Source: Thiothrix fructosivorans (GTDB lineage: Bacteria > Pseudomonadota > Gammaproteobacteria > Thiotrichales > Thiotrichaceae). From it: 64,000 nucleotides of DNA. The stretch spans positions 372,001 to 436,000 of the forward strand of contig NZ_JAFMPM010000008.1 in assembly GCF_017349355.1 (NCBI RefSeq), in the 5' to 3' direction. Made by a program: the position numbers and the translations under genes. Of the stretch, positions 1 through 64,000 are shown one piece after another (position 1 is the first letter of the stretch; each line of letters starts with the position of its first letter). The notes under the pieces were generated by a model that saw nothing but the letters and a program-made list of their open reading frames with translations, was not told the DNA's origin and searched no databases.

Positions 1-1404
1 ATCCGCTTCTTTGAAATGTGCCGCCACATCGCCGGGGATGTGATCGCCAAAGGTCACAACAATGGTGCGTTCCGGGAGCTTTTTGAGTTGCTTGAGCAGG
101 CTTTCGTAGGCTTTGACCGATAATTTCAGGCGTTCGTTGTAATCCAACATAATCGAACATTGTTTGTCGGAAAGCACCGGTGCGCAGCGTTGTGCATCCG
201 GTTTCATACCTTTTTCATGGGGTGAATGCTGGCGCATGGTCGCGACGAAAGTAAACAACGGCTGGTCGTTGAGTTTGACTTGCTTGACGGCTTCATCGAA
301 AAAGATTTCATCGGGCAGTTTGTTCCAGCGGCGATTGTCGCATTCCGGCAAGGCTTTGCAGTCGATGAAGTCTTGAATCCCCAATTGTTCGTGAAACCGT
401 TTGCCGCCGTAAAACCGCCCTGCAATCGGGTAAATAGTTTTGGTTTTGTAGCCTTGTTGCGCTAGTTGGTGCGCAATGCGTCCATCCAGCCGTCCGGGGG
501 CGAACAGGTTAATGGATTTCCAGCCATTGCCATACAACGGCGGGGCTACCCCGTGTAGGAACGCGATTTCCTGTACCCACGTCGAGCCGCCAGCGGTGTA
601 GACCTTGAGCGGGTACGCATCCTTGAAGAATTCACCTTGTGGCTTGAAACCGAGCACTTGTTCGGGGCGGAAAGTCGATTCTTCCAAAATCACGATGATA
701 TTGGGTTTTTTCTCTGGTGCGGTAGTGAAGGCTTCGGCTTGCTGATCCGCTTTGAAACAGCAATAGCTGGTGTCGTGCGGTTGGGTCGGTTCGGTCAGTT
801 GGGTGCGCCAGATGCTTTGTACAAAAATCGGCAAGGTTTGTTTGTATTGTGTTGTCCATTGCAGATCGATGTAAAACGGCGGCAAATTCAGGGCAATTAA
901 CAACGCGGCACTGCTGGCAAAGCCGACGGCAAATGTTTTACGTTCCCAGCGCACCGTGGGCTGCTCTAGTGCGAAGCTTGCGATTAACAATACGGCATAG
1001 CCAAGGATAAGCAGGGTGGGGAGCAAGCCCATTTCAAAGAGCGTTTCGGCACTTAAAGCGGCAACGATCAAATCCGGCGCGACCAATTGCGAGCCAAGGA
1101 ATTGGTATTTAATCGCTGCGCCAACCCACAAGCCGCCAATGACGACGGAAGCAACCCCAGCGGCTGACCACAGGCGGCGTGATAGCCACAGCGCCCCACT
1201 GAACAATATGACCCACGTGCTGAGGATGTATAAACGGTTATACGCAAAACCCCATGCGCCGTCGCTACCTTGGTCGGCAAACAGTACATACGCCATGCCC
1301 AGCGTCGCGGGTACAGCAATGATTGCAGGAATAAGGTTGTGCCTGAATGCCAAGGTGGTAATTCCAATCCATGAAACGGTGATACAGAATAACCAGTTTG
1401 TCAT
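1..1404 (-). CDS. Membrane-anchored sulfatase-fold protein (LTA synthase/phosphoglycerol transferase-like), 3' end outside window
   Basis: The minus-strand frame starting at ATG 1404 stays open to the window edge, giving 468 residues without a stop. The first ~200 residues are mostly hydrophobic and hold several membrane segments. A sulfatase/alkaline-phosphatase-fold domain follows: NIIVILEEST near residue 233 carries the first metal-binding acidic residue, a GGSTW segment near 268 lies where the nucleophilic Thr/Ser is expected, and VTFGDHIPG near 455 is the C-terminal metal site. Proteins of this type transfer phosphoglycerol or phosphoethanolamine to envelope glycans on the periplasmic face. 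The substrate cannot be read from the sequence. The next genes downstream of its 5' end are also glycan-related. Confidence 0.8.
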   Translation of the reverse strand, partial: MTNWLFCITVSWIGITTLAFRHNLIPAIIAVPATLGMAYVLFADQGSDGAWGFAYNRLYILSTWVILFSGALWLSRRLWSAAGVASVVIGGLWVGAAIKYQFLGSQLVAPDLIVAALSAETLFEMGLLPTLLILGYAVLLIASFALEQPTVRWERKTFAVGFASSAALLIALNLPPFYIDLQWTTQYKQTLPIFVQSIWRTQLTEPTQPHDTSYCCFKADQQAEAFTTAPEKKPNIIVILEESTFRPEQVLGFKPQGEFFKDAYPLKVYTAGGSTWVQEIAFLHGVAPPLYGNGWKSINLFAPGRLDGRIAHQLAQQGYKTKTIYPIAGRFYGGKRFHEQLGIQDFIDCKALPECDNRRWNKLPDEIFFDEAVKQVKLNDQPLFTFVATMRQHSPHEKGMKPDAQRCAPVLSDKQCSIMLDYNERLKLSVKAYESLLKQLKKLPERTIVVTFGDHIPGDVAAHFKEAD

Positions 1405-1436
1405 TAATTTGTAACATTAGTTGCATTCCACCTGTC

Positions 1437-2663
1437 TTATTTTTGCAACGCCTCTGCTACGGCTTGGCGAAGCGGGCGGCGTTGCCCAACAGGTTGTGAA
1501 TCGCGCTGATCTAAGCCTAGTTCCCACACAATCACCCCGCCTAAGCCTTGATAGCGTGCAAAGTCTATTTTGGCAGCAATGGCGCGGGCATCGTTGAAGT
1601 TACAAAACATGTCTTGCGCGGGGTCGGCAGCATCGACACTGAACCATGCCATTTGCGCCAACTCATCCCATTGATAGTGATCGGGAATCAGGTGTTGCTG
1701 GTGCATATCGGCAAAGCTGCGTTTGAAATACTGGGGCGGTTTAATCCATGATTGGCGTGGCAGGGTGACACCTTGTCCGTTGCTGGTTTCACCGCCTTGC
1801 CAGCATGACACGTCAAAGCTGATGCCTATGCCTAATTTACGGCGTGGCACGCCCGCTTGCAGGAATTCATCGACCCAGTTGGCAATGGAGGGAACTTCGT
1901 GGCTAAAACCGGGAAAGCGCAACCCGCCATTGTGCAAGGCACTGTCAAACCACGGAATCCAACCGTCATAGGGTTGTGCCATGTCGTAACTCATGAGGTT
2001 GATCTGGTCAAACTTATCGGCAAGCTGAGCCATGATGTGCCGATCACGGAAACCGATGGCGGTGGTAAGCAGTGGAGCGCGTCCCAACAGAGCGCTGGTG
2101 CGGGTTTGCAAGGCTTTATGCAGTTCGGTAATAAAGGCGTTGAAGTTGGGATTCGCCTGCTTGTCATCCAACGTGACGGGTTCCATGTCGATGTCTACAC
2201 CGTCGTAGCCGTCCGTATCCAGCAGGTACAAAATGTTTTTGAGGAAGGTTTGCTGGTTGCTTGGGCTAATCGCGGTATTGAAAGGTTCGTGTTGTCCGGT
2301 AATAACTAACAGAATGGGACGCTGGTGGGCGTGCGCCAGTTGCACCGCGCGTTGGCGGCTGGCGGGGTTATAGCTGTTGGTATCGGTATCCAGCGAACCA
2401 TCCGCATTGGGCATGGCAGACGCGTGCGCAATATGGGTGAGCAAGCCATAGTCTGCCGCTTCCATGAAGGCAATGTCTTGCCCATTGTGGTGATAGGCAG
2501 GCAAATAACCCGTCACCCACGGCTGGGCGTTGTATTGTGGCATATCGGGCGGGCGGCGGTTGTTGGCATACCAGAGGCTTAAGATCAGTAATAAACCCAA
2601 CAATACAGCCAGCACAATAAGTAGCTTGCGCTGCGGCAGGCGACCATGAAGACGATAGTTCAA
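1437..2663 (-). CDS. Glycoside hydrolase family 18 protein, membrane-anchored
   Basis: 408 residues. A basic N-terminus and one hydrophobic segment (about residues 12-32) act as an uncleaved signal anchor, so the catalytic domain should be periplasmic. The GH18 signature DGVDIDME lies at residues 154-161, with Glu161 as the expected acid/base. The family cleaves beta-1,4 linked GlcNAc polymers by substrate-assisted catalysis. Its stop lies just upstream of the sulfatase-fold gene. Its own start overlaps the end of the glycosyltransferase gene by 4 bp, suggesting co-transcription and a role in trimming a surface polysaccharide rather than chitin nutrition (inference). Confidence 0.85.
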   Translation of the reverse strand: MNYRLHGRLPQRKLLIVLAVLLGLLLILSLWYANNRRPPDMPQYNAQPWVTGYLPAYHHNGQDIAFMEAADYGLLTHIAHASAMPNADGSLDTDTNSYNPASRQRAVQLAHAHQRPILLVITGQHEPFNTAISPSNQQTFLKNILYLLDTDGYDGVDIDMEPVTLDDKQANPNFNAFITELHKALQTRTSALLGRAPLLTTAIGFRDRHIMAQLADKFDQINLMSYDMAQPYDGWIPWFDSALHNGGLRFPGFSHEVPSIANWVDEFLQAGVPRRKLGIGISFDVSCWQGGETSNGQGVTLPRQSWIKPPQYFKRSFADMHQQHLIPDHYQWDELAQMAWFSVDAADPAQDMFCNFNDARAIAAKIDFARYQGLGGVIVWELGLDQRDSQPVGQRRPLRQAVAEALQK

Positions 2664-3412
2664 AGGAGGTGTTTCCTTCCAAGTGCGATGTGATGATTAT
2701 AAAGCACGCTGAAGAAACGCGTACTTTCTAGCAAGCGTTTTAGCCGGAATAAACGCGGTTCGGTCAGAAAACGCCACAGACCTTCCAAGCCGCTCTTTTG
2801 CACAAGACGTGGAGCACGTTTGGTTTGCCCTGAAACAAAATCAAATGTGCCGCCACACCCTACGACTAAACGCACTTGTTGCTGGCGCAGGAAATCGAGG
2901 TGGTCATTGATCCAATATTCCTGCTTGATTGCGCCGAAGCCGACGAAGAGGAAGTCCGGTTTGAACTGGTGAATTTTGTCGAGGATCACTTGATCGTGTG
3001 ACACGGCAAACGGGTAGGTTTCATGCGGTGGCGAGTAGCCCCCGACCCGGATACCGTATTGTTGCTGGATTTTGTTAACCGCTAAGGCATTGCTACGGCT
3101 ACTGCCACCCAGTAAAAACAGGCTCTTATTATGCTGCTGGGCATAGTCACAGGCATCGTAGATAAGGTCTGAGCCGCTGATTTTACTAAAGTGCTGCCGC
3201 AAGTTGAACAGTCGGGCAAACAAATAGGGTATTTGCCCATCAAAGGTGGCGCAGTTCGCGTTGATAATATTGAGAAACTTGAGGTTGTGGCTGGCTTTGA
3301 CGATAAATTCGGCGTTAACCGTGACGACAAAGCGCGTGTCAGCCACTTCCTCAAAGAGCTGGGATTGTTCCAGACCGCAAAAATGAATCCCACAAAAATT
3401 AATGGATACCAC
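2660..3412 (-). CDS. WecG/TagA/CpsF family glycosyltransferase
   Basis: 250 residues, about the usual size for the GT26 family. The diagnostic C-terminal motif reads GFGAIKQEYW (family form GxGxPKQExW), and TVNAEF near residue 32 corresponds to the conserved TxNxE stretch. GT26 enzymes transfer ManNAc or ManNAcA to lipid-linked GlcNAc in exopolysaccharide, teichoic-acid or ECA synthesis. The gene overlaps the following GH18 gene by 4 bp, so the two are probably translationally coupled. The Pro of the motif is Ile here, a mild departure. The acceptor and sugar are not predictable from sequence. Confidence 0.85.
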   Translation of the reverse strand: MVSINFCGIHFCGLEQSQLFEEVADTRFVVTVNAEFIVKASHNLKFLNIINANCATFDGQIPYLFARLFNLRQHFSKISGSDLIYDACDYAQQHNKSLFLLGGSSRSNALAVNKIQQQYGIRVGGYSPPHETYPFAVSHDQVILDKIHQFKPDFLFVGFGAIKQEYWINDHLDFLRQQQVRLVVGCGGTFDFVSGQTKRAPRLVQKSGLEGLWRFLTEPRLFRLKRLLESTRFFSVLYNHHIALGRKHLL

Positions 3413-3547
3413 ATAGCCTCCCTCAAGTGAATCAATGAGTTAAATGGTGGTAATTTGTTGTCTTCATGAGTATAAGCAAGTAATTTACGGAACTAATGAA
3501 CGTTATTTGCTCTTCTTCCCAGAATGTATTTATGGGGTATAGGTGTA

Positions 3548-4507
3548 TTACACGACTTTCTGGATGTAAAACGACCCAGGGTCATTGGTATCGCTCAGGA
3601 AGGGGCATTTCTCCTTGAGTTTGCTGAAATGGTTGTGGTGCAGGTAGTTGACGGCTGCCAGCACTTTCCAGCTTTGATTGCAGGATAGGAACGCTTCCAG
3701 CAAGTATTGTTCGTTCCACAGACGTACTTCATCTGTCACCCACTGGCTGGGGTAGTCACGCGGTGAAAAAATATCATGGATATGCACCATGACACCTTTG
3801 TTTAAGGACGGTAACAAATCTAAGTATTCAAACAAGACATCCCCTTGTGGGCGGATGATGTGGGATGAGTCGATGAACAACAGATCGCCATCACCGAGTT
3901 GTGCGAACAGAGTTTTGTCGAGTTCCTCGACGCGTTGCCGGACGACGCTTACGCCGGTTTTTTCCAGCCACGGCATTTCGTAAGGCTCGACGCACAAGTG
4001 CTGGCACTGGTACGTGGGGTCTTCTGCCTGATTCTTTTTTATCGCTTGAATTGCCATGAGCGTGGAATTACCACTGCCGATTTCAAAAATGTTAGCCGGT
4101 TTTTTCAAACGGATTAAATTGTATAAAAATTCAGCGTCACCCGCTTTGAAATTAGCGTTGCCTAAGTAATAAGTCAGGTCATCGGTTTTGAGGGTTGGCG
4201 TATCCTCCAGCTCGTTGCCGTAATGGAAACTGTCCAGCAACGTGAGTTGTTCGGGGATGTTCCAATTGATGCCGGGCAGGCTGCGCGTATCTTCCAGCGA
4301 ATGGTGCAAAGCGCGGCTATCGAACATGGGTTCGTAGTAATGTTTCATGATCGGAAACACACCCACCTGCATCAGGGCGCGGCGACATAACGGCATTCTG
4401 CCAACCCCTGCTTTTCTGATGGTTTTGAGAAAATAAGCTGCTGGGTAAACAGCAGAGAATACGGCAAAATCAATCCACGGCAATATGCTTTCTATCATCT
4501 TTCTCAT
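3548..4507 (-). CDS. Class I SAM-dependent methyltransferase (Methyltransf_24-like)
   Basis: 319 residues. The SAM-binding motif I is FEIGSGNSTL in the middle of the protein, after a ~130-residue N-terminal part. An acidic motif (LLFIDSSHI) and a later HDIF segment follow, as in the class I methyltransferases often found in glycan clusters. The N-terminal ~25 residues are hydrophobic and could anchor the protein. It is 135 bp upstream of the GT26 gene on the same strand and may modify a sugar of the same polysaccharide (inference). The substrate is unknown. Confidence 0.7.
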   Translation of the reverse strand: MRKMIESILPWIDFAVFSAVYPAAYFLKTIRKAGVGRMPLCRRALMQVGVFPIMKHYYEPMFDSRALHHSLEDTRSLPGINWNIPEQLTLLDSFHYGNELEDTPTLKTDDLTYYLGNANFKAGDAEFLYNLIRLKKPANIFEIGSGNSTLMAIQAIKKNQAEDPTYQCQHLCVEPYEMPWLEKTGVSVVRQRVEELDKTLFAQLGDGDLLFIDSSHIIRPQGDVLFEYLDLLPSLNKGVMVHIHDIFSPRDYPSQWVTDEVRLWNEQYLLEAFLSCNQSWKVLAAVNYLHHNHFSKLKEKCPFLSDTNDPGSFYIQKVV

Positions 4508-4819
4508 TATTAATACTCCACGCCGAATTTGATTTTTAAATCAGGTCGTTAAATTCGCTGATTCAAGTATAAGCGGAAATCTTATTTTAAAATGTATATT
4601 ATTTGATCTTGCAGTGAGGATTTTTGATATAAATCATATATTATATTTTCTTATAATTAATTTATTAATGGTCATACAAAAAATCATCAATCCTCATTTA
4701 AAATTTTGTGTTTAAAAAAGCACAATTGTTGCTTGAATATTACAGGATATGGCTTATGCTTATTTGGTCCCCTGCAAGGGGGCTAGTGTAGATGAGTGAA
4801 ATATTAGGAGTATTAAAGT
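4508..4819. other. AT-rich intergenic region between divergent genes
   Basis: No ORF with coding character is seen in these 312 bp. The stretch is much richer in A and T than the flanking genes and must hold the promoters of the methyltransferase (minus) and the small secreted protein (plus). A possible plus-strand promoter is TTGAAT near 4735 with TATGCT about 16 bp downstream. A short hairpin, CCCCT-gca-AGGGG at 4769-4781, falls in the presumed 5' leader. A Shine-Dalgarno TAGGAG lies at 4805-4810 ahead of the start at 4820. Confidence 0.5.
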
Positions 4820-5107
4820 ATGAAAAGGATTGCAGCACTTTCTGCCGCGTTGGTGTTTTCGAGTGCCTCCGCATTTGCGACTGAAGTTGATATTGAAATG
4901 TTAGTTCATGATGTTGAAATCTATCAGGCGCAAGATGGTACTGATTTATCACAGCGTGCGATCATTTCGCATGTGAATGATAGTTTTGATGGGCGGGCAA
5001 AGATTTATGTCCACAATTCAAAAATTTATCAAAAACAACAAGGGCAAAAAGGCTCTCAGTCGGCCACCATTGCGACTATTTATGAAGACACTACCCAGTC
5101 TAAATAA
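4820..5107 (+). CDS. Small secreted protein with two curlin-like repeats
   Basis: 95 residues, with a signal peptide ending at about AFA (residue 20). The mature part holds two ungapped 26-residue repeats that begin VHDVEIYQAQDG and VHNSKIYQKQQG and share about 12 of 26 positions (VH, IYQ, Q, G, SQ, A, I). The Q-x-G...Q-x-A spacing resembles curlin repeats (QxGxxNxA) with two extra residues. A CsgG-family gene lies 0.5 kb downstream, so a secreted amyloid-like surface or holdfast-attachment subunit is a reasonable hypothesis. It is not a recognised family by eye. The start is fixed by TAGGAG nine bases upstream. Confidence 0.7.
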   Translation: MKRIAALSAALVFSSASAFATEVDIEMLVHDVEIYQAQDGTDLSQRAIISHVNDSFDGRAKIYVHNSKIYQKQQGQKGSQSATIATIYEDTTQSK

Positions 5108-5117
5108 ATGAAAATGT

Positions 5118-5150
5118 CCCCGCTCTTAAATTAAAGAGTGGGGGCTATTT
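5118..5150 (+). terminator. Hairpin terminator after the small secreted protein gene
   Basis: A 10-bp stem (CCCCGCTCTT at 5118-5127 with AAGAGTGGGG at 5134-5143, one G-T pair) is followed by a short T-rich run (CTATTTGTT). It lies 10 bp after the stop at 5107 and before the next Shine-Dalgarno. It may be a partial terminator or processing site giving more of the first message than of the downstream genes. Confidence 0.65.
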
Positions 5151-5166
5151 GTTAGGGAGGTAATTG

Positions 5167-5502
5167 ATGAAATACTTATTAATACATTATGTATTGTTCG
5201 CTGCTTTGGCTTTGAGTGCCACCTCGGTTTCCGCTTTGCCTGATGGCAGTGCGCCACCTTCCATGATGGATATGTCTGCTACGTTTGCGAAGACTCGCGC
5301 TCAGTTGCGGGCTTACGATATGGATGTTCGGAATACGGGTACTGATGTTGACCCCTTTGAAGTGGGTGCATTGGATACAGCAGGTTCGGCAGGTTGCGAT
5401 ATTAATGTCGGCAATGTGGTATTGGATGATACGGCGGGAATGCCTAATGATATTATCATATTTGTGCAAGGCGATATTATGCAAGCCAATAATTGCCGTT
5501 AA
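5167..5502 (+). CDS. Small secreted protein, CsgG-linked, unknown function
   Basis: 111 residues from the ATG at 5167, chosen because GGGAGG at 5155-5160 is six bases upstream (a TTG lies directly before it). A signal peptide ends near VSA (residue 23). The mature protein is acidic, Met/Asp-rich at first, and has two cysteines about 34 residues apart in a beta-rich C-terminal part (CDINVGNVVL ... FVQGDI ... NNC). It has no repeats. It sits between the curlin-like gene and the CsgG-like gene, so an accessory or minor fibre or holdfast component is possible. No family is recognised. Confidence 0.65.
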   Translation: MKYLLIHYVLFAALALSATSVSALPDGSAPPSMMDMSATFAKTRAQLRAYDMDVRNTGTDVDPFEVGALDTAGSAGCDINVGNVVLDDTAGMPNDIIIFVQGDIMQANNCR

Positions 5503-5573
5503 TAAATCGGTGCTTTCTTGTTATTTCATCAATTAATACAAAAATAATAATTTTGGAGTGTAAGAGCCTGTTT

Positions 5574-6371
5574 ATGAAAAATATAAAAAATCCATTAATA
5601 ATGGCGTGTGTTGCAATAATGTGTGGTTGTGCTAGTGTCGACTCAAAGTTGGAAGATAAATTGGAGAGCGAATTCGCGGAAATAAAAAATGGGCCAAATG
5701 GTGCGCCTTATAAAAACGTTACCAGTTTTTCAGATTCGTTAGGTTGTATGGATCGTTTGATGCTGGCAAGAAATGTTCGCGATATTCCCGTGATGGTGGA
5801 GGACATTGATGATAAAACCGAAGCGGTTAAAACCGGCGTTCGGGATATGCTGGTTTCTGCTATTTCCGAAATGACCTATAAAAGCCACGGCATTAAACTC
5901 ATTTTATATGGCAAGGATTCGGGTAATCTCATCTCTTTTTTAAAAGCAGCCAATAATAATAAAGTTTATGAGGCGATGCCATTATACGATATTCAAGGTT
6001 CTATCAGTCAGTTTGATAAAGGCGTGACCAGTGTTGACGCGAGTATTGGTTTATTTGCGCGGCGTGATGGTGGTTTAGGTGCGGCACGCGGATCTTCCTT
6101 GAGTGTGGTGGCGTTGGATTTGAATATGATTAGCACCAAAGACATGAGTATTGTTCCCGGCGTTTCCTCTAAGAATTCCGTGGCGATTTTCCAGCGCGGT
6201 GATTCCTTGGATGCGGATGCGAGTATCAATAAATTCGGTGTCTATTTCGATATAAACCTGAATCGCAATGAAGGGCAAGCGCAAGCGGTGCGTTCGCTGG
6301 TAGAGCTGGCTGCGGTGGAAATTGTAGGTAAGTTGACGCAAGTGCCGTATGAGCAATGCCTGAAAAACTGA
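5574..6371 (+). CDS. CsgG/HfaB-family outer-membrane lipoprotein
   Basis: 265 residues from the ATG at 5574, chosen because it gives a clean lipoprotein signal with lipobox MCGC; the longer upstream frame has no such signal. The middle (a domain opening with ARNVRDIPV, then IQGSISQFDKG and an LDLNMI strand, and a VYFDINLN segment) follows the order seen in CsgG and HfaB. The C-terminal stretch resembles the CsgG helices (AVRSLVELAAVEIVG). CsgG proteins form the outer-membrane pore that exports curli subunits; HfaB anchors the Caulobacter holdfast. The family call rests on pattern resemblance only. Confidence 0.75.
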   Translation: MKNIKNPLIMACVAIMCGCASVDSKLEDKLESEFAEIKNGPNGAPYKNVTSFSDSLGCMDRLMLARNVRDIPVMVEDIDDKTEAVKTGVRDMLVSAISEMTYKSHGIKLILYGKDSGNLISFLKAANNNKVYEAMPLYDIQGSISQFDKGVTSVDASIGLFARRDGGLGAARGSSLSVVALDLNMISTKDMSIVPGVSSKNSVAIFQRGDSLDADASINKFGVYFDINLNRNEGQAQAVRSLVELAAVEIVGKLTQVPYEQCLKN

Positions 6372-6384
6372 TGTGGCAGACAGA

Positions 6385-6410
6385 GAAACGCCCCATTCAA
6401 GGGGCGTTTC
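6385..6410. terminator. Bidirectional hairpin terminator
   Basis: A perfect 10-bp stem (GAAACGCCCC 6385-6394, GGGGCGTTTC 6401-6410) with a 6-base loop lies between the convergent CsgG-like gene and glnA. T-rich sequence follows on the plus side (TTTCTT). It probably ends both transcripts. Confidence 0.75.
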
Positions 6411-6435
6411 TTATGGCTTAAGCGCGTAACACGGC

Positions 6436-7845
6436 TTAGAGCGAGTAGTACATGTCAAACTCAACTGGATGAGTGGTCATGCGGAAGCGCGTGACTTCTT
6501 CCATCTTCAGGTCGATGTAAGCGTCGATCATGTCATTGCTGAATACGCCGCCTGCGGTCAAGAACTCACGGTCTTTGTCGAGTGCTTCCAGCGCCATATC
6601 CAAGGAATGGCAAACCCGTGGGATGAGTTTGTCTTCTTCTGGCGGCAGGTCGTACAGGTCTTTGTCCATCGCTTCGCCGGGGTGAATCTTGTTCTTGATA
6701 CCATCCAAGCCTGCCATCATCAGCGCTGCGAATGCCAAGTAGGGGTTCGCGGATGGGTCAGGGAAGCGCACTTCGATACGGCGACCCTTCGGGCTTGCTA
6801 CGAATGGGATGCGGATAGACGCGGAACGGTTACGCGCGGAATAAGCCAGCATAACGGGTGCTTCAAAACCGGGAACTAAACGCTTGTAAGAGTTTGTGCC
6901 GGGGTTGGTGATCGCGTTCAGGGCTTTGGCGTGCTTGATCACACCGCCGATGTAGTACAGCGCGGTTTCAGACAACCCCGCGTAGCCGTCGCCTGCAAAG
7001 GTGTTTACGCCGTCTTTTGCCAAAGACATGTGGACGTGCATCCCAGAACCGTTATCGCCTACGATAGGTTTAGGCATGAACGTAACGGTTTTACCGTACT
7101 GATGCGCCACGTTGTGGATGACGTATTTTTGACGTTGTACCCAATCTGCACGGGTCGTCAGGGTAGCAAAACGTGTGCCGATTTCGCACTGCCCGGCGGT
7201 CGCGACTTCATGGTGATGCACTTCAACTGGAACGCCCACTTCTTCCAAAATGTTACACATGGTAGAACGGATGTCTTGGAAAGAATCGACGGGCGGCACG
7301 GGGAAATAACCGCCTTTTGTGCCGGGACGATGACCCATATTGCCGTCTGGGTAAGCTTTTTCAGAGTTCCAGCCCGCTTCTTGGGAGTCGATTTTGACGA
7401 AAGAGCCGCTCATGTCCGAACCCCAACGTACATCATCAAAGATGAAGAATTCAGGTTCTGGGCCAAAGAAAGCGGTATCGGCAATACCAGTGGATTTCAG
7501 GTAAGCCTCAGCGCGTTGCGCGATGGAACGTGGGTCACGCTCGTAACCTTCCATCGTGGTTGGGTCAACGATGCCGCACGAAATATTCACGGTTACGTCT
7601 TGGAAGAACGGGTCAACGAAGGCAGTCGCGGGGTCTGGCATCAAAATCATGTCAGATTCATTGATACCTTTCCAGCCAGCAATGGATGAGCCATCAAACA
7701 TTTTGCCTTCGGTGAAGGTGTCTTCTTCCACGGTGTAAGCAGGGACAGTGACGTGATGTTCTTTGCCACGGGTGTCAGTGAAACGGAAATCGACGTATTT
7801 CGCGTCGTTGTCTTTGATCATGTTAAGAACGTCTTGTGCAGACAT
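6436..7845 (-). CDS. glnA: Glutamine synthetase type I
   Basis: 469 residues, the standard GSI length. It makes glutamine from glutamate, ammonia and ATP. Family landmarks are MFDGSSI near the N-terminus, the NGSGMHVH active-site segment, and the adenylylation site LYDLPPEE with Tyr398, so the enzyme is probably of the GSI-beta type regulated by GlnE. A Shine-Dalgarno AGGAGA precedes the ATG. No clear sigma-54 promoter (TGGCAC-N5-TTGCA) was found in the 136 bp upstream. The gene follows glnN on the same strand, separated by a strong terminator, so it has its own promoter. Confidence 0.97.
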
Positions 7846-7933
7846 GATGTGTCTCCTGATAAATGTAGAAGTTAAGGCTTTTTCAGATGATCAGTGATGT
7901 TACGCAGACTAAGGGGTGCTGTAAATAACAGGC

Positions 7934-7961
7934 AAAAAAAAGGGCGTGATAAATCACGCCC
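7934..7961 (-). terminator. Intrinsic terminator of glnN
   Basis: On the minus strand a 9-bp perfect inverted repeat (GGGCGTGAT and its complement, 7942-7950 and 7953-7961) is followed directly by eight T residues (7941-7934). It starts about 20 bp after the glnN stop at 7982. It is the best intrinsic terminator in the window. Confidence 0.9.
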
Positions 7962-7981
7962 CTTTCAGCAGGTCTTAGACC

Positions 7982-10156
7982 TTATTTGATGAACAGCATT
8001 TCGCTGTATTTAGGCAGCGGCCACATCTCGTCAGCAATCAATGTTTCGAGCGTGTCAGCGTGAGCACGGACTTCGGTCATCAAGCCGCGCACGGTGTCAG
8101 CCAAGAAACGCATGTGGTCTTGCACGTTAGCAAAGTCGTGTTTCGCCCGCGCCGCACTCAGTTTGCCAACGGCTACCATCAGCGCATTAGCTTCGGTAGC
8201 AACGCTTTGGGCAACGCTGTTATCCAGCGTGATGCCCAGCTCTTGCAAGTTGCCCGATGTCGCGGACAGTTCTGACAGGTAAGTCACCGCCGCAGGGTAG
8301 ATCATGGTGGTTGCCATATTGACCATCAGCTTGGCTTCGACGTCGATACTGTTGACGTATTGTTCAGCGTAAACTTCAAAGCGGCTGTGCAGTTCTGCTG
8401 GAGTCAATACGCCAGTGCGCTCGAACAAACCCGCTACTTCAGGGCTTAACAGCTCTGGCAGGGCATCTGCTGTGGTTGGCAGGTTTTTTAAACCGCGCTC
8501 GGCAACCGCTGCTTTGTGCCAGTCTGTGGAATAACCGTTGCCGCCAAAGACTGCGTTACCGTGTTGTTCCATCAGGACTTTCAGTACTGCCAAGGTGGCT
8601 GTAGCAACGTCTTTGCCTGCCTTGAGTTCAACTTCCAGTTTGTCAGCAATCCAGTTCAGGGAATCTGCCAACATGGTGTTCATGGCAACCAATGGACCGG
8701 ATACTGACTGGGAAGAACCTACTGCACGGAATTCAAAACGGTTGCCAGTGAACGCAAACGGGGAAGTACGGTTACGGTCGCCGGGGTCACGCTCGAAGTG
8801 CAGGATTTGAGACAGACCCAAATCCATGTGACCGCCTTTGACGGTTTTGAGGATTTTGCCATCTTTGATGTCTTGGAATACTTTTTCGAGTTGGTCGCCC
8901 AAGTAAACGGACAAAATCGCTGGCGGGGCTTCGTTTGCACCCAAACGGTGGTCGTTAGACGCAGATGCGATAACCGCCCGCAGCAATGGGCCAAATTGGT
9001 GAACACCACGGATAACCGCGCCACAGAATGCCAAGAAGTGTAGGTTGTCTTCTGGGGTATGACCCGGATCAAGTAAGTTGCCTTGCGTGCTGTTACCGAC
9101 TGACCAGTTGACGTGTTTACCTGAGCCATTCACGCCCGCGAACGGCTTTTCATGCAACATGCACAGGAAACCGTGGGCTTTCGCGGTGGTTTTCATCACG
9201 GTCATCAGCAGTTGCTGGTGATCAGCCGCGACGTTCGCTGCTTCAAAGTAAGGCGCGATTTCAAACTGACCCGGTGCAACTTCGTTGTGATGCGTTTTGG
9301 CAGGGATGCCGAGGCGGTAAAGCTTGTCTTCGATGTCTTGCATGTAAACTTGGACGCGCTCTGGGATTGCGCCGAAGTAATGGTCATCGAATTGTTGACC
9401 TTTCGCAGGTGCTGCACCAAACAGGCTGCGACCAGACAACAAGATGTCAGGGCGAGCTGTCGCGAAAGCTTCGTCGATCAGGAAGTATTCTTGTTCTGCA
9501 CCACAGCTTGAGTTCAGAGTGGCAACGTCGGTTTCACCCATCAACTTCAACACGCGCTGGGCAGCGTTGTTCATGGCAGCGTTAGAGCGCAGCAAGGGGA
9601 TTTTCTTGTCGAGTGCTTCGCCCGTCCAAGACAGGAATACGCACGGAATCATCAGCGTTGCGCCATTGGCGGTGTGCATGATGTACGCAGGGCTGGTTGG
9701 ATCCCACGCAGTGTAACCACGCGCAGAGTTGGTGGCACGGATACTACCGTTCGGGAACGATGAGCCATCCGGTTCGCCTTTGATCAGCAGGCTGCCGCTG
9801 AAATCGGTGATGGCATTGCCTTCGGGGCTAGTGATAATGAAGCCGTCGTGCTTTTCAGCGGTGGCATTGGTCATAGGGTAGAAGATGTGTGAGAAGAATT
9901 TTGCGCCTTTGGACATCGCCCATTCTTTCATTGCCGCAGCCACCACGTCAGCCGTCGCAGGATCAAGCGTTGCGCCTGTCTGGAAGGTTTTCTTCATGGC
10001 TTTGAAGGCATTTTTGGAGAGGCATTCTTCCATGCGTGCCAGATTGAAAACGTCACAAGCCCAAATCTTGCTCAACGGATCGGTCTTGCCGAGATCCAGC
10101 GGAGAACGTTGGCTGATGGTTTGGATTGCTTGGGTACGCGCGAAATTACTGCTCAT
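7982..10156 (-). CDS. glnN: Glutamine synthetase type III
   Basis: 724 residues, typical of GSIII and about 250 longer than GSI. The N-terminal GSIII-specific domain is followed by the catalytic core, with HNEVAPGQFE and NGSGKHVNWS as metal and substrate segments, and a helical C-terminal region. It performs the same ammonia assimilation reaction as GSI as a double-ring dodecamer but has no adenylylation site. Having both isozymes side by side suggests that nitrogen supply is controlled by different signals for each (inference). The ATG is preceded by a weak ribosome site. Confidence 0.95.
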   Translation of the reverse strand: MSSNFARTQAIQTISQRSPLDLGKTDPLSKIWACDVFNLARMEECLSKNAFKAMKKTFQTGATLDPATADVVAAAMKEWAMSKGAKFFSHIFYPMTNATAEKHDGFIITSPEGNAITDFSGSLLIKGEPDGSSFPNGSIRATNSARGYTAWDPTSPAYIMHTANGATLMIPCVFLSWTGEALDKKIPLLRSNAAMNNAAQRVLKLMGETDVATLNSSCGAEQEYFLIDEAFATARPDILLSGRSLFGAAPAKGQQFDDHYFGAIPERVQVYMQDIEDKLYRLGIPAKTHHNEVAPGQFEIAPYFEAANVAADHQQLLMTVMKTTAKAHGFLCMLHEKPFAGVNGSGKHVNWSVGNSTQGNLLDPGHTPEDNLHFLAFCGAVIRGVHQFGPLLRAVIASASNDHRLGANEAPPAILSVYLGDQLEKVFQDIKDGKILKTVKGGHMDLGLSQILHFERDPGDRNRTSPFAFTGNRFEFRAVGSSQSVSGPLVAMNTMLADSLNWIADKLEVELKAGKDVATATLAVLKVLMEQHGNAVFGGNGYSTDWHKAAVAERGLKNLPTTADALPELLSPEVAGLFERTGVLTPAELHSRFEVYAEQYVNSIDVEAKLMVNMATTMIYPAAVTYLSELSATSGNLQELGITLDNSVAQSVATEANALMVAVGKLSAARAKHDFANVQDHMRFLADTVRGLMTEVRAHADTLETLIADEMWPLPKYSEMLFIK

Positions 10157-10226
10157 CTATTAACCTCGTCTGAATAACATTAAATCAGAAATGGTAAGGT
10201 TTGATGCAAGTTTTATGCCATTATCT

Positions 10227-10324
10227 AAGAAACCCCTCCCAGTCTCCCCTTCTCAGGGGAGGGGCGAAGAATTGCGGTATTTCTTGTCCCTCCCCTGAGA
10301 AGGGGAGGTTAGGAGGAGTTTCTT
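10227..10324. repeat. 98-bp imperfect palindromic repeat (REP/MITE-like)
   Basis: Two arms, about 10227-10263 and 10288-10324, are inverted copies (AAGAAACCCCTCC... and ...GGAGGAGTTTCTT), each containing a smaller palindrome CCCCTTCTCAGGGG. The element fills most of the gap between the cation-efflux gene and glnN. It has no coding capacity. It could be a non-autonomous mobile repeat and might act as a terminator for the efflux gene. Confidence 0.75.
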
Positions 10325-10355
10325 TGTCATCCCCAAAATAGTGCTTAAGATGTAG

Positions 10356-11519
10356 TTAATGCACTATTTTGGTGAAAAAGTGGATTTCTGCAATGATAGG
10401 GAGGCTGGCGCACGCTTGTTTGAAGGCATTGAGTGTCTCCGCCGCAGGCGTTTCTGTTAGCACGACTTCCAATTGGAGCTTGCCACCGTTGTAATGCAGG
10501 GTCATATCGTCAATGGTTGACCACAGTGCTGCTGTCTCAGGCAAAGCGTGCAGTTGTGCTAGCAGATCCGCCCGTAACGGCAGATTTTTGCAAGGGTGCG
10601 CAGTTTCATCGTCTTCGGGGTCGATGTGAATAATCACGTCGCTGATATTGGGGAATTGGCGGCGCAGGCGGTACATTACCGTTTCACCGATGTGATGCCC
10701 TTCGGAAACACTGATACGTCCGTCCACTTGCAAATGTACGTCTGCCAGCACGCGCCCACCCATGCGGCGAGTCCGTAACAGGTGAACATTTTCCACACCA
10801 CTAATAGCGCAAATGAAGTCACGAATGTCTTGCACTTCTTGTGGATCTAAACCCGTGTCGACCAGCTCGCTCGTGCTTTCCAGAATCAGTTGGAATGCCA
10901 TATAAAAAATCATCGCGGCAACGAGAATCGCGGCGACCGAGTCCAACCACGGGTAGCCGAGTTGTGCTCCGCCAATCGCTAATAGCACCAAAACGGACGA
11001 AATCGCATCAGAACGGTGATGCCATGCACTGGCTTTGAGCATCGGTGAACTGATGCGTTTCGCAACATGCACGGTGTAATGGTACAGCCCTTCCTTGCCG
11101 ATAATCGCAAGGGCGGCAATCGCCATTGCCCATGGTTCAGGCGTGACTAAAGGGGTACTGCCGCTTAGGCGACCCCATGCTTGCAGAAAAATCACAGCAG
11201 CAACTGCGCCGAGCAATAAGCCGAGGATAACCGTTGCCAGCGTTTCGATACGCCCGTGCCCATACGGGTGGTTGGCATCGGCATCTTTGCCTGCATGGTG
11301 TGCTGCGATCAGAACCACAATGTCTCCGACCAGATCGGAGAGAGTGTGCATTGCATCCGCGACCAATGCTTGTGAATGCGTGAGAATTCCGCCGATGATT
11401 TGTGCAATGGTAAGGAAAATATTCACACCCATGCCCACGAAAGCGACGCGCTGGGTCACGGCTTTGCGGCTGTTATCGCCAGTCATTTCCGGCACAGGAT
11501 GATGGTGAGGTCCGCTCAT
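10356..11519 (-). CDS. Cation diffusion facilitator family transporter
   Basis: 387 residues. Six hydrophobic segments cover about residues 25-220, with the HTLSD motif (residues ~57-61) in TM2 and HHRSDAISS in TM5 supplying the His/Asp zinc-site residues of CDF exporters. A cytoplasmic ferredoxin-like domain follows (VENVHLLRTRRMGGRVLADVH). An extra C-terminal ~80 residues hold a second ferredoxin-like stretch. It exports Zn, Fe or a similar divalent ion using the proton gradient. It overlaps the upstream ThrB-TusA gene by 4 bp and is the last gene of the bolA operon. Confidence 0.88.
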   Translation of the reverse strand: MSGPHHHPVPEMTGDNSRKAVTQRVAFVGMGVNIFLTIAQIIGGILTHSQALVADAMHTLSDLVGDIVVLIAAHHAGKDADANHPYGHGRIETLATVILGLLLGAVAAVIFLQAWGRLSGSTPLVTPEPWAMAIAALAIIGKEGLYHYTVHVAKRISSPMLKASAWHHRSDAISSVLVLLAIGGAQLGYPWLDSVAAILVAAMIFYMAFQLILESTSELVDTGLDPQEVQDIRDFICAISGVENVHLLRTRRMGGRVLADVHLQVDGRISVSEGHHIGETVMYRLRRQFPNISDVIIHIDPEDDETAHPCKNLPLRADLLAQLHALPETAALWSTIDDMTLHYNGGKLQLEVVLTETPAAETLNAFKQACASLPIIAEIHFFTKIVH

Positions 11520-12676
11520 GTGCTTAGCCCTGTTTGTAACACAATGGTGTATTCACGTCCTGCGCTGCGTGTTTCCAGCACGGTATGCCCGTGGATACGC
11601 GCCCATGCGGGGATGTCGTGCAATGCGCCGGGGTCGGTGCAAAGTGCGGTCACGGTAACACCAGTGGGCAAGTGTTCGACGGCTTGCTGCACACGAATCA
11701 CCGGCATCGGACAGAGTAGGCGACGTGCATCCACTGTGATAGCAGGGGGTGTGCTGTCAACGATGCGATGCAACAGTTTGTCGCGGAATTCGTTGGGGTC
11801 TTTTTGTAAAATCATGTCTCCCTCATACGGGTTGAGTTGGGCATCGAGGCGCGATAGCCAGAAACGCAATGCCGCCGCCCGTAGCAACGCTGACCAATAA
11901 GTGTGTTCCAGTGTATCCCACGGGCGCACGGCTTGGTAAGCGCTCAGGCAAGCGTGCGTGCGCGGCGTATCCAGCGAGCCGTCTGCGTTGCAGCACCAAT
12001 CGTTCACCACAATGGCGAGATCGTACAAACAACTGTCGGTGCAAGCAAAGTACACATCCAAAATGCCACTGACCTGCCCACGATGAAACAGCACATTGTC
12101 ACGGAATAAGTCGGCGTGGATCGTGCTAGTGGGCAGTTGGGTAAACGGGATGGTTTGCTGGAAAGCGATTTCTGCTTGCAACAAAGCAGCGTTGTTCGCG
12201 TCCAAACGTGGTAATAAGTTTGCCGCCGTGTGCATCCGCCATTCATGCCCGCGATCAGGGGGGCGTTGCTGAGGGAAATCACGCGCGGCAAGATGCAGTT
12301 GCGCCAAGATTGCCCCCATCGCTGCGCATTGTTCTGGCATGGGGTGCTCAAGGTGTTCACCGTCTAAACGCAGCATTAAGGCAGCGGGCTTGCCATTCAG
12401 CTCACTCAGCCATTGTCCGGTTTGCGTGGCAATTGGGCGAGCCACGGGAAGCCCTGCTTCTGCCCAGTGTTGCAGCAATGCGAGAAAATACGTTAATTCA
12501 GCAGGGGTGTGATGTTCAAACAGGGTGAGGACGTAAGCGCCGCCAGTGGTGGTGACAAAGAAATTACTGTTTTGCAGACCGGCACTGATACCTGCGTACT
12601 CCGTCAGTGTACCGACTGGGTATTCAAGCAAAAAGGTTTTCAGTTCGGTGGCACTGACGGGGGTATACACTGACAT
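11516..12676 (-). CDS. thrB: Homoserine kinase (ThrB, APH type) fused to a C-terminal TusA domain
   Basis: 386 residues. Residues 1-~310 are an aminoglycoside-phosphotransferase-fold homoserine kinase: SAGLQNSNFFV near 31-41, catalytic HADLFRDN at 187-194 and the metal-binding GILDVYF at ~204-210. This kinase phosphorylates homoserine for threonine synthesis. Residues ~315-380 form a complete TusA/SirA domain with the active-site motif CPMP (Cys322) and a downstream beta-alpha-beta pattern. TusA carries sulfane sulfur. The usual ThrB of this type is ~315 residues, so the extra domain is a true in-frame extension. The gene overlaps the efflux gene by 4 bp. Confidence 0.88.
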   Translation of the reverse strand: MSVYTPVSATELKTFLLEYPVGTLTEYAGISAGLQNSNFFVTTTGGAYVLTLFEHHTPAELTYFLALLQHWAEAGLPVARPIATQTGQWLSELNGKPAALMLRLDGEHLEHPMPEQCAAMGAILAQLHLAARDFPQQRPPDRGHEWRMHTAANLLPRLDANNAALLQAEIAFQQTIPFTQLPTSTIHADLFRDNVLFHRGQVSGILDVYFACTDSCLYDLAIVVNDWCCNADGSLDTPRTHACLSAYQAVRPWDTLEHTYWSALLRAAALRFWLSRLDAQLNPYEGDMILQKDPNEFRDKLLHRIVDSTPPAITVDARRLLCPMPVIRVQQAVEHLPTGVTVTALCTDPGALHDIPAWARIHGHTVLETRSAGREYTIVLQTGLST

Positions 12677-12686
12677 GTCGGGTTAT

Positions 12687-12995
12687 TTACCAAGAAAACA
12701 CATTCCAGCTCGGAATCATCATGTTTTGGTTTTGATGAGCGTTTTGGCTTTTGCCTTGGGACGTAGCAGAGTCGACCAAGTTATAGCCTTCGGTACTACC
12801 CGCAGGCACGTAGCGGATTTCGCTGCGCATCGCGGTAACGCGTTCTTCTTCCATCGCGCCGTAGCTGTCTTCGACGCGAATGCTTTCCACTTTGACTTTA
12901 CTGGCGACAGGTGTATCGCTGATGGTTTCGTCAGCGTGAACGCTGCTGCTCAGGAAAGCGATTAGCCCTAAGGTTGGTAGTAGGTATTTTGTCAT
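12687..12995 (-). CDS. Small secreted protein of unknown function
   Basis: 102 residues with a signal peptide ending near VHA (residue ~21). The mature part is polar and rich in Glu, Ser and Gln, without cysteines or repeats, ending in a Trp/Phe-containing tail. It lies 2 bp after the LOG gene and 10 bp before thrB-tusA on the same strand, so it is part of that operon. No family is recognised. Confidence 0.7.
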   Translation of the reverse strand: MTKYLLPTLGLIAFLSSSVHADETISDTPVASKVKVESIRVEDSYGAMEEERVTAMRSEIRYVPAGSTEGYNLVDSATSQGKSQNAHQNQNMMIPSWNVFSW

Positions 12996-12997
12996 TG

Positions 12998-13723
12998 TTA
13001 TAACTCCATGAATTTGGCGCGTTCTTCTGCGGATGGCCCCGATATTGCGCGTTCGTAATATTTGAAAATGTGATCGACAATGGCATCAGCATCATCCAAT
13101 AGGACAAATAAATCCAAGTCTTGGGGCGCAATTGTACCTTGTTTTACCAGTGTTTGCCTGAACCATCCGACCAAGCCTTCCCAGAACGGCGTGTGTACCA
13201 AAATGATCGGAATGTTACGGGTTTTGCCGGTTTGCACGAGGGTGAGAATTTCCGCCAGTTCATCCAGCGTGCCAAAGCCACCCGGCATAACCACGTAAGC
13301 CGATGCGTGTTTCACAAACATGACTTTGCGTGAGAAAAAATGCCGGAAATACAGTGAAATGTCTTGGTATTCGTTGGAATGTTGTTCGTGTGGCAGTTGA
13401 ATATTTAGACCAATGCTCGGCGATTTGCCTTGTTTTGCGCCTTTATTGGCGGCTTCCATCAAACCAGGGCCACCACCACTGACCACAGCAAAACCCGCAT
13501 CGGAGAGTTTGTGCGCAATGGTTTCGGTCAGTTGGTAGAGCGGGTCATCTTTGGGGGTGCGTGCTGAACCAAAAATACTCACTGAGGGGCTTAAGTGTGC
13601 CAGACGCTCAAAACCGTCCACGAATTCACCCATGATTTGAAAGATTTTCCAGCTTTCACGCGCCAATTCTTTGTCACTAATGGGTTGCAACACCGGATGG
13701 TGAACGCGGGTTTGCGCATCCAT
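12998..13723 (-). CDS. LOG family protein (TIGR00730-type nucleotide 5'-monophosphate phosphoribohydrolase)
   Basis: 241 residues. It has both LOG signatures: GGGPGLMEAANKGA and PGGFGTLDEL, which bind the ribose-phosphate in a Rossmann-like fold. Members hydrolyse cytokinin-type or ordinary purine nucleoside monophosphates to base and ribose phosphate; the bacterial substrate is usually AMP-like. The stop of bolA touches its ATG, suggesting coupled translation. Confidence 0.9.
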   Translation of the reverse strand: MDAQTRVHHPVLQPISDKELARESWKIFQIMGEFVDGFERLAHLSPSVSIFGSARTPKDDPLYQLTETIAHKLSDAGFAVVSGGGPGLMEAANKGAKQGKSPSIGLNIQLPHEQHSNEYQDISLYFRHFFSRKVMFVKHASAYVVMPGGFGTLDELAEILTLVQTGKTRNIPIILVHTPFWEGLVGWFRQTLVKQGTIAPQDLDLFVLLDDADAIVDHIFKYYERAISGPSAEERAKFMEL

Positions 13724-13959
13724 TAGGCAACTTCCGCCGGGGTTTTGGCACGAATGGTCAGGGCATGAAGCTGACCAGCGGTAATGGCGGCATTGACTGC
13801 GGCGTAAACCAATTGGTGGCGTTTCAGGGTGCTTAGCCCCGCAAAGGCTTCACTGATGACATCGGTTTCGTATTTGTAGCCATCACCGGTGACGGTGACT
13901 TGGGCATCGGGCAAGTGATCTTGAATCATTTGGGTGACGGCTGCGTTGCTGATACTCAT
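13723..13959 (-). CDS. BolA/IbaG family protein
   Basis: 78 residues, near the size of IbaG-type BolA proteins. It shows the class II KH-like pattern: DGYKYETDVISEAF followed by STLKRHQLVYAAV with the conserved His of the helix-turn region. BolA proteins partner with monothiol glutaredoxins and bind Fe-S clusters. It is the first gene of the minus-strand operon. A good -10 (TATAAT, read from 13995 to 13990) lies about 30 bp upstream of its ATG. Confidence 0.88.
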   Translation of the reverse strand: MSISNAAVTQMIQDHLPDAQVTVTGDGYKYETDVISEAFAGLSTLKRHQLVYAAVNAAITAGQLHALTIRAKTPAEVA

Positions 13960-14006
13960 GGGGGACTCCGCTGTACATTAAAACGCGGCATTATACTCTG
14001 TGCTTG

Positions 14007-14035
14007 CCGACAACGCTTATTTCAGCGCGTATAAT
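14007..14035 (+). promoter_or_regulatory. Sigma-70-type promoter for the cNMP-domain gene
   Basis: CCGACA at 14007-14012 and a perfect TATAAT at 14030-14035 are 17 bp apart, 35 bp upstream of the ATG at 14070. A second TATAAT on the opposite strand (13995-13990) serves bolA, so the 110-bp gap is a compact divergent promoter. Confidence 0.7.
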
Positions 14036-14069
14036 GGCGTTAATTTAATAAATCAATAGGGTAGATGGT

Positions 14070-14561
14070 ATGGATAATGGAAATTCACAGGTATTACAAC
14101 AAGTTAAAGATACCTGCCAAGAGTTTTGCGCCGCACTGACGGACAATGAAATTGCAAAATTTGTCGCCTTCACGCGTATCCGTGAATTGGGTTCACAGGA
14201 AATTGTGGCGGATATTGGCGAAATCAGTGATCGCTTTTATTTGGTGATTGGTGGTGCGGTGAAGTTACTGCATGTTGATGGCGAACGCGAATTTGAAGTA
14301 GGGAACGTTGATCCGGGCGGCTTGGTGGGTGAAATGTCCTTTTTTGACCGTCAGCCCCGCACGGTGCGGTTACGAGCGCGGCGTAGCGGGGTACGTTTAT
14401 TGGAAATCAACCGTCAAATGTATAACCGTTTGCGTATTGCTGAGCCATACATTGCGACTAATCTGCTCGAATTTGTGGTACGCAGCTTGGATTACCTTGT
14501 CCGTCACCTGAGCGATGAAAATGCCAAGCTGCACAAGCAGGTGACGGGTTTGAAGTATTAA
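14070..14561 (+). CDS. Cyclic-nucleotide-binding domain protein without DNA-binding domain
   Basis: 163 residues. The cNMP beta-roll runs from about residue 25 to 135: VADIGEISDRFYLVIGGAV, then the GGLVGEMSFFDRQPRTVRLRA phosphate-binding cassette, in which the Glu and Arg that contact cAMP/cGMP are present. A short C-terminal helix follows. The Crp/Fnr helix-turn-helix is missing; the protein ends where the dimerisation helix would end. It could be a stand-alone nucleotide sensor acting through protein contacts. It is single-gene, with its own promoter. Confidence 0.85.
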   Translation: MDNGNSQVLQQVKDTCQEFCAALTDNEIAKFVAFTRIRELGSQEIVADIGEISDRFYLVIGGAVKLLHVDGEREFEVGNVDPGGLVGEMSFFDRQPRTVRLRARRSGVRLLEINRQMYNRLRIAEPYIATNLLEFVVRSLDYLVRHLSDENAKLHKQVTGLKY

Positions 14562-14583
14562 GCAATACAGCGCTATTTCAGGC

Positions 14584-15387
14584 TCACGGCAGCTTATTGA
14601 CGGCTTCAATGTCCGCCGTCATCTGTTGGGTGAGGTGGACACCCCCGTTGAGTGTTCCCGCCCCGTTGGCATCACTAAAGCCGGTGGTATGCACACCAAT
14701 CACCAGCGGCGGTTTGCCATTGCCCGCATCTAACCAGATGGGTGAGCCGCTCATGCCACCATTCGTGTCATTGTTATAGGTGAGAAAGTGGGTGTTGTAA
14801 TCCAAGAGTTTACCTTGGCCTGCCCATTGGAATTCTGCTTTGTTTTTATCGGCGGGATAACCACTGATGGTTAGAGTGACGTTCCTGAAATCAATGCTAT
14901 CTGGCAAATACGCGTAGCTTAACGGTTGTAGATCTTTGCGGGTACAGTCGAGTTTGATAATGCCAATGTCGAAAGCGCTGTCGTTGTTTGTTAACCATTC
15001 GGGGTACAAATAGGTTTTCTTGACCGTACATACGCCATTGACTGGGGTCAGCCGATTGCCGCCATAGCCGGGGTAGACCGCGTTGATGTTCAAGGTTTGC
15101 CCGGTCGTTTTGTCAAAGATACAGTGCCCCGCCGTGACTAATGTATTAGTACTGCTGAACCAACCTGAACACGCGCCCGCATCATTTTGATAGGTAATTC
15201 TGGCTACCGCTGTGTACGGGTAGCTATTCGCATCAACCGCATAGCGGCTATCAAAACCAATAACGCTTTCATAAGCATTATCCGTGAGCGTGTCGGGTTG
15301 GGCGTGCGCCTGCATTGCTAACGTGAGTGCTACAAGGCTGGCAAACAGAGCGAGATGGGGCGTGTTGTGACGGTAATGAGCTGGCAT
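14584..15387 (-). CDS. Secreted trypsin-like serine endopeptidase (V8/glutamyl endopeptidase-like)
   Basis: 267 residues with a signal peptide ending near AHAQ (residue ~30). The catalytic triad is visible: His in TAGHCIFD, Asp in NNDSAFDIGIIKLD, and Ser in GGMSGSPIW. Four cysteines (CSGW, GHC, GVC, DCT) could form two disulfides. The family (S1B) cleaves extracellular or periplasmic proteins. It lies convergent to the cNMP gene and divergent from the T3SS gene sctK; nothing in the sequence ties it to secretion. Confidence 0.88.
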   Translation of the reverse strand: MPAHYRHNTPHLALFASLVALTLAMQAHAQPDTLTDNAYESVIGFDSRYAVDANSYPYTAVARITYQNDAGACSGWFSSTNTLVTAGHCIFDKTTGQTLNINAVYPGYGGNRLTPVNGVCTVKKTYLYPEWLTNNDSAFDIGIIKLDCTRKDLQPLSYAYLPDSIDFRNVTLTISGYPADKNKAEFQWAGQGKLLDYNTHFLTYNNDTNGGMSGSPIWLDAGNGKPPLVIGVHTTGFSDANGAGTLNGGVHLTQQMTADIEAVNKLP

Positions 15388-15604
15388 GGGGGTAGGTGTC
15401 CTCGCAGTTATGGCGGATATAATTTATTCATTGCTTTAATAAAACAACGTGTGATCTAAAAACAATCAAATATTTTGCAGATCAATAGACGGTTCTAATG
15501 TGCACTATATCGACATAATTTTCGGGTTGGTCTGAAATGGCTGATGTTTCGCTGGGTTACCGTGAATAATAGTCACAGGTTTACAGTAGGCGAATGAGTG
15601 TCAG

Positions 15605-16306
15605 ATGCACAACCCCAGTTCCAATCATTTCGATATTAATAATGCGTTGTCGCAGGCGGTATGGCGGTTTAATTTCCGCCCAGATTCTTACCTGCATCCC
15701 AGTTGGTTAGCCACCATGCCGGATGGTCAAGTGATGCAAGCCTTGTTTGGACAAGTCCGTGGCGAAAGCCGCTTAGTGCAACACATGATGCAGCGGTTGG
15801 GTTTACATGACAGCGTATTTTTTGATTTCAGCAAGCCGATGTCACGGCTGGCACTGTGGCGCGGGCAGGAACTGGAGCAACTGATTCTCTACGTCGGTGC
15901 CGTGTTCCACTTTCAGGCATTACGGCGCATGGTGATCCGTGAAGAATTACTCAAAACCCAGCAAGTGTTGGGTGAGGATTTATACCGTTTCGTGCAACAG
16001 CGTGCGCCGTTGCTGACGCACAATGTGACGGCGGATATTACGTTTCCTGAAAACCTTGGTTTGCGTAAGCGCTTTGCTTTGGCGGGTATGTTGTGTTTGC
16101 GTGCGGCGTTTGCCGAATATCCCCCTGCTTTCTGGAAGCGCTTGGTCTACAAGCTGGAACGTGAGTTTTTCGTATTGTGGAAACGCTTCGCTAAAAGTGG
16201 GCAGGAAATGGATACCCAAGCGGCAGAATGCGCTGTGTTAGTACAAAAAGTAGCAATAGAAATTAAAATGGGGGTGAGTCGCGATGGCAAAATTCTTTTC
16301 AATTAA
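15605..16306 (+). CDS. sctK: T3SS sorting-platform component SctK (YscK/PscK-like)
   Basis: 233 residues, soluble and helical, rich in Trp/Arg/Phe, like YscK proteins, which link the SctQ pods to the membrane ring. The order sctK-sctL, with a 23-bp overlap, matches Yersinia yscK-yscL. Features are an N-terminal FNFRPDSYLHPSWL segment and a central ELEQLILYVGAVFH helix. The family is divergent, so the call relies largely on position. It is preceded by 217 bp without genes that must carry its promoter. Confidence 0.7.
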   Translation: MHNPSSNHFDINNALSQAVWRFNFRPDSYLHPSWLATMPDGQVMQALFGQVRGESRLVQHMMQRLGLHDSVFFDFSKPMSRLALWRGQELEQLILYVGAVFHFQALRRMVIREELLKTQQVLGEDLYRFVQQRAPLLTHNVTADITFPENLGLRKRFALAGMLCLRAAFAEYPPAFWKRLVYKLEREFFVLWKRFAKSGQEMDTQAAECAVLVQKVAIEIKMGVSRDGKILFN

Positions 16307-16901
16307 ACCCGTGGATGCGCAATTGCGTGCGGGTCAAAAAGTGCTGAAAGCCGAGGATTACGAGCAATTGGTCGCTTATGACCACATGGCAACGGAGCTT
16401 CAGAACCGTCACCGCCAACGGGAAGAAATTGTCTCGGTGGCGTTAGGGCGTTCCATCAAACGTGGCTTGGAACAAGGGCGTGAACGAGCTAATCAAGAAG
16501 CGGCTGAAATGATGACGTTGTTTACGGGGCGCGTCAACGATACCTTGATGGTGTTAGAGGGCGAGTTGGTGGAATTGGTGATAACTGCCGTGCGTAAAGT
16601 GATCTACAGTTTTGATCAAGAAGAGCGGGTGCGCAATGCGGTTCAGGCAGGGTTGGAGTTGGTGCGTGGCAGTCACAAGCTGATGGTACGCGTACACCCC
16701 AATATGCAGGCGGCGATTGCTGCGCAATTGGATGCCATTCCGCACCGTTTCACCAGTCTGGAAGTGGTCGGTGATGATCAGGTGTTTGCGGATGGCTGCA
16801 TTCTGGAATCCGATTTGGGGATCGTTAACGCAGGGTTGGATCAACAGCTTCAGGTTATTGAACAGGCTCTTCGCGGGACTTTTGTGCGTCCTGGACTTTA
16901 A
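16284..16901 (+). CDS. sctL: T3SS ATPase stator SctL (HrpE/YscL/FliH family)
   Basis: 205 residues. The N-terminal half is a charged coiled coil (LQNRHRQREE... EQGRERANQE), and the C-terminal half has the FliH/V-ATPase-E-like fold ending in the DGCILESDLGIVNAGLDQQL signature. It holds the SctN ATPase and connects it to SctQ in the cytosolic sorting platform. Its start lies inside sctK. Its last 47 bp overlap the convergent sctO gene. Confidence 0.88.
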   Translation: MAKFFSIKPVDAQLRAGQKVLKAEDYEQLVAYDHMATELQNRHRQREEIVSVALGRSIKRGLEQGRERANQEAAEMMTLFTGRVNDTLMVLEGELVELVITAVRKVIYSFDQEERVRNAVQAGLELVRGSHKLMVRVHPNMQAAIAAQLDAIPHRFTSLEVVGDDQVFADGCILESDLGIVNAGLDQQLQVIEQALRGTFVRPGL

Positions 16902-17277
16902 TGATTTCCTTGAGCTTTTCCAGTTTCAAATTGGCATCACTGGAGTTTTTTTGGGCTGCGTGAACTTGTGCTTCAGCAGCCTGCAAGCCTTTGTGCGCTT
17001 CCAGTAGTTCTGCCCGCAAGCGTTCTTCTTCCAGCCGTAATTCTTCTAGGTTTTTCTGGTAATCGAAGAGCATTTGCGGTGCAAACGGTTGATTTTTCAG
17101 GCTCGCAAACAGTGCTTCCTGATGTTCCAGCCGCCATTGACCAAACGCTAGCAGTTGTTGTTCCTTTTGCTGAATACCGCGTTGCTGTTCCTGAAATAGG
17201 CGGCGTTGTTCTTGTAATTCCACAAAACGTTGTTCCATGCGGCGGGTGCGGATGGTTTTTAATTGATCCAGACTCAT
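16855..17277 (-). CDS. sctO: T3SS stalk protein SctO (YscO/FliJ-like)
   Basis: 140 residues, almost entirely one long helical hairpin rich in Glu, Gln, Arg and Leu. This is the composition and length of YscO/FliJ proteins, which act as the rotor-like stalk in the SctN hexamer and escort chaperones. It sits 16 bp downstream of sctN, the normal N-O order. No SctP follows it; the next gene is the convergent sctL, whose 3' end overlaps by 47 bp. Confidence 0.85.
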   Translation of the reverse strand: MSLDQLKTIRTRRMEQRFVELQEQRRLFQEQQRGIQQKEQQLLAFGQWRLEHQEALFASLKNQPFAPQMLFDYQKNLEELRLEEERLRAELLEAHKGLQAAEAQVHAAQKNSSDANLKLEKLKEIIKVQDAQKSREEPVQ

Positions 17278-17293
17278 GGTGTTAATCTCATTT

Positions 17294-18628
17294 CTATCCT
17301 GCCAGTTGCGTCAACCAGTGAATGGTGTCGTTGAAACTGGAATATTCGTGGGAAGGTTGTTTCAGAAAGCGCTGAATTTCATCCATTTTACGAATGGATT
17401 CGTCCGCTAACGGGTCAGAGCCGTGTTTGTATTCACCCACCCGCAGCAAAAATTCGATTTCTTTGTATTTGGCTAGTAGGCTACGCAGGTGTGCGGCGGC
17501 AGCGCGGTGTTGCGGGCTAACCAATTGCGGCATGATTCGGCTTAAACTGGCGAGTACGTCGATGGCGGGGTAGTGATTGGCGGAAGCTAAATCCCGCGAC
17601 AGCATAATGTGCCCATCCAACAAGGAGCGCACTTCGTCCGCAATTGGGTCACTCATGTCATCGCCTTCCACCAGCACGGTGTAAAATGCGGTGATAGAGC
17701 CTTTATCAGAATTACCGGCGCGTTCTACCAGTTTCGGCAATTCTGAAAAAACCGAGGGCGGGAAGCCGCGTCGTGCCGGAGCTTCGCCAGCCGCCAGCCC
17801 GATTTCACGTTGCGCACGGGCAAAACGTGTCAATGAATCCATCAGCAGTAGCACACGATTGCCTTTGTCGCGGAAGTATTCGGCAACAGCGGTGGCGACA
17901 TAAGCGGCTTTAAGACGTTCAATGGCGGGGCGGTCGGAAGTGGCAACGATCAGCACGGTTTTTTGCATTCCCGCTTCACCGAGGGCTTCTTCCATGAATT
18001 CCCGCACTTCGCGTCCACGCTCACCAATCAGCGCCACCACGTAGACATCGACTTCAGCGTGTTGCACCAACATGCTAAGCAGGGAACTTTTGCCGACACC
18101 TGCACCGGCAAACACGCCGATACGTTGCCCGATACCGCACGTAATGAGCGCATCCATTGAGCGAATCCCCAGCGACAAGGGGGTGCTAACGCGGTCGCGT
18201 GACAGCGGGTCGGGGGGCGTTGCGTAGATGGGGTAGTATTCAGTGAAAATGGGCATGGCGCGGTGTGGGTTTTCCTGTACGCGCCCGATGCCATCCAATA
18301 CGCAGCCGCGCAGGTGCTCGCCTACGCCGACTTCCAGCATTTTGCCCGTGGTAATCACTTGGGTGTGCGCGGAGACACCCTGCATATCGCCAATGGGAGC
18401 GAGCAGGGCGATGTTTTGCTCAAAACCGATGACTTCGGCGGGAATTTCGCGGTCGTCGCCCGTATTTTTCAGCATACACAATTCGCCGAGTTTCACGCGC
18501 GGCACAATGGCACGCACGACTGTGCCCGTGACTTGTACAATACGCCCATGCAAAACCAGCGTAGAACACGCCTCTAAACTATTACGCATCCGGTTGGTGA
18601 TGTGGCTTAAGGGGGTACGCGGTCTCAT
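17294..18628 (-). CDS. sctN: T3SS ATPase SctN
   Basis: 444 residues. Walker A is GAGVGKSS (175-182), Walker B is [11 protein letters not shown], and the family signature [17 protein letters not shown] follows. It is an F1-beta-like hexameric ATPase that unfolds and unloads substrates from chaperones at the export gate. The N-terminal ring domain begins about residue 25. Its start overlaps the end of sctV by 4 bp. All catalytic elements appear intact, so the exporter is expected to be energised. Confidence 0.97.
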
Positions 18629-20670
18629 GTCAGGCGAATCTCCCCAATGGGGCTAAGGGATACACTGGAGGTTAGTTCTTGCACTGAAATCACGGGTAGA
18701 TCGGGGTAGCTGTTTTCCAGATGCCGCCGGATGTGGCGACGTAATTCCAAATTGGTGAGAATCACGGGACGTACTTTGTTTTTGCTGTGCTCATTTTCTA
18801 ATTCGCGCAAGGTATTGGCAAAGCGTTCGGTTGCGTCCGGCGCTAGCGCGAAGAACACGCCATTCGGCGTTTGGCGCAGGCTGTTTTGCAGCAGTTTTTC
18901 GGTTTCCGGTGCAAACATATACACAGGGAGTATGCCCGTGCCGTTGGTGGCGGTGTAAGAAAGCTGGCGTTTTAGGCTGATACGCACCCGTTCGGCTAAC
19001 ATGCTAGTGTCTTTTTCGGATTCGCCAAATTCTACCAATGTGCCCAAGATTTGGCGTAAATCGCGAATCGACACGCCTTCATTGAGTAAGCGCCGGAAGA
19101 CATCTACGGTTTTTGGGGTGGTCACGGCACGTTGCACTTCGCGCACCAGTTCGGCGTAGCTGGATTGTTCCAACTTACTGTAAAGGGTGTGAATTTCTTG
19201 AATACCGATGAATTCGGCGGCATGTTTGCGCAGAATATAAGCCAGATGCAGGCTGATGGCTTGGATGTTATCGGTAGCAGGGCGTGTGCCGCCCGTGACC
19301 ATTTCATTGCCCGCCTTATCAACGGGCAGTTTGAGGGCTTCTGCTCCGACGCTGATGGGGGAGGCTGCTTGCAAATGCCCTTGTGCAACCGGTACGCCTC
19401 GGATGGACACTTGGTAGTTGTCGTTACTGAGTTGCGCCGATAGTTTCAGGCTAATGCCGGGTAACGGCACGCCCATGTCTTGGTAAAATTCCTTACGGAT
19501 ACGCATAAAGTCTAGGTTTAATGCATCCAGCGAGAACAGGGTTTTGGCTTGCATCGGCAATTCCACCAAAGCGGGGGAGAGCGGCTGCATGTCCTCCAAG
19601 GCGGCTTTGATGTCGCCACCCCCGCTGCCCAATTGTGCTGCGTCATGTTGCCCGATGACTGTGGTGATTTCTGCGTCGGAAAATTCCATTTGGTTTTGCA
19701 CTTTGCGCAATGCCATGCCAGTGATGCCCAGCATGACCCCCAGAAACAAGAACACCATCGTGGGGAAGCCCGGAATGAGTCCCATCCCGGTGACAATGGC
19801 GGCTGCGCCCAATAATGCGCTGGGTTGCGCTAACATTTGCCCGCCGATGTCACTACCTAAGTTGGCTTCTTCTTCGCCACGCACGCGGGTCACGATAATA
19901 CCGGCGGTGATGGAGATGAACAGTGCAGGTATTTGTGATACCAAGCCGTCACCGATGGTGAGGATGGAATACAGTTGCACGGCATCGCCCATCGTCATGC
20001 CGCGCTGCATCGTACCTATTGCCATACCGCCGATGATATTGACCATAATAATGATCAAGCCTGCAATCGCATCGCCTTTAACAAATTTCATCGCGCCATC
20101 GAGTGCGCCGTAGAGTTGGCTTTCTTTTTCCAGATTGGAACGCCGATGCCGTGCATCTGCCAATGTGATTAAGCCCGCCCGCATGTCGCTGTCGATACTC
20201 ATTTGTTTACCGGGCATGGCATCTAATGAGAAGCGTGCGCTGACTTCCGCAATTCGTTCCGAACCCTTGGTGATGACGATGAATTGCACAATCGTAATGA
20301 TCAAAAATACGACCAAGCCGACGACTAAGTTGCCGCCGACTACGAATTCGCCGAAGGTTTGCACGATATGTCCCGCGTCACCTTCCAGCAAAATCAAGCG
20401 CGTGGTCGCAATGCCGAGGGATAAGCGAAACAGGGTGGTGAGCAGTAAGATGGATGGAAAAGATGAAATGGCCAAGGGATGTGAGATGTAAATTCCCAAC
20501 ATCATCAATAAGATAGCAATGCTCATATTGAGGGCAATCAGCATATCCATGACCAGTGTGGGCATGGGTAAAATCATCATAGCAATGATGGCAACTAACA
20601 ATAATGCCAGCGCGACATCGCTGCGCCGTGTCAGCGACTGTAAGAGGTTTTGTGATTGGCTGGACTGCAT
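18625..20670 (-). CDS. sctV: T3SS export gate protein SctV (FlhA family)
   Basis: 681 residues. About eight membrane helices occupy residues 15-320, with the FHIPEP region at [20 protein letters not shown] between them. The cytoplasmic domain of about 340 residues forms the nonameric ring that receives chaperone-substrate complexes. It is followed by sctN with a 4-bp overlap and preceded, after 28 bp, by an NfeD-like gene in place of the usual SctX/SctY or SctW genes. Confidence 0.97.
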
Positions 20671-20698
20671 GAACGTTGCTCCTGATCCTTATATGGGC

Positions 20699-21235
20699 TT
20701 ATGTCGCTTGGCTTAGGGGCGTTATGTGTAAAGTCCGGTCATTGATGGCAACGACTTTGGCTTGCGTACCGGCAGGGCAATCGCTTCCCGCTAATTGCCA
20801 CTCCAAATTATCTAAGCGAATTGTGCCGACACCATCCACTATCGGTTGTTCTAACGTAATGACTTGCCCGATAAGCTGTTTGCCGGGATATTCGGTAAAG
20901 ACGCGTTTGATCGCCTTAAGCAGATCCGCAAGCAACGGTGCGAACAATACGCCGACAATCACCAGCAGAAATTGCCAGCGCCACACCCCATCGGGATTGA
21001 GCAGCATCAATAGACCCGTCAGACCTGTGCCGATGCCTAACCATGTTTCCCAGCCGGACTTAAAGCGTTGTTGGTATTGTTTGACCAACCCACTTTTGGT
21101 TTTGAGATTTTGCGTGGTGCGGAAGACGGCGTAATGGGTCTGCGCTCGTACATTGGTGCGCCTGAATTCTGCCCACCCGTGTTTGATGCGCTGCATCAGT
21201 GTCATTGCTTGTTTTTCTTGTTCCATGTGCTTCAC
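20699..21235 (-). CDS. NfeD-like membrane protein within the T3SS operon
   Basis: 178 residues from a GTG at 21235 that overlaps the sctU stop (GTGA). After a basic N-terminus (~55 residues) come two hydrophobic segments (about 62-78 and 85-105). A C-terminal ~65-residue beta domain with the NfeD-type OB-fold pattern follows (GKQLIGQVITL ... GTIRLDNLEWQL ... GTQAKVVAIND). NfeD proteins associate with membrane proteases and stomatins. Nothing equivalent is part of the canonical T3SS. Its tight coupling to sctU suggests a role in assembly of, or a membrane scaffold for, the export gate (inference). It could be an unrelated OB-fold protein. Confidence 0.7.
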   Translation of the reverse strand: MKHMEQEKQAMTLMQRIKHGWAEFRRTNVRAQTHYAVFRTTQNLKTKSGLVKQYQQRFKSGWETWLGIGTGLTGLLMLLNPDGVWRWQFLLVIVGVLFAPLLADLLKAIKRVFTEYPGKQLIGQVITLEQPIVDGVGTIRLDNLEWQLAGSDCPAGTQAKVVAINDRTLHITPLSQAT

Positions 21236-22290
21236 TGTTTGACTTGACCCTGCGTTTGACGCAGCAGGGTGGCAACTTTATTGATGGTTTTTTCGGGTAT
21301 GTATTGGTCTATTTTGCCTTCACTGAGTAAGTCATCAACCAGTATGGGGTCACTTACTACGGGGACAGTTTCCACGGTGGCAATATCCACCATTTTTCGT
21401 GCCATATTGCCCTTGCCAATTGCCACGATGATCGGGAGTGGGGTAACACCTGCTTCGTATTGCAACGCAATCGCTATACCCATGTCGAGGATAAGCAGCC
21501 GAGCGGTGCGGATACGCTTCTGGATGTCTTGTTCCGACATCTCACGGCGGATACCTTGGCGTGCGGCACGGACGTGGGGATCGCCGAAAATATCCTTCAT
21601 TTCATTTTTGACCTCTTCCTTGGTCATGCGCTGATCTTTGGTGAATTGCTGGCGTTGGAATAAAAAGTCCATCACCGCCATTACGATTAAGATGGGTACA
21701 ATAAAGAGCATGAGTTGCTTGGTGAGGTGCTCAATCACGGTTTTTTGGCAGACAACATCGCATTGTTGAATCGGATGCAGCAGTTCACGGATGCCGATGC
21801 GTATCACGATTAATAAAACAGCCGCCACGATCAATGTTTTGAGTAATGCCAGTAGGGTGGTGACGAATTGTTTGGCGGAAAAAATCCGTTTAAACCCACT
21901 GGAAAGGCTGATTTTTTCGGGGCGTGGAATGATGGGATCAAACGAAAAAATAAACCCGAATTGGACAATATTACCCAAAATACCTGCAATCACCGTGAGC
22001 ATGGCGAAAGGGATGGCGATACCGTATAGAGCACCTTCCAGCATGGTTTTGAAACCGACTTCAATGGCTTGCGGGAATGGCATGGTGTATAGCTTGGGCA
22101 CAATATCGAACATTTCCATGAATTGGGCGACAATCCAATCCCAAGCCAGAAAGAAATATAAAAGGGTAAATAGCAGGGTGAGCGCAGCAGCAAAGTCGTT
22201 ACTGCGGGCAATTTGACCTTTTTCGCGGGCTTTTTTAAGTTTCCGCGCACTGGGTTCTTCAGTTTTTTCTTGGCTGCTATCCCCACTCAT
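21232..22290 (-). CDS. sctU: T3SS export switch protein SctU lacking the NPTH autocleavage motif
   Basis: 352 residues. The N-terminal 200 residues carry four membrane segments, after the family start pattern DSSQEKTEEPSARKLKKARE. The linker TKEEVKNEMKD is normal. At the position of the invariant NPTH loop (268-271) the protein reads LDMG, while the flanking strands (TARLLI before, IAIALQYE after) are conserved. Without the Asn-Pro bond the domain should not self-cleave, the event that normally enables the switch from early to late substrates. The nucleotide sequence is clean there, so it is not a frameshift. It overlaps sctT by 4 bp. Confidence 0.93.
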   Translation of the reverse strand: MSGDSSQEKTEEPSARKLKKAREKGQIARSNDFAAALTLLFTLLYFFLAWDWIVAQFMEMFDIVPKLYTMPFPQAIEVGFKTMLEGALYGIAIPFAMLTVIAGILGNIVQFGFIFSFDPIIPRPEKISLSSGFKRIFSAKQFVTTLLALLKTLIVAAVLLIVIRIGIRELLHPIQQCDVVCQKTVIEHLTKQLMLFIVPILIVMAVMDFLFQRQQFTKDQRMTKEEVKNEMKDIFGDPHVRAARQGIRREMSEQDIQKRIRTARLLILDMGIAIALQYEAGVTPLPIIVAIGKGNMARKMVDIATVETVPVVSDPILVDDLLSEGKIDQYIPEKTINKVATLLRQTQGQVKQ

Positions 22291-23069
22291 CGCAGTAGTG
22301 CATCCAATAATGGTAGGTTATTGCCCATCCTGAAAAAACCATCTTTCAGGTATTCTGCCAAGAACCCCACATAGAGGGTGAGCATAAAAAACACGATCCC
22401 ACTTTTTACAGGCATGGCTGCCAGAAATACGTTTAACTGGGGCAGAAAACGCCCAACCATGCCGAGTCCGAAGTCCACCAAAAACATTACACCAATAAAG
22501 GGACCGGCGATGAGTAAGGCGGTGTACAACAAGAGATCCAGTTGGTGCAGAAAAAACGTGGTGACTTCTAACGTAATGTGCGGGTAGAACTGGTCAATTG
22601 GCCACGTTTGGTAACTGACGTACAAGGTTTGCAGCAACATCATGAAGCCACCCGACACGAGCAACAATGTTGTCAAAAATAAGCTAAATAACCCGCCTAA
22701 CGGGGATACCATGCTGGCAGTAATCGGGGAAAAGGTCAGGGCGCTCATTACGCCGCGCTGCATGTCAATCAAAAAACCCGCTGCTTTCACTGCCCAAAAC
22801 GGTACGCTGAGCACATAGCCTAAGAACAAACCCAGAAGCCCTTCTTTGACCAAAATGCCCAGCATTCCCATGACATTCAGCTCAATATTGAGGAATTGTT
22901 CATGCGTCAATGGCAAAATGAACAAGGTCATGATCATGACAATGCCGTTACGCAGCGTGCGCGGCACAATCGGGTCGGTCAGAATGGGGAGTACTGCAAA
23001 CGCCACCAAGACACGCGGAGAAGTCAGCGCCCAAGCTAATAACCACGAATGGAGGGCATCGGTTTCCAT
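22287..23069 (-). CDS. sctT: T3SS export gate protein SctT
   Basis: 260 residues from the ATG at 23069, which overlaps the sctS stop (TAATG). A longer open frame to 23141 would overlap sctS by 72 bp and is unlikely. The protein is nearly all hydrophobic, with six to seven membrane segments and the GFLIDMQRG segment typical of SpaR/YscT/FliR. It is part of the SctR5-S4-T1 helical export gate. Confidence 0.93.
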   Translation of the reverse strand: METDALHSWLLAWALTSPRVLVAFAVLPILTDPIVPRTLRNGIVMIMTLFILPLTHEQFLNIELNVMGMLGILVKEGLLGLFLGYVLSVPFWAVKAAGFLIDMQRGVMSALTFSPITASMVSPLGGLFSLFLTTLLLVSGGFMMLLQTLYVSYQTWPIDQFYPHITLEVTTFFLHQLDLLLYTALLIAGPFIGVMFLVDFGLGMVGRFLPQLNVFLAAMPVKSGIVFFMLTLYVGFLAEYLKDGFFRMGNNLPLLDALLR

Positions 23070-23341
23070 TAACGGTGGCGTATCAACGCAATCTGATCGA
23101 AAGCGTTTTCGGTAAAGCTGAGGAGTTCCGGGCCTAACCAACGTACTGTGACCGCTAGCGCCACCATGGTGACGACCAGTTTGAAACCGTGCGGTAAGGT
23201 TTGTTCCTGAATCGAGGTGAGGGCTTGCAATAAACCGATCAATAGCCCCACCACTGTGGCAGCAATAATGGCAGGCAGCGATAAATACAAAATGAGTTGC
23301 ATCGCGAGAGACGTATTGTGGATGATGTCGGTTTCATTCAT
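23069..23341 (-). CDS. sctS: T3SS export gate protein SctS
   Basis: 90 residues with two membrane hairpin helices and the SpaQ/FliQ pattern (VGLLIGLLQALTSIQEQTL). Four copies wrap the SctR-SctT core. The gene is separated by 4 bp from sctR and overlaps sctT by one base. Confidence 0.95.
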   Translation of the reverse strand: MNETDIIHNTSLAMQLILYLSLPAIIAATVVGLLIGLLQALTSIQEQTLPHGFKLVVTMVALAVTVRWLGPELLSFTENAFDQIALIRHR

Positions 23342-23345
23342 AGCG

Positions 23346-23999
23346 TCAGTAACTCAAGATCAAGCCGTGGATTAAGCGCGACCAGCCATCCACCAGCACA
23401 AACAGCAACAGCTTGAAGGGCAGAGAAATAGTCATGGGGGAAAGCATCATCATACCCATTGACATCAATAGGTTAGAAATTACCAAGTCAATAACGACGA
23501 AGGGCAAAAAGATCAGGAAACCAACCTGAAATGCCGTCGTGAGTTCACTGACCATAAACGAGGGAATCAGCACCAGTAAGTGATCGTTGGTGATTTCTTG
23601 GGAATATTTTTCAGGCCAGAGCTTTTTGGTGGTTTGGGTGAAAAATTCGCGCTCGCTATCACTGGAATGCTTGCTCAAGAACTGTTTGAGCGGATCGGTA
23701 CTGCCTTCTAACGCCTCCATCAGTAAGGGATTGCGAATATCCTCGATGGAAACCCCGTGGGTATTGAATTGTTCATAGGTTTGCATGGCAACCGGCGCCA
23801 TGATGTAAATGGATAAAATAATCGCGATACCACTGATCGCAAGGTTGGGCGGTTCTTGCTGCAAGCCCAAGGCGCTGCGGATAATGTGCATCACAATCAC
23901 GAGTTTGACAAATGAACTCACCATGATGGCAATGAACGGCGCTAACCCCAGAATCGTGAGGACAGCCAGCAGTATAATGGGATTAGGCATCGACTCCAT
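23346..23999 (-). CDS. sctR: T3SS export gate protein SctR
   Basis: 217 residues, the normal length. It has an N-terminal signal-like helix, SFVKLVIVMHIIRSALGLQQ-type YscR/FliP signature, a periplasmic-facing loop, and a C-terminal block of hydrophobic helices (DLVISNLLMSMGMMMLSP). A second ATG four codons in (MPNPII) is an equally possible start. It follows sctQ by 2 bp. Confidence 0.96.
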   Translation of the reverse strand: MESMPNPIILLAVLTILGLAPFIAIMVSSFVKLVIVMHIIRSALGLQQEPPNLAISGIAIILSIYIMAPVAMQTYEQFNTHGVSIEDIRNPLLMEALEGSTDPLKQFLSKHSSDSEREFFTQTTKKLWPEKYSQEITNDHLLVLIPSFMVSELTTAFQVGFLIFLPFVVIDLVISNLLMSMGMMMLSPMTISLPFKLLLFVLVDGWSRLIHGLILSY

Positions 24000-24001
24000 G
24001 G

Positions 24002-25060
24002 TTAACTGCCTTTTGCTTTTTTATTGAATAAGTTAAGGATGCGCACACCCACGCGCCCATTGATTTCCACCAGTTCACCTGTACCGATCAGGCGCTGTTG
24101 GGAGCGTATTTGAATGATTTCTGGCAGCGATTTGCCCAGTTCGAGCACATAGCCGGGTCGTAATTGGCGCACTTCATTGAACGATAAGGTTTTTTCCCCT
24201 ACATCAAATGAGAGTTGTACGGGGATTTGGCTAATATGGTCTATGTTTTGTTTTTGTTCATTATCGGTCATGGTCATCCACTCAGTGTTAATGGTGAGAG
24301 TTGTGGGCTGGGTTGGATTTAGGCTGGCTTCGCAGTAATAGCCGGAATTTAGGCGTAATTTGAGTAAGCCTTCTGTTTCAAAGCGGGTATCGTCTAGCAG
24401 GATCAAATCCGCAGGGTTTAATTGGTTGATTTCCTGCATGGTGAAAACGACGCGGCTGATTTCCAGCCAGAGTGGGGTGTGGTGTTCTTCCCAATCCGGG
24501 TTATTGTCCGACGGCCAATGGCGTAGGCGTTCTTGGATATGCAGGTAAAGATGCGGGTCTAGCATGAGCAAGGCGGTGATGGTCTGCTGGATACTTTCGT
24601 CTTCCCGATTGACGATCTGCAAATCAAAACCAAACGGCATATTATACACCGGACTGTGTGTTTCCGCCGCCGTCGCTTGCACGGTTACTTTTAGACCCAA
24701 CGCCAGTTCGGCTTGCTGTAATAAGGGGGCGAGCGCACTTTCAATGATGCTGATCGCTAGGTTTTCTGGCAATTGCGCCAATAGACCATCCGGTACAAAG
24801 TGACGAATGTGCTCCGGCATTGGCCATTCTGAGAGCCATAATCCTGCCGTCGTATTGCCTAATTCTAACGTTAAGCTGATCGGGCAGTTTACCTGCATAC
24901 TGCTATCGGTTGGCCGCATACGGAAGCGCACGAAGTGCTGTTCCCCTGCTGCGAAACTGAAGATGTCGGTTTTATTTAATAGAAGATTGTTCAGACGTAC
25001 ATTAATGGCTGCCTGAATGGGAAATTTGATCGGGGTAGACTCAATCTGCCGGTTTTCCAT
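24002..25060 (-). CDS. sctQ: T3SS sorting platform protein SctQ (SpaO/YscQ/FliN-like)
   Basis: 352 residues. The C-terminal ~75 residues are a clear SPOA domain: VQLSFDVGEKTLSFNEVRQL, then GYVLELGK and GELVEINGRVGVRI. The N-terminal two thirds are the divergent part found in YscQ. SctQ forms the cytosolic pods that recruit SctL-SctN. It is the first gene of the minus-strand block Q-R-S-T-U. The 127 bp upstream to the next gene have no ORF. An internal start for a short C-terminal SctQ product, common in the family, is possible but no strong site was seen. Confidence 0.88.
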   Translation of the reverse strand: MENRQIESTPIKFPIQAAINVRLNNLLLNKTDIFSFAAGEQHFVRFRMRPTDSSMQVNCPISLTLELGNTTAGLWLSEWPMPEHIRHFVPDGLLAQLPENLAISIIESALAPLLQQAELALGLKVTVQATAAETHSPVYNMPFGFDLQIVNREDESIQQTITALLMLDPHLYLHIQERLRHWPSDNNPDWEEHHTPLWLEISRVVFTMQEINQLNPADLILLDDTRFETEGLLKLRLNSGYYCEASLNPTQPTTLTINTEWMTMTDNEQKQNIDHISQIPVQLSFDVGEKTLSFNEVRQLRPGYVLELGKSLPEIIQIRSQQRLIGTGELVEINGRVGVRILNLFNKKAKGS

Positions 25061-25195
25061 TATGGTTATTATCCTGATTGCTGCTTATTGCAACGGCAAG
25101 GCGTTATTTATGGCTGAAAACGTGCAATAGTGAACGCAAGTCTGCAAGCTCGGCAGAGAGAGTTCAACTCCCTTTGGGCTGTACGGTGTCAATCT

Positions 25196-26188
25196 TCAGA
25201 CTGAACGGTGTGTGTCCCAGCTTTGCAGGCGATCAAGATTCGGGTTGGCATTGACTGCACCCAAGTAATAGCCTTGGAAGGTGTCTTGCGGCAGCCAGTT
25301 GTTTTCACCAAAATTGACATTGACGTCGCCAATATTGGTGCTCCAAAAGTGGTATGAGCCATCATCATTCCGCCCAAGGTAAATGGCATTCCAGCCTTGT
25401 GACGCGGAGGTATTGTCACCCGGTAAGTCGAAGTAATAGGCAGAACCGGGTTTTAAAGCATCTCCTTTAGTGGGATCAAACAAGGCGGTTTCACCTTTGA
25501 GATTGCTGACCCCATTGACGGCAAATTCACCGCTTTGTGTGGTTGTGCGTACTGTGGTGCTGAAGCCGCCATCAAAACCGGAGCTATCATCTTTGTCATA
25601 CCACGATGACACTTGCAAACGTCCCGCGTGGCTATCGAAATCATCTATGCCGATGGTCTCGAGCGTGGCTTTTAAATTGAGCAAGCGCATGGGGCTGGCA
25701 CAGTCAAACGCGTAATCTTGACGGTTATTGAAGACATCGTTGATGGCATCGGAGGGTTTGACGGGTTGACCGGCATTATCGGTTTCACGCATCAGCAAAT
25801 AGCGGTTAGCGCCGCGTTGCACGACTTCCCAAAGATTATTGCGTTCCAAAACGGTTTCCGTAGCGGCTTGACCGTTAATGCTGGTGTAGCTGCGGGTTTT
25901 CGGTTGGGTGAGTTCGCCATTATTAATGTGCACCAAGTCTTCACTGAATGCCCAGCCTGCGCCCAAGTTGTTCGCCGTTTTTACCATGTTTTCACGGAAA
26001 CGCAGGTCATAATCGTTAGGGGTAGCGGGTTGGATCAGTTGCTGCATTATTTTTTGGAGCAGGCTGGTCATACTGGGTTGCGCGGCAAATCCCGGCAAGC
26101 TCAAGGACTCTGTGCTGCTTGTTTTTGTCTGCGGTTGTGCTTGTGTTTGCGCACTGAGTTGTGCAGGTGAAACGGCAATAGTGGGCAT
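25196..26188 (-). CDS. Tgl-type transglutaminase-like protein, candidate T3SS effector
   Basis: 330 residues from ATG 26188, chosen for AGGAGG seven bases upstream. The first ~40 residues are Ser/Thr/Gln/Ala-rich and disordered, like a T3SS secretion signal. The rest follows Bacillus Tgl: a KPSDAIND segment, then YAFDCASPMRLL with the presumed catalytic Cys163, an LETIG helix, and PGSAYYF ... GWNAIYLG followed by a His (about 280) in DGSYHFWSTNIG. Tgl enzymes crosslink or deamidate glutamine side chains. Located between the sctQ and sctC blocks and divergent from sctC, it is probably a secreted substrate. Homology and secretion are both inferred from pattern and position. Confidence 0.72.
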   Translation of the reverse strand: MPTIAVSPAQLSAQTQAQPQTKTSSTESLSLPGFAAQPSMTSLLQKIMQQLIQPATPNDYDLRFRENMVKTANNLGAGWAFSEDLVHINNGELTQPKTRSYTSINGQAATETVLERNNLWEVVQRGANRYLLMRETDNAGQPVKPSDAINDVFNNRQDYAFDCASPMRLLNLKATLETIGIDDFDSHAGRLQVSSWYDKDDSSGFDGGFSTTVRTTTQSGEFAVNGVSNLKGETALFDPTKGDALKPGSAYYFDLPGDNTSASQGWNAIYLGRNDDGSYHFWSTNIGDVNVNFGENNWLPQDTFQGYYLGAVNANPNLDRLQSWDTHRSV

Positions 26189-26419
26189 CCTGAATCCTCC
26201 TGATGCACGACATGACAATACGTAGTAAATAATGTAAGCCTTTATCGACTAAAGCGCTGGGATGCGCTGGGATGAAAGGGGGCGTTTTGCAGATAATCCG
26301 TCCAGAGATTGACGGTGCTTTTCCATTGGGTAGGGTTTCTTCTACGTTTGTCCTTCAAATGATGAATGTCTTGGTGCATAAGCATAAATTAAGGTGGTTT
26401 ATATCTGCCGGGGGATGAC

Positions 26420-27103
26420 TTGGCTATGCACCACACATTATTTAGGTTTCGATGGGCAACGTTGCTAGCGCTGTTGTTCAGTTGCACGGTGACGGCAGCC
26501 CCGTTGTCTTGGAATGACGATAAGTATTCACATTTTTCTGACGAAGAGCCTCTGGCTGAGTTATTGAAAACATTGGCATCATTACAGGATTTGCCTGTGG
26601 TGGTAAGCCCTAAGGTCAAGGATGTGGTGAGCCTGCACGTGCAGGATAAAAAGCCACAGGAAATCTTCAATGAACTGGTGAAAAATTACGGTCTAATTTG
26701 GTATTACGATAAGGAATCCTTATTCGTTTACAAGGAAGAAGAAGTGCAAACCGCTTCCATTAGCATGAAAAAAATGTCGCCACAGGAGTTCACCAATGCA
26801 CTGCAACGCCTTCAGGTGTTGGAAGAACGGTTTCAATGGCAAATTTCTGAAGTCGATAACATCATTTATTTGACTGGCCCTGAGCGGTTTGTCAGTGCGG
26901 TATTGGACATGGCGAAAGTGATGGATACCCAAGATTTGGCGCGGCGGCAGGTATACCGCTGGAAAGACAAAGAGGGGGTGGTGAACTTCAGCTCTGAAGA
27001 TCCCGTGGGTGGCTTGGGTGCGCAGTGGGATGTCAAGACTGATGAAAAATTTCCGGGCTTCGATGTTGTCAATGTTGTTAAAAACAAAAAACAGGTCGAA
27101 TAA
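26420..27103 (+). CDS. sctC: SctC-like protein with N0/N1 domains only, no secretin barrel
   Basis: 227 residues; T3SS secretins have 500-700. A signal peptide ends near AA (residue 25). Residues ~35-105 match the N0 domain of YscC (LAELLKTLASLQDLPVVVSP, GLIWYYDKESLFVYK), and ~108-168 match the following ring-building domain (FTNALQRLQ... NIIYLTGPERFV). The secretin beta-barrel and S-domain are absent. Instead a short tail follows whose residues 176-192 (VYRWKDKEGVVNFSSED) look like a DUF4124 motif. The gene ends 0 bp before sctD, so it is not cut by a visible frameshift. The protein may dock on SctD without making an outer-membrane pore. Confidence 0.85.
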   Translation: MAMHHTLFRFRWATLLALLFSCTVTAAPLSWNDDKYSHFSDEEPLAELLKTLASLQDLPVVVSPKVKDVVSLHVQDKKPQEIFNELVKNYGLIWYYDKESLFVYKEEEVQTASISMKKMSPQEFTNALQRLQVLEERFQWQISEVDNIIYLTGPERFVSAVLDMAKVMDTQDLARRQVYRWKDKEGVVNFSSEDPVGGLGAQWDVKTDEKFPGFDVVNVVKNKKQVE

Positions 27104-28477
27104 ATGACAATTCAACAAACCTCTTTTGTTCTTAAGGTTCTCAGTGGGATCAATGCTGGTGCAGCGGTTCGCTTAAGAACAGGTAGTTTAGTGATTGGTC
27201 GTTCGATGACCAGTGACATCATTTTGCACGACGATAATATTGCTGATCAGCACGTTCAGTTACTGATTACCCCCAGTAGTATTACCCTCCAGCCGTTGGC
27301 TCACCCCATTTTCGTAAATGGGATGGAGGTCACGGCGGAGAGTGTGGAATTAGCCCCTTATCAGGCGGTCAAGCTAGGTAACGTCGAGTTTTGGGTGGCG
27401 GATAGTCGAGTAGCAGCGCCGCAAGCCAAGGCAAAGCCAGCATCGACCAGTACGCCTAAACGCCCCGCATCCGCTGAAGCGCCCTCGGCAGTAGCCGCCA
27501 AAGCGCCACTCGCCGCTAGCAACAAGGTGACGGCGAAGCAACGTATGGGCAGTAAGACATGGCTAGCGTTGGGCTTAGGCTTATTGTTGCTTGCCAACGT
27601 GGTTTATTGGGCACCGCAGATGAATTTCTTGCTGCAACACTTGGGTGTGCAGGATTCCGCCGAGCAGCAGGCCGCGAACTTGATGCAAACCTTGGGTAAG
27701 CAAGATTTTAAACTTGTCAATGAACCCGATGGCTCTGTCAGTTTGAGCGGTTATACCAGTACGGTAGCGGAGCGCAATGATCTCATGAGCCGTATTCAGA
27801 GCGCGGGTCTTAAGGCGAATCTGCATATCTGGTCGCAGGATGAAATGGCAGAAAGCGCGGGTACGATTGCGCGGGCGATGGGACAGCCTAGCCTACGTTT
27901 CAAGTCAGGTGATACGCATGGTGTGTTGGTTGCACAAGGTTTCGTGAGCAAAACGGCTGATTGGGAGCGTGTCAAGGCGAGTATCCTCAACGATGTTGGT
28001 GGTATCCGTTCCATTGAGGAAAGCGATTTCCAGACGCTGGACGGTTATTTGGCGGCGTTTGTGCAGTTCATCGAGAAAAAAGGGCTTTCCAGCCGTATCA
28101 ACGCTACGACTGACGGTAAGAGCGTTATAGTTAGCGGCGAGTTAACTCAGCCAGAGATCGAAAAATTAAAAGGTTTACGGCAAGCGTTCATCGACATTCA
28201 AGGGGATGGCCCTGCTATTGTGCTGAATGTGACGGATGTACGGGATCGTATCAAGCTGGCGATACGCAGCGTTAGCGTTGGCAAAGTACCGTTTTTGGTC
28301 GCGAAAGATGGCAAGAAATACATGGAAGGTTCTTCACTGGGTGAAAAATACTTTGTGAAGTCAATCAAGTCTGACCATGTGGTGTTAACCAATAATGGAA
28401 TAGATATTCCTTTTTATTACGGTATAGACAAGGGGAGAAAAAATGATGCTGCAAATAGAGCAGAACCTCAGAAATGA
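27104..28477 (+). CDS. sctD: T3SS inner-membrane ring protein SctD
   Basis: 457 residues. An N-terminal FHA-like cytoplasmic domain (residues 5-100, with GSLVIGRSMTSDIIL) is followed by an Ala/Pro/Lys-rich linker (105-148) and one membrane helix (151-170). The periplasmic part has repeated ring-building modules. SctD forms the outer ring of the inner-membrane base and contacts SctC N-domains and SctK. It starts directly after the sctC-like stop, and its 3' end overlaps the next small gene by 35 bp. Confidence 0.92.
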   Translation: MTIQQTSFVLKVLSGINAGAAVRLRTGSLVIGRSMTSDIILHDDNIADQHVQLLITPSSITLQPLAHPIFVNGMEVTAESVELAPYQAVKLGNVEFWVADSRVAAPQAKAKPASTSTPKRPASAEAPSAVAAKAPLAASNKVTAKQRMGSKTWLALGLGLLLLANVVYWAPQMNFLLQHLGVQDSAEQQAANLMQTLGKQDFKLVNEPDGSVSLSGYTSTVAERNDLMSRIQSAGLKANLHIWSQDEMAESAGTIARAMGQPSLRFKSGDTHGVLVAQGFVSKTADWERVKASILNDVGGIRSIEESDFQTLDGYLAAFVQFIEKKGLSSRINATTDGKSVIVSGELTQPEIEKLKGLRQAFIDIQGDGPAIVLNVTDVRDRIKLAIRSVSVGKVPFLVAKDGKKYMEGSSLGEKYFVKSIKSDHVVLTNNGIDIPFYYGIDKGRKNDAANRAEPQK

Positions 28478-28658
28478 TGTATCTGGAATGTATAAAAATG
28501 AGCTTCTGGATAAATTTAACCAAGCAGCATCGGAAGTTCGTTCCGAGTTGAATCAAGGGGTCTCCCCTGATGAGTACGATAAGTTGAATCGGTTTTTACA
28601 GGCATTGGACGCCAGTTGCGAGGTAGTTGAAGAGTTTTGGTCGCAAACCCATCAATAG
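28443..28658 (+). CDS. T3SS needle co-chaperone SctE-type (YscE/SsaE-like)
   Basis: 71 residues, fully helical and acidic (NELLDKFNQAASEVRSEL ... SPDEYDKLNRFLQALDASCE). Length and two-helix pattern fit YscE, PscE and SsaE, which pair with YscG-type TPR proteins to keep the needle subunit monomeric. GGGGAG lies ahead of the start inside the end of sctD. The order E-F-G downstream of sctD matches Yersinia. Sequence similarity in this family is low, so position carries weight. Confidence 0.7.
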   Translation: MMLQIEQNLRNDVSGMYKNELLDKFNQAASEVRSELNQGVSPDEYDKLNRFLQALDASCEVVEEFWSQTHQ

Positions 28659-28677
28659 GTTAGTGCCAAAAGCAAGC

Positions 28678-28761
28678 ATGGAACGCAATGTACAACAGGA
28701 AGTTAGGAATTCCCTGCGTTTGATGATGAATCATCGGGAATTTAATTTTATGGACGATTAA
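28678..28761 (+). CDS. Possible 27-residue small ORF between sctE-like and sctF-like genes
   Basis: An ATG at 28678 opens 27 codons ending TAA at 28761. The peptide is basic then acidic, with two Met-rich stretches (LRLMMNHREF). No good Shine-Dalgarno is visible. It could be a leader, a needle-related remnant or chance. Confidence 0.2.
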   Translation: MERNVQQEVRNSLRLMMNHREFNFMDD

Positions 28762-28778
28762 TTTTAGGAGATTTTAAA

Positions 28779-28967
28779 ATGGCAGATATTTCAGGCGCAG
28801 CCGCCACCGTTGCACAAACTATTACTGACAGTGCAAACGCCCAAGTCACCATTAACAGTGCAGCTACACAAGCTGAAGTTCTGACTATGAACTCTAAAGC
28901 TGACTTAGCTGCTGTCCAAGGTGTGAGTGGTGCGTTAGACGCAGCAGCGCAAGCAGTGCAGAGGTAA
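28779..28967 (+). CDS. sctF: Putative T3SS needle subunit SctF-like protein (atypical)
   Basis: 62 residues, preceded by TAGGAG eight bases upstream. The composition is striking: Ala, Ser, Thr, Val, Gln and no aromatic residue, no Cys, no Pro. It is predicted to be mostly alpha-helical (AEVLTMNSKADLAAVQGVSG, LDAAAQAVQ). It sits where yscF lies between yscE and yscG. Canonical needles are ~80 residues with a PSDP-type turn, which is absent here. Alternatives are a minor inner-rod or a different small polymerising subunit. Confidence 0.5.
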   Translation: MADISGAAATVAQTITDSANAQVTINSAATQAEVLTMNSKADLAAVQGVSGALDAAAQAVQR

Positions 28968-29017
28968 TTAATTACTGAATAATCTATACGTTAGATTTGA
29001 AGGTAATGTCAATAAAA

Positions 29018-29044
29018 GTGGCATCGGATACTGTCTGATGCCAC
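29018..29044 (+). terminator. Hairpin downstream of the sctF-like gene
   Basis: A perfect 8-bp inverted repeat (GTGGCATC 29018-29025, GATGCCAC 29037-29044) with an 11-base loop lies between sctF-like and sctG. There is no long T tract, so it more likely stabilises the needle message or attenuates transcription than stops it. Confidence 0.5.
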
Positions 29045-29065
29045 ATATAAATATAAGGAGTGAAT

Positions 29066-29431
29066 ATGAACCCTGATGTCGAATTACTAAGAATAATGTC
29101 TCAAGTTGGGTATTTAACTTGCTTTAGAAGTGATGCAAAACGTTCTCAACTGATTATGGATGGTGTTAGTGCTATTGGTCGTGAACAGATTCCGATTAAG
29201 ATTGGTGTTGCAGTGGCTGATCTCTATGCCGGACGATATGACCAAGCCATTAGCATATTACGTGATCAAATTTTGGTTGAAGACCCGAATCACATGAGTG
29301 CAAAGTGCTTTTTGGGTATTGCCCTGACACAAAAGGGCAAGAAAAGTGACGCCAAAGAATTATTTGAAGAAGTCGCTGTGCATGGCAATCAAGATGAAAA
29401 AATTATTGCTGTTGCCTACTTGAATAATTAG
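29066..29431 (+). CDS. T3SS TPR chaperone SctG-type (YscG/SsaH-like)
   Basis: 121 residues from ATG 29066, with TAAGGAG five bases upstream. It contains about two tetratricopeptide repeats (VAVADLYAGRYDQAISILRD and AKCFLGIALTQKGKKSDAKELF). YscG-type proteins grip the C-terminal helix of the needle subunit together with the E-type partner. The E-F-G gene order supports this role. Confidence 0.75.
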   Translation: MNPDVELLRIMSQVGYLTCFRSDAKRSQLIMDGVSAIGREQIPIKIGVAVADLYAGRYDQAISILRDQILVEDPNHMSAKCFLGIALTQKGKKSDAKELFEEVAVHGNQDEKIIAVAYLNN

Positions 29432-29440
29432 GAAGCCAAG

Positions 29441-29986
29441 ATGATTGATGCAAGTGTTTTGGTCAACCCTGTGAGTGCAGGTGGTTTGGGGCAGCAGCAA
29501 TTGCCAGCACCTCAAGCTCAAGATGTAAAGCGTTTTGAAGATGCCTTGACGCAAGTTGATACAGGTGCAAATGCCTCGCAATCGCCCGTTTTGAGCATCA
29601 TTGAACCAAGAAGAGATGAGTCGCTTGGGGGATTCAAACAAGCGATTTTGGATAAGGTTCAAGTCATGGACGATTCTTACCATAAAGTCTTGTCTGAGTA
29701 CCACGAGATGCCTAATTGGCGGGATAATGTAAAGCTAGACACTAGCAATAATACTGGTGATCAAATGAGAAGTTATCCTGAGGTACAAAATGCTAGGGGA
29801 TCATCCGACCAGATGGATAATGCAGCACAAAGTGTTGCCGATAATATTTTGTCTGCGGCGGCACAGCAGAATAAAATCTACGAGTGGGGAACGAAGATGG
29901 AAATGTGGTTTAGCCACATGAAAATTATTTCCGCAGCGGTTGGGCAAGTATCTCAAGGCTTCAAAACACTCTTTCAAGCAGGTTAA
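29441..29986 (+). CDS. sctI: T3SS inner rod/adaptor protein SctI-like
   Basis: 181 residues, longer than usual (about 100-140). The C-terminal ~35 residues have the amphipathic SctI pattern (MEMWFSHMKIISAAVGQVSQGFKTLF), which packs on the SctR/T gate. The N-terminal part is Gln/Ala-rich and probably disordered. GGAAG precedes the ATG. It lies between sctG and sctJ, as in Yersinia G-H-I-J with H missing. Confidence 0.75.
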   Translation: MIDASVLVNPVSAGGLGQQQLPAPQAQDVKRFEDALTQVDTGANASQSPVLSIIEPRRDESLGGFKQAILDKVQVMDDSYHKVLSEYHEMPNWRDNVKLDTSNNTGDQMRSYPEVQNARGSSDQMDNAAQSVADNILSAAAQQNKIYEWGTKMEMWFSHMKIISAAVGQVSQGFKTLFQAG

Positions 29987-30027
29987 TGGCGCTCACCCCT
30001 TAACGCTTGCGACAAGATGAGAAAACA

Positions 30028-30630
30028 ATGACAACGATAAGTAAGAAATTTCTCCCATTGACTGCCATAGCACTTCTGGTTTTACTGACCGGCTGTAAAA
30101 CAGAGCTGTATAGTAATTTAGCTGAGAATGATGCGAATGCGATGTTGTCTATTTTGTTGAATAACAAAGTGACCGCAGAGAAAACGTTTGATAAAAAGGC
30201 AGCCACTTACTTCTTGCACGTTGAAGAGTCTCAAATTCCGCAAGCGGTGCAGCTTCTCAAAGAACAGGGTTATCCTAAAGAGAAAATCGCAACCGTCGGC
30301 GAGCTATTCAAGAAAGAAGGGTTGATCTCATCGCCCTTGGAAGAACGAGCGCGTTTCATTTTTGCACTCTCCCAAAGCGTGCAGGAAACCTTATCACAAA
30401 TCGACGGGGTACTTGTCGCCCGCGTGCATGTGGTGTTGCCTGAAAATAACCCGATTGATACCGAAATAAAACCCTCTTCCGCATCGGTCTTTATCAAATA
30501 CAACCCAGCTTTCCGTTTGGAAGACATGAAATCCGATATCAAGCTGATCGTGGAAAAAAGTATTGAAGGGTTAACTTACGATAAAGTGTCGGTTGTCATG
30601 GTGCCTGCACAATTCTCTGCCACGAATTAA
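30028..30630 (+). CDS. sctJ: T3SS inner-membrane ring lipoprotein SctJ (no C-terminal membrane helix)
   Basis: 200 residues from ATG 30028. A lipoprotein signal (LLVLLTGC) is followed by two ring-building motifs: ELYSNLAENDANAMLSILLNNKV and the second domain containing VARVHVVLPE and SASVFIKYNP. Family members normally continue into a membrane helix and reach ~240 residues; this one stops right after the second domain (VSVVMVPAQF). The lipid anchor remains. It is the last gene of the plus-strand block and ends 16 bp before the convergent acyltransferase gene, with an 8-bp inverted repeat between them (30639-30663). Confidence 0.92.
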   Translation: MTTISKKFLPLTAIALLVLLTGCKTELYSNLAENDANAMLSILLNNKVTAEKTFDKKAATYFLHVEESQIPQAVQLLKEQGYPKEKIATVGELFKKEGLISSPLEERARFIFALSQSVQETLSQIDGVLVARVHVVLPENNPIDTEIKPSSASVFIKYNPAFRLEDMKSDIKLIVEKSIEGLTYDKVSVVMVPAQFSATN

Positions 30631-30646
30631 GCGCTGTTCGGCAACG

Positions 30647-31558
30647 TTAATAAACCGTTGCCGTGTCAGTGGGGCGGGTGCGGAATAACTTTAATACCCA
30701 CATATATTGTTCAGGGTGCTGTTGCAGTAACGTCTGCAAAGCATTGTTTAAAGCAATCGCATCCTGTGTTTCATCTTTGCTCGGATAGTTAGCTAAAGCC
30801 GCACCGATGACAATATCGTAGCCGCCGTGCTGTGGGTTGAAAAATGCCATAACGGGTAATGCTACGGCTTTTCCCAGTTTGGCAAGCCGTGCCGGTGTCG
30901 TTAGTGTGGCTTTGGAAACCCCACAAAATGGTGCAAACACGGAATGTTTGCTGCCATGATCTTCATCCGGTAGGAAAAACATGAGCCGTCCCGGTTCGAG
31001 TGCTCGTACCAGTTTCATCATGCCCTCTTCACGCGCCACCACGAATTCAACGTCTTGCAAACGGCTACGCGCAATCAGCCAATCGGCTACTGGATTGTGG
31101 AACGGTTTGTAAGAGCCATACGCACGGTAATGTGCGCCAATTGCCACGGGCGCGAATTCCAGCCACACCGAATGCCCTAGCATGAGGATGACGTTTTGTC
31201 CTGCTGCAATGGCTTGGTCAATATGTTCGCGCCCCATGAGGTGGGTGCGTTGCTGTAGCCAGCGGCGCGAACGAAAAAACAACACGCTGTAATCTAACAG
31301 GGCACTGGCATATTCCTGACAGTGGGCTTGCGCCATTGAGTCACGTTGCGTGTCATTCATCGTGGGGAAGCACAAGCGCAGGTTGGTTAACACCACCTGA
31401 CGGCGTTTACGGTTATGGTTGAAAATCCAATTGCCCAAGTGCTTGCCAAGCCAGCGTCGCGTTTGCCAGGGCAACCACGCCAATAGGGCGAACAAGCCGA
31501 TGCCTGCCCATGTCAGCCAGTATTGCGGCGCAAGTAAGGTGCGGGGGTAAGCGTTCAC
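30647..31558 (-). CDS. LpxL/LpxM-type lipid A acyltransferase, start replaced by an IS element
   Basis: 303 residues. After one membrane anchor (ALLAWLPW, ~residues 15-30) it has the acyltransferase motif GHSVWLEF (H-x4-E), VAREEGMMKLVRAL, and FFLPDEDHGSKHSVFAPFCG, as in HtrB/LpxL proteins that add a secondary acyl chain to lipid A. The present GTG at 31558 lies in the terminal repeat of an IS66-type element. The original GTG, at 33156 beyond the element, overlapped the CinA-like stop and encoded MTQPL before the shared PRTLLAP. The new start gives MNAY before the same sequence, so the protein is almost unchanged. Confidence 0.9.
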   Translation of the reverse strand: MNAYPRTLLAPQYWLTWAGIGLFALLAWLPWQTRRWLGKHLGNWIFNHNRKRRQVVLTNLRLCFPTMNDTQRDSMAQAHCQEYASALLDYSVLFFRSRRWLQQRTHLMGREHIDQAIAAGQNVILMLGHSVWLEFAPVAIGAHYRAYGSYKPFHNPVADWLIARSRLQDVEFVVAREEGMMKLVRALEPGRLMFFLPDEDHGSKHSVFAPFCGVSKATLTTPARLAKLGKAVALPVMAFFNPQHGGYDIVIGAALANYPSKDETQDAIALNNALQTLLQQHPEQYMWVLKLFRTRPTDTATVY

Positions 31559-33132
31559 GCCGTCTGTAGCGGGTTAGAAGCTAACGGTTGAGCCAAAGGG
31601 AAGCGCACCGAGACAGACTTATGAGCCAAGCCTTGTGAGCAAATGTCCCGCATCAATATCGCCATATTCATCCCCAATTGACGTGCCGTCCCCAGCACGG
31701 TCATCACCGTTGGACGGAATCTGTCACCTTGTGCCGACTGGCTGGCAAAGCTGGTTTTCCGCCATTGCACATACGGCCTGATCACCCGCTCGGCACGGTT
31801 ATTGGTGAGGGGAATGCGACTATCCTTGAGGAAAGTCCAACACATCGCCTCATCCTTGAGCAAATGCTTGCATTGGTTGGTGGTGCGTTTGCAATTCTCC
31901 AATGCCAAGCCTTTGTTGAGCGTGGCTTGGAAGCTGCGGCGCAAGCGGAGTATCCGCCGTTGGTAGCGAGCGGCTTCATCGGGTTGTTGTTGCCAGCGGT
32001 GATGGGTGCGGACGGTGGTATAGGCGAGTAACAACAGGCGTTTGCCCACGCTTCCCCCTTCGCCGCAACGCCCCGCCATTTTGCGGAAGTGGCGGATCAA
32101 ATGCGCCCAACACAGTTGCCGCCGTTCGGGTGGGACGTTGCCGTAACCACTGAAGTGGTCGGTGACCAGATAGCCAGTAAAGCTGCCCAACAAGGCATCG
32201 GCGGCGGCCTTGCCGCGTGAGTAATGGGTCATGAAGTAACTCACGCTATGGTCAGCCAATGCCCATAACCAGTAAGTGTTCGTACCGCGATAATGGCGGG
32301 TTTCATCGGCGTGGCATACCGCTTGTCCGCGTACATACTGACCTACTTGACGGTATAGCGGCCCCATCCACGGAATGGCTTTGCCTTGCGCCTTGCTGAT
32401 AGCCCCAGTGCTAAAACGCACGTGGCACATTTCCCACAACAGAACCTGGATCTGGCGCATGGATAGGCGGAACTGACCACTCAAAATCACCACCCAGGCG
32501 ATCACGCCTGCACCCATTTGACCGCTCGGCACCCAATCCGGCCACTGGCTGTGGTGCTTGATGCCGCAGGATTGGCAAACACCCTGATAAAACTGGTGTT
32601 CCGTCACGTCCGGTGGCGGCGGTGGAGCAATATCCGTGACCTGATGGCGGTAAGGGTTTCCCCAATCAATCGCCACTGCCCCACCACAGGAACAGGTGCT
32701 TTCAGGGAAATACTGTTCGGTACGGGTCACTTGTTCGGGAGGATATAACGCCCGTTCGTGACGCGGATGCCCCGGTTGCCCACCGTGTGGGCGGCTACTC
32801 CCCTTGCGTTTGGGACGCAACGCCCGTTGTTCCGGGCTGTCGGAGGACGGCGCTTTGGAACTGTTACGCGAACTGCTGCCGAATTTGGCAACCAGTTCTT
32901 CCAGTTGTTTTTGCAGCATTTCGACTTGTTGCTCCAGCACCGCCACCCGTGCCACTTGCTTCTCCAACTCAGTTATCCGTTCCTGTTGGCGCACGATCAC
33001 CTGATGCGCTTCATCCAGTGTCGTGGGTAAGGTAGGAACGGCGGCTAACAAGGGGTAAATGACTCGCTGTTGGGATGGGGTGAATTTACTACAAGTTCGC
33101 TGGAATGCCTAATAGAGGGCGTGAACGCTTAC
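31546..33132 (-). mobile_element. IS66-type insertion sequence, about 1,587 bp, single transposase gene
   Basis: The ends are inverted repeats beginning GTAAGCGTTCACGCC (31547 inward and 33132 inward, 15 of 15 identical, then TCT shared). The GTAA terminus is the IS66-family form. Target sequence GGTGCGGG(G) is present on both sides (31538-31546 and 33133-33141), an 8-9 bp direct repeat. The one-base ambiguity comes from the run of G at the border. No tnpA/tnpB accessory genes are present, so it belongs to a one-gene subgroup. It is inserted at codons 6-8 of the acyltransferase gene. Confidence 0.93.
31555..33051 (-). CDS. IS66-family transposase
   Basis: 498 residues. An N-terminal coiled coil (ERITELEKQVARV...) precedes a linker with the conserved SSRNSSKAPSSD motif. 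Then come a zinc-finger (CSCGG ... CQSCG) and the DDE catalytic domain (CHADETRHY as first Asp, YLVTDHFSGY as second, IPLTNNRAERVIRPY with the Glu). All key residues are seen, so the element may be active. Its TGA overlaps the acyltransferase GTG (GTGA). Confidence 0.93.
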   Translation of the reverse strand: MLAAVPTLPTTLDEAHQVIVRQQERITELEKQVARVAVLEQQVEMLQKQLEELVAKFGSSSRNSSKAPSSDSPEQRALRPKRKGSSRPHGGQPGHPRHERALYPPEQVTRTEQYFPESTCSCGGAVAIDWGNPYRHQVTDIAPPPPPDVTEHQFYQGVCQSCGIKHHSQWPDWVPSGQMGAGVIAWVVILSGQFRLSMRQIQVLLWEMCHVRFSTGAISKAQGKAIPWMGPLYRQVGQYVRGQAVCHADETRHYRGTNTYWLWALADHSVSYFMTHYSRGKAAADALLGSFTGYLVTDHFSGYGNVPPERRQLCWAHLIRHFRKMAGRCGEGGSVGKRLLLLAYTTVRTHHRWQQQPDEAARYQRRILRLRRSFQATLNKGLALENCKRTTNQCKHLLKDEAMCWTFLKDSRIPLTNNRAERVIRPYVQWRKTSFASQSAQGDRFRPTVMTVLGTARQLGMNMAILMRDICSQGLAHKSVSVRFPLAQPLASNPLQTA

Positions 33133-33152
33133 GGTGCGGGGCAAGGGCTGGG

Positions 33153-33893
33153 TCACGGCTGCGGTTCGCAATTTACGTTGTCCGCCGCCATGCGTGTGCT
33201 AAACCATGCCGCTGCTGCTTGCACGTCCGCCGCTTTACCTTTTAAGCCGAAGTCGATGGTGTGGCGTTCGGTGGTACTCGGCAGGCTGGAGAGGCGCACA
33301 CTGGGAAAGGTGCGCAGTAATGCTTCCATCATCGGAATCAGTTCGCTTTCTTGCACATTTTGCAAGACCCAACGCTGTTCAACAGGTGGGGTAGTGTCGA
33401 AATGCGCTGAGTAATACGTATCTAATACCCATTCCACCATCGGCCACGCCATATTAGGGAAACCGGGTACGAAGTGGTGGTGTTGCACTTTGAAGCCGGG
33501 AATCTGATTGATGGGGTTAGGGATGAGGCGTGCGCCTGCTGGTAATTCGCTCATGCGAATGCGATTGGGATAAGCGTCTGCCCCAAAACGCCCTTCGAGC
33601 AATGCCACCGCTTCGGGGTGGCGGATCAATTCGACGCCCGTGGCTGCGGCGACAGCTTGGCGGGTGAGGTCATCAGGGGTTGCACCAATGCCACCGAAAC
33701 TGAATACGATGTCGTTGCTTTGCAAGGTTTCATGCAAGGTTTGCAGCAATAAATCCCAATCGTCGCCAATCATGCGTACCCACGCGAGAGGCAGTCCGCG
33801 TGCTTTGAGGAAGCTCATGACTTGCGGTAAGTGTTTGTCTTGACGTAAACCGCTGAGCAGTTCGTCCCCGATGAGAATTAACCCGACTTTCAT
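33153..33893 (-). CDS. CinA/MoaB-like molybdopterin-binding domain protein
   Basis: 246 residues from ATG 33893, which overlaps the hemH stop (ATGA). The N-terminal MoCF-type domain starts GLILIGDELLSG and continues with FSFGGIGATPDDLTRQAVA, the nucleotide-binding loop of CinA N-domains. No C-terminal deamidase domain is present. Related stand-alone proteins are of uncertain function (FAD pyrophosphatase-like or molybdopterin-binding). It lies in an operon hemH - this gene - acyltransferase, all joined by 4-bp overlaps before the IS insertion. Confidence 0.85.
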   Translation of the reverse strand: MKVGLILIGDELLSGLRQDKHLPQVMSFLKARGLPLAWVRMIGDDWDLLLQTLHETLQSNDIVFSFGGIGATPDDLTRQAVAAATGVELIRHPEAVALLEGRFGADAYPNRIRMSELPAGARLIPNPINQIPGFKVQHHHFVPGFPNMAWPMVEWVLDTYYSAHFDTTPPVEQRWVLQNVQESELIPMMEALLRTFPSVRLSSLPSTTERHTIDFGLKGKAADVQAAAAWFSTRMAADNVNCEPQP

Positions 33894-35002
33894 TTTTTTG
33901 CGCCTTTTTCGGTTGCATGTTGCACGGTGATTCCCGCCTGTTTTTGCTGGGTTGCTACTGACCAGTCGGCAGCCGTTTCTGCCCAACCTTGCGTATGTTG
34001 CTGAATAATGTCCGCCAGCGCTTGGATGTGTTCGGGGTTGTCGTTGAGTGCGGGGATGTAGTGGTAAGTTTCGCCGCCTGCGTGTTCAAAGTATTCACGG
34101 TTTTCCACGCGGATTTCTTCTAGCGTTTCGAGGCAATCGGCAGCAAAACCGGGGCAAATCACGTCAACGTTTTTAATGCCTTCAGCGGGTAAGGCTTGCA
34201 GGGTTTTATCGGTGTACGGCTGTAACCATTCGGCTTTGCCAAAGCGTGATTGGAAGGTGACGCGCCATGCGTTGGGGGACAGGTTGAGTGCTTCTGCCAG
34301 CAAGCGTGCGGTTTTGTGGCATTCGCAGTGGTACGGGTCGCCCAACATTAAGTTGCGTTTGGGGATGCCGTGGAACGACATGAGCAGCAATTGCCCGCGT
34401 GGGTGCGTTTCCCAATGTGTGCGCACGCTGTTGGCAAGGGCTTTGATATAACCGGGGTGATCGTGGTAATGATTGACCAGCCGTAGTTCTGGCAACCAGC
34501 GCCAGCGTTTGAGTTCGTCGAACACTTTGTCGAAGGTGGTGGCGTTGGTCGCGGCGCAATATTGGGGGTACAGCGGCAGCACGAGCACGCGCCTTGCACC
34601 AGCTTCCTTGAGCTGAAGCAGAGTGGATGGAATCGACGGATTGCCGTAACGCATCGCTAAGGCGATTTTCACCGGGCCGTTGAAGCGGATTTCCATTTCT
34701 TTTTGCAGCGCTTGTTGTTGCTGTAAAGAAATGTGCATTAACGGTGAGCCGTTTTCTGTCCACACACTTTTATATTTTGCAGCACTTTTGGCGGGGCGGG
34801 TATTGAGAATAATGCCGTGCAAAATAATAGCCCAGACGATGCGCGGGATTTCGACCACACGCGGGTCGGAGAGGAATTCTTTGAGATAACGGCGTAGTGA
34901 CGGGGTATCGGGCGCATCCGGTGTGCCTAAATTAACCAGCAAAATCCCTGTGCATTCGGATTTGCCGTGGAAATAGTCTTTTTCATTGATAAATCGGCTC
35001 AT
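33890..35002 (-). CDS. hemH: Ferrochelatase
   Basis: 370 residues from ATG 35002 (AAGGGATG a few bases upstream); the longer frame to 35137 would overlap the divergent IMPase gene. N-terminal GILLVNLGTPDAP and the LPLYPQYCAATNATTF stretch are family signatures. The active-site His lies in LLMSFHGIPKRN, and the C-terminal GFAADCLETLEEI matches. It inserts ferrous iron into protoporphyrin IX, the last step of haem synthesis, at the membrane. Confidence 0.95.
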   Translation of the reverse strand: MSRFINEKDYFHGKSECTGILLVNLGTPDAPDTPSLRRYLKEFLSDPRVVEIPRIVWAIILHGIILNTRPAKSAAKYKSVWTENGSPLMHISLQQQQALQKEMEIRFNGPVKIALAMRYGNPSIPSTLLQLKEAGARRVLVLPLYPQYCAATNATTFDKVFDELKRWRWLPELRLVNHYHDHPGYIKALANSVRTHWETHPRGQLLLMSFHGIPKRNLMLGDPYHCECHKTARLLAEALNLSPNAWRVTFQSRFGKAEWLQPYTDKTLQALPAEGIKNVDVICPGFAADCLETLEEIRVENREYFEHAGGETYHYIPALNDNPEHIQALADIIQQHTQGWAETAADWSVATQQKQAGITVQHATEKGAKK

Positions 35003-35038
35003 GGTATCATCCCTTATTTTCGGCATGAAGGATAAACC

Positions 35039-35830
35039 ATGTTGCCAGACCTGCAAACACTGACACAGAAGATACGTGATATTGCACGGGAAGAAATTTT
35101 GCCGCGCTTCGAGCATGTGGGGTTTGCGCTGAAGCAAGACGGCAGCTTATTGACCGAGGCAGATTTAGCCACCAATCGGCGCATCGCTGAATTTCTTGGC
35201 GAACAATGGGCTGACATTGCCTTTTTGAGCGAGGAAATGGAGAGCGCAGAGCAAGAACGTTTGCTGCGTGAAGCCGATGCGCTGTGGTGTCTTGATCCGC
35301 TGGATGGCACGAGCAATTTTGCGGCGGGGATTCCGTTGTTTGCGGTGTCCTTGGCGTTGTTTCAGCACGGTGAAGTGGTGTTGGCGCTGACGTATGACCC
35401 TGTGCGTGATGAAATGTTTACTGCGCAACGCGGGCAGGGGGCGTGGTTGAACGGTCAGCCGCTGCGTTGCCAGCCCAGTGCTTTCAAGCTGCGCAATGCG
35501 GTGGCGATTGTCGATTTTAAGCGCTTATCCTTGCCCTTGAAAAATGCGCTGCTGCACAACCCGCCTTACGGTTCGCAGCGTAATTTGGGCAGTTGCGTGC
35601 TGGAATGGGCGTGGATGGCAGCGAATCGCGGCAATGTGTATTTGCACGGTGGCATGAAGCTGTGGGATTTGGCGGCGGGTACGCTGATTTTGGCGGAAGC
35701 GGGTGGTTATGCGTGCACCTTGGCGGGAGAACCCGTGTTTGTGCCAGCACTCGCGCCGCGTTCGGTGGTGATTTCACCTGATGCGGTGCTGTTTGCGGCG
35801 TGGCTACAGTATTTACGGGAAAATCAGTAG
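35039..35830 (+). CDS. Inositol monophosphatase family phosphatase
   Basis: 263 residues. The metal-binding motifs are all visible: EEMES near residue 65, DPLDGTSNF near 86-94, and WDLAAGTLILAEAGG near the C-terminus. The fold hydrolyses small phosphomonoesters (inositol-P, histidinol-P or 3'-phosphoadenosine). HisN-type histidinol phosphatase is one option; the sequence does not decide. It is divergent from hemH (36 bp apart) and is followed by murI after 3 bp. Confidence 0.85.
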   Translation: MLPDLQTLTQKIRDIAREEILPRFEHVGFALKQDGSLLTEADLATNRRIAEFLGEQWADIAFLSEEMESAEQERLLREADALWCLDPLDGTSNFAAGIPLFAVSLALFQHGEVVLALTYDPVRDEMFTAQRGQGAWLNGQPLRCQPSAFKLRNAVAIVDFKRLSLPLKNALLHNPPYGSQRNLGSCVLEWAWMAANRGNVYLHGGMKLWDLAAGTLILAEAGGYACTLAGEPVFVPALAPRSVVISPDAVLFAAWLQYLRENQ

Positions 35831-35833
35831 CCT

Positions 35834-36640
35834 ATGCCAAAGCACGAACAAGCCATCGGGGTGTTTGATTCCGGTTTGGGGGGGATTTCGGTATTACGCG
35901 AAATTCAGCGTTTGTTGCCTGCCGAACACCTGATTTACGTGGCGGATTCGGCGCACGCACCTTACGGGGCGAAAACCTCGGATTATATTCGGGCGCGTAG
36001 CAAGCAGGTCGCGGATTTCTTGCTGGAACAACAGGTGAAGGTGTTGGTAGTGGCGTGCAATACTGCCACGGTTCATGCGGTGCATTACTTGCGGGAAACG
36101 CTGCGTATTCCGGTGGTGGGGATAGAACCTGCGGTGAAGCCTGCGGCGCGATTGACGCAAACCGGCGTGATTGGCGTATTAGCCACGCAGCAAACGGTGA
36201 ATAGCCCGCGTTTGCAGCATTTGATTCGTGATCATGCCAACCATGTGCGAGTGATTACCCAAGCCTGTCCCGGTTTGGTGGAGCATGTGGAAGCGGGGGA
36301 TTTTCGCAGTGAGGCGGTACGCCAGTTATTGAAGCATTACACCTTGCCCTTGTTGGATGCGGGTGTGGATACGTTGGTGCTGGGGTGTACGCATTACCCG
36401 TTTCTAACGGAAGCGCTTCATGAGGTGACGCACGGCAGAATGACCGTGCTAGAAACCAGTACGCCTGTGACCCATCAGTTAATGCGAGTGTTGGATCAGC
36501 AGGACTTGCGGCGTACCGAAAACGGGCAGGGTAGCGTGCGGTTTTTTTCCAGCAAAGCCGATGCACAGCATCTGATCAGTATGCAAACCTTATGGCAGCA
36601 TCCAATTGCTTTGGGCTTATTGCCGACACGCTACCGCTGA
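35834..36640 (+). CDS. murI: Glutamate racemase
   Basis: 268 residues. It has IGVFDSGLGGISVLREI at the start, the two catalytic cysteines in VACNTATVHA and LGCTHYPFL, and the DSAHAPYG loop. It makes D-glutamate for peptidoglycan. The gene starts 3 bp after the IMPase stop and ends 5 bp before the convergent slyD-type gene. Confidence 0.95.
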   Translation: MPKHEQAIGVFDSGLGGISVLREIQRLLPAEHLIYVADSAHAPYGAKTSDYIRARSKQVADFLLEQQVKVLVVACNTATVHAVHYLRETLRIPVVGIEPAVKPAARLTQTGVIGVLATQQTVNSPRLQHLIRDHANHVRVITQACPGLVEHVEAGDFRSEAVRQLLKHYTLPLLDAGVDTLVLGCTHYPFLTEALHEVTHGRMTVLETSTPVTHQLMRVLDQQDLRRTENGQGSVRFFSSKADAQHLISMQTLWQHPIALGLLPTRYR

Positions 36641-36645
36641 CGCGC

Positions 36646-37137
36646 TTAGTGGTGGTGATGACCGCCTTGACCGTGCGCGTGACCGTGCGCGACTTCTTCT
36701 TCAGAAGCGGCACGAATGTCGAGGATGGTGACATCAAATGTCAGAGTAACACCCGCCAGCGGATGGTTGGCATCGATAGTGACAGTGTTTTCGTCAACAG
36801 CGGCAATGCGAATGGTTTGATGACCGTCGCCCGTTTGCGCGTGGAATTCTGCACCCGCGAAGATTTGTTCTGCTGGAATGCCTTCAAACATGCTGCGTGG
36901 GACTTGTTGCGTCATGCGTTCATCGTATTCGCCGTAAGCATCCACGGGTAGAACGGTCACGACTAAGCTGTCGTTAGCTTGTTTGCCTTCAAGCTGCTTT
37001 TCCAAACCGGGAATAATATTGCTTGCGCCATGCAGGTAAGCAAACGGTTGGGCGGCATCTGCCTGATCCAGCACTTGACCTTGGTCATCGGTGAGGGTGT
37101 AGGTCATGGTGACCACGGTGTGTTGTGCGATTTGCAT
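36646..37137 (-). CDS. slyD: SlyD-type FKBP peptidyl-prolyl isomerase
   Basis: 163 residues. The N-terminal half carries the FKBP core (VTMTYTLTDDQGQVLD, YLHGASNIIPGLEKQLEGK) with the inserted IF chaperone domain after it. A His/Gly-rich tail (AHGHAHGQGGHHHH) binds nickel or other metals, as in SlyD. It is cytosolic. Its start lies 34 bp inside the end of the upstream acyltransferase gene. Confidence 0.92.
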   Translation of the reverse strand: MQIAQHTVVTMTYTLTDDQGQVLDQADAAQPFAYLHGASNIIPGLEKQLEGKQANDSLVVTVLPVDAYGEYDERMTQQVPRSMFEGIPAEQIFAGAEFHAQTGDGHQTIRIAAVDENTVTIDANHPLAGVTLTFDVTILDIRAASEEEVAHGHAHGQGGHHHH

Positions 37138-38057
37138 CGGTTTTCCTTAGAGTAGAGGGCGTATCGGTTGCCGCCGTTTGGTTCATCCTTGTAGCGGCGA
37201 TGTGTCCATAAATATTGGGCGGGGAACTCGCGTACCTGTTGCTCAATGATCGTGTTAATTAGGGTTGTGTCGCCAAGTATGGCTTCACTGGGAAAATTTT
37301 CAAGTATTGGCAGGAAACGTAACCGATAGCCGGTAGCAGTTCGCAGCGTAAAAAATGGTACAACCTGTGCTTTTCCCAATTTAGCGAGGCGGCTGGTGGC
37401 GGTATTGGTGGCGGCTGCTACCCCAAAAAACGGCGCGAAAATGCTGTTTTTGTGCCCGAAGTTTTGGTCTTGTGCGTACCACACCACATGCCCTTGTTGC
37501 AGGCTGCGCAGCATGTCGCGGATGCTGTCGCGCGGAATTGCTTTACCGTAACGTTTCGAGCGCAAGCGTGCTACGCGCCATTCGATTAATGGATTTTGGT
37601 GTGGGCGGTAAATAACGTGCAGCGGAATGTGTTGCGCGATTAAGCGTCCGCCGAGTTCGAGGCTGGTGAAATGGGCGCTAAGGAGTACCACGCCGCCGTG
37701 TTCCATGGCGGTTTGTAGGTGCTCCAACCCTTCGATTTCGGTTTGCTGTGCCAGTTGCGCATCGTTACCCCACCAACTCAAGGCTGTTTCCAGCAAGCCG
37801 CGCCCTAATGAAATAAAGTGTTCACGGTTGAGCTGAAAGCGTTCCGCTGGGGTGAGTTCGGGAAAGGCGAGTTCCAAATTGATGCAGCAAATTTGGCGGC
37901 GTTTGCCGAGCAGGTAAAACATTAGCAAGCCGAATTGCTTGCCCAGCCACATTTGTATACCCCACGGCAGTTGCACCAATAGCCACAAAAAACCAAGCCC
38001 TAGCCATGTGAGCCAGTAGCGCGGGTGTAAAAACTGTTTGCCGGAAATTCTTTCCAC
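37104..38057 (-). CDS. Second LpxL/LpxM-type lipid A acyltransferase
   Basis: About 317 residues from GTG 38057, chosen because the family start FLHPRYWLTWLGLGFLW comes 9 codons later. The frame stays open to 38207 but would then overlap the divergent hldE gene. One membrane anchor is followed by the acyltransferase motif SAHFTSLELGG (H-x4-E), YRPHQNPLIEW, and WYAQDQNFGHKNSIFAPFFG. It adds a secondary acyl chain to lipid A at the inner membrane. It resembles the IS-affected paralogue at 30647 and lies beside the heptose gene hldE. Confidence 0.88.
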   Translation of the reverse strand: MERISGKQFLHPRYWLTWLGLGFLWLLVQLPWGIQMWLGKQFGLLMFYLLGKRRQICCINLELAFPELTPAERFQLNREHFISLGRGLLETALSWWGNDAQLAQQTEIEGLEHLQTAMEHGGVVLLSAHFTSLELGGRLIAQHIPLHVIYRPHQNPLIEWRVARLRSKRYGKAIPRDSIRDMLRSLQQGHVVWYAQDQNFGHKNSIFAPFFGVAAATNTATSRLAKLGKAQVVPFFTLRTATGYRLRFLPILENFPSEAILGDTTLINTIIEQQVREFPAQYLWTHRRYKDEPNGGNRYALYSKENRCKSHNTPWSP

Positions 38058-38148
38058 ACGATGTCCAATACCTGAATAAGCGACGTATGGTAAACTTTTC
38101 AACCTGTTTTTTCTTGTTTTCCGTAAAGAATAATGGTGAATAATAACG

Positions 38149-39588
38149 ATGAGCTTACAAATTCCTGCTTTTGAAAGGGCGCGTGTATTGGTGGTCGGCG
38201 ATGTCATGTTGGATCGCTATTGGTCTGGGCAAACCTCGCGCATTTCCCCCGAAGCCCCCGTTCCGGTGGTGCATGTGAAGAGCAACGAAGAGCGCCCCGG
38301 CGGTGCGGCAAACGTGGCGTTGAACATTGCGAGTTTGGGCGGCACGGCGTTGCTGCTGGGCTATGTTGGCAATGACGAGGCGGGGCGTTCGCTAGCAAAT
38401 ACCTTGCAAGCGCGGGGTGTGGCAACGCGTTTTGTGACGTTGGAGAATGCGCCGACCATTACCAAATTACGCATCCTCAGCCGTCATCAGCAATTGATTC
38501 GGCTCGATTTTGAGGAGGGTTTTGCGGGGCAAGACCACACTGCGCTATTGCAGCATTTCAGCGAATTGCTGGACGCGGCTGATGTGGTGGTGCTCTCCGA
38601 TTATCGCAAAGGTACGTTGGAACGGGCGCAGGAATTGATTGCGCTGGCACGAGCGGCGGGTAAGCCGGTGGTGGTTGACCCCAAAGCGCAGGATTTTGCA
38701 ACCTATCAAGGGGCAACGGTGATTACCCCGAATCTGGCGGAATTCCGTGAGGCGGTCGGTGATTGGGCGGATGAAGCCGATTTGGTGCGACGTGGGCAGG
38801 CATTGCTGGCGCGTTGCGGTTTGGCGAATTTGCTGATTACGCGCAGCGAACAGGGCATGACCTTGTTGCGGGATGGGGTTGAGCCGTACAACTTGCCGAC
38901 GCGAGCACGCGAAGTATTCGATGTGACGGGAGCGGGTGATACGGTCGTTGCGGTGTTGGCGGCGGCACTGGCGGCAGGTTTGGGCGTGGAACAAGCAATG
39001 GCATTGGCAAATCTGGCGGCAGGCATTGTGGTCGGCAAGGTCGGCACGGCAACCGTGAGCGTTCCCGAATTGCACAAAGCCTTGCAGCAACACCATGCGC
39101 AGGTCAAAGGCGTGGTCAGCGAGGCGCAAGTACTGGCATCGGTGCAAGAAGCACGTATGCACGGCGAACGCATTGTGATGACCAACGGGTGTTTCGATAT
39201 TTTACACGTTGGGCATGTGACGTATTTAGAAGAGGCGCGTAAGTTGGGCGATCGACTAATTGTGGCGGTGAATACCGATGCGTCGGTACGGGCGCTCAAA
39301 GGCTCGACGCGCCCCGTGAATACGATGGCGAATCGGATGCGTATGTTGGCAGCGTTATCTTGCGTCGATTGGGTGGTGGATTTCAGCGAAGATACACCGG
39401 AACGCCTGATTTGCGCGGTCAAACCCGACTTGCTGGTAAAGGGCGGCGACAATGATCCGCAAAAAATCCCCGGTAATCGCTGCGTATGGGACAACGGCGG
39501 CGATGTGGTGGTATTGAGTTTCGTGGATGGCATTTCCACTACCAATACGATTGCACGGATTCAGAGTATGGAGAAAGAAGCCAAGTGA
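38149..39588 (+). CDS. hldE: Bifunctional heptose 7-phosphate kinase/heptose 1-phosphate adenylyltransferase
   Basis: 479 residues, the normal fused length. The PfkB-type kinase (residues 1-~320) has [15 protein letters not shown] and [14 protein letters not shown]. The nucleotidyltransferase (~345-479) has [19 protein letters not shown] with the HxGH motif. It makes ADP-heptose for the LPS inner core and, in other bacteria, heptose phosphates sensed by hosts. Its TGA overlaps the next GTG. Confidence 0.97.
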
Positions 39589-40766
39589 AAGTCGATGTGC
39601 TAATCCTCGGCGGCGGCATCGCCGGACTGTGGTTGCTGGCGGATTTGCGAGCGCAAGGCGTGAACGCGCTGCTGGCAACGGATGAACTCGGCAAGGGGCA
39701 AACCATTGCGTCCCAAGGCATTATCCACGGTGGTACGAAATATGCGCTGACGGGCAAGGTGACGGGGGCAACCTTGGCGATTGGTGATATGCCGCGTTTG
39801 TGGAAAGCGGCTTTGCACGGGACAGGCACGGTTGATTTGAGCAAGGTCAACGTGTTGACTGAATCGCAATTGCTGTGGACTTCTGGCGGGATTGGTTCGC
39901 GTATGACGGGCTTTTTTGCCAGCAAAGCGATGAAAAGCCGCATGGATGCTGTGCCGCATAATGAGTACCCCGCTTTGTTCCGCCATACCGCATTTCACGG
40001 TGGTTTGTACCGTTTGGACGAGCCGGTGTTGGATGTGCCGGATTTGCTGGCGATAATGCGCGAACAACTTAGTGATGCGCTGGTGCAGGTGGATATTGCC
40101 CAGTCGCGTTTGGCTTTGCGCGATGGCAACTACGCTTATGCAGCGGTATTGCCCGATGGCTCGTCGCTGGATGTGGTCGCGCAGCAGATTGTGCTGATGG
40201 CGGGGGCGGGTAATGAGGCATTGTTGGCGGCGTTCCCTGAGCGAAGTCGAAGGGAACTGCCCTCAATGCAGCGTCGCCCTTTGCAAATGGTGTTGGTGCG
40301 TGGCGATTTGCCGATGATTTATGCCCATGCCTTGGGGATGAGCGATAAACCGCGTGCCACGATTACTTCGCACCGTGACGCAGCGGGCAATACGGTTTGG
40401 TATATCGGCGGGCAACCAGCGGAGCAGGGTGTTGGCAAGCCAGCGGCAGAGGTGATTGCGGCGACGCAGCGCGAATTGGCGGATTTGTTGCCGTGGGTCG
40501 ATTTCAGCGGCATGGCATGGGCAACTTGGAACGTGGATCGTGCCGAAGGCAGCCAGCCGGATGGCAGTCGCCCTGATCAGCCGACTTTGCAACGCTACGC
40601 CAATGTCACGGTGGCATGGCCGACCAAGCTGGCGTTTGCGCCGATGTTGGCGGCACGTTTGCAGCAGACGTGGGTGGTGCAAGCGTCTGGGACAACACTG
40701 CTGGCGGCGCATTTGCCTACGCCGCCGGTCGCTCGTTATATTTGGGATTCAGCAACGTTTACGTAA
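39585..40766 (+). CDS. FAD-dependent oxidoreductase (DAO/GlpD-like)
   Basis: 393 residues from GTG 39585, which overlaps the hldE stop (GTGA). The N-terminus has a dinucleotide-binding motif ([16 protein letters not shown]) and a later [13 protein letters not shown] typical of the DAO superfamily. The mid part carries a short palindromic insertion encoding PERSRREL. The substrate is not evident. Translational coupling to hldE is notable but may just reflect operon packing. Confidence 0.8.
40232..40257. repeat. 26-bp palindromic repeat inside a coding region
   Basis: GTTCCCT at 40232 and AGGGAAC ending 40257 flank GAGCGAAGTCGA. Short dispersed repeats of this form are known from many proteobacterial genomes. 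It is read through in frame as PERSRREL within the FAD oxidoreductase. Confidence 0.65.
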
Positions 40767-40781
40767 ACTCAAGGATGCAAC

Positions 40782-41696
40782 ATGGATTATCTGGCGTTAG
40801 CACAGCAGGGAAAAAATCAATGGTGGCGTTATGTGCTGGGGTTTTTCCTCATTCTATTGGCGTGGCAGGGCATTGGTTTGATGCCGTTGTTTGCGATGGG
40901 GTATTGGGCAGAAGTCGATGGCGATGTGGCGACGCGCTTTAATTGGGATACGTTTATGCTGGAAGGCATTTCGCCTGCCTTGACGTTTGTGGACATGATG
41001 GCGATGTTCATTTTCCTGATGTTAGGGGTTTGGTTGGTGGTGCGGTTTCTGCATAAACGCCCGTTTTTGTCGTTGATTACGCCGTTGCAGCGCATTAGTT
41101 GGATGCGGGTGTTGCAGGGCGCGGTGGTGTTTGCAGCGATTTATTTGAGCGTGACGGTATTGGGTGAATGGTTGTTGCCGACTCCGGCGGGTGAGATGGA
41201 ATATGTGTTTGATGCACAGGCATTTCTGCTGTTTTTGCCGCTGGCGTTATTGCTGATCCCGATTCAAACTTCGGCGGAGGAGTTGTTGTTTCGCGGCTAT
41301 GTGTTGCAGGGCTTGGGTTTGGTGCTGCACCGTTGGGCGGCGGTACTGGTGAGTGCTTTGCTGTTTGCATTGCCGCATTTGTTGAACCCTGAAGTGTATG
41401 GCGCGAATTTGTGGATTGCGGTGTTGCCCTATTTGACGACGGGCTTATTGTTGGCGTTGCTTACGGTGCGGGATGGTACGTTGGAATTGGCGATGGGTGT
41501 CCATGCGATTAATAATCTCTTTGCGTTTTTGTTTGTGACAACGCCGCCTTACGATACTTTTCCAGCGTTATTTGTGTATCACGGTGAGCTGTTTACGTGG
41601 GAAACAGTGGCGAGTGAGGCGTTAATTGCAGTGTTGTTTTATTGGGTGATTTTCCGATTTTTTGCGCGTCCCGAAGCGCTGAAGGTTGCGCCATGA
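40782..41696 (+). CDS. CPBP family intramembrane glutamic endopeptidase
   Basis: 304 residues with about eight hydrophobic segments. The Abi/CPBP motifs are present: EELLFRGYVLQGL (EExxxR), a later ALPHLLNP with the conserved His, and GVHAINNLFAF. Members are Rce1-like membrane proteases. It starts 15 bp after the oxidoreductase stop and overlaps the GNAT gene by 4 bp. Confidence 0.9.
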   Translation: MDYLALAQQGKNQWWRYVLGFFLILLAWQGIGLMPLFAMGYWAEVDGDVATRFNWDTFMLEGISPALTFVDMMAMFIFLMLGVWLVVRFLHKRPFLSLITPLQRISWMRVLQGAVVFAAIYLSVTVLGEWLLPTPAGEMEYVFDAQAFLLFLPLALLLIPIQTSAEELLFRGYVLQGLGLVLHRWAAVLVSALLFALPHLLNPEVYGANLWIAVLPYLTTGLLLALLTVRDGTLELAMGVHAINNLFAFLFVTTPPYDTFPALFVYHGELFTWETVASEALIAVLFYWVIFRFFARPEALKVAP

Positions 41697-42115
41697 TCAA
41701 AGTTACGCCGCAGGTGGATTATGCGTTTGCGCTGAAATTGTCGCGTAGCAATATGGCGGCGTATTACGACAAACACGGTTTCGTGTGGGATGACGCGTAT
41801 TTCGCACGCTTTTGGGAAGCGTCGGAAAATTTCGGGCTGTATCAGGATGAGCGTTGTATCGGGGTGGTGCGAATCAGGGGTGAGGAGGATGCGCTGCATT
41901 TGGCTGATTTGCATATTGTGCCGGAGTGTCAGGGGGCGGGTCTGGGGGGGGAGGCGTTGCGCTATATGATGCAGCTTGCGAAGGTGCGCCGTAAGCCGTT
42001 GATGCGCTTGGCGGTGTTTGGGGATAATCCGGCGCGGCGTTTTTATGAGCGGCATGGGTTTGAGGTGGTCAAGCAGGAGGGGGCGTTGTGGAAGATGGCT
42101 TGTGTGTTGAGTTAA
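41693..42115 (+). CDS. GNAT family N-acetyltransferase
   Basis: 140 residues from ATG 41693 (ATGA overlap with the CPBP gene). It has the acetyl-CoA-binding pattern LADLHIVPECQGAGLGGEALRYMM and the C-terminal DNPARRFYERHGFEVV motif. The substrate is unknown. Confidence 0.88.
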   Translation: MIKVTPQVDYAFALKLSRSNMAAYYDKHGFVWDDAYFARFWEASENFGLYQDERCIGVVRIRGEEDALHLADLHIVPECQGAGLGGEALRYMMQLAKVRRKPLMRLAVFGDNPARRFYERHGFEVVKQEGALWKMACVLS

Positions 42116-42194
42116 ATATTGTAGCCATTAGCCACCTGCGCTATGCTGGCTCTATTATTACTAGGTGTTACCTTTTAACACTGGAGAAAGCAAG

Positions 42195-42470
42195 ATGGCA
42201 ACTACCTCTGTGAAGTTGAGCGATGACATGAGCACCCGGCTGCGGCACGTTGCCGAGAGCAAACGGCGTACCCCCCATTGGGTGATGGTGGAAGCCATCA
42301 ACCGCTACATTGAGCAGGAAGAACGCAAAGCCTCCTTTTACGCGGATGCGCTGACTTCTTGGAATGAGTACCAGCAAGACGGCTTGCACGTCACTTGGAA
42401 CGAGGCGAAAAGCTGGATCAGCACATGGGGAATCGCCGCCGAGAAGGAAGCGCCTAAGTGCCACAAATAA
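42195..42470 (+). CDS. Ribbon-helix-helix antitoxin (ParD/CopG-like)
   Basis: 91 residues from ATG 42195, with GGAGA nine bases upstream. The N-terminus has the RHH DNA-binding pattern (TTSVKLSDDMSTRLRHVAE), followed by a charged tail that should wrap the toxin. It overlaps the toxin gene by 13 bp. RHH antitoxins repress their own operon. Confidence 0.85.
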   Translation: MATTSVKLSDDMSTRLRHVAESKRRTPHWVMVEAINRYIEQEERKASFYADALTSWNEYQQDGLHVTWNEAKSWISTWGIAAEKEAPKCHK

Positions 42471-42781
42471 GCATCACTCGCCGCGCTTGGAACGACTTTA
42501 TCCGGCTGCGGGCATTCATCGAAGAAAAGAATCCACGCGCTGCGCAACGTGCGGCGGAACGCATCACCATCGCTATTGACCAGCTTGCGGCATTTCCGCT
42601 GTTGGGTCGTCCTTGCCCAGAAGAACACTTACCCGCTGATTTTCGAGAGCTGCTTATCGGCTTTGGCAATGATGGCTATGTTGCTTTATATCGGGTAGAG
42701 GCGGCGGCGGATACCGTCACCATCGTGGCAATGAGGCATCAGCGCGAGGCGGGATTTGAGGGGCAGGGTGGGGAGGTTTAG
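42458..42781 (+). CDS. RelE/ParE-family toxin
   Basis: 107 residues, starting at GTG 42458 inside the end of the antitoxin gene. The ParE/RelE plasmid-stabilisation pattern is visible: ISITRRAWNDFIRLRAFIEE, AAERITIAIDQLAAFPLLGRP, and DGYVALYRVE followed by IVAMRHQRE. ParE members poison gyrase and RelE members cut mRNA; the sequence does not settle which. Confidence 0.85.
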   Translation: MPQISITRRAWNDFIRLRAFIEEKNPRAAQRAAERITIAIDQLAAFPLLGRPCPEEHLPADFRELLIGFGNDGYVALYRVEAAADTVTIVAMRHQREAGFEGQGGEV

Positions 42782-42889
42782 CTGCGGAACAGGAGTCGGT
42801 AACATTAGCCGAAATTCAAGCGGTTTAACGTCAAATCGAAGACGATAACTGTCTCCGCGCCCGTCGTCGATGTCAGTTAGACTTTAATA

Positions 42890-43066
42890 TCAAGCGCACT
42901 TTTTTATCATTACAGCTTTGCGAGGAGAAAAAGACACTTGTTTGCGCTTTGATTTTTCTTGTCTTTTTTTAATATCTTCAAATATCGCATCTAAATCGTG
43001 GTTAAACTGCGCTGCATACTGATTGCGCAACTCGCGTGTCTCTTTGATGATTGGGTCTTGCCACAT
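42890..43066 (-). CDS. Small antitoxin-like protein next to a broken PIN toxin
   Basis: 58 residues from ATG 43066, with GGAGG seven bases upstream. It is charged and helical (MWQDPIIKETRELRNQYAAQ ... IFEDIKKRQ), then a basic tail. Its start lies 2 bp after the stop of the PIN remnant. The pairing suggests a PIN-toxin partner. A protein of similar type occurs at 55722-56003 (PIVEDINKIRRENAAKLN). Confidence 0.65.
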   Translation of the reverse strand: MWQDPIIKETRELRNQYAAQFNHDLDAIFEDIKKRQEKSKRKQVSFSPRKAVMIKKCA

Positions 43067-43504
43067 AATTAACCCTCCATGAGTTCTTGTGGTGTGCAAA
43101 TAATGGGTGGTTCATAGCCGTGAAGAGCCGTGAAGACGGCAAACCGCTTCTACTTTGGGGCGCATCACTGCATTGGCTATGTGTGCGCAGTTCCATGTTA
43201 GCAGGTAGTCCATTGCGTTCACGGTGGCTACGGCAATGTGATACGCATCAATCTCAGCTTTTTCAGGTAGTGAACCTTCTTTGATCAAAGCGCGTGCCAG
43301 TTCTCATGCTTCGATAGGTACATCAAGTGCATCAATGCCATCCAGTGCGGCAAGCCGACGGGCAGCAGCTTCTGGATGCCCTTGGGATGATTCAGCGATG
43401 ACGAATTCTGAAATATAAAGCTCAAAGTCGGGCTTACGATTTTCCCACCACTCGATGGTCGTGTTTTGGTTCGCCATTGCCCGTATGTCATTGCTTGGTC
43501 TGGC

Positions 43505-45144
43505 GTAATTGATCACATCCCCACCCCTTGCGGTAAAGCGGGCAGGGCAAAGCCAGCGCGGGCAGCGGTAATAACACTGGCAAGATAAGCCAAGGCAGAC
43601 TGTCCACGTTTGCGGCAAGTACCGATGATGCTGGCCAGCATGGCAAACGCACGGCTCCCCGTAGCACTCTTTGTGCCATGGTTGGTTTTGCGCAGGATCA
43701 CCCAATGGCGCAACGCCCGCTCAGCCTCATTATTGGTCAAGGGAAGCCACGGGTGGTCAAGGATTCGGAAAATGGCATCCCAATCATTGATGAACTCTTT
43801 CGCCAGTGCCGCCGTCTTGTCATGGGCAGATACGGCATGGATCAAGCATAATGCCCTGAATTCCAGGAGTTTTGCCTGATGGCGTTGACGGATCACGTCG
43901 GTTTGCGTCCCCACCGTGCCGCCTGCTGCCCGCCAAGCGTAAATGTCGTCCTGTAATACCCTCAGCCAAGCGAGGGTGAAGTTGCCAAACGTCCGCCCGT
44001 CTTTGTCCAGTGATTCTGCCAGCCCACGGGCTTTGCGGATCAGGTGCGCCCAGCAACGCAAGCGTTTGGGGTGGTGGCGGTAAGCGGCATAGCCATCACT
44101 CATCAGCCAGCCCCCAAAGTGGGGGCTAATCACGTTGTCGAGCATTTCAATGGTGCGCTGCCCTACGTAGAAACAAACGCTGAGGGTGGTGACGAATGTC
44201 CATAGCCACAGGGCTTCGCCACGCTCTTTCCAAGAGGTTTCATCAATATACAGCACCCCGCCGTCAGCGGTGGCTTCTGCCAACAGCCCTTCCACCAAGG
44301 CATCTTCCAATGGAGAAGCACTCGCGGCTGCTTCCTCAAAACATTGCTGCAACACCCCGACACTTAGGGGAATGCCCAACACCTCCCGCAACAGTTCTTG
44401 TGTGCCACGCAGTGACAAGCGTGAGCGCAGCCGTAGGTGGACAATAAGTGCCGCCAGATTGCCCCCAATCAGCCGCCACTCGCCCACATCAACCTCCGGG
44501 TATAACGGGTCGGGAGCTTGGCGATGCGGGATATGGCGGCTCACATGACCGCAGGTGCATACGCTATCGTGAAGGTGGTGGCGGGTGGTGATGACGGTCA
44601 GTCCGGGGTTCCCATCCGTGCCAAACTGGATGTCCACACTGTCATAGGCGGTATAAATACGGGAGACAGCCGCATCCAGGGACCTGCCACAGGCTTCACA
44701 TCGGCTGGGGTAATGGTGTTCGTCTGCATTGATGGGCGGATGCCATACCCGACCATAACCCGGTGCGCCGGGTTGTTTACCCGCTTTGCGTTTGGCTGGT
44801 TGGGCTGGCTTTGTGCCCGCCACAGCTTCTGGTTCCGGGGTTGGCTTTCCTCTGGCTGCACCCACCCCTTCTGTTTCGGGCAAAGCCACCGTTTTGGGTG
44901 ACGTTTCCCACGGGAAACCGCTGCTGGGTGGTTTGGAGGAGTTGTTGGAGTTTTGGTTGATCTGTTCCCGCGCTTCTTTCAGGTCATGCAACAACTTGGT
45001 CGACAGGTGCAGCAGTTCCTCCGGCGTGAGCTTGGCAAGGTACTGGCTGTTAAGCTGTTTGAGGCTGTGGTCTTTCAGTTGTTGGGTCATCGGGGGAGTG
45101 TCGCAAATTTAGTGCGTTTGGGTAAGGGGGGACTGTTCAGTTAC
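43505..45144 (-). mobile_element. IS66-type insertion sequence copy A, 1,640 bp
   Basis: The ends begin GTAATTGATCACATCCCC (43505 inward) and GTAACTGAACAGTCCCCC (45144 inward), imperfect inverted repeats with the GTAA terminus of the IS66 family. GGTCTGGC flanks it on both sides (43497-43504, 45145-45152), a perfect 8-bp target duplication. It interrupts the PIN gene. It has the same length as copy B at 46248, and the transposases are identical. Confidence 0.95.
43513..45090 (-). CDS. IS66-family transposase (copy A)
   Basis: 525 residues. It has an N-terminal helical part, SSKPPSSGFPWE, zinc ligands (CEACGRS ... CTCGH), and the DDE domain with YIDETSWKERG, WLMSDGYAAYRHH and LPLTNNEAERALRHW. 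All catalytic residues are present. It is a different lineage from the transposase at 31555 and identical to copy B. No tnpA/tnpB genes accompany it. Confidence 0.94.
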   Translation of the reverse strand: MTQQLKDHSLKQLNSQYLAKLTPEELLHLSTKLLHDLKEAREQINQNSNNSSKPPSSGFPWETSPKTVALPETEGVGAARGKPTPEPEAVAGTKPAQPAKRKAGKQPGAPGYGRVWHPPINADEHHYPSRCEACGRSLDAAVSRIYTAYDSVDIQFGTDGNPGLTVITTRHHLHDSVCTCGHVSRHIPHRQAPDPLYPEVDVGEWRLIGGNLAALIVHLRLRSRLSLRGTQELLREVLGIPLSVGVLQQCFEEAAASASPLEDALVEGLLAEATADGGVLYIDETSWKERGEALWLWTFVTTLSVCFYVGQRTIEMLDNVISPHFGGWLMSDGYAAYRHHPKRLRCWAHLIRKARGLAESLDKDGRTFGNFTLAWLRVLQDDIYAWRAAGGTVGTQTDVIRQRHQAKLLEFRALCLIHAVSAHDKTAALAKEFINDWDAIFRILDHPWLPLTNNEAERALRHWVILRKTNHGTKSATGSRAFAMLASIIGTCRKRGQSALAYLASVITAARAGFALPALPQGVGM

Positions 45145-45185
45145 GGTCTGGCAGTGAGATAACTGGGGCGCTCGGCTTTATCAAT

Positions 45186-45509
45186 TTATGCAACCCCTGC
45201 TATTTTAGCAATCGTCGTAACAAGACCACTAAGCGCCGTTGAGAACTTCACAACTTCGGTGAAATTATCCCATGAAAGTTTTTTATTCTCAAGATTTTGT
45301 TTATCTGATGGCTTTTGTGATTCAAAGGAAAAATCAGCTAAATTTGTAATTGCTTTGTTTTTTTGCTGATTGGTTAGCTCAAGGTCATTATCAATAATGA
45401 CCTTGAGTTTATTAACCATTATTGCTATGGAATCTATCTCGTTAATTGAGTTGAACTCATTTACAATTTGCTTGTGTATTATTGAGTTATGATTGTTAAT
45501 GGTCGCCAT
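45186..45509 (-). CDS. Hypothetical protein in low-GC pair
   Basis: 107 residues, Asn/Ile/Lys-rich, mostly helical, with a weakly hydrophobic C-terminal helix (FSTALSGLVTTIAKIAGVA). Its ATG overlaps the stop of the upstream DUF6232-like gene (TAATG), and GGAGAT is its ribosome site. The low GC compared with the neighbours suggests transfer. No family is recognised. Confidence 0.6.
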   Translation of the reverse strand: MATINNHNSIIHKQIVNEFNSINEIDSIAIMVNKLKVIIDNDLELTNQQKNKAITNLADFSFESQKPSDKQNLENKKLSWDNFTEVVKFSTALSGLVTTIAKIAGVA

Positions 45510-46123
45510 TATCTTATCTCCTGTATTTGCTGCTCATATATTTTTGATCCTATATTATTGACAGTGGCATCTCCGTTAACTTTAATCGCGTTTATATTAA
45601 ACACAACCTGATCGGTTCTGGGTGTTATCATAGCTTGTTTTATTGCTTGTGCAGCCTCTGTTACTGATTGTTTGTCAAAAGAATGAAAGGTTGGGAAAGA
45701 TGCTGAGTTTGTTTCTATTGTGAGTGAATAAGCTTTTGGTGGATCTCTCAATAAATCATTCCATATTGTAAGTTCTCTTATGTATTTTGTATTTTCTTTA
45801 TTCCATTCATTCATTTTTGAAGAGTGAATTGCTAAAGGTATAAGTCCTCCTAATACAGAAAAAATTACAAGTAAAGCATTATTTGCAATTAATGATAATA
45901 TAAAAGAAATAACCATTAAAAGCATAAACCAATAACTATTATTTTGCATTTCTGGTCTTTTTTTATCAAAGACTGGGGCTGATCCTGTTGGAGGAAATGT
46001 TTTTTCACCCACTGATATTCCGACAATATTTCTGATTTGCCAGACATAATCACCACTTTCAATTAAAACGGGTCCAACAGTAATGGTTTGTGCTTCAGAC
46101 GGTATATATTGAGAGTAGTTCAT
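45509..46123 (-). CDS. DUF6232-like membrane protein
   Basis: 204 residues. The N-terminal beta domain has YVWQIRNIVGISVGEK, close to the pattern of DUF6232 proteins. Two hydrophobic segments (YWFMLLMVISFILSLI and ALLVIFSVLGGLIPLAI) follow, then a soluble C-terminal part. AAGGA precedes the ATG. The function is unknown. Base composition is AT-rich, as in its partner gene, and the pair lies between two IS copies. Confidence 0.65.
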   Translation of the reverse strand: MNYSQYIPSEAQTITVGPVLIESGDYVWQIRNIVGISVGEKTFPPTGSAPVFDKKRPEMQNNSYWFMLLMVISFILSLIANNALLVIFSVLGGLIPLAIHSSKMNEWNKENTKYIRELTIWNDLLRDPPKAYSLTIETNSASFPTFHSFDKQSVTEAAQAIKQAMITPRTDQVVFNINAIKVNGDATVNNIGSKIYEQQIQEIR

Positions 46124-46247
46124 GAATATATCCTTATCATAGAGGGAACTTAATAGTCTATTAAACAGTGTTAGTGTTTAGGAATATCGAGCCTACACCC
46201 TGCGATTAATTTGCGAGTGCATACAGTCTGTTTGGTCGCCAAATTTT

Positions 46248-47887
46248 GTAATTGATCACATCCCCACCCCTTGCGGTAAAGCGGGCAGGGCAAAGCCAGC
46301 GCGGGCAGCGGTAATAACACTGGCAAGATAAGCCAAGGCAGACTGTCCACGTTTGCGGCAAGTACCGATGATGCTGGCCAGCATGGCAAACGCACGGCTC
46401 CCCGTAGCACTCTTTGTGCCATGGTTGGTTTTGCGCAGGATCACCCAATGGCGCAACGCCCGCTCAGCCTCATTATTGGTCAAGGGAAGCCACGGGTGGT
46501 CAAGGATTCGGAAAATGGCATCCCAATCATTGATGAACTCTTTCGCCAGTGCCGCCGTCTTGTCATGGGCAGATACGGCATGGATCAAGCATAATGCCCT
46601 GAATTCCAGGAGTTTTGCCTGATGGCGTTGACGGATCACGTCGGTTTGCGTCCCCACCGTGCCGCCTGCTGCCCGCCAAGCGTAAATGTCGTCCTGTAAT
46701 ACCCTCAGCCAAGCGAGGGTGAAGTTGCCAAACGTCCGCCCGTCTTTGTCCAGTGATTCTGCCAGCCCACGGGCTTTGCGGATCAGGTGCGCCCAGCAAC
46801 GCAAGCGTTTGGGGTGGTGGCGGTAAGCGGCATAGCCATCACTCATCAGCCAGCCCCCAAAGTGGGGGCTAATCACGTTGTCGAGCATTTCAATGGTGCG
46901 CTGCCCTACGTAGAAACAAACGCTGAGGGTGGTGACGAATGTCCATAGCCACAGGGCTTCGCCACGCTCTTTCCAAGAGGTTTCATCAATATACAGCACC
47001 CCGCCGTCAGCGGTGGCTTCTGCCAACAGCCCTTCCACCAAGGCATCTTCCAATGGAGAAGCACTCGCGGCTGCTTCCTCAAAACATTGCTGCAACACCC
47101 CGACACTTAGGGGAATGCCCAACACCTCCCGCAACAGTTCTTGTGTGCCACGCAGTGACAAGCGTGAGCGCAGCCGTAGGTGGACAATAAGTGCCGCCAG
47201 ATTGCCCCCAATCAGCCGCCACTCGCCCACATCAACCTCCGGGTATAACGGGTCGGGAGCTTGGCGATGCGGGATATGGCGGCTCACATGACCGCAGGTG
47301 CATACGCTATCGTGAAGGTGGTGGCGGGTGGTGATGACGGTCAGTCCGGGGTTCCCATCCGTGCCAAACTGGATGTCCACACTGTCATAGGCGGTATAAA
47401 TACGGGAGACAGCCGCATCCAGGGACCTGCCACAGGCTTCACATCGGCTGGGGTAATGGTGTTCGTCTGCATTGATGGGCGGATGCCATACCCGACCATA
47501 ACCCGGTGCGCCGGGTTGTTTACCCGCTTTGCGTTTGGCTGGTTGGGCTGGCTTTGTGCCCGCCACAGCTTCTGGTTCCGGGGTTGGCTTTCCTCTGGCT
47601 GCACCCACCCCTTCTGTTTCGGGCAAAGCCACCGTTTTGGGTGACGTTTCCCACGGGAAACCGCTGCTGGGTGGTTTGGAGGAGTTGTTGGAGTTTTGGT
47701 TGATCTGTTCCCGCGCTTCTTTCAGGTCATGCAACAACTTGGTCGACAGGTGCAGCAGTTCCTCCGGCGTGAGCTTGGCAAGGTACTGGCTGTTAAGCTG
47801 TTTGAGGCTGTGGTCTTTCAGTTGTTGGGTCATCGGGGGAGTGTCGCAAATTTAGTGCGTTTGGGTAAGGGGGGACTGTTCAGTTAC
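46248..47887 (-). mobile_element. IS66-type insertion sequence copy B, 1,640 bp
   Basis: The ends are the same as copy A (GTAATTGATCACATCCCC at 46248; GTTCAGTTAC ending 47887). CAAATTTT is on both sides (46240-46247 and 47888-47895), a perfect 8-bp duplication different from that of copy A. The copies are therefore separate insertions, not the arms of one composite transposon. Identity to copy A implies recent transposition. Confidence 0.95.
46256..47833 (-). CDS. IS66-family transposase (copy B)
   Basis: 525 residues, identical to the transposase of copy A, with the same DDE landmarks (YIDETSWK, MSDGYAAY, LTNNEAERAL). Intact, so probably functional. Confidence 0.94.
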   Translation of the reverse strand: MTQQLKDHSLKQLNSQYLAKLTPEELLHLSTKLLHDLKEAREQINQNSNNSSKPPSSGFPWETSPKTVALPETEGVGAARGKPTPEPEAVAGTKPAQPAKRKAGKQPGAPGYGRVWHPPINADEHHYPSRCEACGRSLDAAVSRIYTAYDSVDIQFGTDGNPGLTVITTRHHLHDSVCTCGHVSRHIPHRQAPDPLYPEVDVGEWRLIGGNLAALIVHLRLRSRLSLRGTQELLREVLGIPLSVGVLQQCFEEAAASASPLEDALVEGLLAEATADGGVLYIDETSWKERGEALWLWTFVTTLSVCFYVGQRTIEMLDNVISPHFGGWLMSDGYAAYRHHPKRLRCWAHLIRKARGLAESLDKDGRTFGNFTLAWLRVLQDDIYAWRAAGGTVGTQTDVIRQRHQAKLLEFRALCLIHAVSAHDKTAALAKEFINDWDAIFRILDHPWLPLTNNEAERALRHWVILRKTNHGTKSATGSRAFAMLASIIGTCRKRGQSALAYLASVITAARAGFALPALPQGVGM

Positions 47888-48050
47888 CAAATTTTTAGCA
47901 TGGTCTGAAATTGTCATAGCCTTCACTCCTTTAAAAAAAGTCCCTAATGAACCCAATTTTAACAAACCTCGTGTAGCCAAAAAGTGATCACTATCACAAG
48001 AATCATTTTGAGTGCCTAAAAATCGTCAAAAGTATCAAACATCCACGTTT

Positions 48051-48123
48051 GTAGGTCGGACTTTAGTCCGACAATTAGGGAAGGCAGGCTATTGTGGGAA
48101 TGTCGGACTAAAGTCCGACCTAC
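48051..48123. repeat. Paired palindromic repeat (REP-like)
   Basis: The arm GTAGGTCGGACTTTAGTCC (48051 on) returns inverted, ending 48123 (GGACTAAAGTCCGACCTAC). Each arm also contains its own palindrome (GTCGGACT-TT-AGTCCGAC). It fills much of the 308 bp between IS copy B and the Nudix gene. The rest of that gap shows no ORF apart from the broken frame starting at 47917. Confidence 0.75.
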
Positions 48124-48195
48124 GCCGAGCCGCAAATTGCAATTCCATCCCTCACGTTGCACACTGCGGCTTCCATAACCCACCATCAAGACCCC

Positions 48196-48777
48196 ATGAA
48201 ATTCGACATCCTCTCCCAACAAAATCTGTACCAAGGCTTTTTCCGCGTGGATGCCTACGAATTCCGCCACGAGCTGTTTGCAGGCGGTTGGTCGGGGACG
48301 GTCAGGCGGGAAATTTTCGAGCGCCGCAATGCCGTTGCCGTGCTACTACACGATCCCGTCGCTGATACGCTGTTGGTGATTGAACAATTCCGCCCCGGTG
48401 CTGCCTTGCGGGATGCACAAGGTGCGTGGATGGTCGAAATCGTCGCAGGCATCGTCGAAGATGGCGAAAGCAACGCCGACGTAGCACGCCGCGAAGCCCA
48501 AGAAGAAGCTGGTTGCACCCTCGACACGCTGGAACACATTATCGACTTCTACCCCAGTGCAGGCGGTTCTACCGAAATCGTCAGCCTGTATTACGCCCCG
48601 GTCGATTTATCCGCCGTACCCACCGGCATCCACGGCTTGCCCGAAGAACACGAAGACATTCGCGTATCCGTCATCCCGCGCCACACCGCGCTGGCATGGC
48701 TCAAAGCCGGTAAAATCCAAGCATCCTTAGCCATTATTGCCCTGCAATGGCTGGCGTTAGAAAAACCACCCCGTTAA
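48196..48777 (+). CDS. nudF: ADP-ribose pyrophosphatase (Nudix hydrolase)
   Basis: 193 residues from ATG 48196. The Nudix box is complete: GIVEDGESNADVARREAQEE then AGC. N-terminal RREIFERRNAVAVLLHD and FYPSAGGSTEIVSLYYAPV after the box are typical of the NudF/TrgB group. It cleaves ADP-ribose to AMP and ribose-5-phosphate. The choice of ADP-ribose over other NDP-sugars is by family resemblance. Confidence 0.9.
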   Translation: MKFDILSQQNLYQGFFRVDAYEFRHELFAGGWSGTVRREIFERRNAVAVLLHDPVADTLLVIEQFRPGAALRDAQGAWMVEIVAGIVEDGESNADVARREAQEEAGCTLDTLEHIIDFYPSAGGSTEIVSLYYAPVDLSAVPTGIHGLPEEHEDIRVSVIPRHTALAWLKAGKIQASLAIIALQWLALEKPPR

Positions 48778-48843
48778 TGCGCTTGTTGGCGCGATTGATT
48801 CTATGCAAAAATGAAGTACTACTTCAGATTTGCAGGGTGCGTC

Positions 48844-50040
48844 ATGATTCAACGCCACATACTTCCCATTTTATTGGCGCGTGCTGCCCAATGGCCCGTC
48901 GTGACGGTCACGGGGCCTCGGCAATCCGGCAAAACCACATTGTGTCGGGAAGCCTTTCCCAACAAGCCTTACACCAATCTGGAACGCCCCGATACCCGCG
49001 ATTTTGCCCGCACTGATCCACGTGGTTTCCTCAGCCAATTTCCCGAAGGGGCGGTGATTGATGAAATTCAGCGCGTCCCCGACTTGCTGTCATGGATTCA
49101 AGTATTGGTGGATGAAAAGAATACAGCAGGGCAATTCATCCTCACAGGCAGCCACCAGTTTGAACTCAGCCGCCACATCTCGCAGTCATTGGCGGGGCGT
49201 ACTGCTTTGCTAAAACTGTTGCCGCTGTCGATTGCCGAACTGTTACCAATTGTGGAAAAACCAACGCTGGATGATTTCTTGTACCAAGGTGGTTATCCGC
49301 GCATTCATGCCCAACAACTAGACCCCGCTGTGGCGTTGGGTGATTACTTTGAAACCTATGTGCAGCGCGATTTGCGTGAATTGGTACAATTGCGCAACCT
49401 CCATCTGTTTGAAAAATTTGTGCGCCTAGTCGCGGGGCGCGTCGGGCAATTGGTGAATATGCAAAGCCTTGCAGCGGATGTCGGCGTATCAGGCAATACC
49501 GTGCAAGAATGGCTCACCTTGTTGGAAGCCTCCTACATCGTGTTTCGCCTGCCGCCGTGGTTTAGCAATGGCAGCAAACGCCTGATCAAATCACCCAAGC
49601 TGTATTTTTACGACGTGGGGCTTGCCGCGTGGTTGATGGGGATTACCCAGCCCGCGTATTTGCCGACACACCCGCTGCGGGGCAATTTGTTTGAAAACCT
49701 CGTGGTGTTGGAAGTGCTGAAAACCCTGCATAACGCAGGCGCAAAACCCAATCTGTCTTTCTACCGTGATGCCAACCACAACGAAGCCGATTTGCTGCTG
49801 GAAACTGGCGACAAGCTGCAATTGCTGGAAATCAAGTCCGCGCAAACGGTTGCCAGCGATGCCATGCAAGCCGCCACACGGGTAAAAACCGCGTTGGGGG
49901 AACGGGTTGCCGGTATGACACTGGTATATGGCGGGGCGGAAGCGCAACGGCGTAGCGCGTTTGAGGTGCTACCGTATACGCAAGTCCGCGCATGGGTAGA
50001 TGGTTTGTCATCTTTTTCCTGCTACAGTATCTCTATGTAA
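48844..50040 (+). CDS. AAA ATPase with DUF4143 domain
   Basis: 398 residues from ATG 48844, with AGGGTG six bases before. Walker A is TGPRQSGKTTL, Walker B-like AVIDEIQRVPDL and sensor LTGSHQF follow. A winged-helix stretch and a C-terminal DUF4143 nuclease-like fold carry EADLLLETGDKLQLLEIKSA (D...ExK). Such proteins are common accessory genes of unknown role. A possible hydrolase/nuclease function is inferred from the family. Confidence 0.87.
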   Translation: MIQRHILPILLARAAQWPVVTVTGPRQSGKTTLCREAFPNKPYTNLERPDTRDFARTDPRGFLSQFPEGAVIDEIQRVPDLLSWIQVLVDEKNTAGQFILTGSHQFELSRHISQSLAGRTALLKLLPLSIAELLPIVEKPTLDDFLYQGGYPRIHAQQLDPAVALGDYFETYVQRDLRELVQLRNLHLFEKFVRLVAGRVGQLVNMQSLAADVGVSGNTVQEWLTLLEASYIVFRLPPWFSNGSKRLIKSPKLYFYDVGLAAWLMGITQPAYLPTHPLRGNLFENLVVLEVLKTLHNAGAKPNLSFYRDANHNEADLLLETGDKLQLLEIKSAQTVASDAMQAATRVKTALGERVAGMTLVYGGAEAQRRSAFEVLPYTQVRAWVDGLSSFSCYSISM

Positions 50041-50046
50041 AACCGT

Positions 50047-50754
50047 GTGAGGAGATGTGCCATTTCTGCCCCAAACCCCTACAGCACCATTAAGGTCTAC
50101 ACCCTAAGCGCGGCGGCATTGTCAGCAGCGTTAGTGGCATTATTCGCGTGGTGGTTTCAGCCGCCGTGGTGGATGCTCGGTAGTTACGCACTGGCTGCTG
50201 CCTTCATTGCCCTGACCGTTCCCCGCATGTACCGCCTATTCGGCTACAAAACCGATGACGAAGCGGCATGGCTGCACGCCCGCAACCTGCGCGAACACAG
50301 CACTTTAATACAACGGTTAGAAACTGCCCGCGAAGCGCTCGTCGAATTGAAGATTCCCCAAGGCATTCAGCAAGCCAATATGCTCAACGCCATCCTCGAC
50401 GATTATCGCTCGGTGGTGGAAACCCGTTTTGTGGGCAAAACCTTCACGCCGATCACCTACTTGAATGCAGCGCGGAGTGTGCAAGAACACGTCGTGCAAA
50501 ACCTCACTGACATGGTAGCAGTCGGGCACAGCCTAGCAGGGATCAGCCGCCAGCAAGTGCAAACCGATTTGTACCAAGAGCAACAACAACGCCTCAGCGA
50601 CCTTGCGGCAGAAAATGAACAATTCTTTACCGCCCTCACCGAAACAGCGGTAGAAGTCGCCAATATCCGTACCATTAGCCAGTTTGAGCGGTTAGACACG
50701 TTGACCCGTCTGGTCAGCCTTGCACAAACGGCGAACAACACAGGAAAACAGTAA
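50047..50754 (+). CDS. Two-helix membrane protein with helical cytoplasmic domain (XpaC-like?)
   Basis: 235 residues from GTG 50047; the start is uncertain because the only good Shine-Dalgarno (GAGGAG at 50049-50054) lies inside the first codons. Two membrane segments (YTLSAAALSAALVALFAWWF and MLGSYALAAAFIALTV) are followed by ~170 residues of helical sequence. This layout resembles XpaC-type proteins. It is 2 bp upstream of a VWA lipoprotein gene, so the two probably act together. Confidence 0.65.
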   Translation: MRRCAISAPNPYSTIKVYTLSAAALSAALVALFAWWFQPPWWMLGSYALAAAFIALTVPRMYRLFGYKTDDEAAWLHARNLREHSTLIQRLETAREALVELKIPQGIQQANMLNAILDDYRSVVETRFVGKTFTPITYLNAARSVQEHVVQNLTDMVAVGHSLAGISRQQVQTDLYQEQQQRLSDLAAENEQFFTALTETAVEVANIRTISQFERLDTLTRLVSLAQTANNTGKQ

Positions 50755-50756
50755 CC

Positions 50757-52427
50757 ATGATGACTACAAAATCCTTCGGCTATTTGTTGAGTGCCTGCCT
50801 GCTCAGTGGCTGCGGCGACATCGTTAATACGGCGGATACCAAAGCGCAAGTCGAAACGAAAATCAGCGATTTGGTGCAAAACACGATTCGCCCCACCCAA
50901 CACGAAAACCAGTACCGCGCCAATATCCAATTGACCCGCACCAATTTACTGGCAATGTTGCCGGATTTAGCGGAATACCCCCTCGCGATTGATGCGCAAG
51001 ACAGTGCCAATACGGAAGCCGCTGAGATCTTCGCCTCATCCGACAAAGCAGGCACAGGCGTGGATGGCGTGTATCTGGAGTTGGCGGAAAAATTCAACCA
51101 ACAACGCCGTACCCTCAGCAACGGTAAACAAGCGGCTATTGCCGTCCGCAAAATGGATTCGGGTTTGGGGGCGCAATTCATTATGACCGGGCAATACGTG
51201 CCGGATGGCTATTCCCCTTCCAATGCGGTGTGGGCGAATTTAGCGAATGCCAATGGGGCGAAACTTACTACCATTGCTGATGTGACCGCGCCCAGTGTGG
51301 CGGGCATTATTGTTAAAAAAGCCAAACTCGACCAAATTACTACCGATAGCAAACTCGATATTGCTAAGTTGCTCACCAATGTCAGCAACGGTTCGTTTGC
51401 GATGGGCTATACCAACCCGTATCAGTCGGCGACGGGCTTAAACTTTTTGCTGACTATCCTCGATGCGTTTGCAAAAGGTGATCAGACACAAATGCTGTCC
51501 CCCGATGTTGCCAGCGCGTTTGAAGCGTTCCAGTTGGGCATTCCATTTGTGGCACAAAACACCTTGCAAATGCGTGATGCGGCGATGGGCAGCGGTGTGC
51601 TAGATGGCTTTGTCAGTAGTGACCAAACGTGGTCAGGTATGACGGGAATGGAAGAATACCAGTTCGTACCATTTGGTGCTCGCCAAGACAATCCGTTGTA
51701 TGCCACTAGCGCCGCTGACCCCAGCGAACAGGAAGTGTTGAAGTTGTTTGCGCACTTTATTGATACGCAAAAGCCTATTCTGGAAAAATACCATTTTGGT
51801 AAAGACTTGACGTATAAAAGTGCTTATCAGATACCTGATGGTGGTGTGATTGCCCAAGCGCAGAAGCTCTGGAAACAGAAAAAATCTGGCGGCAAACCCA
51901 TCGCTGCGGTATTCGTTACCGACATTTCTGGTTCGATGGAAGGTGAGCGTATTAAAAACCTGAAAAAAGCCCTAATCGAATCGTCCGACTTGATCAGTGC
52001 CAATAATGCTATCGGGCTGGTATCGTATAGCGACATGGTAAACGTGGATTTGCCGATTAATCCCTTCAACGTGCAGCAAAAATCGCTGTTTAATGGTGCG
52101 GTGGAACAGCTTTCTGTGGGGGGCAAAACCGCGACCTACAGTGCGACACTGGTGGCAGCTAATTTGCTCAACGAATTCAAAAAGACCCACCCTGATTACA
52201 AAACGGTGATTTTCGTGCTGTCGGATGGCGAAACCAATATGGGCATTGATTTTCAGCAAACCAAAGCCTTGCTGGAAGTGCAGGGTACGCCGATTCACAC
52301 CATTGCTTACGAACTCAGTTCAGCAGAACTCAAGGAAATGGCAAGTTTGGCGGAAGGGGCGTACACCGAATCCAGCACCGGTTCGGCATCGTTCCGCATC
52401 GGCAACTTGCTGAACTCGGAAATGTAA
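50757..52427 (+). CDS. Lipoprotein with von Willebrand factor A domain
   Basis: 556 residues. A lipoprotein signal (LLSACLLSGC) is followed by ~370 residues of unrecognised periplasmic-type sequence resembling a substrate-binding fold. A C-terminal VWA domain (~380-550) has MIDAS residues FVTDISGSMEGERI, later GKTATYSATL and FVLSDGETNMGI. VWA domains mediate metal-dependent protein contacts. It is part of a three-gene unit with the genes on either side. Confidence 0.82.
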   Translation: MMTTKSFGYLLSACLLSGCGDIVNTADTKAQVETKISDLVQNTIRPTQHENQYRANIQLTRTNLLAMLPDLAEYPLAIDAQDSANTEAAEIFASSDKAGTGVDGVYLELAEKFNQQRRTLSNGKQAAIAVRKMDSGLGAQFIMTGQYVPDGYSPSNAVWANLANANGAKLTTIADVTAPSVAGIIVKKAKLDQITTDSKLDIAKLLTNVSNGSFAMGYTNPYQSATGLNFLLTILDAFAKGDQTQMLSPDVASAFEAFQLGIPFVAQNTLQMRDAAMGSGVLDGFVSSDQTWSGMTGMEEYQFVPFGARQDNPLYATSAADPSEQEVLKLFAHFIDTQKPILEKYHFGKDLTYKSAYQIPDGGVIAQAQKLWKQKKSGGKPIAAVFVTDISGSMEGERIKNLKKALIESSDLISANNAIGLVSYSDMVNVDLPINPFNVQQKSLFNGAVEQLSVGGKTATYSATLVAANLLNEFKKTHPDYKTVIFVLSDGETNMGIDFQQTKALLEVQGTPIHTIAYELSSAELKEMASLAEGAYTESSTGSASFRIGNLLNSEM

Positions 52428-52448
52428 GCACGACAGAGGAGGTATTGC

Positions 52449-52838
52449 GTGAAACTGTTAAAAGTCTTTGGTCTGTTTCTCGTGCTGCACGTTGCGGCAT
52501 GGGCAGGCGCACATACGTACTTGAGCCAGCATCAGCCGGATGTCTTGATCGTGGTCGATACGTCGTATGCGTTGAAACCACAATTTGCGGCGATGGAACG
52601 CTGGATTGCGCAGCGTGAAGCAACGACGCGTTACCAGCGCATCTTGGTGGGGACGGATAAAGCCTTGCTGGGTGAACTAGCCACCCTCAAATCCAAAGAG
52701 GCGATTTTCCGCACTGCGTTTGGGCGCATGAGTGCGGAAAATTTGCAACGTTACGAGGCGACCATCGCCCGTGAGAAAATCCTACTGTCGGATGGTAGTA
52801 TTAAACCAGCAGGTTGGACGGTGGTCGCGTTTCCTTAG
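52449..52838 (+). CDS. Hypothetical exported or membrane-anchored protein
   Basis: 129 residues with an N-terminal hydrophobic helix (LKVFGLFLVLHVAAWAGA). The segment PDVLIVVDTSYALKPQFAAM looks like the first strand of a VWA-type fold with a partial MIDAS motif (DTSYA). It starts 21 bp after the VWA gene and overlaps the convergent transporter gene by 38 bp. No family is recognised. Confidence 0.6.
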   Translation: MKLLKVFGLFLVLHVAAWAGAHTYLSQHQPDVLIVVDTSYALKPQFAAMERWIAQREATTRYQRILVGTDKALLGELATLKSKEAIFRTAFGRMSAENLQRYEATIAREKILLSDGSIKPAGWTVVAFP

Positions 52839-53733
52839 TCGCGGATGGCGTATCGTTTTGCTGCATCTTGCCGGAAAATAGGCTGGAAGCGAGGATCATG
52901 CCCGCGCCTAGCCATTCCTGCCAATCCATGCGTTCTTGGGTGAGCCAATACGCGGCGATGGCTGCCACCACCAATTCAAACAGGAAAATGACGTTGGATT
53001 GGCTGGCGGGAACGTGGGTGACACCAAATTGCACCGCATACGTCACGCTGCCAATCGCGACAGACAAGCCCAGTAACAACCAAACAGCCTCTCCCGTAAA
53101 CACCACTAAGCCGCCCTGAAATGGCGCGAACACTAAGCCGACCGCCGTTAGCGTGGTGACACCTAGCCAGACGGCTAAGGTTTTCGCGCCATTACTCATG
53201 TCTGTGCCTAAATAACGCCCCGCCACAATGCTGAGTGCAAAGGTTACGCCTGCCGATAAACCGAACCATTCCGCCCGATTCGCAGGCAACGGTAGCTTGC
53301 CATCCGGTTGCCATAGCATCACCAATGCACCGCCCAGCGAGAGCGCAATCACTGCCCAGCCAAGGCGATTCAGGCGTTCCCCCAGCAAGAACCACGCGAA
53401 CAACACCGTCCACAATGGTGACAGGTAAAACAGCAGCAAGACCCGCATGACTTCGCCTTCCAACGCGCCGAGCACGTAGCCAACATTGCTCCAGCCGGAG
53501 GTTATCCCCAAAATCAGTAGCCATAACCAATGCGCCCGCGCTTGCCACAAATCTTTGACATACCACCAACCGACCACGAGCGCGGGCAATAGGTAGGCAA
53601 TGCACGTTGCCGTTAATCCGTCCACCCCCATGCTTTCTAACACGCGAAACGGATACCAAAACAAGCCCCACAGCGTCGAGGAATAAAACAGTGTGAGCAG
53701 CGCGAGCGTATGGTGTAAACGGGGTGATAGCAT
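52801..53733 (-). CDS. EamA/DMT family transporter
   Basis: 310 residues with about ten membrane helices arranged as two EamA repeats (first around LTLFYSSTLWGLFWYPF, second around GLSAGVTFALSIVAGRYL). DMT exporters move amino acids, nucleotides or other small metabolites. The substrate is unknown. Confidence 0.87.
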   Translation of the reverse strand: MLSPRLHHTLALLTLFYSSTLWGLFWYPFRVLESMGVDGLTATCIAYLLPALVVGWWYVKDLWQARAHWLWLLILGITSGWSNVGYVLGALEGEVMRVLLLFYLSPLWTVLFAWFLLGERLNRLGWAVIALSLGGALVMLWQPDGKLPLPANRAEWFGLSAGVTFALSIVAGRYLGTDMSNGAKTLAVWLGVTTLTAVGLVFAPFQGGLVVFTGEAVWLLLGLSVAIGSVTYAVQFGVTHVPASQSNVIFLFELVVAAIAAYWLTQERMDWQEWLGAGMILASSLFSGKMQQNDTPSATKETRPPSNLLV

Positions 53734-53859
53734 GAAACGTTTCCGGTGAATCGACAGACTATCCAGTTTACTGGAAAGCGGTGGCAGGTTTGACGTTATA
53801 ATTGTTTTTGTGGCAAGCCACCCTCGAATTCATGAAAAACCCACCGGAAACCCTACGCT

Positions 53860-54474
53860 ATGATGTTGTCCGCTGTCGTGCTGTTTGCGCAACTGCTGCA
53901 AGCTGAACCTGTGAGTACCGCGCCGCGTCCGCAATGGTGGGCGCAACCAGCGGCGGTGGTGGGCGTGCCCAATTTGCACAAGGTTAGCCACCACCTTTAC
54001 CGTTCCGCCCAGCCCACGCCAGCGGGGTTTCAGGCATTGGATGCGCTAGGGGTGGAACAAGTGTTAAACCTGCGCCAATACCACAGCGACGCGGATGAAG
54101 CACGGGGTACGCCGCTGGCTTTACACCACATTCGCATCAATGCAGCGGATTTCGGGGAGCGTGAAATCCGTGATGCTTTGCAAGTGATTGCGGCGGCGCG
54201 TGAGCCAGTGCTGGTGCATTGTTTGCACGGTGCCGACCGCACGGGAACAGTGGTGGCGGTGTATCGGATGGTGTGCCAAGGCTGGAGCAAACCACAGGCG
54301 TTGGCTGAATTGATCGACGGCGGCTATGGTTATCATCGCCTGTTCGAGAATATCCCCGCGTTTTTGGAAACGTTGGATGTGGAAAAATTACGCGGGCAGG
54401 TGAGTGGCGTCGGCTGCCCTAAGGCTGAATATACACCAACGTATCCACACCCACCTGATCGAATAGCTCGATAA
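53860..54474 (+). CDS. Dual-specificity/tyrosine phosphatase-like protein, exported
   Basis: 204 residues. An N-terminal hydrophobic stretch (MLSAVVLFAQLLQAEPVS) looks like a signal. The Cys-based phosphatase loop is HCLHGADRTG (HCx5R), with the general acid region around NAADFGEREI. Bacterial relatives act on proteins or phosphoinositides. Its last 56 bp overlap the convergent L,D-transpeptidase gene. Confidence 0.82.
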   Translation: MMLSAVVLFAQLLQAEPVSTAPRPQWWAQPAAVVGVPNLHKVSHHLYRSAQPTPAGFQALDALGVEQVLNLRQYHSDADEARGTPLALHHIRINAADFGEREIRDALQVIAAAREPVLVHCLHGADRTGTVVAVYRMVCQGWSKPQALAELIDGGYGYHRLFENIPAFLETLDVEKLRGQVSGVGCPKAEYTPTYPHPPDRIAR

Positions 54475-55021
54475 TTTCGTCATTATTCATGCGGATGCAG
54501 CCGTGTGAGGCAGGCTTGCCTAAATTGCCTTCTTTATTCGTGCCGTGGAAATAAATGGCGCGATTAAACGTATCCACGTTGCCACCTTTATTTTTACCGC
54601 GCTCCAGACCATCCAAACGCAAGATGCGCGAGAGTACCAAGGCTTTGGTTTGGTACTGCGGTTTGGTGTAGATTTTAGCAACCGTGCCGGTTTGTTTTAA
54701 ATGTTCGAAAATCATGCCGCGCTTGGCATTCCTACCGATTTTGGTGGCAATGCGGTGTGCACCTGCGGGTGTTTGGTTGCTTTCGGCGACTGCGCCCAAG
54801 CCTTTGGCAGCGGTGGAAATGGTGTAGCTGCGGATCAGTTTACCGTCGTAATACCAATACATTTGCTGCTCGCTGTTATCCACCAAAAACACGCCGTTGG
54901 CGTAATAGTCGGGGTATTGCGCCTGTAATTTCGCCAATGTAGCAGTGTGGTCTTGCGCCCACGCAGTTGGGGTTAGCAGTAATAGTGCCGAAGATAACAG
55001 CAGTCGGGTTAAGGTTTTCAT
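54419..55021 (-). CDS. L,D-transpeptidase (YkuD family)
   Basis: 200 residues with a signal peptide ending at WAQ (residue ~22). The catalytic core shows IYFHGTNKEG and SHGCIRMNNDEI with the nucleophilic Cys. It makes 3-3 peptidoglycan crosslinks or attaches lipoproteins in the periplasm. Its start overlaps the Sir2 gene end by 4 bp. Confidence 0.92.
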   Translation of the reverse strand: MKTLTRLLLSSALLLLTPTAWAQDHTATLAKLQAQYPDYYANGVFLVDNSEQQMYWYYDGKLIRSYTISTAAKGLGAVAESNQTPAGAHRIATKIGRNAKRGMIFEHLKQTGTVAKIYTKPQYQTKALVLSRILRLDGLERGKNKGGNVDTFNRAIYFHGTNKEGNLGKPASHGCIRMNNDEIIELFDQVGVDTLVYIQP

Positions 55022-55725
55022 GACAGTAATTTCTCCACAAAGGCGGGGACGATTTGGCTGGCTAAGCCGTTGATGGATCGGTGGAATATCTCGCTGTTGT
55101 TGCTGGGGTCGAGGTTTAGTTCCACGGTGTGTGCGCCGTTGTCGCGGGCGACTTCGACAAAGCCAGCGGCGGGGTAGACGTTGCCGGATGTGCCGATGGA
55201 GATGAATAAATCACAGTCGAGCAGGGCGGCTTCAATATCGCGCATGTATAAAGGCATTTCACCGAACCAAACGATATGGGGGCGCATTCCGCCGGTTTTG
55301 CCGCAGCTTTTGCAGGGCGTATGTGCGCCGATGTCTTCCTCACAACTATAACCCATGCCGCAATGGTTGCAGCGGATTTTGTTCAATTCGCCGTGCATGT
55401 GCAGCAAGTTGTCGCTGCCTGCGCGGTCGTGCAGGTCATCGACGTTTTGCGTGACGAGCAGCACTGAGCCGGAATGTTCGCGTTCTAGCCGTGCGAGGGC
55501 GTGGTGGGCGGCGTTGGGTTGTACGGTGGGGTCGAGCAATTGTCGCCGCCGTGTGTTGTAGAATTCGTGTACCAGCGCGGGGTTTTTGGCGAAACCTTGC
55601 GGGGTGGCGACTTCTTCGATGCGGTGGTTGTGCCACAAGCCGTCACTAGCGCGGAAGGTTTGGATACCGGATTCGGCGGAAATGCCCGCGCCGGTGAGGA
55701 TGACGATGTTGGGGTAGTGGGTCAT
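55018..55725 (-). CDS. cobB: Sir2-type NAD-dependent protein deacylase
   Basis: 235 residues. It has GAGISAESGIQTFR, TQNVDDLHDRAG with the catalytic H in LHMHG, four zinc cysteines (CNHCGMGYSC and CKSC), and SIGTSGNVYPAAGF. These are the features of CobB-class sirtuins that remove acetyl or succinyl groups from lysine. It overlaps the next and previous genes by 4 bp. Confidence 0.95.
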   Translation of the reverse strand: MTHYPNIVILTGAGISAESGIQTFRASDGLWHNHRIEEVATPQGFAKNPALVHEFYNTRRRQLLDPTVQPNAAHHALARLEREHSGSVLLVTQNVDDLHDRAGSDNLLHMHGELNKIRCNHCGMGYSCEEDIGAHTPCKSCGKTGGMRPHIVWFGEMPLYMRDIEAALLDCDLFISIGTSGNVYPAAGFVEVARDNGAHTVELNLDPSNNSEIFHRSINGLASQIVPAFVEKLLS

Positions 55726-56003
55726 GGGGTGTACTCCGCATTCTTCAATGGATGTGCATGGGTTTCGGCGATGGCTATTTGCATAATGTCATCTTCTTGT
55801 TGCGCTGTCGTACCCGCTGATTCCTTGATCATATTGTCAAAGAAAGCATCGCGCCCAGCGGTGGTTGCCAGTGTTGGGTAGGCGGTTTGTAGTTGTGCCA
55901 TTTTTCCTACGAAATCCTTCAATGCATCAGCAGGCAAGTTCAGTTTCGCGGCATTTTCGCGGCGAATTTTGTTGATGTCTTCAACAATGGGGTTTTGGAT
56001 CAT
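55722..56003 (-). CDS. Small helical protein, antitoxin-like
   Basis: 93 residues from ATG 56003 (AGGAGGT upstream, minus strand). It opens MIQNPIVEDINKIRRENAAK, similar in type to the small gene at 42890, and continues as charged helix. Its 3' end overlaps the Sir2 start. The function is unknown; an unpaired antitoxin or chaperone-like role is possible. Confidence 0.6.
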   Translation of the reverse strand: MIQNPIVEDINKIRRENAAKLNLPADALKDFVGKMAQLQTAYPTLATTAGRDAFFDNMIKESAGTTAQQEDDIMQIAIAETHAHPLKNAEYTP

Positions 56004-56204
56004 GCTGTACCTCCTAATTCTTCGGGTGAACAAGGCATATCTTAACATTTTATTGCATCACTCCGAATTTACCCCTCACCCTCCCCCCATAAACAGCACC
56101 CGATCCAGCAAGGTTTGCGCCCGTGACACCATGTTTTGACGGCTGAAACGCCCGTTTTCGCGTTTCATGCCATTGATCAGATCGACAATTTGCCAGCCCA
56201 AGGT

Positions 56205-56760
56205 CAAGTTTGCGGTTAAATTCCTGCTTCAACGGGGCTGGTTTCGTCTTTGGCTTGTGTCCAAGACCAGCGCCGTCCCCTCGACAGGCAGACACCGTGG
56301 AACTCACGGCGTAATTGGCTAAGTTAATAGCCGCATTCACTTCTCGGTCGTGTTCTGTGCCGCAATACGGGCAAGTCCACTTCCGCACGGATAAGGGTAA
56401 TTTGTCTAACTTATGACCACAAGCGGGATGGGAACACGTCTTGCTGGAGGCAAAAAAACGGTCTGCCACCACCACTACACTGCCCCGCATGTCCGCCTTG
56501 TATTCCAGTTGCCGCCGGAACTCGAAAAAGCCCATGTCACTGATGGAACAGGATAAATGGCGGTTTTTCACCATGTCCGCTACATTCAAGTCTTCGATGC
56601 CGATCAGTGAAAAACGGCGCGTTAAATCGGTGGTGAGTGGGTGTAAACAATCTTTGCGAATGTTGGCTATCCGTGCATGAAGTTTTGCCAATTTCGCCTT
56701 GCGCGACAGGCTGTGCGAGAGCCGTTGTAGGCGCGAAAGTAAGGCTTTATGCGGCTTTGC
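56205..56760 (-). pseudogene. TnpB (IS200/IS605 family) remnant
   Basis: The frame contains the C-terminal half of a TnpB protein: LARLHARIANIRKD-type helix, GIEDLNVADM (RuvC catalytic Glu), zinc ribbon KTCSHPACGHKLDKLPLSVR with CPYCGTEHDREVNAAINLA (catalytic Asp in HDRE). The N-terminal WED/REC part and the first RuvC Asp are missing, and the 5' side runs into the start of the plus-strand AAA gene at 56815. The 3' frame reads on past the usual end to 56050. It is not functional as a nuclease. Confidence 0.8.
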
Positions 56761-56814
56761 CCCTGTTATCACCTCATGCCGAAGAACACCCAGCTTCTGT
56801 GCTACAATCTGGGC

Positions 56815-58533
56815 ATGAAAACGAAACTTCCCTACGGTCTGAGCAACTTCAAAGATGTCATCCTCGGTGGCTACACCTACGTGGATAAAACCACGTATAT
56901 TACCCAGTTTGAAGACAGCGGCAAATATAATATTCTGCTGCGCCCACGCCGTTTTGGAAAAAGTCTGCTGCTCTCGGCGATGGAATATTACTACGATAGC
57001 CATTACGCCGCAGACTTCGACAGCCTTTTCAGCAATCTCTACATTGGCAAATATCCCACGCCGATGAAAAGTGGCTACAGCGTACTGTTCATGGAATTCA
57101 GCGGCATTTCCACTGCAAGCTATGCCGATGTTTACCGTGCCTTCAATACCAAGGTTGAACTGGCACTGCAACGCTTTTTAGAGCGTTATGATTATCCTGC
57201 CAACGACTCAGCGAGTATTGCCGCGTACAGTTCGCCGCATGAAAAAATGGAAGCCTTTTTCAAGATTGCCGAAGGGCAAAAAATCCTCTTCTTGATCGAC
57301 GAATACGACCATTTTGCCAACAGCATCCTTGCCGATGATTTGCAGCAATTTCAAGATATTGTGGGCAAAGGCGGATTTGTGCGTAGCTTCTATGAGACGA
57401 TCAAAACCGCCACTCAGCGCGGTATTGTTGATCGGCTATTCATTACGGGTGTTACCCCGATCATGCTTGATAGCATGACCAGTGGCTTTAATATTGGTGA
57501 AAATGTTTCCCTGAGGGAAGAATTTAATGAGGCAATGGGTTTTACCCGTGCCGAAGTAATCCACCTGTTGCAACCTTTGGTGGAAAGCTGTGGCTTAGAC
57601 TGTGATCAATTAATGGTAGATATCACCGATTGGTACAACGGCTATCGCTTCCACATTAATGCGGCTGAAACCGTCTACAACGCCAATATGGTGCTGTATT
57701 TCATCAAAAACTTTGACTACAAACGCTGCGCCTACCCACGCAAAATGCTGGATGCCAATATCGCTTCCGATTACGGTAAATTGCTGGGATTATTCAGTAT
57801 CGGTAATCGTGATGAGAATTTCGCGGTGCTGGATGAGTTGCTCACCACGGGGCAGGTGGTGGCGCAACAAGCGGAAAAATTTGATTTCGACAAGGGTTTT
57901 GAGCGCGATGATTTCATTAGCCTGCTGGCGTACATGGGCTTCGCCTCGCTGCACGGCGAAACCTTGTCGGGCGAGGTGTTTGTCATTCCCAACCATGTGA
58001 TGCGCGAATTGTATTTCCAATACTTTAAAGTGGAATTGGAACGCCGCAACCAGATTTCTATTCCCGACCGTGCGGTATTGCAAGCGGTGGAGGTGTTGGC
58101 GTTGCGCAATGACATCCAACCGCTGATCGCTGAATTGACGCGGGTATTGCAATTGCTATCTAACCGCGATTCCATGTGGCTGGATGAAGAACACATTAAG
58201 ACGATTTTGCTGGCATTGCTGTATCAATCGTCGGCGTATTTCATTCAGAGCGAGCGGGAAATGAACCGTCGTTATCCTGACATTTTGCTGCTGGAACGCA
58301 GCCCCTTTAAGGTCAATTACCAGCATTTGATCGAGTTGAAATACAGCAAAAAAGGCGATAAGGACAAAGGTTGGGAAGCCAAGCGACTGGAGGGCATTGA
58401 GCAAGTGCAGGGATACTTGCAACTGCCCGCCATTGCCGCACTCCCCAAACTCAGCGCGTGGGTGGTGTTGACGGATGGGGAGCGCGTGGCGGTGGAGCGT
58501 ATTACTGACTCACAGCCCGCCGGACATCACTAG
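56815..58533 (+). CDS. AAA-ATPase-like/PD-(D/E)XK nuclease protein (DUF1703 type)
   Basis: 572 residues from ATG 56815, preceded by a TACAAT -10-like box at 56803. The N-terminal AAA-ATPase-like region has VDKTTYITQFE and LRPRRFGKSLLLS as the P-loop-like segment, and LFLIDEYDHFAN as Walker B. The C-terminal domain has LLLERSPFKVNYQHLIELKY with the ExK nuclease motif. The family is common and scattered in genomes. It is of uncertain role, often linked to mobile DNA. It overlaps the convergent lipoprotein gene by 24 bp. Confidence 0.88.
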   Translation: MKTKLPYGLSNFKDVILGGYTYVDKTTYITQFEDSGKYNILLRPRRFGKSLLLSAMEYYYDSHYAADFDSLFSNLYIGKYPTPMKSGYSVLFMEFSGISTASYADVYRAFNTKVELALQRFLERYDYPANDSASIAAYSSPHEKMEAFFKIAEGQKILFLIDEYDHFANSILADDLQQFQDIVGKGGFVRSFYETIKTATQRGIVDRLFITGVTPIMLDSMTSGFNIGENVSLREEFNEAMGFTRAEVIHLLQPLVESCGLDCDQLMVDITDWYNGYRFHINAAETVYNANMVLYFIKNFDYKRCAYPRKMLDANIASDYGKLLGLFSIGNRDENFAVLDELLTTGQVVAQQAEKFDFDKGFERDDFISLLAYMGFASLHGETLSGEVFVIPNHVMRELYFQYFKVELERRNQISIPDRAVLQAVEVLALRNDIQPLIAELTRVLQLLSNRDSMWLDEEHIKTILLALLYQSSAYFIQSEREMNRRYPDILLLERSPFKVNYQHLIELKYSKKGDKDKGWEAKRLEGIEQVQGYLQLPAIAALPKLSAWVVLTDGERVAVERITDSQPAGHH

Positions 58534-59124
58534 CAATCCAAAAAACGGCGCAAGCACAATCCCACCGAGCACTGCCGTCACGCCATCCGCCGCCAATGTC
58601 AGCGGGGTCAGAGCGATTTTCGCCGCAGTATCCGCCACACCATCCGGCGCAACCACTGTCAATTCATACGGTTGGCGGAAGAATGCGGTTTGCGGCACTT
58701 TCACGCTGCCAGCCAGATAGCGCGTTCCCTGAATATTTGCGTTGTATGTCAAGGTATTTCCTTGCTGGCTGAAACCGCGTTGAGTGAGAAATTGATGTTC
58801 CGCTACGGTGAGTTTCCCGACATCGGCTGACAACGTGTAGCTACCGCTTACACCTTGCCCCGCATTCACGGTGAACTGGTTGAAGGTTGGGTTGAGTTTG
58901 GTGCGACCATTCCATTGCAACACCGATTTCAGCGGCTCATTCAGTGGGAATATGAAATGGTGTTCTTCGCCAGCCACCACTAGCGTGGACTTATCTTGTG
59001 TAATCAGGAAGCTGTTGATCTTTTCAGTGCTCACATTTTTGCTCGAATGCAAGGCGTGTGTGGCACAGCCGACGCTAGCAAAGCTCAGCACGGCAAGAAG
59101 CAGGTAACGGAATAAATGGCGCAT
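58510..59124 (-). CDS. Putative lipoprotein of unknown function
   Basis: 204 residues from ATG 59124, chosen for the lipoprotein signal LLLAVLSFASVGC and AGGGAACACC before it. The mature part is beta-rich (SYTLSADVGKLTVAEHQFL, GNTLTYNANIQGTRYLAG) and ends in a hydrophobic Gly-rich helix (VTAVLGGIVLAPFFGLLVMSGG), perhaps a membrane segment. No family is recognised. Confidence 0.72.
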   Translation of the reverse strand: MRHLFRYLLLAVLSFASVGCATHALHSSKNVSTEKINSFLITQDKSTLVVAGEEHHFIFPLNEPLKSVLQWNGRTKLNPTFNQFTVNAGQGVSGSYTLSADVGKLTVAEHQFLTQRGFSQQGNTLTYNANIQGTRYLAGSVKVPQTAFFRQPYELTVVAPDGVADTAAKIALTPLTLAADGVTAVLGGIVLAPFFGLLVMSGGL

Positions 59125-59425
59125 GGTGTTCCCTCTGATGACTTGATTGATGATGGGAGCATCATGCACCATTCGCTACGCAGCAGAAAGCATCATGTAG
59201 TTAAGTAGCGAATTGCGATACTTAAAGGCGTATTATTCGCGCTGTTAAGAAATACACCTGAGACGTTTCCCAGATACTTTAGAAAGCTGATTAACCATTT
59301 GTCTGGAATTTTATAGCATTTGTCACATCTCAATCGTGTGCGACTCCATTAACTGTCGTTAGTCTACTAGTGTCTCTTGTAGACAAGCGGTCTATGTAAT
59401 TTTAGCCAATGATGGAGTCATGAAT

Positions 59426-59605
59426 ATGGAGTATTCTACCAGCACACTACTTTCGAGATATGGACAAAGTAATAATGAAAGATCAGCAATAACAACGAAC
59501 CAAACCAAGGTGGATACTCACCCTTTAGGTATCGATTTCCTTGGTTCTGATCAGAATTTACTGGGGAATTTGGCAAATGAATTCTTGGGGGATAATATCA
59601 GGTAG
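59426..59605 (+). CDS. Small hypothetical peptide, possible bacteriocin-locus gene
   Basis: 59 residues from ATG 59426, preferred over ATG 59420 because GGAG lies eight bases upstream. It is Ser/Thr/Asn-rich and ends with a short amphipathic helix (LLGNLANEFLGDNIR). The 247 bp before it (59173-59419) hold no ORF. Two other frames continue the coding appearance downstream, so this could be the start of one frameshifted gene. Confidence 0.45.
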   Translation: MEYSTSTLLSRYGQSNNERSAITTNQTKVDTHPLGIDFLGSDQNLLGNLANEFLGDNIR

Positions 59606-59658
59606 TTACGTCGTTATGGCAGATGATAGCGTACCTGAAAATAGTGACGTTTCGACTG

Positions 59659-59829
59659 ATGCGAATGTTACTAGCCGTTATACTGGAAACTCCTGCAATT
59701 CAGAGGGCTGTAGCGGGTGCATTTGCAGGCTCATGCGGAGCACTAGCTGGGGCAGTGACAGGGGCGGCATATGGTATGATAGGCGGCGTAGTGAGTGGTG
59801 GTGTTGCCCACGAACTTGGGTGTAATTAA
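59659..59829 (+). CDS. Glycine-rich, GxxxG-containing peptide, class II bacteriocin-like
   Basis: 56 residues from ATG 59659 (an ATG at 59623 is upstream in frame; neither has a good ribosome site). The C-terminal ~40 residues are hydrophobic and Gly/Ala-rich (AGAFAGSCGALAGAVTGAAY, IGGVVSGGV), with cysteines at both ends of that stretch and several GxxxG spacings, as in two-peptide or Blp bacteriocins. A two-helix membrane protein gene follows. It may be part of a frameshifted longer precursor starting at 59426. Confidence 0.45.
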   Translation: MRMLLAVILETPAIQRAVAGAFAGSCGALAGAVTGAAYGMIGGVVSGGVAHELGCN

Positions 59830-59875
59830 TCCTAATTTATTGATGTTGGCAAATTCCACTAAGGATAACGATATT

Positions 59876-60073
59876 ATGAAGACTATTTTATTACGTGCTA
59901 CCCTTTTTGCTTTGTCTGCATCTATAGCTTGGTCGATTGGTATGCCCCTCGTTTGGGGGCATTATCCAGCTTTCGGTACATTGCTAAATTTTCAGTCGAG
60001 CCTGATGTGTGCGGTGATTACCTTTTTCCTCGTCGTTCTGTTCGAGTATGCGTTTCGTAATCGCAAACAGTAA
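59876..60073 (+). CDS. Small two-helix membrane protein, possible immunity protein
   Basis: 65 residues from ATG 59876, with AAGGA ten bases upstream. Two membrane helices (LLRATLFALSASIAWSIGM and SSLMCAVITFFLVVLFEYAF) and a short basic tail. Small membrane proteins of this layout often protect producers against class II bacteriocins, and the Gly-rich peptide lies just upstream. The role is inference. Confidence 0.55.
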   Translation: MKTILLRATLFALSASIAWSIGMPLVWGHYPAFGTLLNFQSSLMCAVITFFLVVLFEYAFRNRKQ

Positions 60074-60075
60074 GG

Positions 60076-60909
60076 TCATTCCGCCAACCGAATCAAATCC
60101 TTGCCCATCACAATCTTCTGCTGCTTGTACAGCAAGCCGATAGCGCGTTTGAAATGCGCCTTGCTCACCTGAAATTCGCGGTAAATGTCTTCGGGTGAGC
60201 TTTTATCGGTAAAGGTCGATGTGCCACCCCGCGCTTGCAAATGATCGAGAATCTTCTGCGCTACCGCATCCTGCACCACCGGGCTAGGCAATTGCAGGAT
60301 CAAGTCGATTTTTTTGTCGGGGCGAATCGCTTTGATGTAACCCTGTACCCGTTGTCCGACTCGTAGCGGTTGGAACACTTCATTGGCATATAACAAGCCA
60401 AGGTGTGTTGCTTCAATTACCGCTTTGTAACCCAGTTCGGTGCGCTCATAAATCATCAATTCCACTGGCTGACGCGGGGTGAAGTCGCTGCTGAATTCGT
60501 TGAGGAATAAATCCAAGCGCGAGGAGGCGACGATGGTTTCGGTGAGATCATCGACGTACACACACACCACATACGACTGGCCTTCCTGCATCAGTGTTGC
60601 TTGTTCCTTGCGTGGCACGAGCAAATCTTTGGGTAAGCCCCAATCCAAAAACGCACCGAAACGGTTCACTGCGACCACTTTCAAGCAAGCCACTTCGCCG
60701 ACTTGTGCCAGCGGGGTTTCGGTGGTCGCAATCAAACGGTCTTCCGAATCCAAATAGATGAACACGTTTATCCAGCTTTCGGGTTGGCAATCTTTCGGTA
60801 CGTAGCGTTTGGGGAGCAAGATTTCGCCGTAATTTCCGCCGTCGACATACACCCCGAAACCAGTGGTTTTGGTGACACGCAGCAAGTTGAATTTGCCAAT
60901 TTTTAACAT
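60076..60909 (-). CDS. cvfB: CvfB-like S1 domain RNA-binding protein
   Basis: 277 residues. It has three S1/OB-type modules (TGFGVYVDGGNYGEILLPKR, NRFGAFLDWGLPKDLLVPRK, EATHLGLLYANEVF) and a C-terminal winged helix (YREFQVSKAHFKRAIGLLYK). This is the CvfB arrangement. CvfB family proteins bind RNA and affect virulence gene expression in Firmicutes. Confidence 0.92.
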   Translation of the reverse strand: MLKIGKFNLLRVTKTTGFGVYVDGGNYGEILLPKRYVPKDCQPESWINVFIYLDSEDRLIATTETPLAQVGEVACLKVVAVNRFGAFLDWGLPKDLLVPRKEQATLMQEGQSYVVCVYVDDLTETIVASSRLDLFLNEFSSDFTPRQPVELMIYERTELGYKAVIEATHLGLLYANEVFQPLRVGQRVQGYIKAIRPDKKIDLILQLPSPVVQDAVAQKILDHLQARGGTSTFTDKSSPEDIYREFQVSKAHFKRAIGLLYKQQKIVMGKDLIRLAE

Positions 60910-60980
60910 GAGAGAGTCCTTTGGTTGCTGCCATTGATGGGGCGGGGCTAAAGCGGGATTCTAGCACCAAAATGTTTGAT

Positions 60981-61820
60981 TCAACGTAGCAACACATCAC
61001 CAATCTTGATCACCTGTTTTTCACCAATGGTTAGCGTGGCATTTTGCCCAAAGTACGCGCCGTTGAGGTGTGGGTAAGGGTTCATCGCAGTGAGGGTTTT
61101 TAGCGGTTCTTTCGGGTTGCTGATCACGCCGGTTTGCTGATCAACCGTGGTGGTTTTACAGCGTTGGCAAGGCTTGCGGATGGTAAAGCGGTAAGCTTTA
61201 GTCACAGCGCTGAGGGCTTCACAACGATCTTCGCCAAACGCTTCGATGCCGCTGATGACGATATTGGGGCGGAAACGTGTCATGGGGACGGGGCTTGCAC
61301 CATGCGCTACGAGTTGTTCATTCAGGGCTTGCAGCGAGGCTTCCGACACGATCAAAAACGGGTAGCCGTCAGAAAAGGCGGTGTCGGCAGGGTCGCCGTG
61401 CATGTAATTGGGGTCAACGTGGCGGGTGAAATCGTCGGCAAACCGCACGAGGCGCAAGTCGCCGCTTTGCCATTGCCCCAGCACTTGCGTGAGCCATTGC
61501 GTGGCGGCATCACCTTCATCATCGGCGGGGCAGTGGTCGCGCCAGACGACGACTTCAATACGTTGGGCAGGTTTAGGCTGTAAGGCAATAGTCAGCGGTG
61601 GCAAGGTGTCGTGCGTCAGGATCAGCGCGTCCGCCGTCAACTGCACGCGAATTTGTGCCATCTTGGGCAGTTGGCGTTGGGTGAGAAAATGCCCGTTGGC
61701 ATCGACGACCATCCATTGCCGATCAAACGCCAAGCCTTGTGTGGTCAGTGTTGCCTGTTGCAGCGGGATGCCTTGCAGGGATTTAACGGGGTAAATAGTC
61801 AGGCTGCTAATCGTGATCAT
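60981..61820 (-). CDS. MOSC domain protein (YcbX-like)
   Basis: 279 residues. The MOSC N-terminal beta-barrel (SLTIYPVKSLQGIPLQQATL, FDRQWMVVD) is followed by the MOSC domain (FRPNIVISGIEAFGED, KPCQRCKTTTVDQQTG with the conserved Cys). Relatives are molybdenum-cofactor enzymes that reduce N-hydroxylated compounds; the conserved CxxC stretch fits. No ferredoxin domain is attached. Confidence 0.9.
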   Translation of the reverse strand: MITISSLTIYPVKSLQGIPLQQATLTTQGLAFDRQWMVVDANGHFLTQRQLPKMAQIRVQLTADALILTHDTLPPLTIALQPKPAQRIEVVVWRDHCPADDEGDAATQWLTQVLGQWQSGDLRLVRFADDFTRHVDPNYMHGDPADTAFSDGYPFLIVSEASLQALNEQLVAHGASPVPMTRFRPNIVISGIEAFGEDRCEALSAVTKAYRFTIRKPCQRCKTTTVDQQTGVISNPKEPLKTLTAMNPYPHLNGAYFGQNATLTIGEKQVIKIGDVLLR

Positions 61821-61834
61821 GAATTTATCTCTCC

Positions 61835-62386
61835 TTAATGCGCGGGATTAATCACGCCGTATACTGCCATGTCGTGATATACGCCGTTCTTGAGGACTTC
61901 TTCACGCAAGATTGCTTCGTGCTGCATCCCTGCTTTTTGCATCACACGCCCTGAGGCGGGGTTGCTGACGAAATGCCGCGCGACGATCTTGTGCAAGTCG
62001 AGCACGTCAAAGCCGTAGCGGATCACGGCGCAGACAGCTTCTGTGCAATAACCGTTGCCCCAGTAGGGAACGCCGACCCAATAGCCGAGTTCGGCGCGTT
62101 TGTTGGTGCGGTGTGTGCTGAGGCTGATCGTGCCGACTAGATTGCCACTTGCCTGAGCAATGATGGCGAGGGTGACGTGTTGGTTGGTGTAAAACTGGTG
62201 GGCGTGGAGGGCAATCCAGCGTTCTGCCATGCCTTCTTCATATGGGTGAGGGATGTTGGAGGTGAAGCGGGCGATTTCGTAATCGCTGGCGAGGGCGTGA
62301 ATTTGCGCCGCATCCGCGAGCACAAAGGGGCGTAACTGCAAGCGTGCGGTGGTGAGGGTGGGTAGGTGTAGCATTTTAATTACCAT
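61835..62386 (-). CDS. GNAT acetyltransferase (RimJ/RimL-like)
   Basis: 183 residues. It follows the RimJ pattern: LTTARLQLRPFVLADAAQIH, ELGYWVGVPYWGNGYCTEA (acetyl-CoA loop) and NPASGRVMQKAGMQHEA. It acetylates an N-terminal amine or a small molecule; the target is unknown. The start overlaps the upstream peptidase gene by 7 bp; a second ATG four codons in is possible. Confidence 0.9.
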   Translation of the reverse strand: MVIKMLHLPTLTTARLQLRPFVLADAAQIHALASDYEIARFTSNIPHPYEEGMAERWIALHAHQFYTNQHVTLAIIAQASGNLVGTISLSTHRTNKRAELGYWVGVPYWGNGYCTEAVCAVIRYGFDVLDLHKIVARHFVSNPASGRVMQKAGMQHEAILREEVLKNGVYHDMAVYGVINPAH

Positions 62387-63177
62387 TGCGCATGAACATG
62401 GTCATCGTGTCGCGCTGCACGGCAACCTTGAAATTTGACATTGGCAGCTTGAACGCCTAGCCGCGTTTGTAAATGCGGTTCTAACAACACTTTCTGCGTA
62501 TCCGCCGCCAGTAATTGTAGCAGGGTACGGGTACGCACCGCATCCATTTCATACGCTGCATAGCGTGGTTGCAACCAGTCGAAATCCCAACGTAAATGGC
62601 TGGGTTTGCCTAAACACGCTGCTTCTTTCGGGTGTTGTGGCTGTTCGTAGCACCAGTACCCCAGCCATGAGGGTGAGGCATTTAACGGTTCGTGGGTGTC
62701 TTTTCGCTGGTAAAAAAACGCCAAATCTACTTTGCGCCCATCGTTGTGGCTCAAATGCGGTAGCAAGGGAAAGCCGTTCAGAAACGGGAAGTTAGCATCC
62801 AAATAACGCACCGTGCTATCGGGGTGAACCTCCCGAACTTGCCGTGCTACCGTGAGTAAGCGGGTTTGAGTGGCGGGTGTTACGTAATTGCGCATCAGTA
62901 GGCAATAACCAACATTGGCAGCTTGCAACGGGGCGACATCGCTGGCAAAGCACGGCAGTGGCACTCTGCCATTCCATTGCGCCAGCGTGGGTACGAAGCT
63001 GAAGACCGACAGGGTATAAATCAGCAGGAATGCCGCGCCGCGTAGCCCTGTTTGCTGCCAGCGTGATGGGCGACGGATCAGGCGTAACACGGGCAAACTT
63101 AGCCACCCAATAATGCCGCCGAGCTGGGTGAGGGCGGTCAGGGCGAGAAAAATCAGTAGGTGGGTGAGGTGTTTCAT
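62380..63177 (-). CDS. Membrane-anchored LAS-type (MepA/VanY-like) metallopeptidase
   Basis: 265 residues from ATG 63177 (GGAG six bases before). Two N-terminal hydrophobic segments anchor it. The zinc-site signatures of LAS peptidases are visible: SHNDGRKVDLAFF (His and Asp, as in MepA SHxxGRxVD) and the C-terminal DDHVHAQ (HxH). These enzymes cut peptidoglycan cross-bridges or D-Ala. Its partner gene upstream encodes an NlpC/P60-type hydrolase ending 17 bp before. Confidence 0.75.
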   Translation of the reverse strand: MKHLTHLLIFLALTALTQLGGIIGWLSLPVLRLIRRPSRWQQTGLRGAAFLLIYTLSVFSFVPTLAQWNGRVPLPCFASDVAPLQAANVGYCLLMRNYVTPATQTRLLTVARQVREVHPDSTVRYLDANFPFLNGFPLLPHLSHNDGRKVDLAFFYQRKDTHEPLNASPSWLGYWCYEQPQHPKEAACLGKPSHLRWDFDWLQPRYAAYEMDAVRTRTLLQLLAADTQKVLLEPHLQTRLGVQAANVKFQGCRAARHDDHVHAQW

Positions 63178-63193
63178 GGCTTGCTCCATAGGC

Positions 63194-63655
63194 TTAATTT
63201 CCTCCATGAAGCATGGCGCGTTTTGCGCCGATAAATACACGATACGCAGGATGTTGCGCAATATTTTCCAGCCGCTCCATCACCGGGTAGCCGTTGTCTT
63301 TGGCAAGGTGGATAGCCTGCCCATCGCCGATATACACCCCAACGTGTGCCCCGTAAGGATCGGGTGTTTTGTTCCACAACAGCAAATCGCCCCACGTCAA
63401 TTCCGTGACCCGGTAAGTATGGGTTGTGTCTTCCCACAATTCGCGGGAACGTAAATCTGGGACGCTGAAGCTGTTATGGCGTAGGAGTTCGTAGGCAAAT
63501 TGCTGACAATTGGCTCCGCCTTCCAGCCCGTTGGTGTTCGGCGAACCGGGGTAGTGTGCGCCGTTGTAACGGATGGTCAGGAAATGGGGAGGGATAACAA
63601 ATATCGAGGCAGTAGGCTGCGTCATATTATTCATTTGCGTATTCCGATTTTTCAT
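63194..63655 (-). CDS. NlpC/P60-type cysteine hydrolase
   Basis: About 153 residues from ATG 63655 (MKNRNTQMNNM; two later in-frame ATGs are possible). The catalytic Cys is in GANCQQFAYELL, and GAHVGVYIGDGQAIHLAKD has the His. This matches the papain-like NlpC/P60 fold, which cleaves gamma-D-Glu-DAP bonds in peptidoglycan stems or acts as an amidase. No signal peptide is obvious, so it may act in the cytosol or be an orphan. It is followed by the LAS peptidase gene. Confidence 0.78.
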   Translation of the reverse strand: MKNRNTQMNNMTQPTASIFVIPPHFLTIRYNGAHYPGSPNTNGLEGGANCQQFAYELLRHNSFSVPDLRSRELWEDTTHTYRVTELTWGDLLLWNKTPDPYGAHVGVYIGDGQAIHLAKDNGYPVMERLENIAQHPAYRVFIGAKRAMLHGGN

Positions 63656-63785
63656 AGCCGGTGGTTGCGCTGTCGAGCCAGATGGCGGCAATGCCGAGGA
63701 AATACAATAAAATTAACAATGAAATGATTTGAACCTATTGCCGCCAAAATCAGTACAAAAAGTAAAACCAGTAGTGTTTCCATAA

Positions 63786-63965
63786 TCAGCGACTCGGCGG
63801 GCAAAAACCCAGAAAATCCGGTTTAGGGCAACTCGGCTCAACCCCTTTCCACTGCTGGCAATGCCCGAACGCATCTGCTTTTTCGCAATCCGGGTGCGGT
63901 GTGGCGCAGGCATTCAGCCCCAGCAGGCACAGCCAGAGCAGTAAGTGTTTTTCGTGGCGTTTCAT
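63786..63965 (-). CDS. Small cysteine-rich lipoprotein
   Basis: 59 residues from ATG 63965, with GGAGG seven bases upstream. The lipobox LNAC (residue ~19) follows a basic hydrophobic N-terminus. The mature part has four more cysteines in a repeated pattern (HPDCEKADAFGHC, SCPKPDFLGFC). It could be a small metal-binding or disulfide-stabilised outer-membrane lipoprotein. The family is unrecognised. About 5 bp later on the same strand a 43-codon hydrophobic frame (METLLVLLFVLILAAIG...) begins at 63782, weakly supported. Confidence 0.65.
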   Translation of the reverse strand: MKRHEKHLLLWLCLLGLNACATPHPDCEKADAFGHCQQWKGVEPSCPKPDFLGFCPPSR

Positions 63966-64000
63966 CGTGATTCCTCCGTCACTGTTATAAGCATGGATTT

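Follow-up and report, generated by a model that had tools for sequence, protein, structure and literature searches.

The Thiothrix lineage carries a non-flagellar type III secretion system (T3SS) whose secretin homologue, SctC, is reduced to a collar with a DUF4124-like tail and is not accompanied by a pore of its own. T3SSs and SctC proteins confined to the N0 and N1 domains are already known; the DUF4124-tailed collar without its own pore, present across a lineage, is new. The analysis started from a stretch of 64,000 nucleotides of Thiothrix fructosivorans (contig NZ_JAFMPM010000008.1, "the window"), whose genome assembly comprises 4.36 Mb in eight contigs and is 100% complete. Our tentative reading is that the collar would dock a secretin borrowed from another system. 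We lean this way by analogy with the rhizobial Rhc systems, with delivery into the periplasm close behind.

The window contains the core of a non-flagellar T3SS

The export and basal genes of a non-flagellar T3SS of the Sct type are present in the window (Table 1). On the plus strand, sctC is followed by sctD, sctE, a 62-aa open reading frame (ORF), sctG, a putative sctI and sctJ; the minus strand carries a transglutaminase-like gene, sctQ, R, S, T and U, an NfeD-like gene and sctV, N and O, while sctK and sctL are again on the plus strand. Curated cut-offs were passed by SctD, J, K, L, N, O, Q, R, S, T and V as well as, in Pfam, by sctE, and sctU and sctG were matched under theirs. The single SctV/FlhA-like match in the whole genome scores over the SctV cut-off and is the T3SS one; a flagellar export gate was not found in this genome.

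Table 1. Features of the T3SS locus and its surroundings, in window coordinates.
Feature	Position	Strand	Evidence
cNMP-binding protein	14070-14561	+	
trypsin-like protease with signal-peptide-like start	14587-15387	-	
sctK	15605..16306	+	PF06578 81.7 bits, over cut-off
sctL	16284..16901	+	TIGR02499 86.2 bits, over cut-off
sctO	16855..17277	-	PF07321 33.7 bits, over cut-off
sctN, ATPase	17294..18628	-	TIGR02546 626.8 bits, over cut-off
sctV	18625..20670	-	TIGR01399 782 bits, over cut-off
NfeD-like protein	20699-21235	-	
sctU	21232..22290	-	TIGR01404 272.9 bits, under cut-off 358
sctT	22287..23069	-	TIGR01401 213.4 bits, over cut-off
sctS	23069..23341	-	TIGR01403 92.8 bits, over cut-off
sctR	23346..23999	-	TIGR01102 264.8 bits, over cut-off
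sctQ	24002..25060	-	TIGR02551 108.7 bits, over cut-off
transglutaminase-like protein between sctQ and sctC	25196..26218	-	PF20085 5.4e-22
short sctC	26420..27103	+	signal peptide, N0, N1, DUF4124-like tail; barrel absent
DUF4124-like tail, where N3/barrel would begin	26942..27100	+	PF13511 at E ≤ 0.01 in 17/17 members
sctD (FHA, three BON-like domains, Y4YQ_C domain)	27104..28477	+	TIGR02500 144.3 bits, over cut-off; PF23893 2e-10
sctE, needle co-chaperone	28443..28658	+	PF08988 31.9 bits, over cut-off; TIGR02501 30.6 bits, under cut-off
62-aa variable helical ORF at sctF (needle) position	28779..28967	+	position
sctG-like TPR protein (needle chaperone)	29060..29431	+	CdsG 2.5e-6, under cut-off
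putative sctI (inner rod)	29441..29986	+	position and C-terminal pattern by eye; no Pfam/NCBIfam family match
sctJ lipoprotein	30007..30630	+	TIGR02544 228.5 bits, over cut-off; no C-terminal TM helix by hydropathy
IS66-family transposase	31555-33051	-	

The transglutaminase-like gene occurs at 18 of 46 partly redundant loci. Its product has a Ser/Thr/Gln-rich N-terminus, in which we did not see a hydrophobic signal stretch, and Cys173 is kept in at least 12 of 13 rows; we regard the protein as a candidate type III substrate. Thiofilum flexile has two such genes. SctJ, at 197–209 aa and spanning 30028-30630 in the window, is without a C-terminal TM helix in all eight family members examined. 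This is not special to systems with a short SctC, as a locus with full-length SctC (L131) also has SctJ without this helix. The NfeD-like gene lies between sctV and sctU and recurs at 27 of the 46 partly redundant loci; it is not known as a T3SS part. The protease and cNMP-binding protein genes are near sctK, and the transposase gene, just downstream of the locus, adjoins an acyltransferase-like gene (named by eye).

SctC is an N0–N1 collar with a different tail

The sctC ORF is an SctC cut down to signal peptide, N0 and N1, to which a different tail is joined. Read from its TTG it encodes 227 aa, but an ATG at 26426 (225 aa), followed by a signal-peptide-like stretch (by eye), is the likelier start. 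The N0 model T3S_SPI-1_N0 (PF21304) matches over its cut-off (7.3e-9; 36.2 bits versus 27), STN and Secretin_N (PF03958) match under theirs, and the Secretin barrel (PF00263) gives no Pfam match, which is the outcome of the profile check that the preliminary description had proposed. The NCBIfam model for SctC/YscC, TIGR02516, aligns only over model positions 2–142 of 463, with 110.6 bits under a curated cut-off of 238.45. A profile built from 17 short SctC members finds the solved N0–N1 structure of InvG at 2e-22, the match ending at position 172 of 225; at E ≤ 0.01, Pfam assigns N0 to all 17 members, Secretin_N to 10 and STN to four. The AlphaFold2 model of the window protein (mean pLDDT 81, pTM 0.64) predicts N0 and N1 well, and Foldseek retrieves N0–N1 of InvG, MxiD and EscC with it. 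The modelled N0–N1 superposes on that of MxiD and InvG at 1.9–2.3 Å, which supports the N1 domain although PF03958 itself stays under its cut-off.

The last ~50 residues resemble DUF4124. The match was present in each of the 17 members scanned, out of 25 sctC genes collected, with a best E-value of 1.2e-7; in the window protein it covers residues 174–192 and reaches 18.7 bits, under the cut-off of 22. The AlphaFold2 model places strands after residue 175 at pLDDT 63–77, less surely than N0 and N1. Alignment A1 comprises 21 of the 25 genes (L032, L033, L034 and L036 left out) and alignment A2 comprises 17, leaving out also L038 (ambiguous letters), L040 (doubtful start), L052 (cut by a contig end) and L053 (wrong start). 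The preliminary description had read the gene as signal peptide and N0/N1 only, with 227 residues: N0, N1 and the absence of the barrel stand, and the DUF4124-like tail had been overlooked. It had rightly placed sctD in frame and directly after sctC; sctD begins at the base after the sctC stop, which rules out a barrel hidden downstream in the window. In two relatives, G010 and G003, the frame stays open for 724 and 673 aa, but these were likewise rejected as long SctC proteins, the DNA having the sctC TAG and then sctD in frame.

The short sctC is a selected trait of the lineage

Of 57 genomes, counting that of the window, 25 yielded a short sctC. The genus accounts for 15 (of 16 genomes) and other members of the family for 10 (of 20), while the 21 genomes from outside the family gave none. 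All 24 relative loci fetched have it just before sctD, encoding from 179 aa (cut by the contig end) to 277 aa, so that an intact sctC in close relatives, which the preliminary description had named as a finding that would speak against its reading, was not encountered. Between the window and six relatives, sctC has pN of 0.07–0.17 versus pS of 0.6–1.0, in N0–N1 and tail alike and with dS often saturated; the gene is under purifying selection. Given this selection and the lineage-wide short sctC before sctD, we reject a recent truncation or an assembly error; the preliminary description, too, had thought that the gene does not look recently truncated. Of 36 family genomes, 27 have sctV, which is fragmented in G025 and G027, and 25 of the 27 have the short sctC. 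In the other two, G016 and G027, sctC was not found even at E ≤ 10, where only DUF4124-type stretches appeared, and the contigs with sctV, N and O have none; this may reflect gene loss or an assembly gap.

A scan of named genomes yielded 44 loci. The nearest 24 (L107–L130) have sctC frames that measure 220–306 aa between stops, without a secretin match in the stretch; 23 belong to Thiothrix, Thiolinea, Thiofilum, Cocleimonas, Leucothrix or Thiotrichaceae, including strains of T. caldifontis, T. lacustris, Thiolinea disciformis and Thiofilum flexile, and one is a "Proteobacteria bacterium". Thirteen of them sit on contigs already in the 57-genome set, and the two sets are thus not independent. 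The other 20, more distant loci served as a positive control for the same kind of search, 15 having a barrel in the sctC frame; two frames are broken and one runs off its contig, Phyllobacterium has a separate secretin and Aestuariispira has neither. In the latter (A. insulae, L136), the short SctC is a 231-aa frame accompanied by sctD and sctV, with no secretin within the stretch. Thiofilum flexile carries a second, broken sctC fragment of 70 residues with two stops (G017:C35:162314-162523, minus strand, in L046).

Among 369 genomes of the class, 13 matched the short SctC, three of them family members. Outside the family, G197 has the same DUF4124 architecture (18.9 bits, under cut-off) together with two secretins, GspD1- and PilQ-like. 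Two others have a short SctC without a DUF4124 match: G095, with two SctC2-like secretins elsewhere in its genome, and G229 (58% complete), in which an SctC2-like secretin was not found. G398 has a split SctC1/SctC2 pair in one locus, and the other six matches are short stretches.

These data also bear on the idea of a decaying, non-functional remnant, which we consider very improbable. Parts are indeed missing relative to injectisomes, one relative (G007) is without both sctC and sctV, and at one locus (L038) sctN and sctT are each split into several ORFs and sctE has no match, where sequencing error is possible. Against decay, gene content is similar across the other relative loci as far as contigs reach (several stop at contig ends), sctC is under purifying selection and most core proteins score over curated cut-offs.

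Secretins elsewhere in the genome are of other types

The T. fructosivorans genome has three PF00263 genes, which NCBIfam types, all over cut-off, as GspD (516 bits), GspD (488 bits) and PilQ (526 bits). TIGR02516 recovers only parts of these three and the short SctC, and nothing more up to E 10. The locus has no pore gene of its own, as initially proposed, and no secretin of the SctC type was found elsewhere in the genome, the finding that the preliminary description had set against itself. The two GspD genes differ: one (C8:891515, L058) lies by gspE-F-like genes and the other (C8:91905, L059) is lipoprotein-like and follows gspL-M-like genes, both by eye.

In seven further T3SS-positive family genomes, all 14 secretins resemble GspD1, GspD2 or PilQ, and the GspD1 and PilQ types are the most widespread in the T3SS-positive genomes typed. 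For the remaining T3SS-positive genomes the analysis gives numbers of secretins, with a closer look at the additional copies in G009, G012 and G030. Six T3SS-positive relatives assembled in a single contig (G003, G004, G005, G006, G008 and G015) have three PF00263 genes each by count, and none within 100 kb of sctC. A fourth, weaker secretin occurs in G002, G007, G009 and G012; the G009 and G012 copies, which match that of the T3SS-less G007, were rejected as T3SS partners. The fourth secretin of G030 is of another type.

That a T3SS secretin is in the genome and was missed, through an assembly gap or extreme divergence, is the least probable of all the explanations weighed here. The assembly is in eight contigs, and the sctV-positive genomes without sctC suggest that gaps may occur, but the six single-contig relatives argue otherwise and the same profile did find the split pair of G398.

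No single secretin was detected in every sctC-positive genome: none was seen in G025 (97% complete, 6% contamination, 360 contigs), GspD1 was the only one found in G022, and G031 showed PilQ and GspD2 without GspD1. T3SS-less relatives also carry PF00263 secretins.

The needle site and the missing translocator functions

In all 16 stretches read by eye, the sctF site between the sctE- and sctG-like genes is occupied by a short ORF, whose length ranges from 57 to about 83 aa. The window copy is 82–89% identical in two relatives and 8–24% in the others aligned. AlphaFold2 models it as a single helix (pLDDT 75, pTM 0.31), and nothing in Pfam, PDB or AlphaFold2 was decisive for needle identity. 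The needle model TIGR02105 scored over cut-off in 0 of 36 genomes and gave no match in the window's genome, in a search without a known-positive genome. In Yersinia, the relatives of the sctE- and sctG-like products hold the needle subunit. We infer that the sctF-site ORF may encode a fast-evolving filament subunit.

The gatekeeper SctW (PF07201) was found in 0 of 12 genomes. For the translocator chaperone (TIGR02552) none of the 12 has a match over cut-off, though each has weak ones of TPR type; the Hahella control was positive for both. With neither found over cut-off, contact-dependent translocation into eukaryotic cells seems an unlikely role for the system.

Relation to known secretion systems

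With the injectisomes of the InvG/MxiD/YscC kind the locus shares the N0–N1 fold, SctD, SctJ, export gate, ATPase and sorting platform; unlike them, it has no barrel and no needle-family match, and gatekeeper and translocator chaperone were not found over cut-off. Standalone N0–N1 proteins without a barrel also occur as RhcC1/NolW, which represents the N-terminal half of a secretin that is split in rhizobia, and as HrcII-C1 of the second T3SS of Pseudomonas syringae. RhcC1, as described in PMC3459982, is an N-terminal remnant proposed to link SctD to the Tad-type RhcC2. Whereas RhcC1/NolW consists of signal peptide and N0–N1 only, the Thiothrix-type SctC adds the DUF4124-like tail, which was not found in the split SctC1 of G398; and whereas Rhc has an RhcC2-type partner, the window's genome has no SctC2-like gene. 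The Rhc-III system of Rhizobium etli comes closer, in that PMC3574062 and PMC3973906 give it rhcC1 without rhcC2, like the Thiothrix-type system. The Myxococcus T3SS* resembles the present system as an inner-membrane machine whose locus has no secretin and which is maintained across a free-living bacterial lineage (PMC10433427, PMC3459982). According to PMC10433427, it takes part in killing prey, alongside a Tad-like system, and is without outer-membrane parts and needle; the Thiothrix-type locus, in contrast, retains an SctC collar and genes for needle co-chaperones.

Trees of SctV unite the seven DUF4124-type systems with support of 99/97 (26 rows) and 97/96 (24 rows, after dropping the long-branch rows G410_b and G406_b). 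Forcing them into one clade with the two Rhc references, Phyllobacterium and G398, was rejected (p-AU 0.024), consistent with their separate grouping, whereas one clade with all four other short-SctC rows was not (p-AU 0.32); the groups were named after the first SctV tree had been seen, and the trees had just four short-SctC references, two of them Rhc. A separate shortening of SctC is plausible.

Open-licence literature on Thiothrix, Thiotrichaceae and related names with type III secretion gave no report among the matches listed. Term searches found neither "secretion" nor "type III" in a comparative-genomics paper on Thiothrix (PMC8570282) and no "type III" in the genome paper on T. nivea (PMC3368414).

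Possible exit routes

The preliminary description had named the same three exits that are weighed here (into the periplasm, through a secretin encoded elsewhere, or by another way), without the RhcC1 precedent or the missing gatekeeper and translocator chaperone. If a secretin is borrowed, N0–N1 would form a ring stacked on the periplasmic C-terminus of SctD, which is conserved, and the DUF4124-like tail, at the site where the barrel would start, would act as an adaptor, as has been proposed for RhcC1, so that the secretin of another system would supply the outer-membrane passage. The exported material would be a small helical filament subunit (the sctF-site ORF, served by SctE and SctG) and perhaps the transglutaminase-like protein. 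The profile and structure matches to InvG point this way, as do the lineage-wide, selected sctC, with pN well below pS in both parts of the protein, the GspD- and PilQ-type secretins at hand, the positive controls (barrels in the distant loci, the split pair of G398) and the absence of gatekeeper and translocator chaperone matches. Precedents are the Rhc systems, with N0–N1 as a linker (PMC3459982), and TfpC, a DUF4124 protein which, according to PMC7593972, is needed to maintain type IV pili in Neisseria. On the other side, GspD1 and PilQ have likely jobs of their own in type II secretion and pili, secretins also occur in relatives without the T3SS, no single partner was detected throughout and no model identified a needle subunit.

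A periplasm-directed machine is possible, if less probable than a borrowed secretin. It would have given up the outer membrane and would send a short filament, an enzyme or both into the periplasm, with the N0–N1–DUF4124 ring as a cap. The lack of a dedicated secretin in the T. fructosivorans genome, the lack of gatekeeper and translocator chaperone matches over cut-off and the sctC-positive genome without a detected secretin (G025) agree with it. So do two accounts from PMC3459982, namely that a secretin-less SPI-1 system still sends its needle subunit to the periplasm and that the Myxococcus systems lack a secretin. The retained sctE- and sctG-like needle chaperone genes are harder to reconcile with it, and the variability of the sctF-site ORF would suit surface exposure, although relaxed constraint would look alike. 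Taken to its full extent, such a reading would mean that a whole gammaproteobacterial lineage has a working T3SS without an outer-membrane secretin, its DUF4124-capped collar ending in the periplasm and the machine building a filament or delivering enzymes there; this, too, is a possibility that we hold below secretin borrowing.

A dedicated outer-membrane protein other than a secretin, encoded elsewhere, seems an unlikely exit. Other pore folds are invisible to the secretin profile, but clustering of ORFs from the 46 partly redundant stretches (~10 kb on each side), which covers the locus and its surroundings, brought up no obvious candidate. The commonest unassigned clusters, at 29 and 25 of the 46 loci, resemble flanking housekeeping genes by eye, and the rarer ones include the sctF-site ORF and an STAS-like protein (12 of 46 each), an antisense frame and others.

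The secretin counts as a core part of the host-directed non-flagellar T3SS and, according to PMC3459982, was probably acquired on three or more separate occasions. In the Thiothrix-type lineage, which is free-living and partly cultured, the SctD-side collar has been kept with no pore of its own. This raises two testable questions: what role an N0–N1 collar has alone, and whether a T3SS can borrow the secretin of another system or stop at the periplasm.
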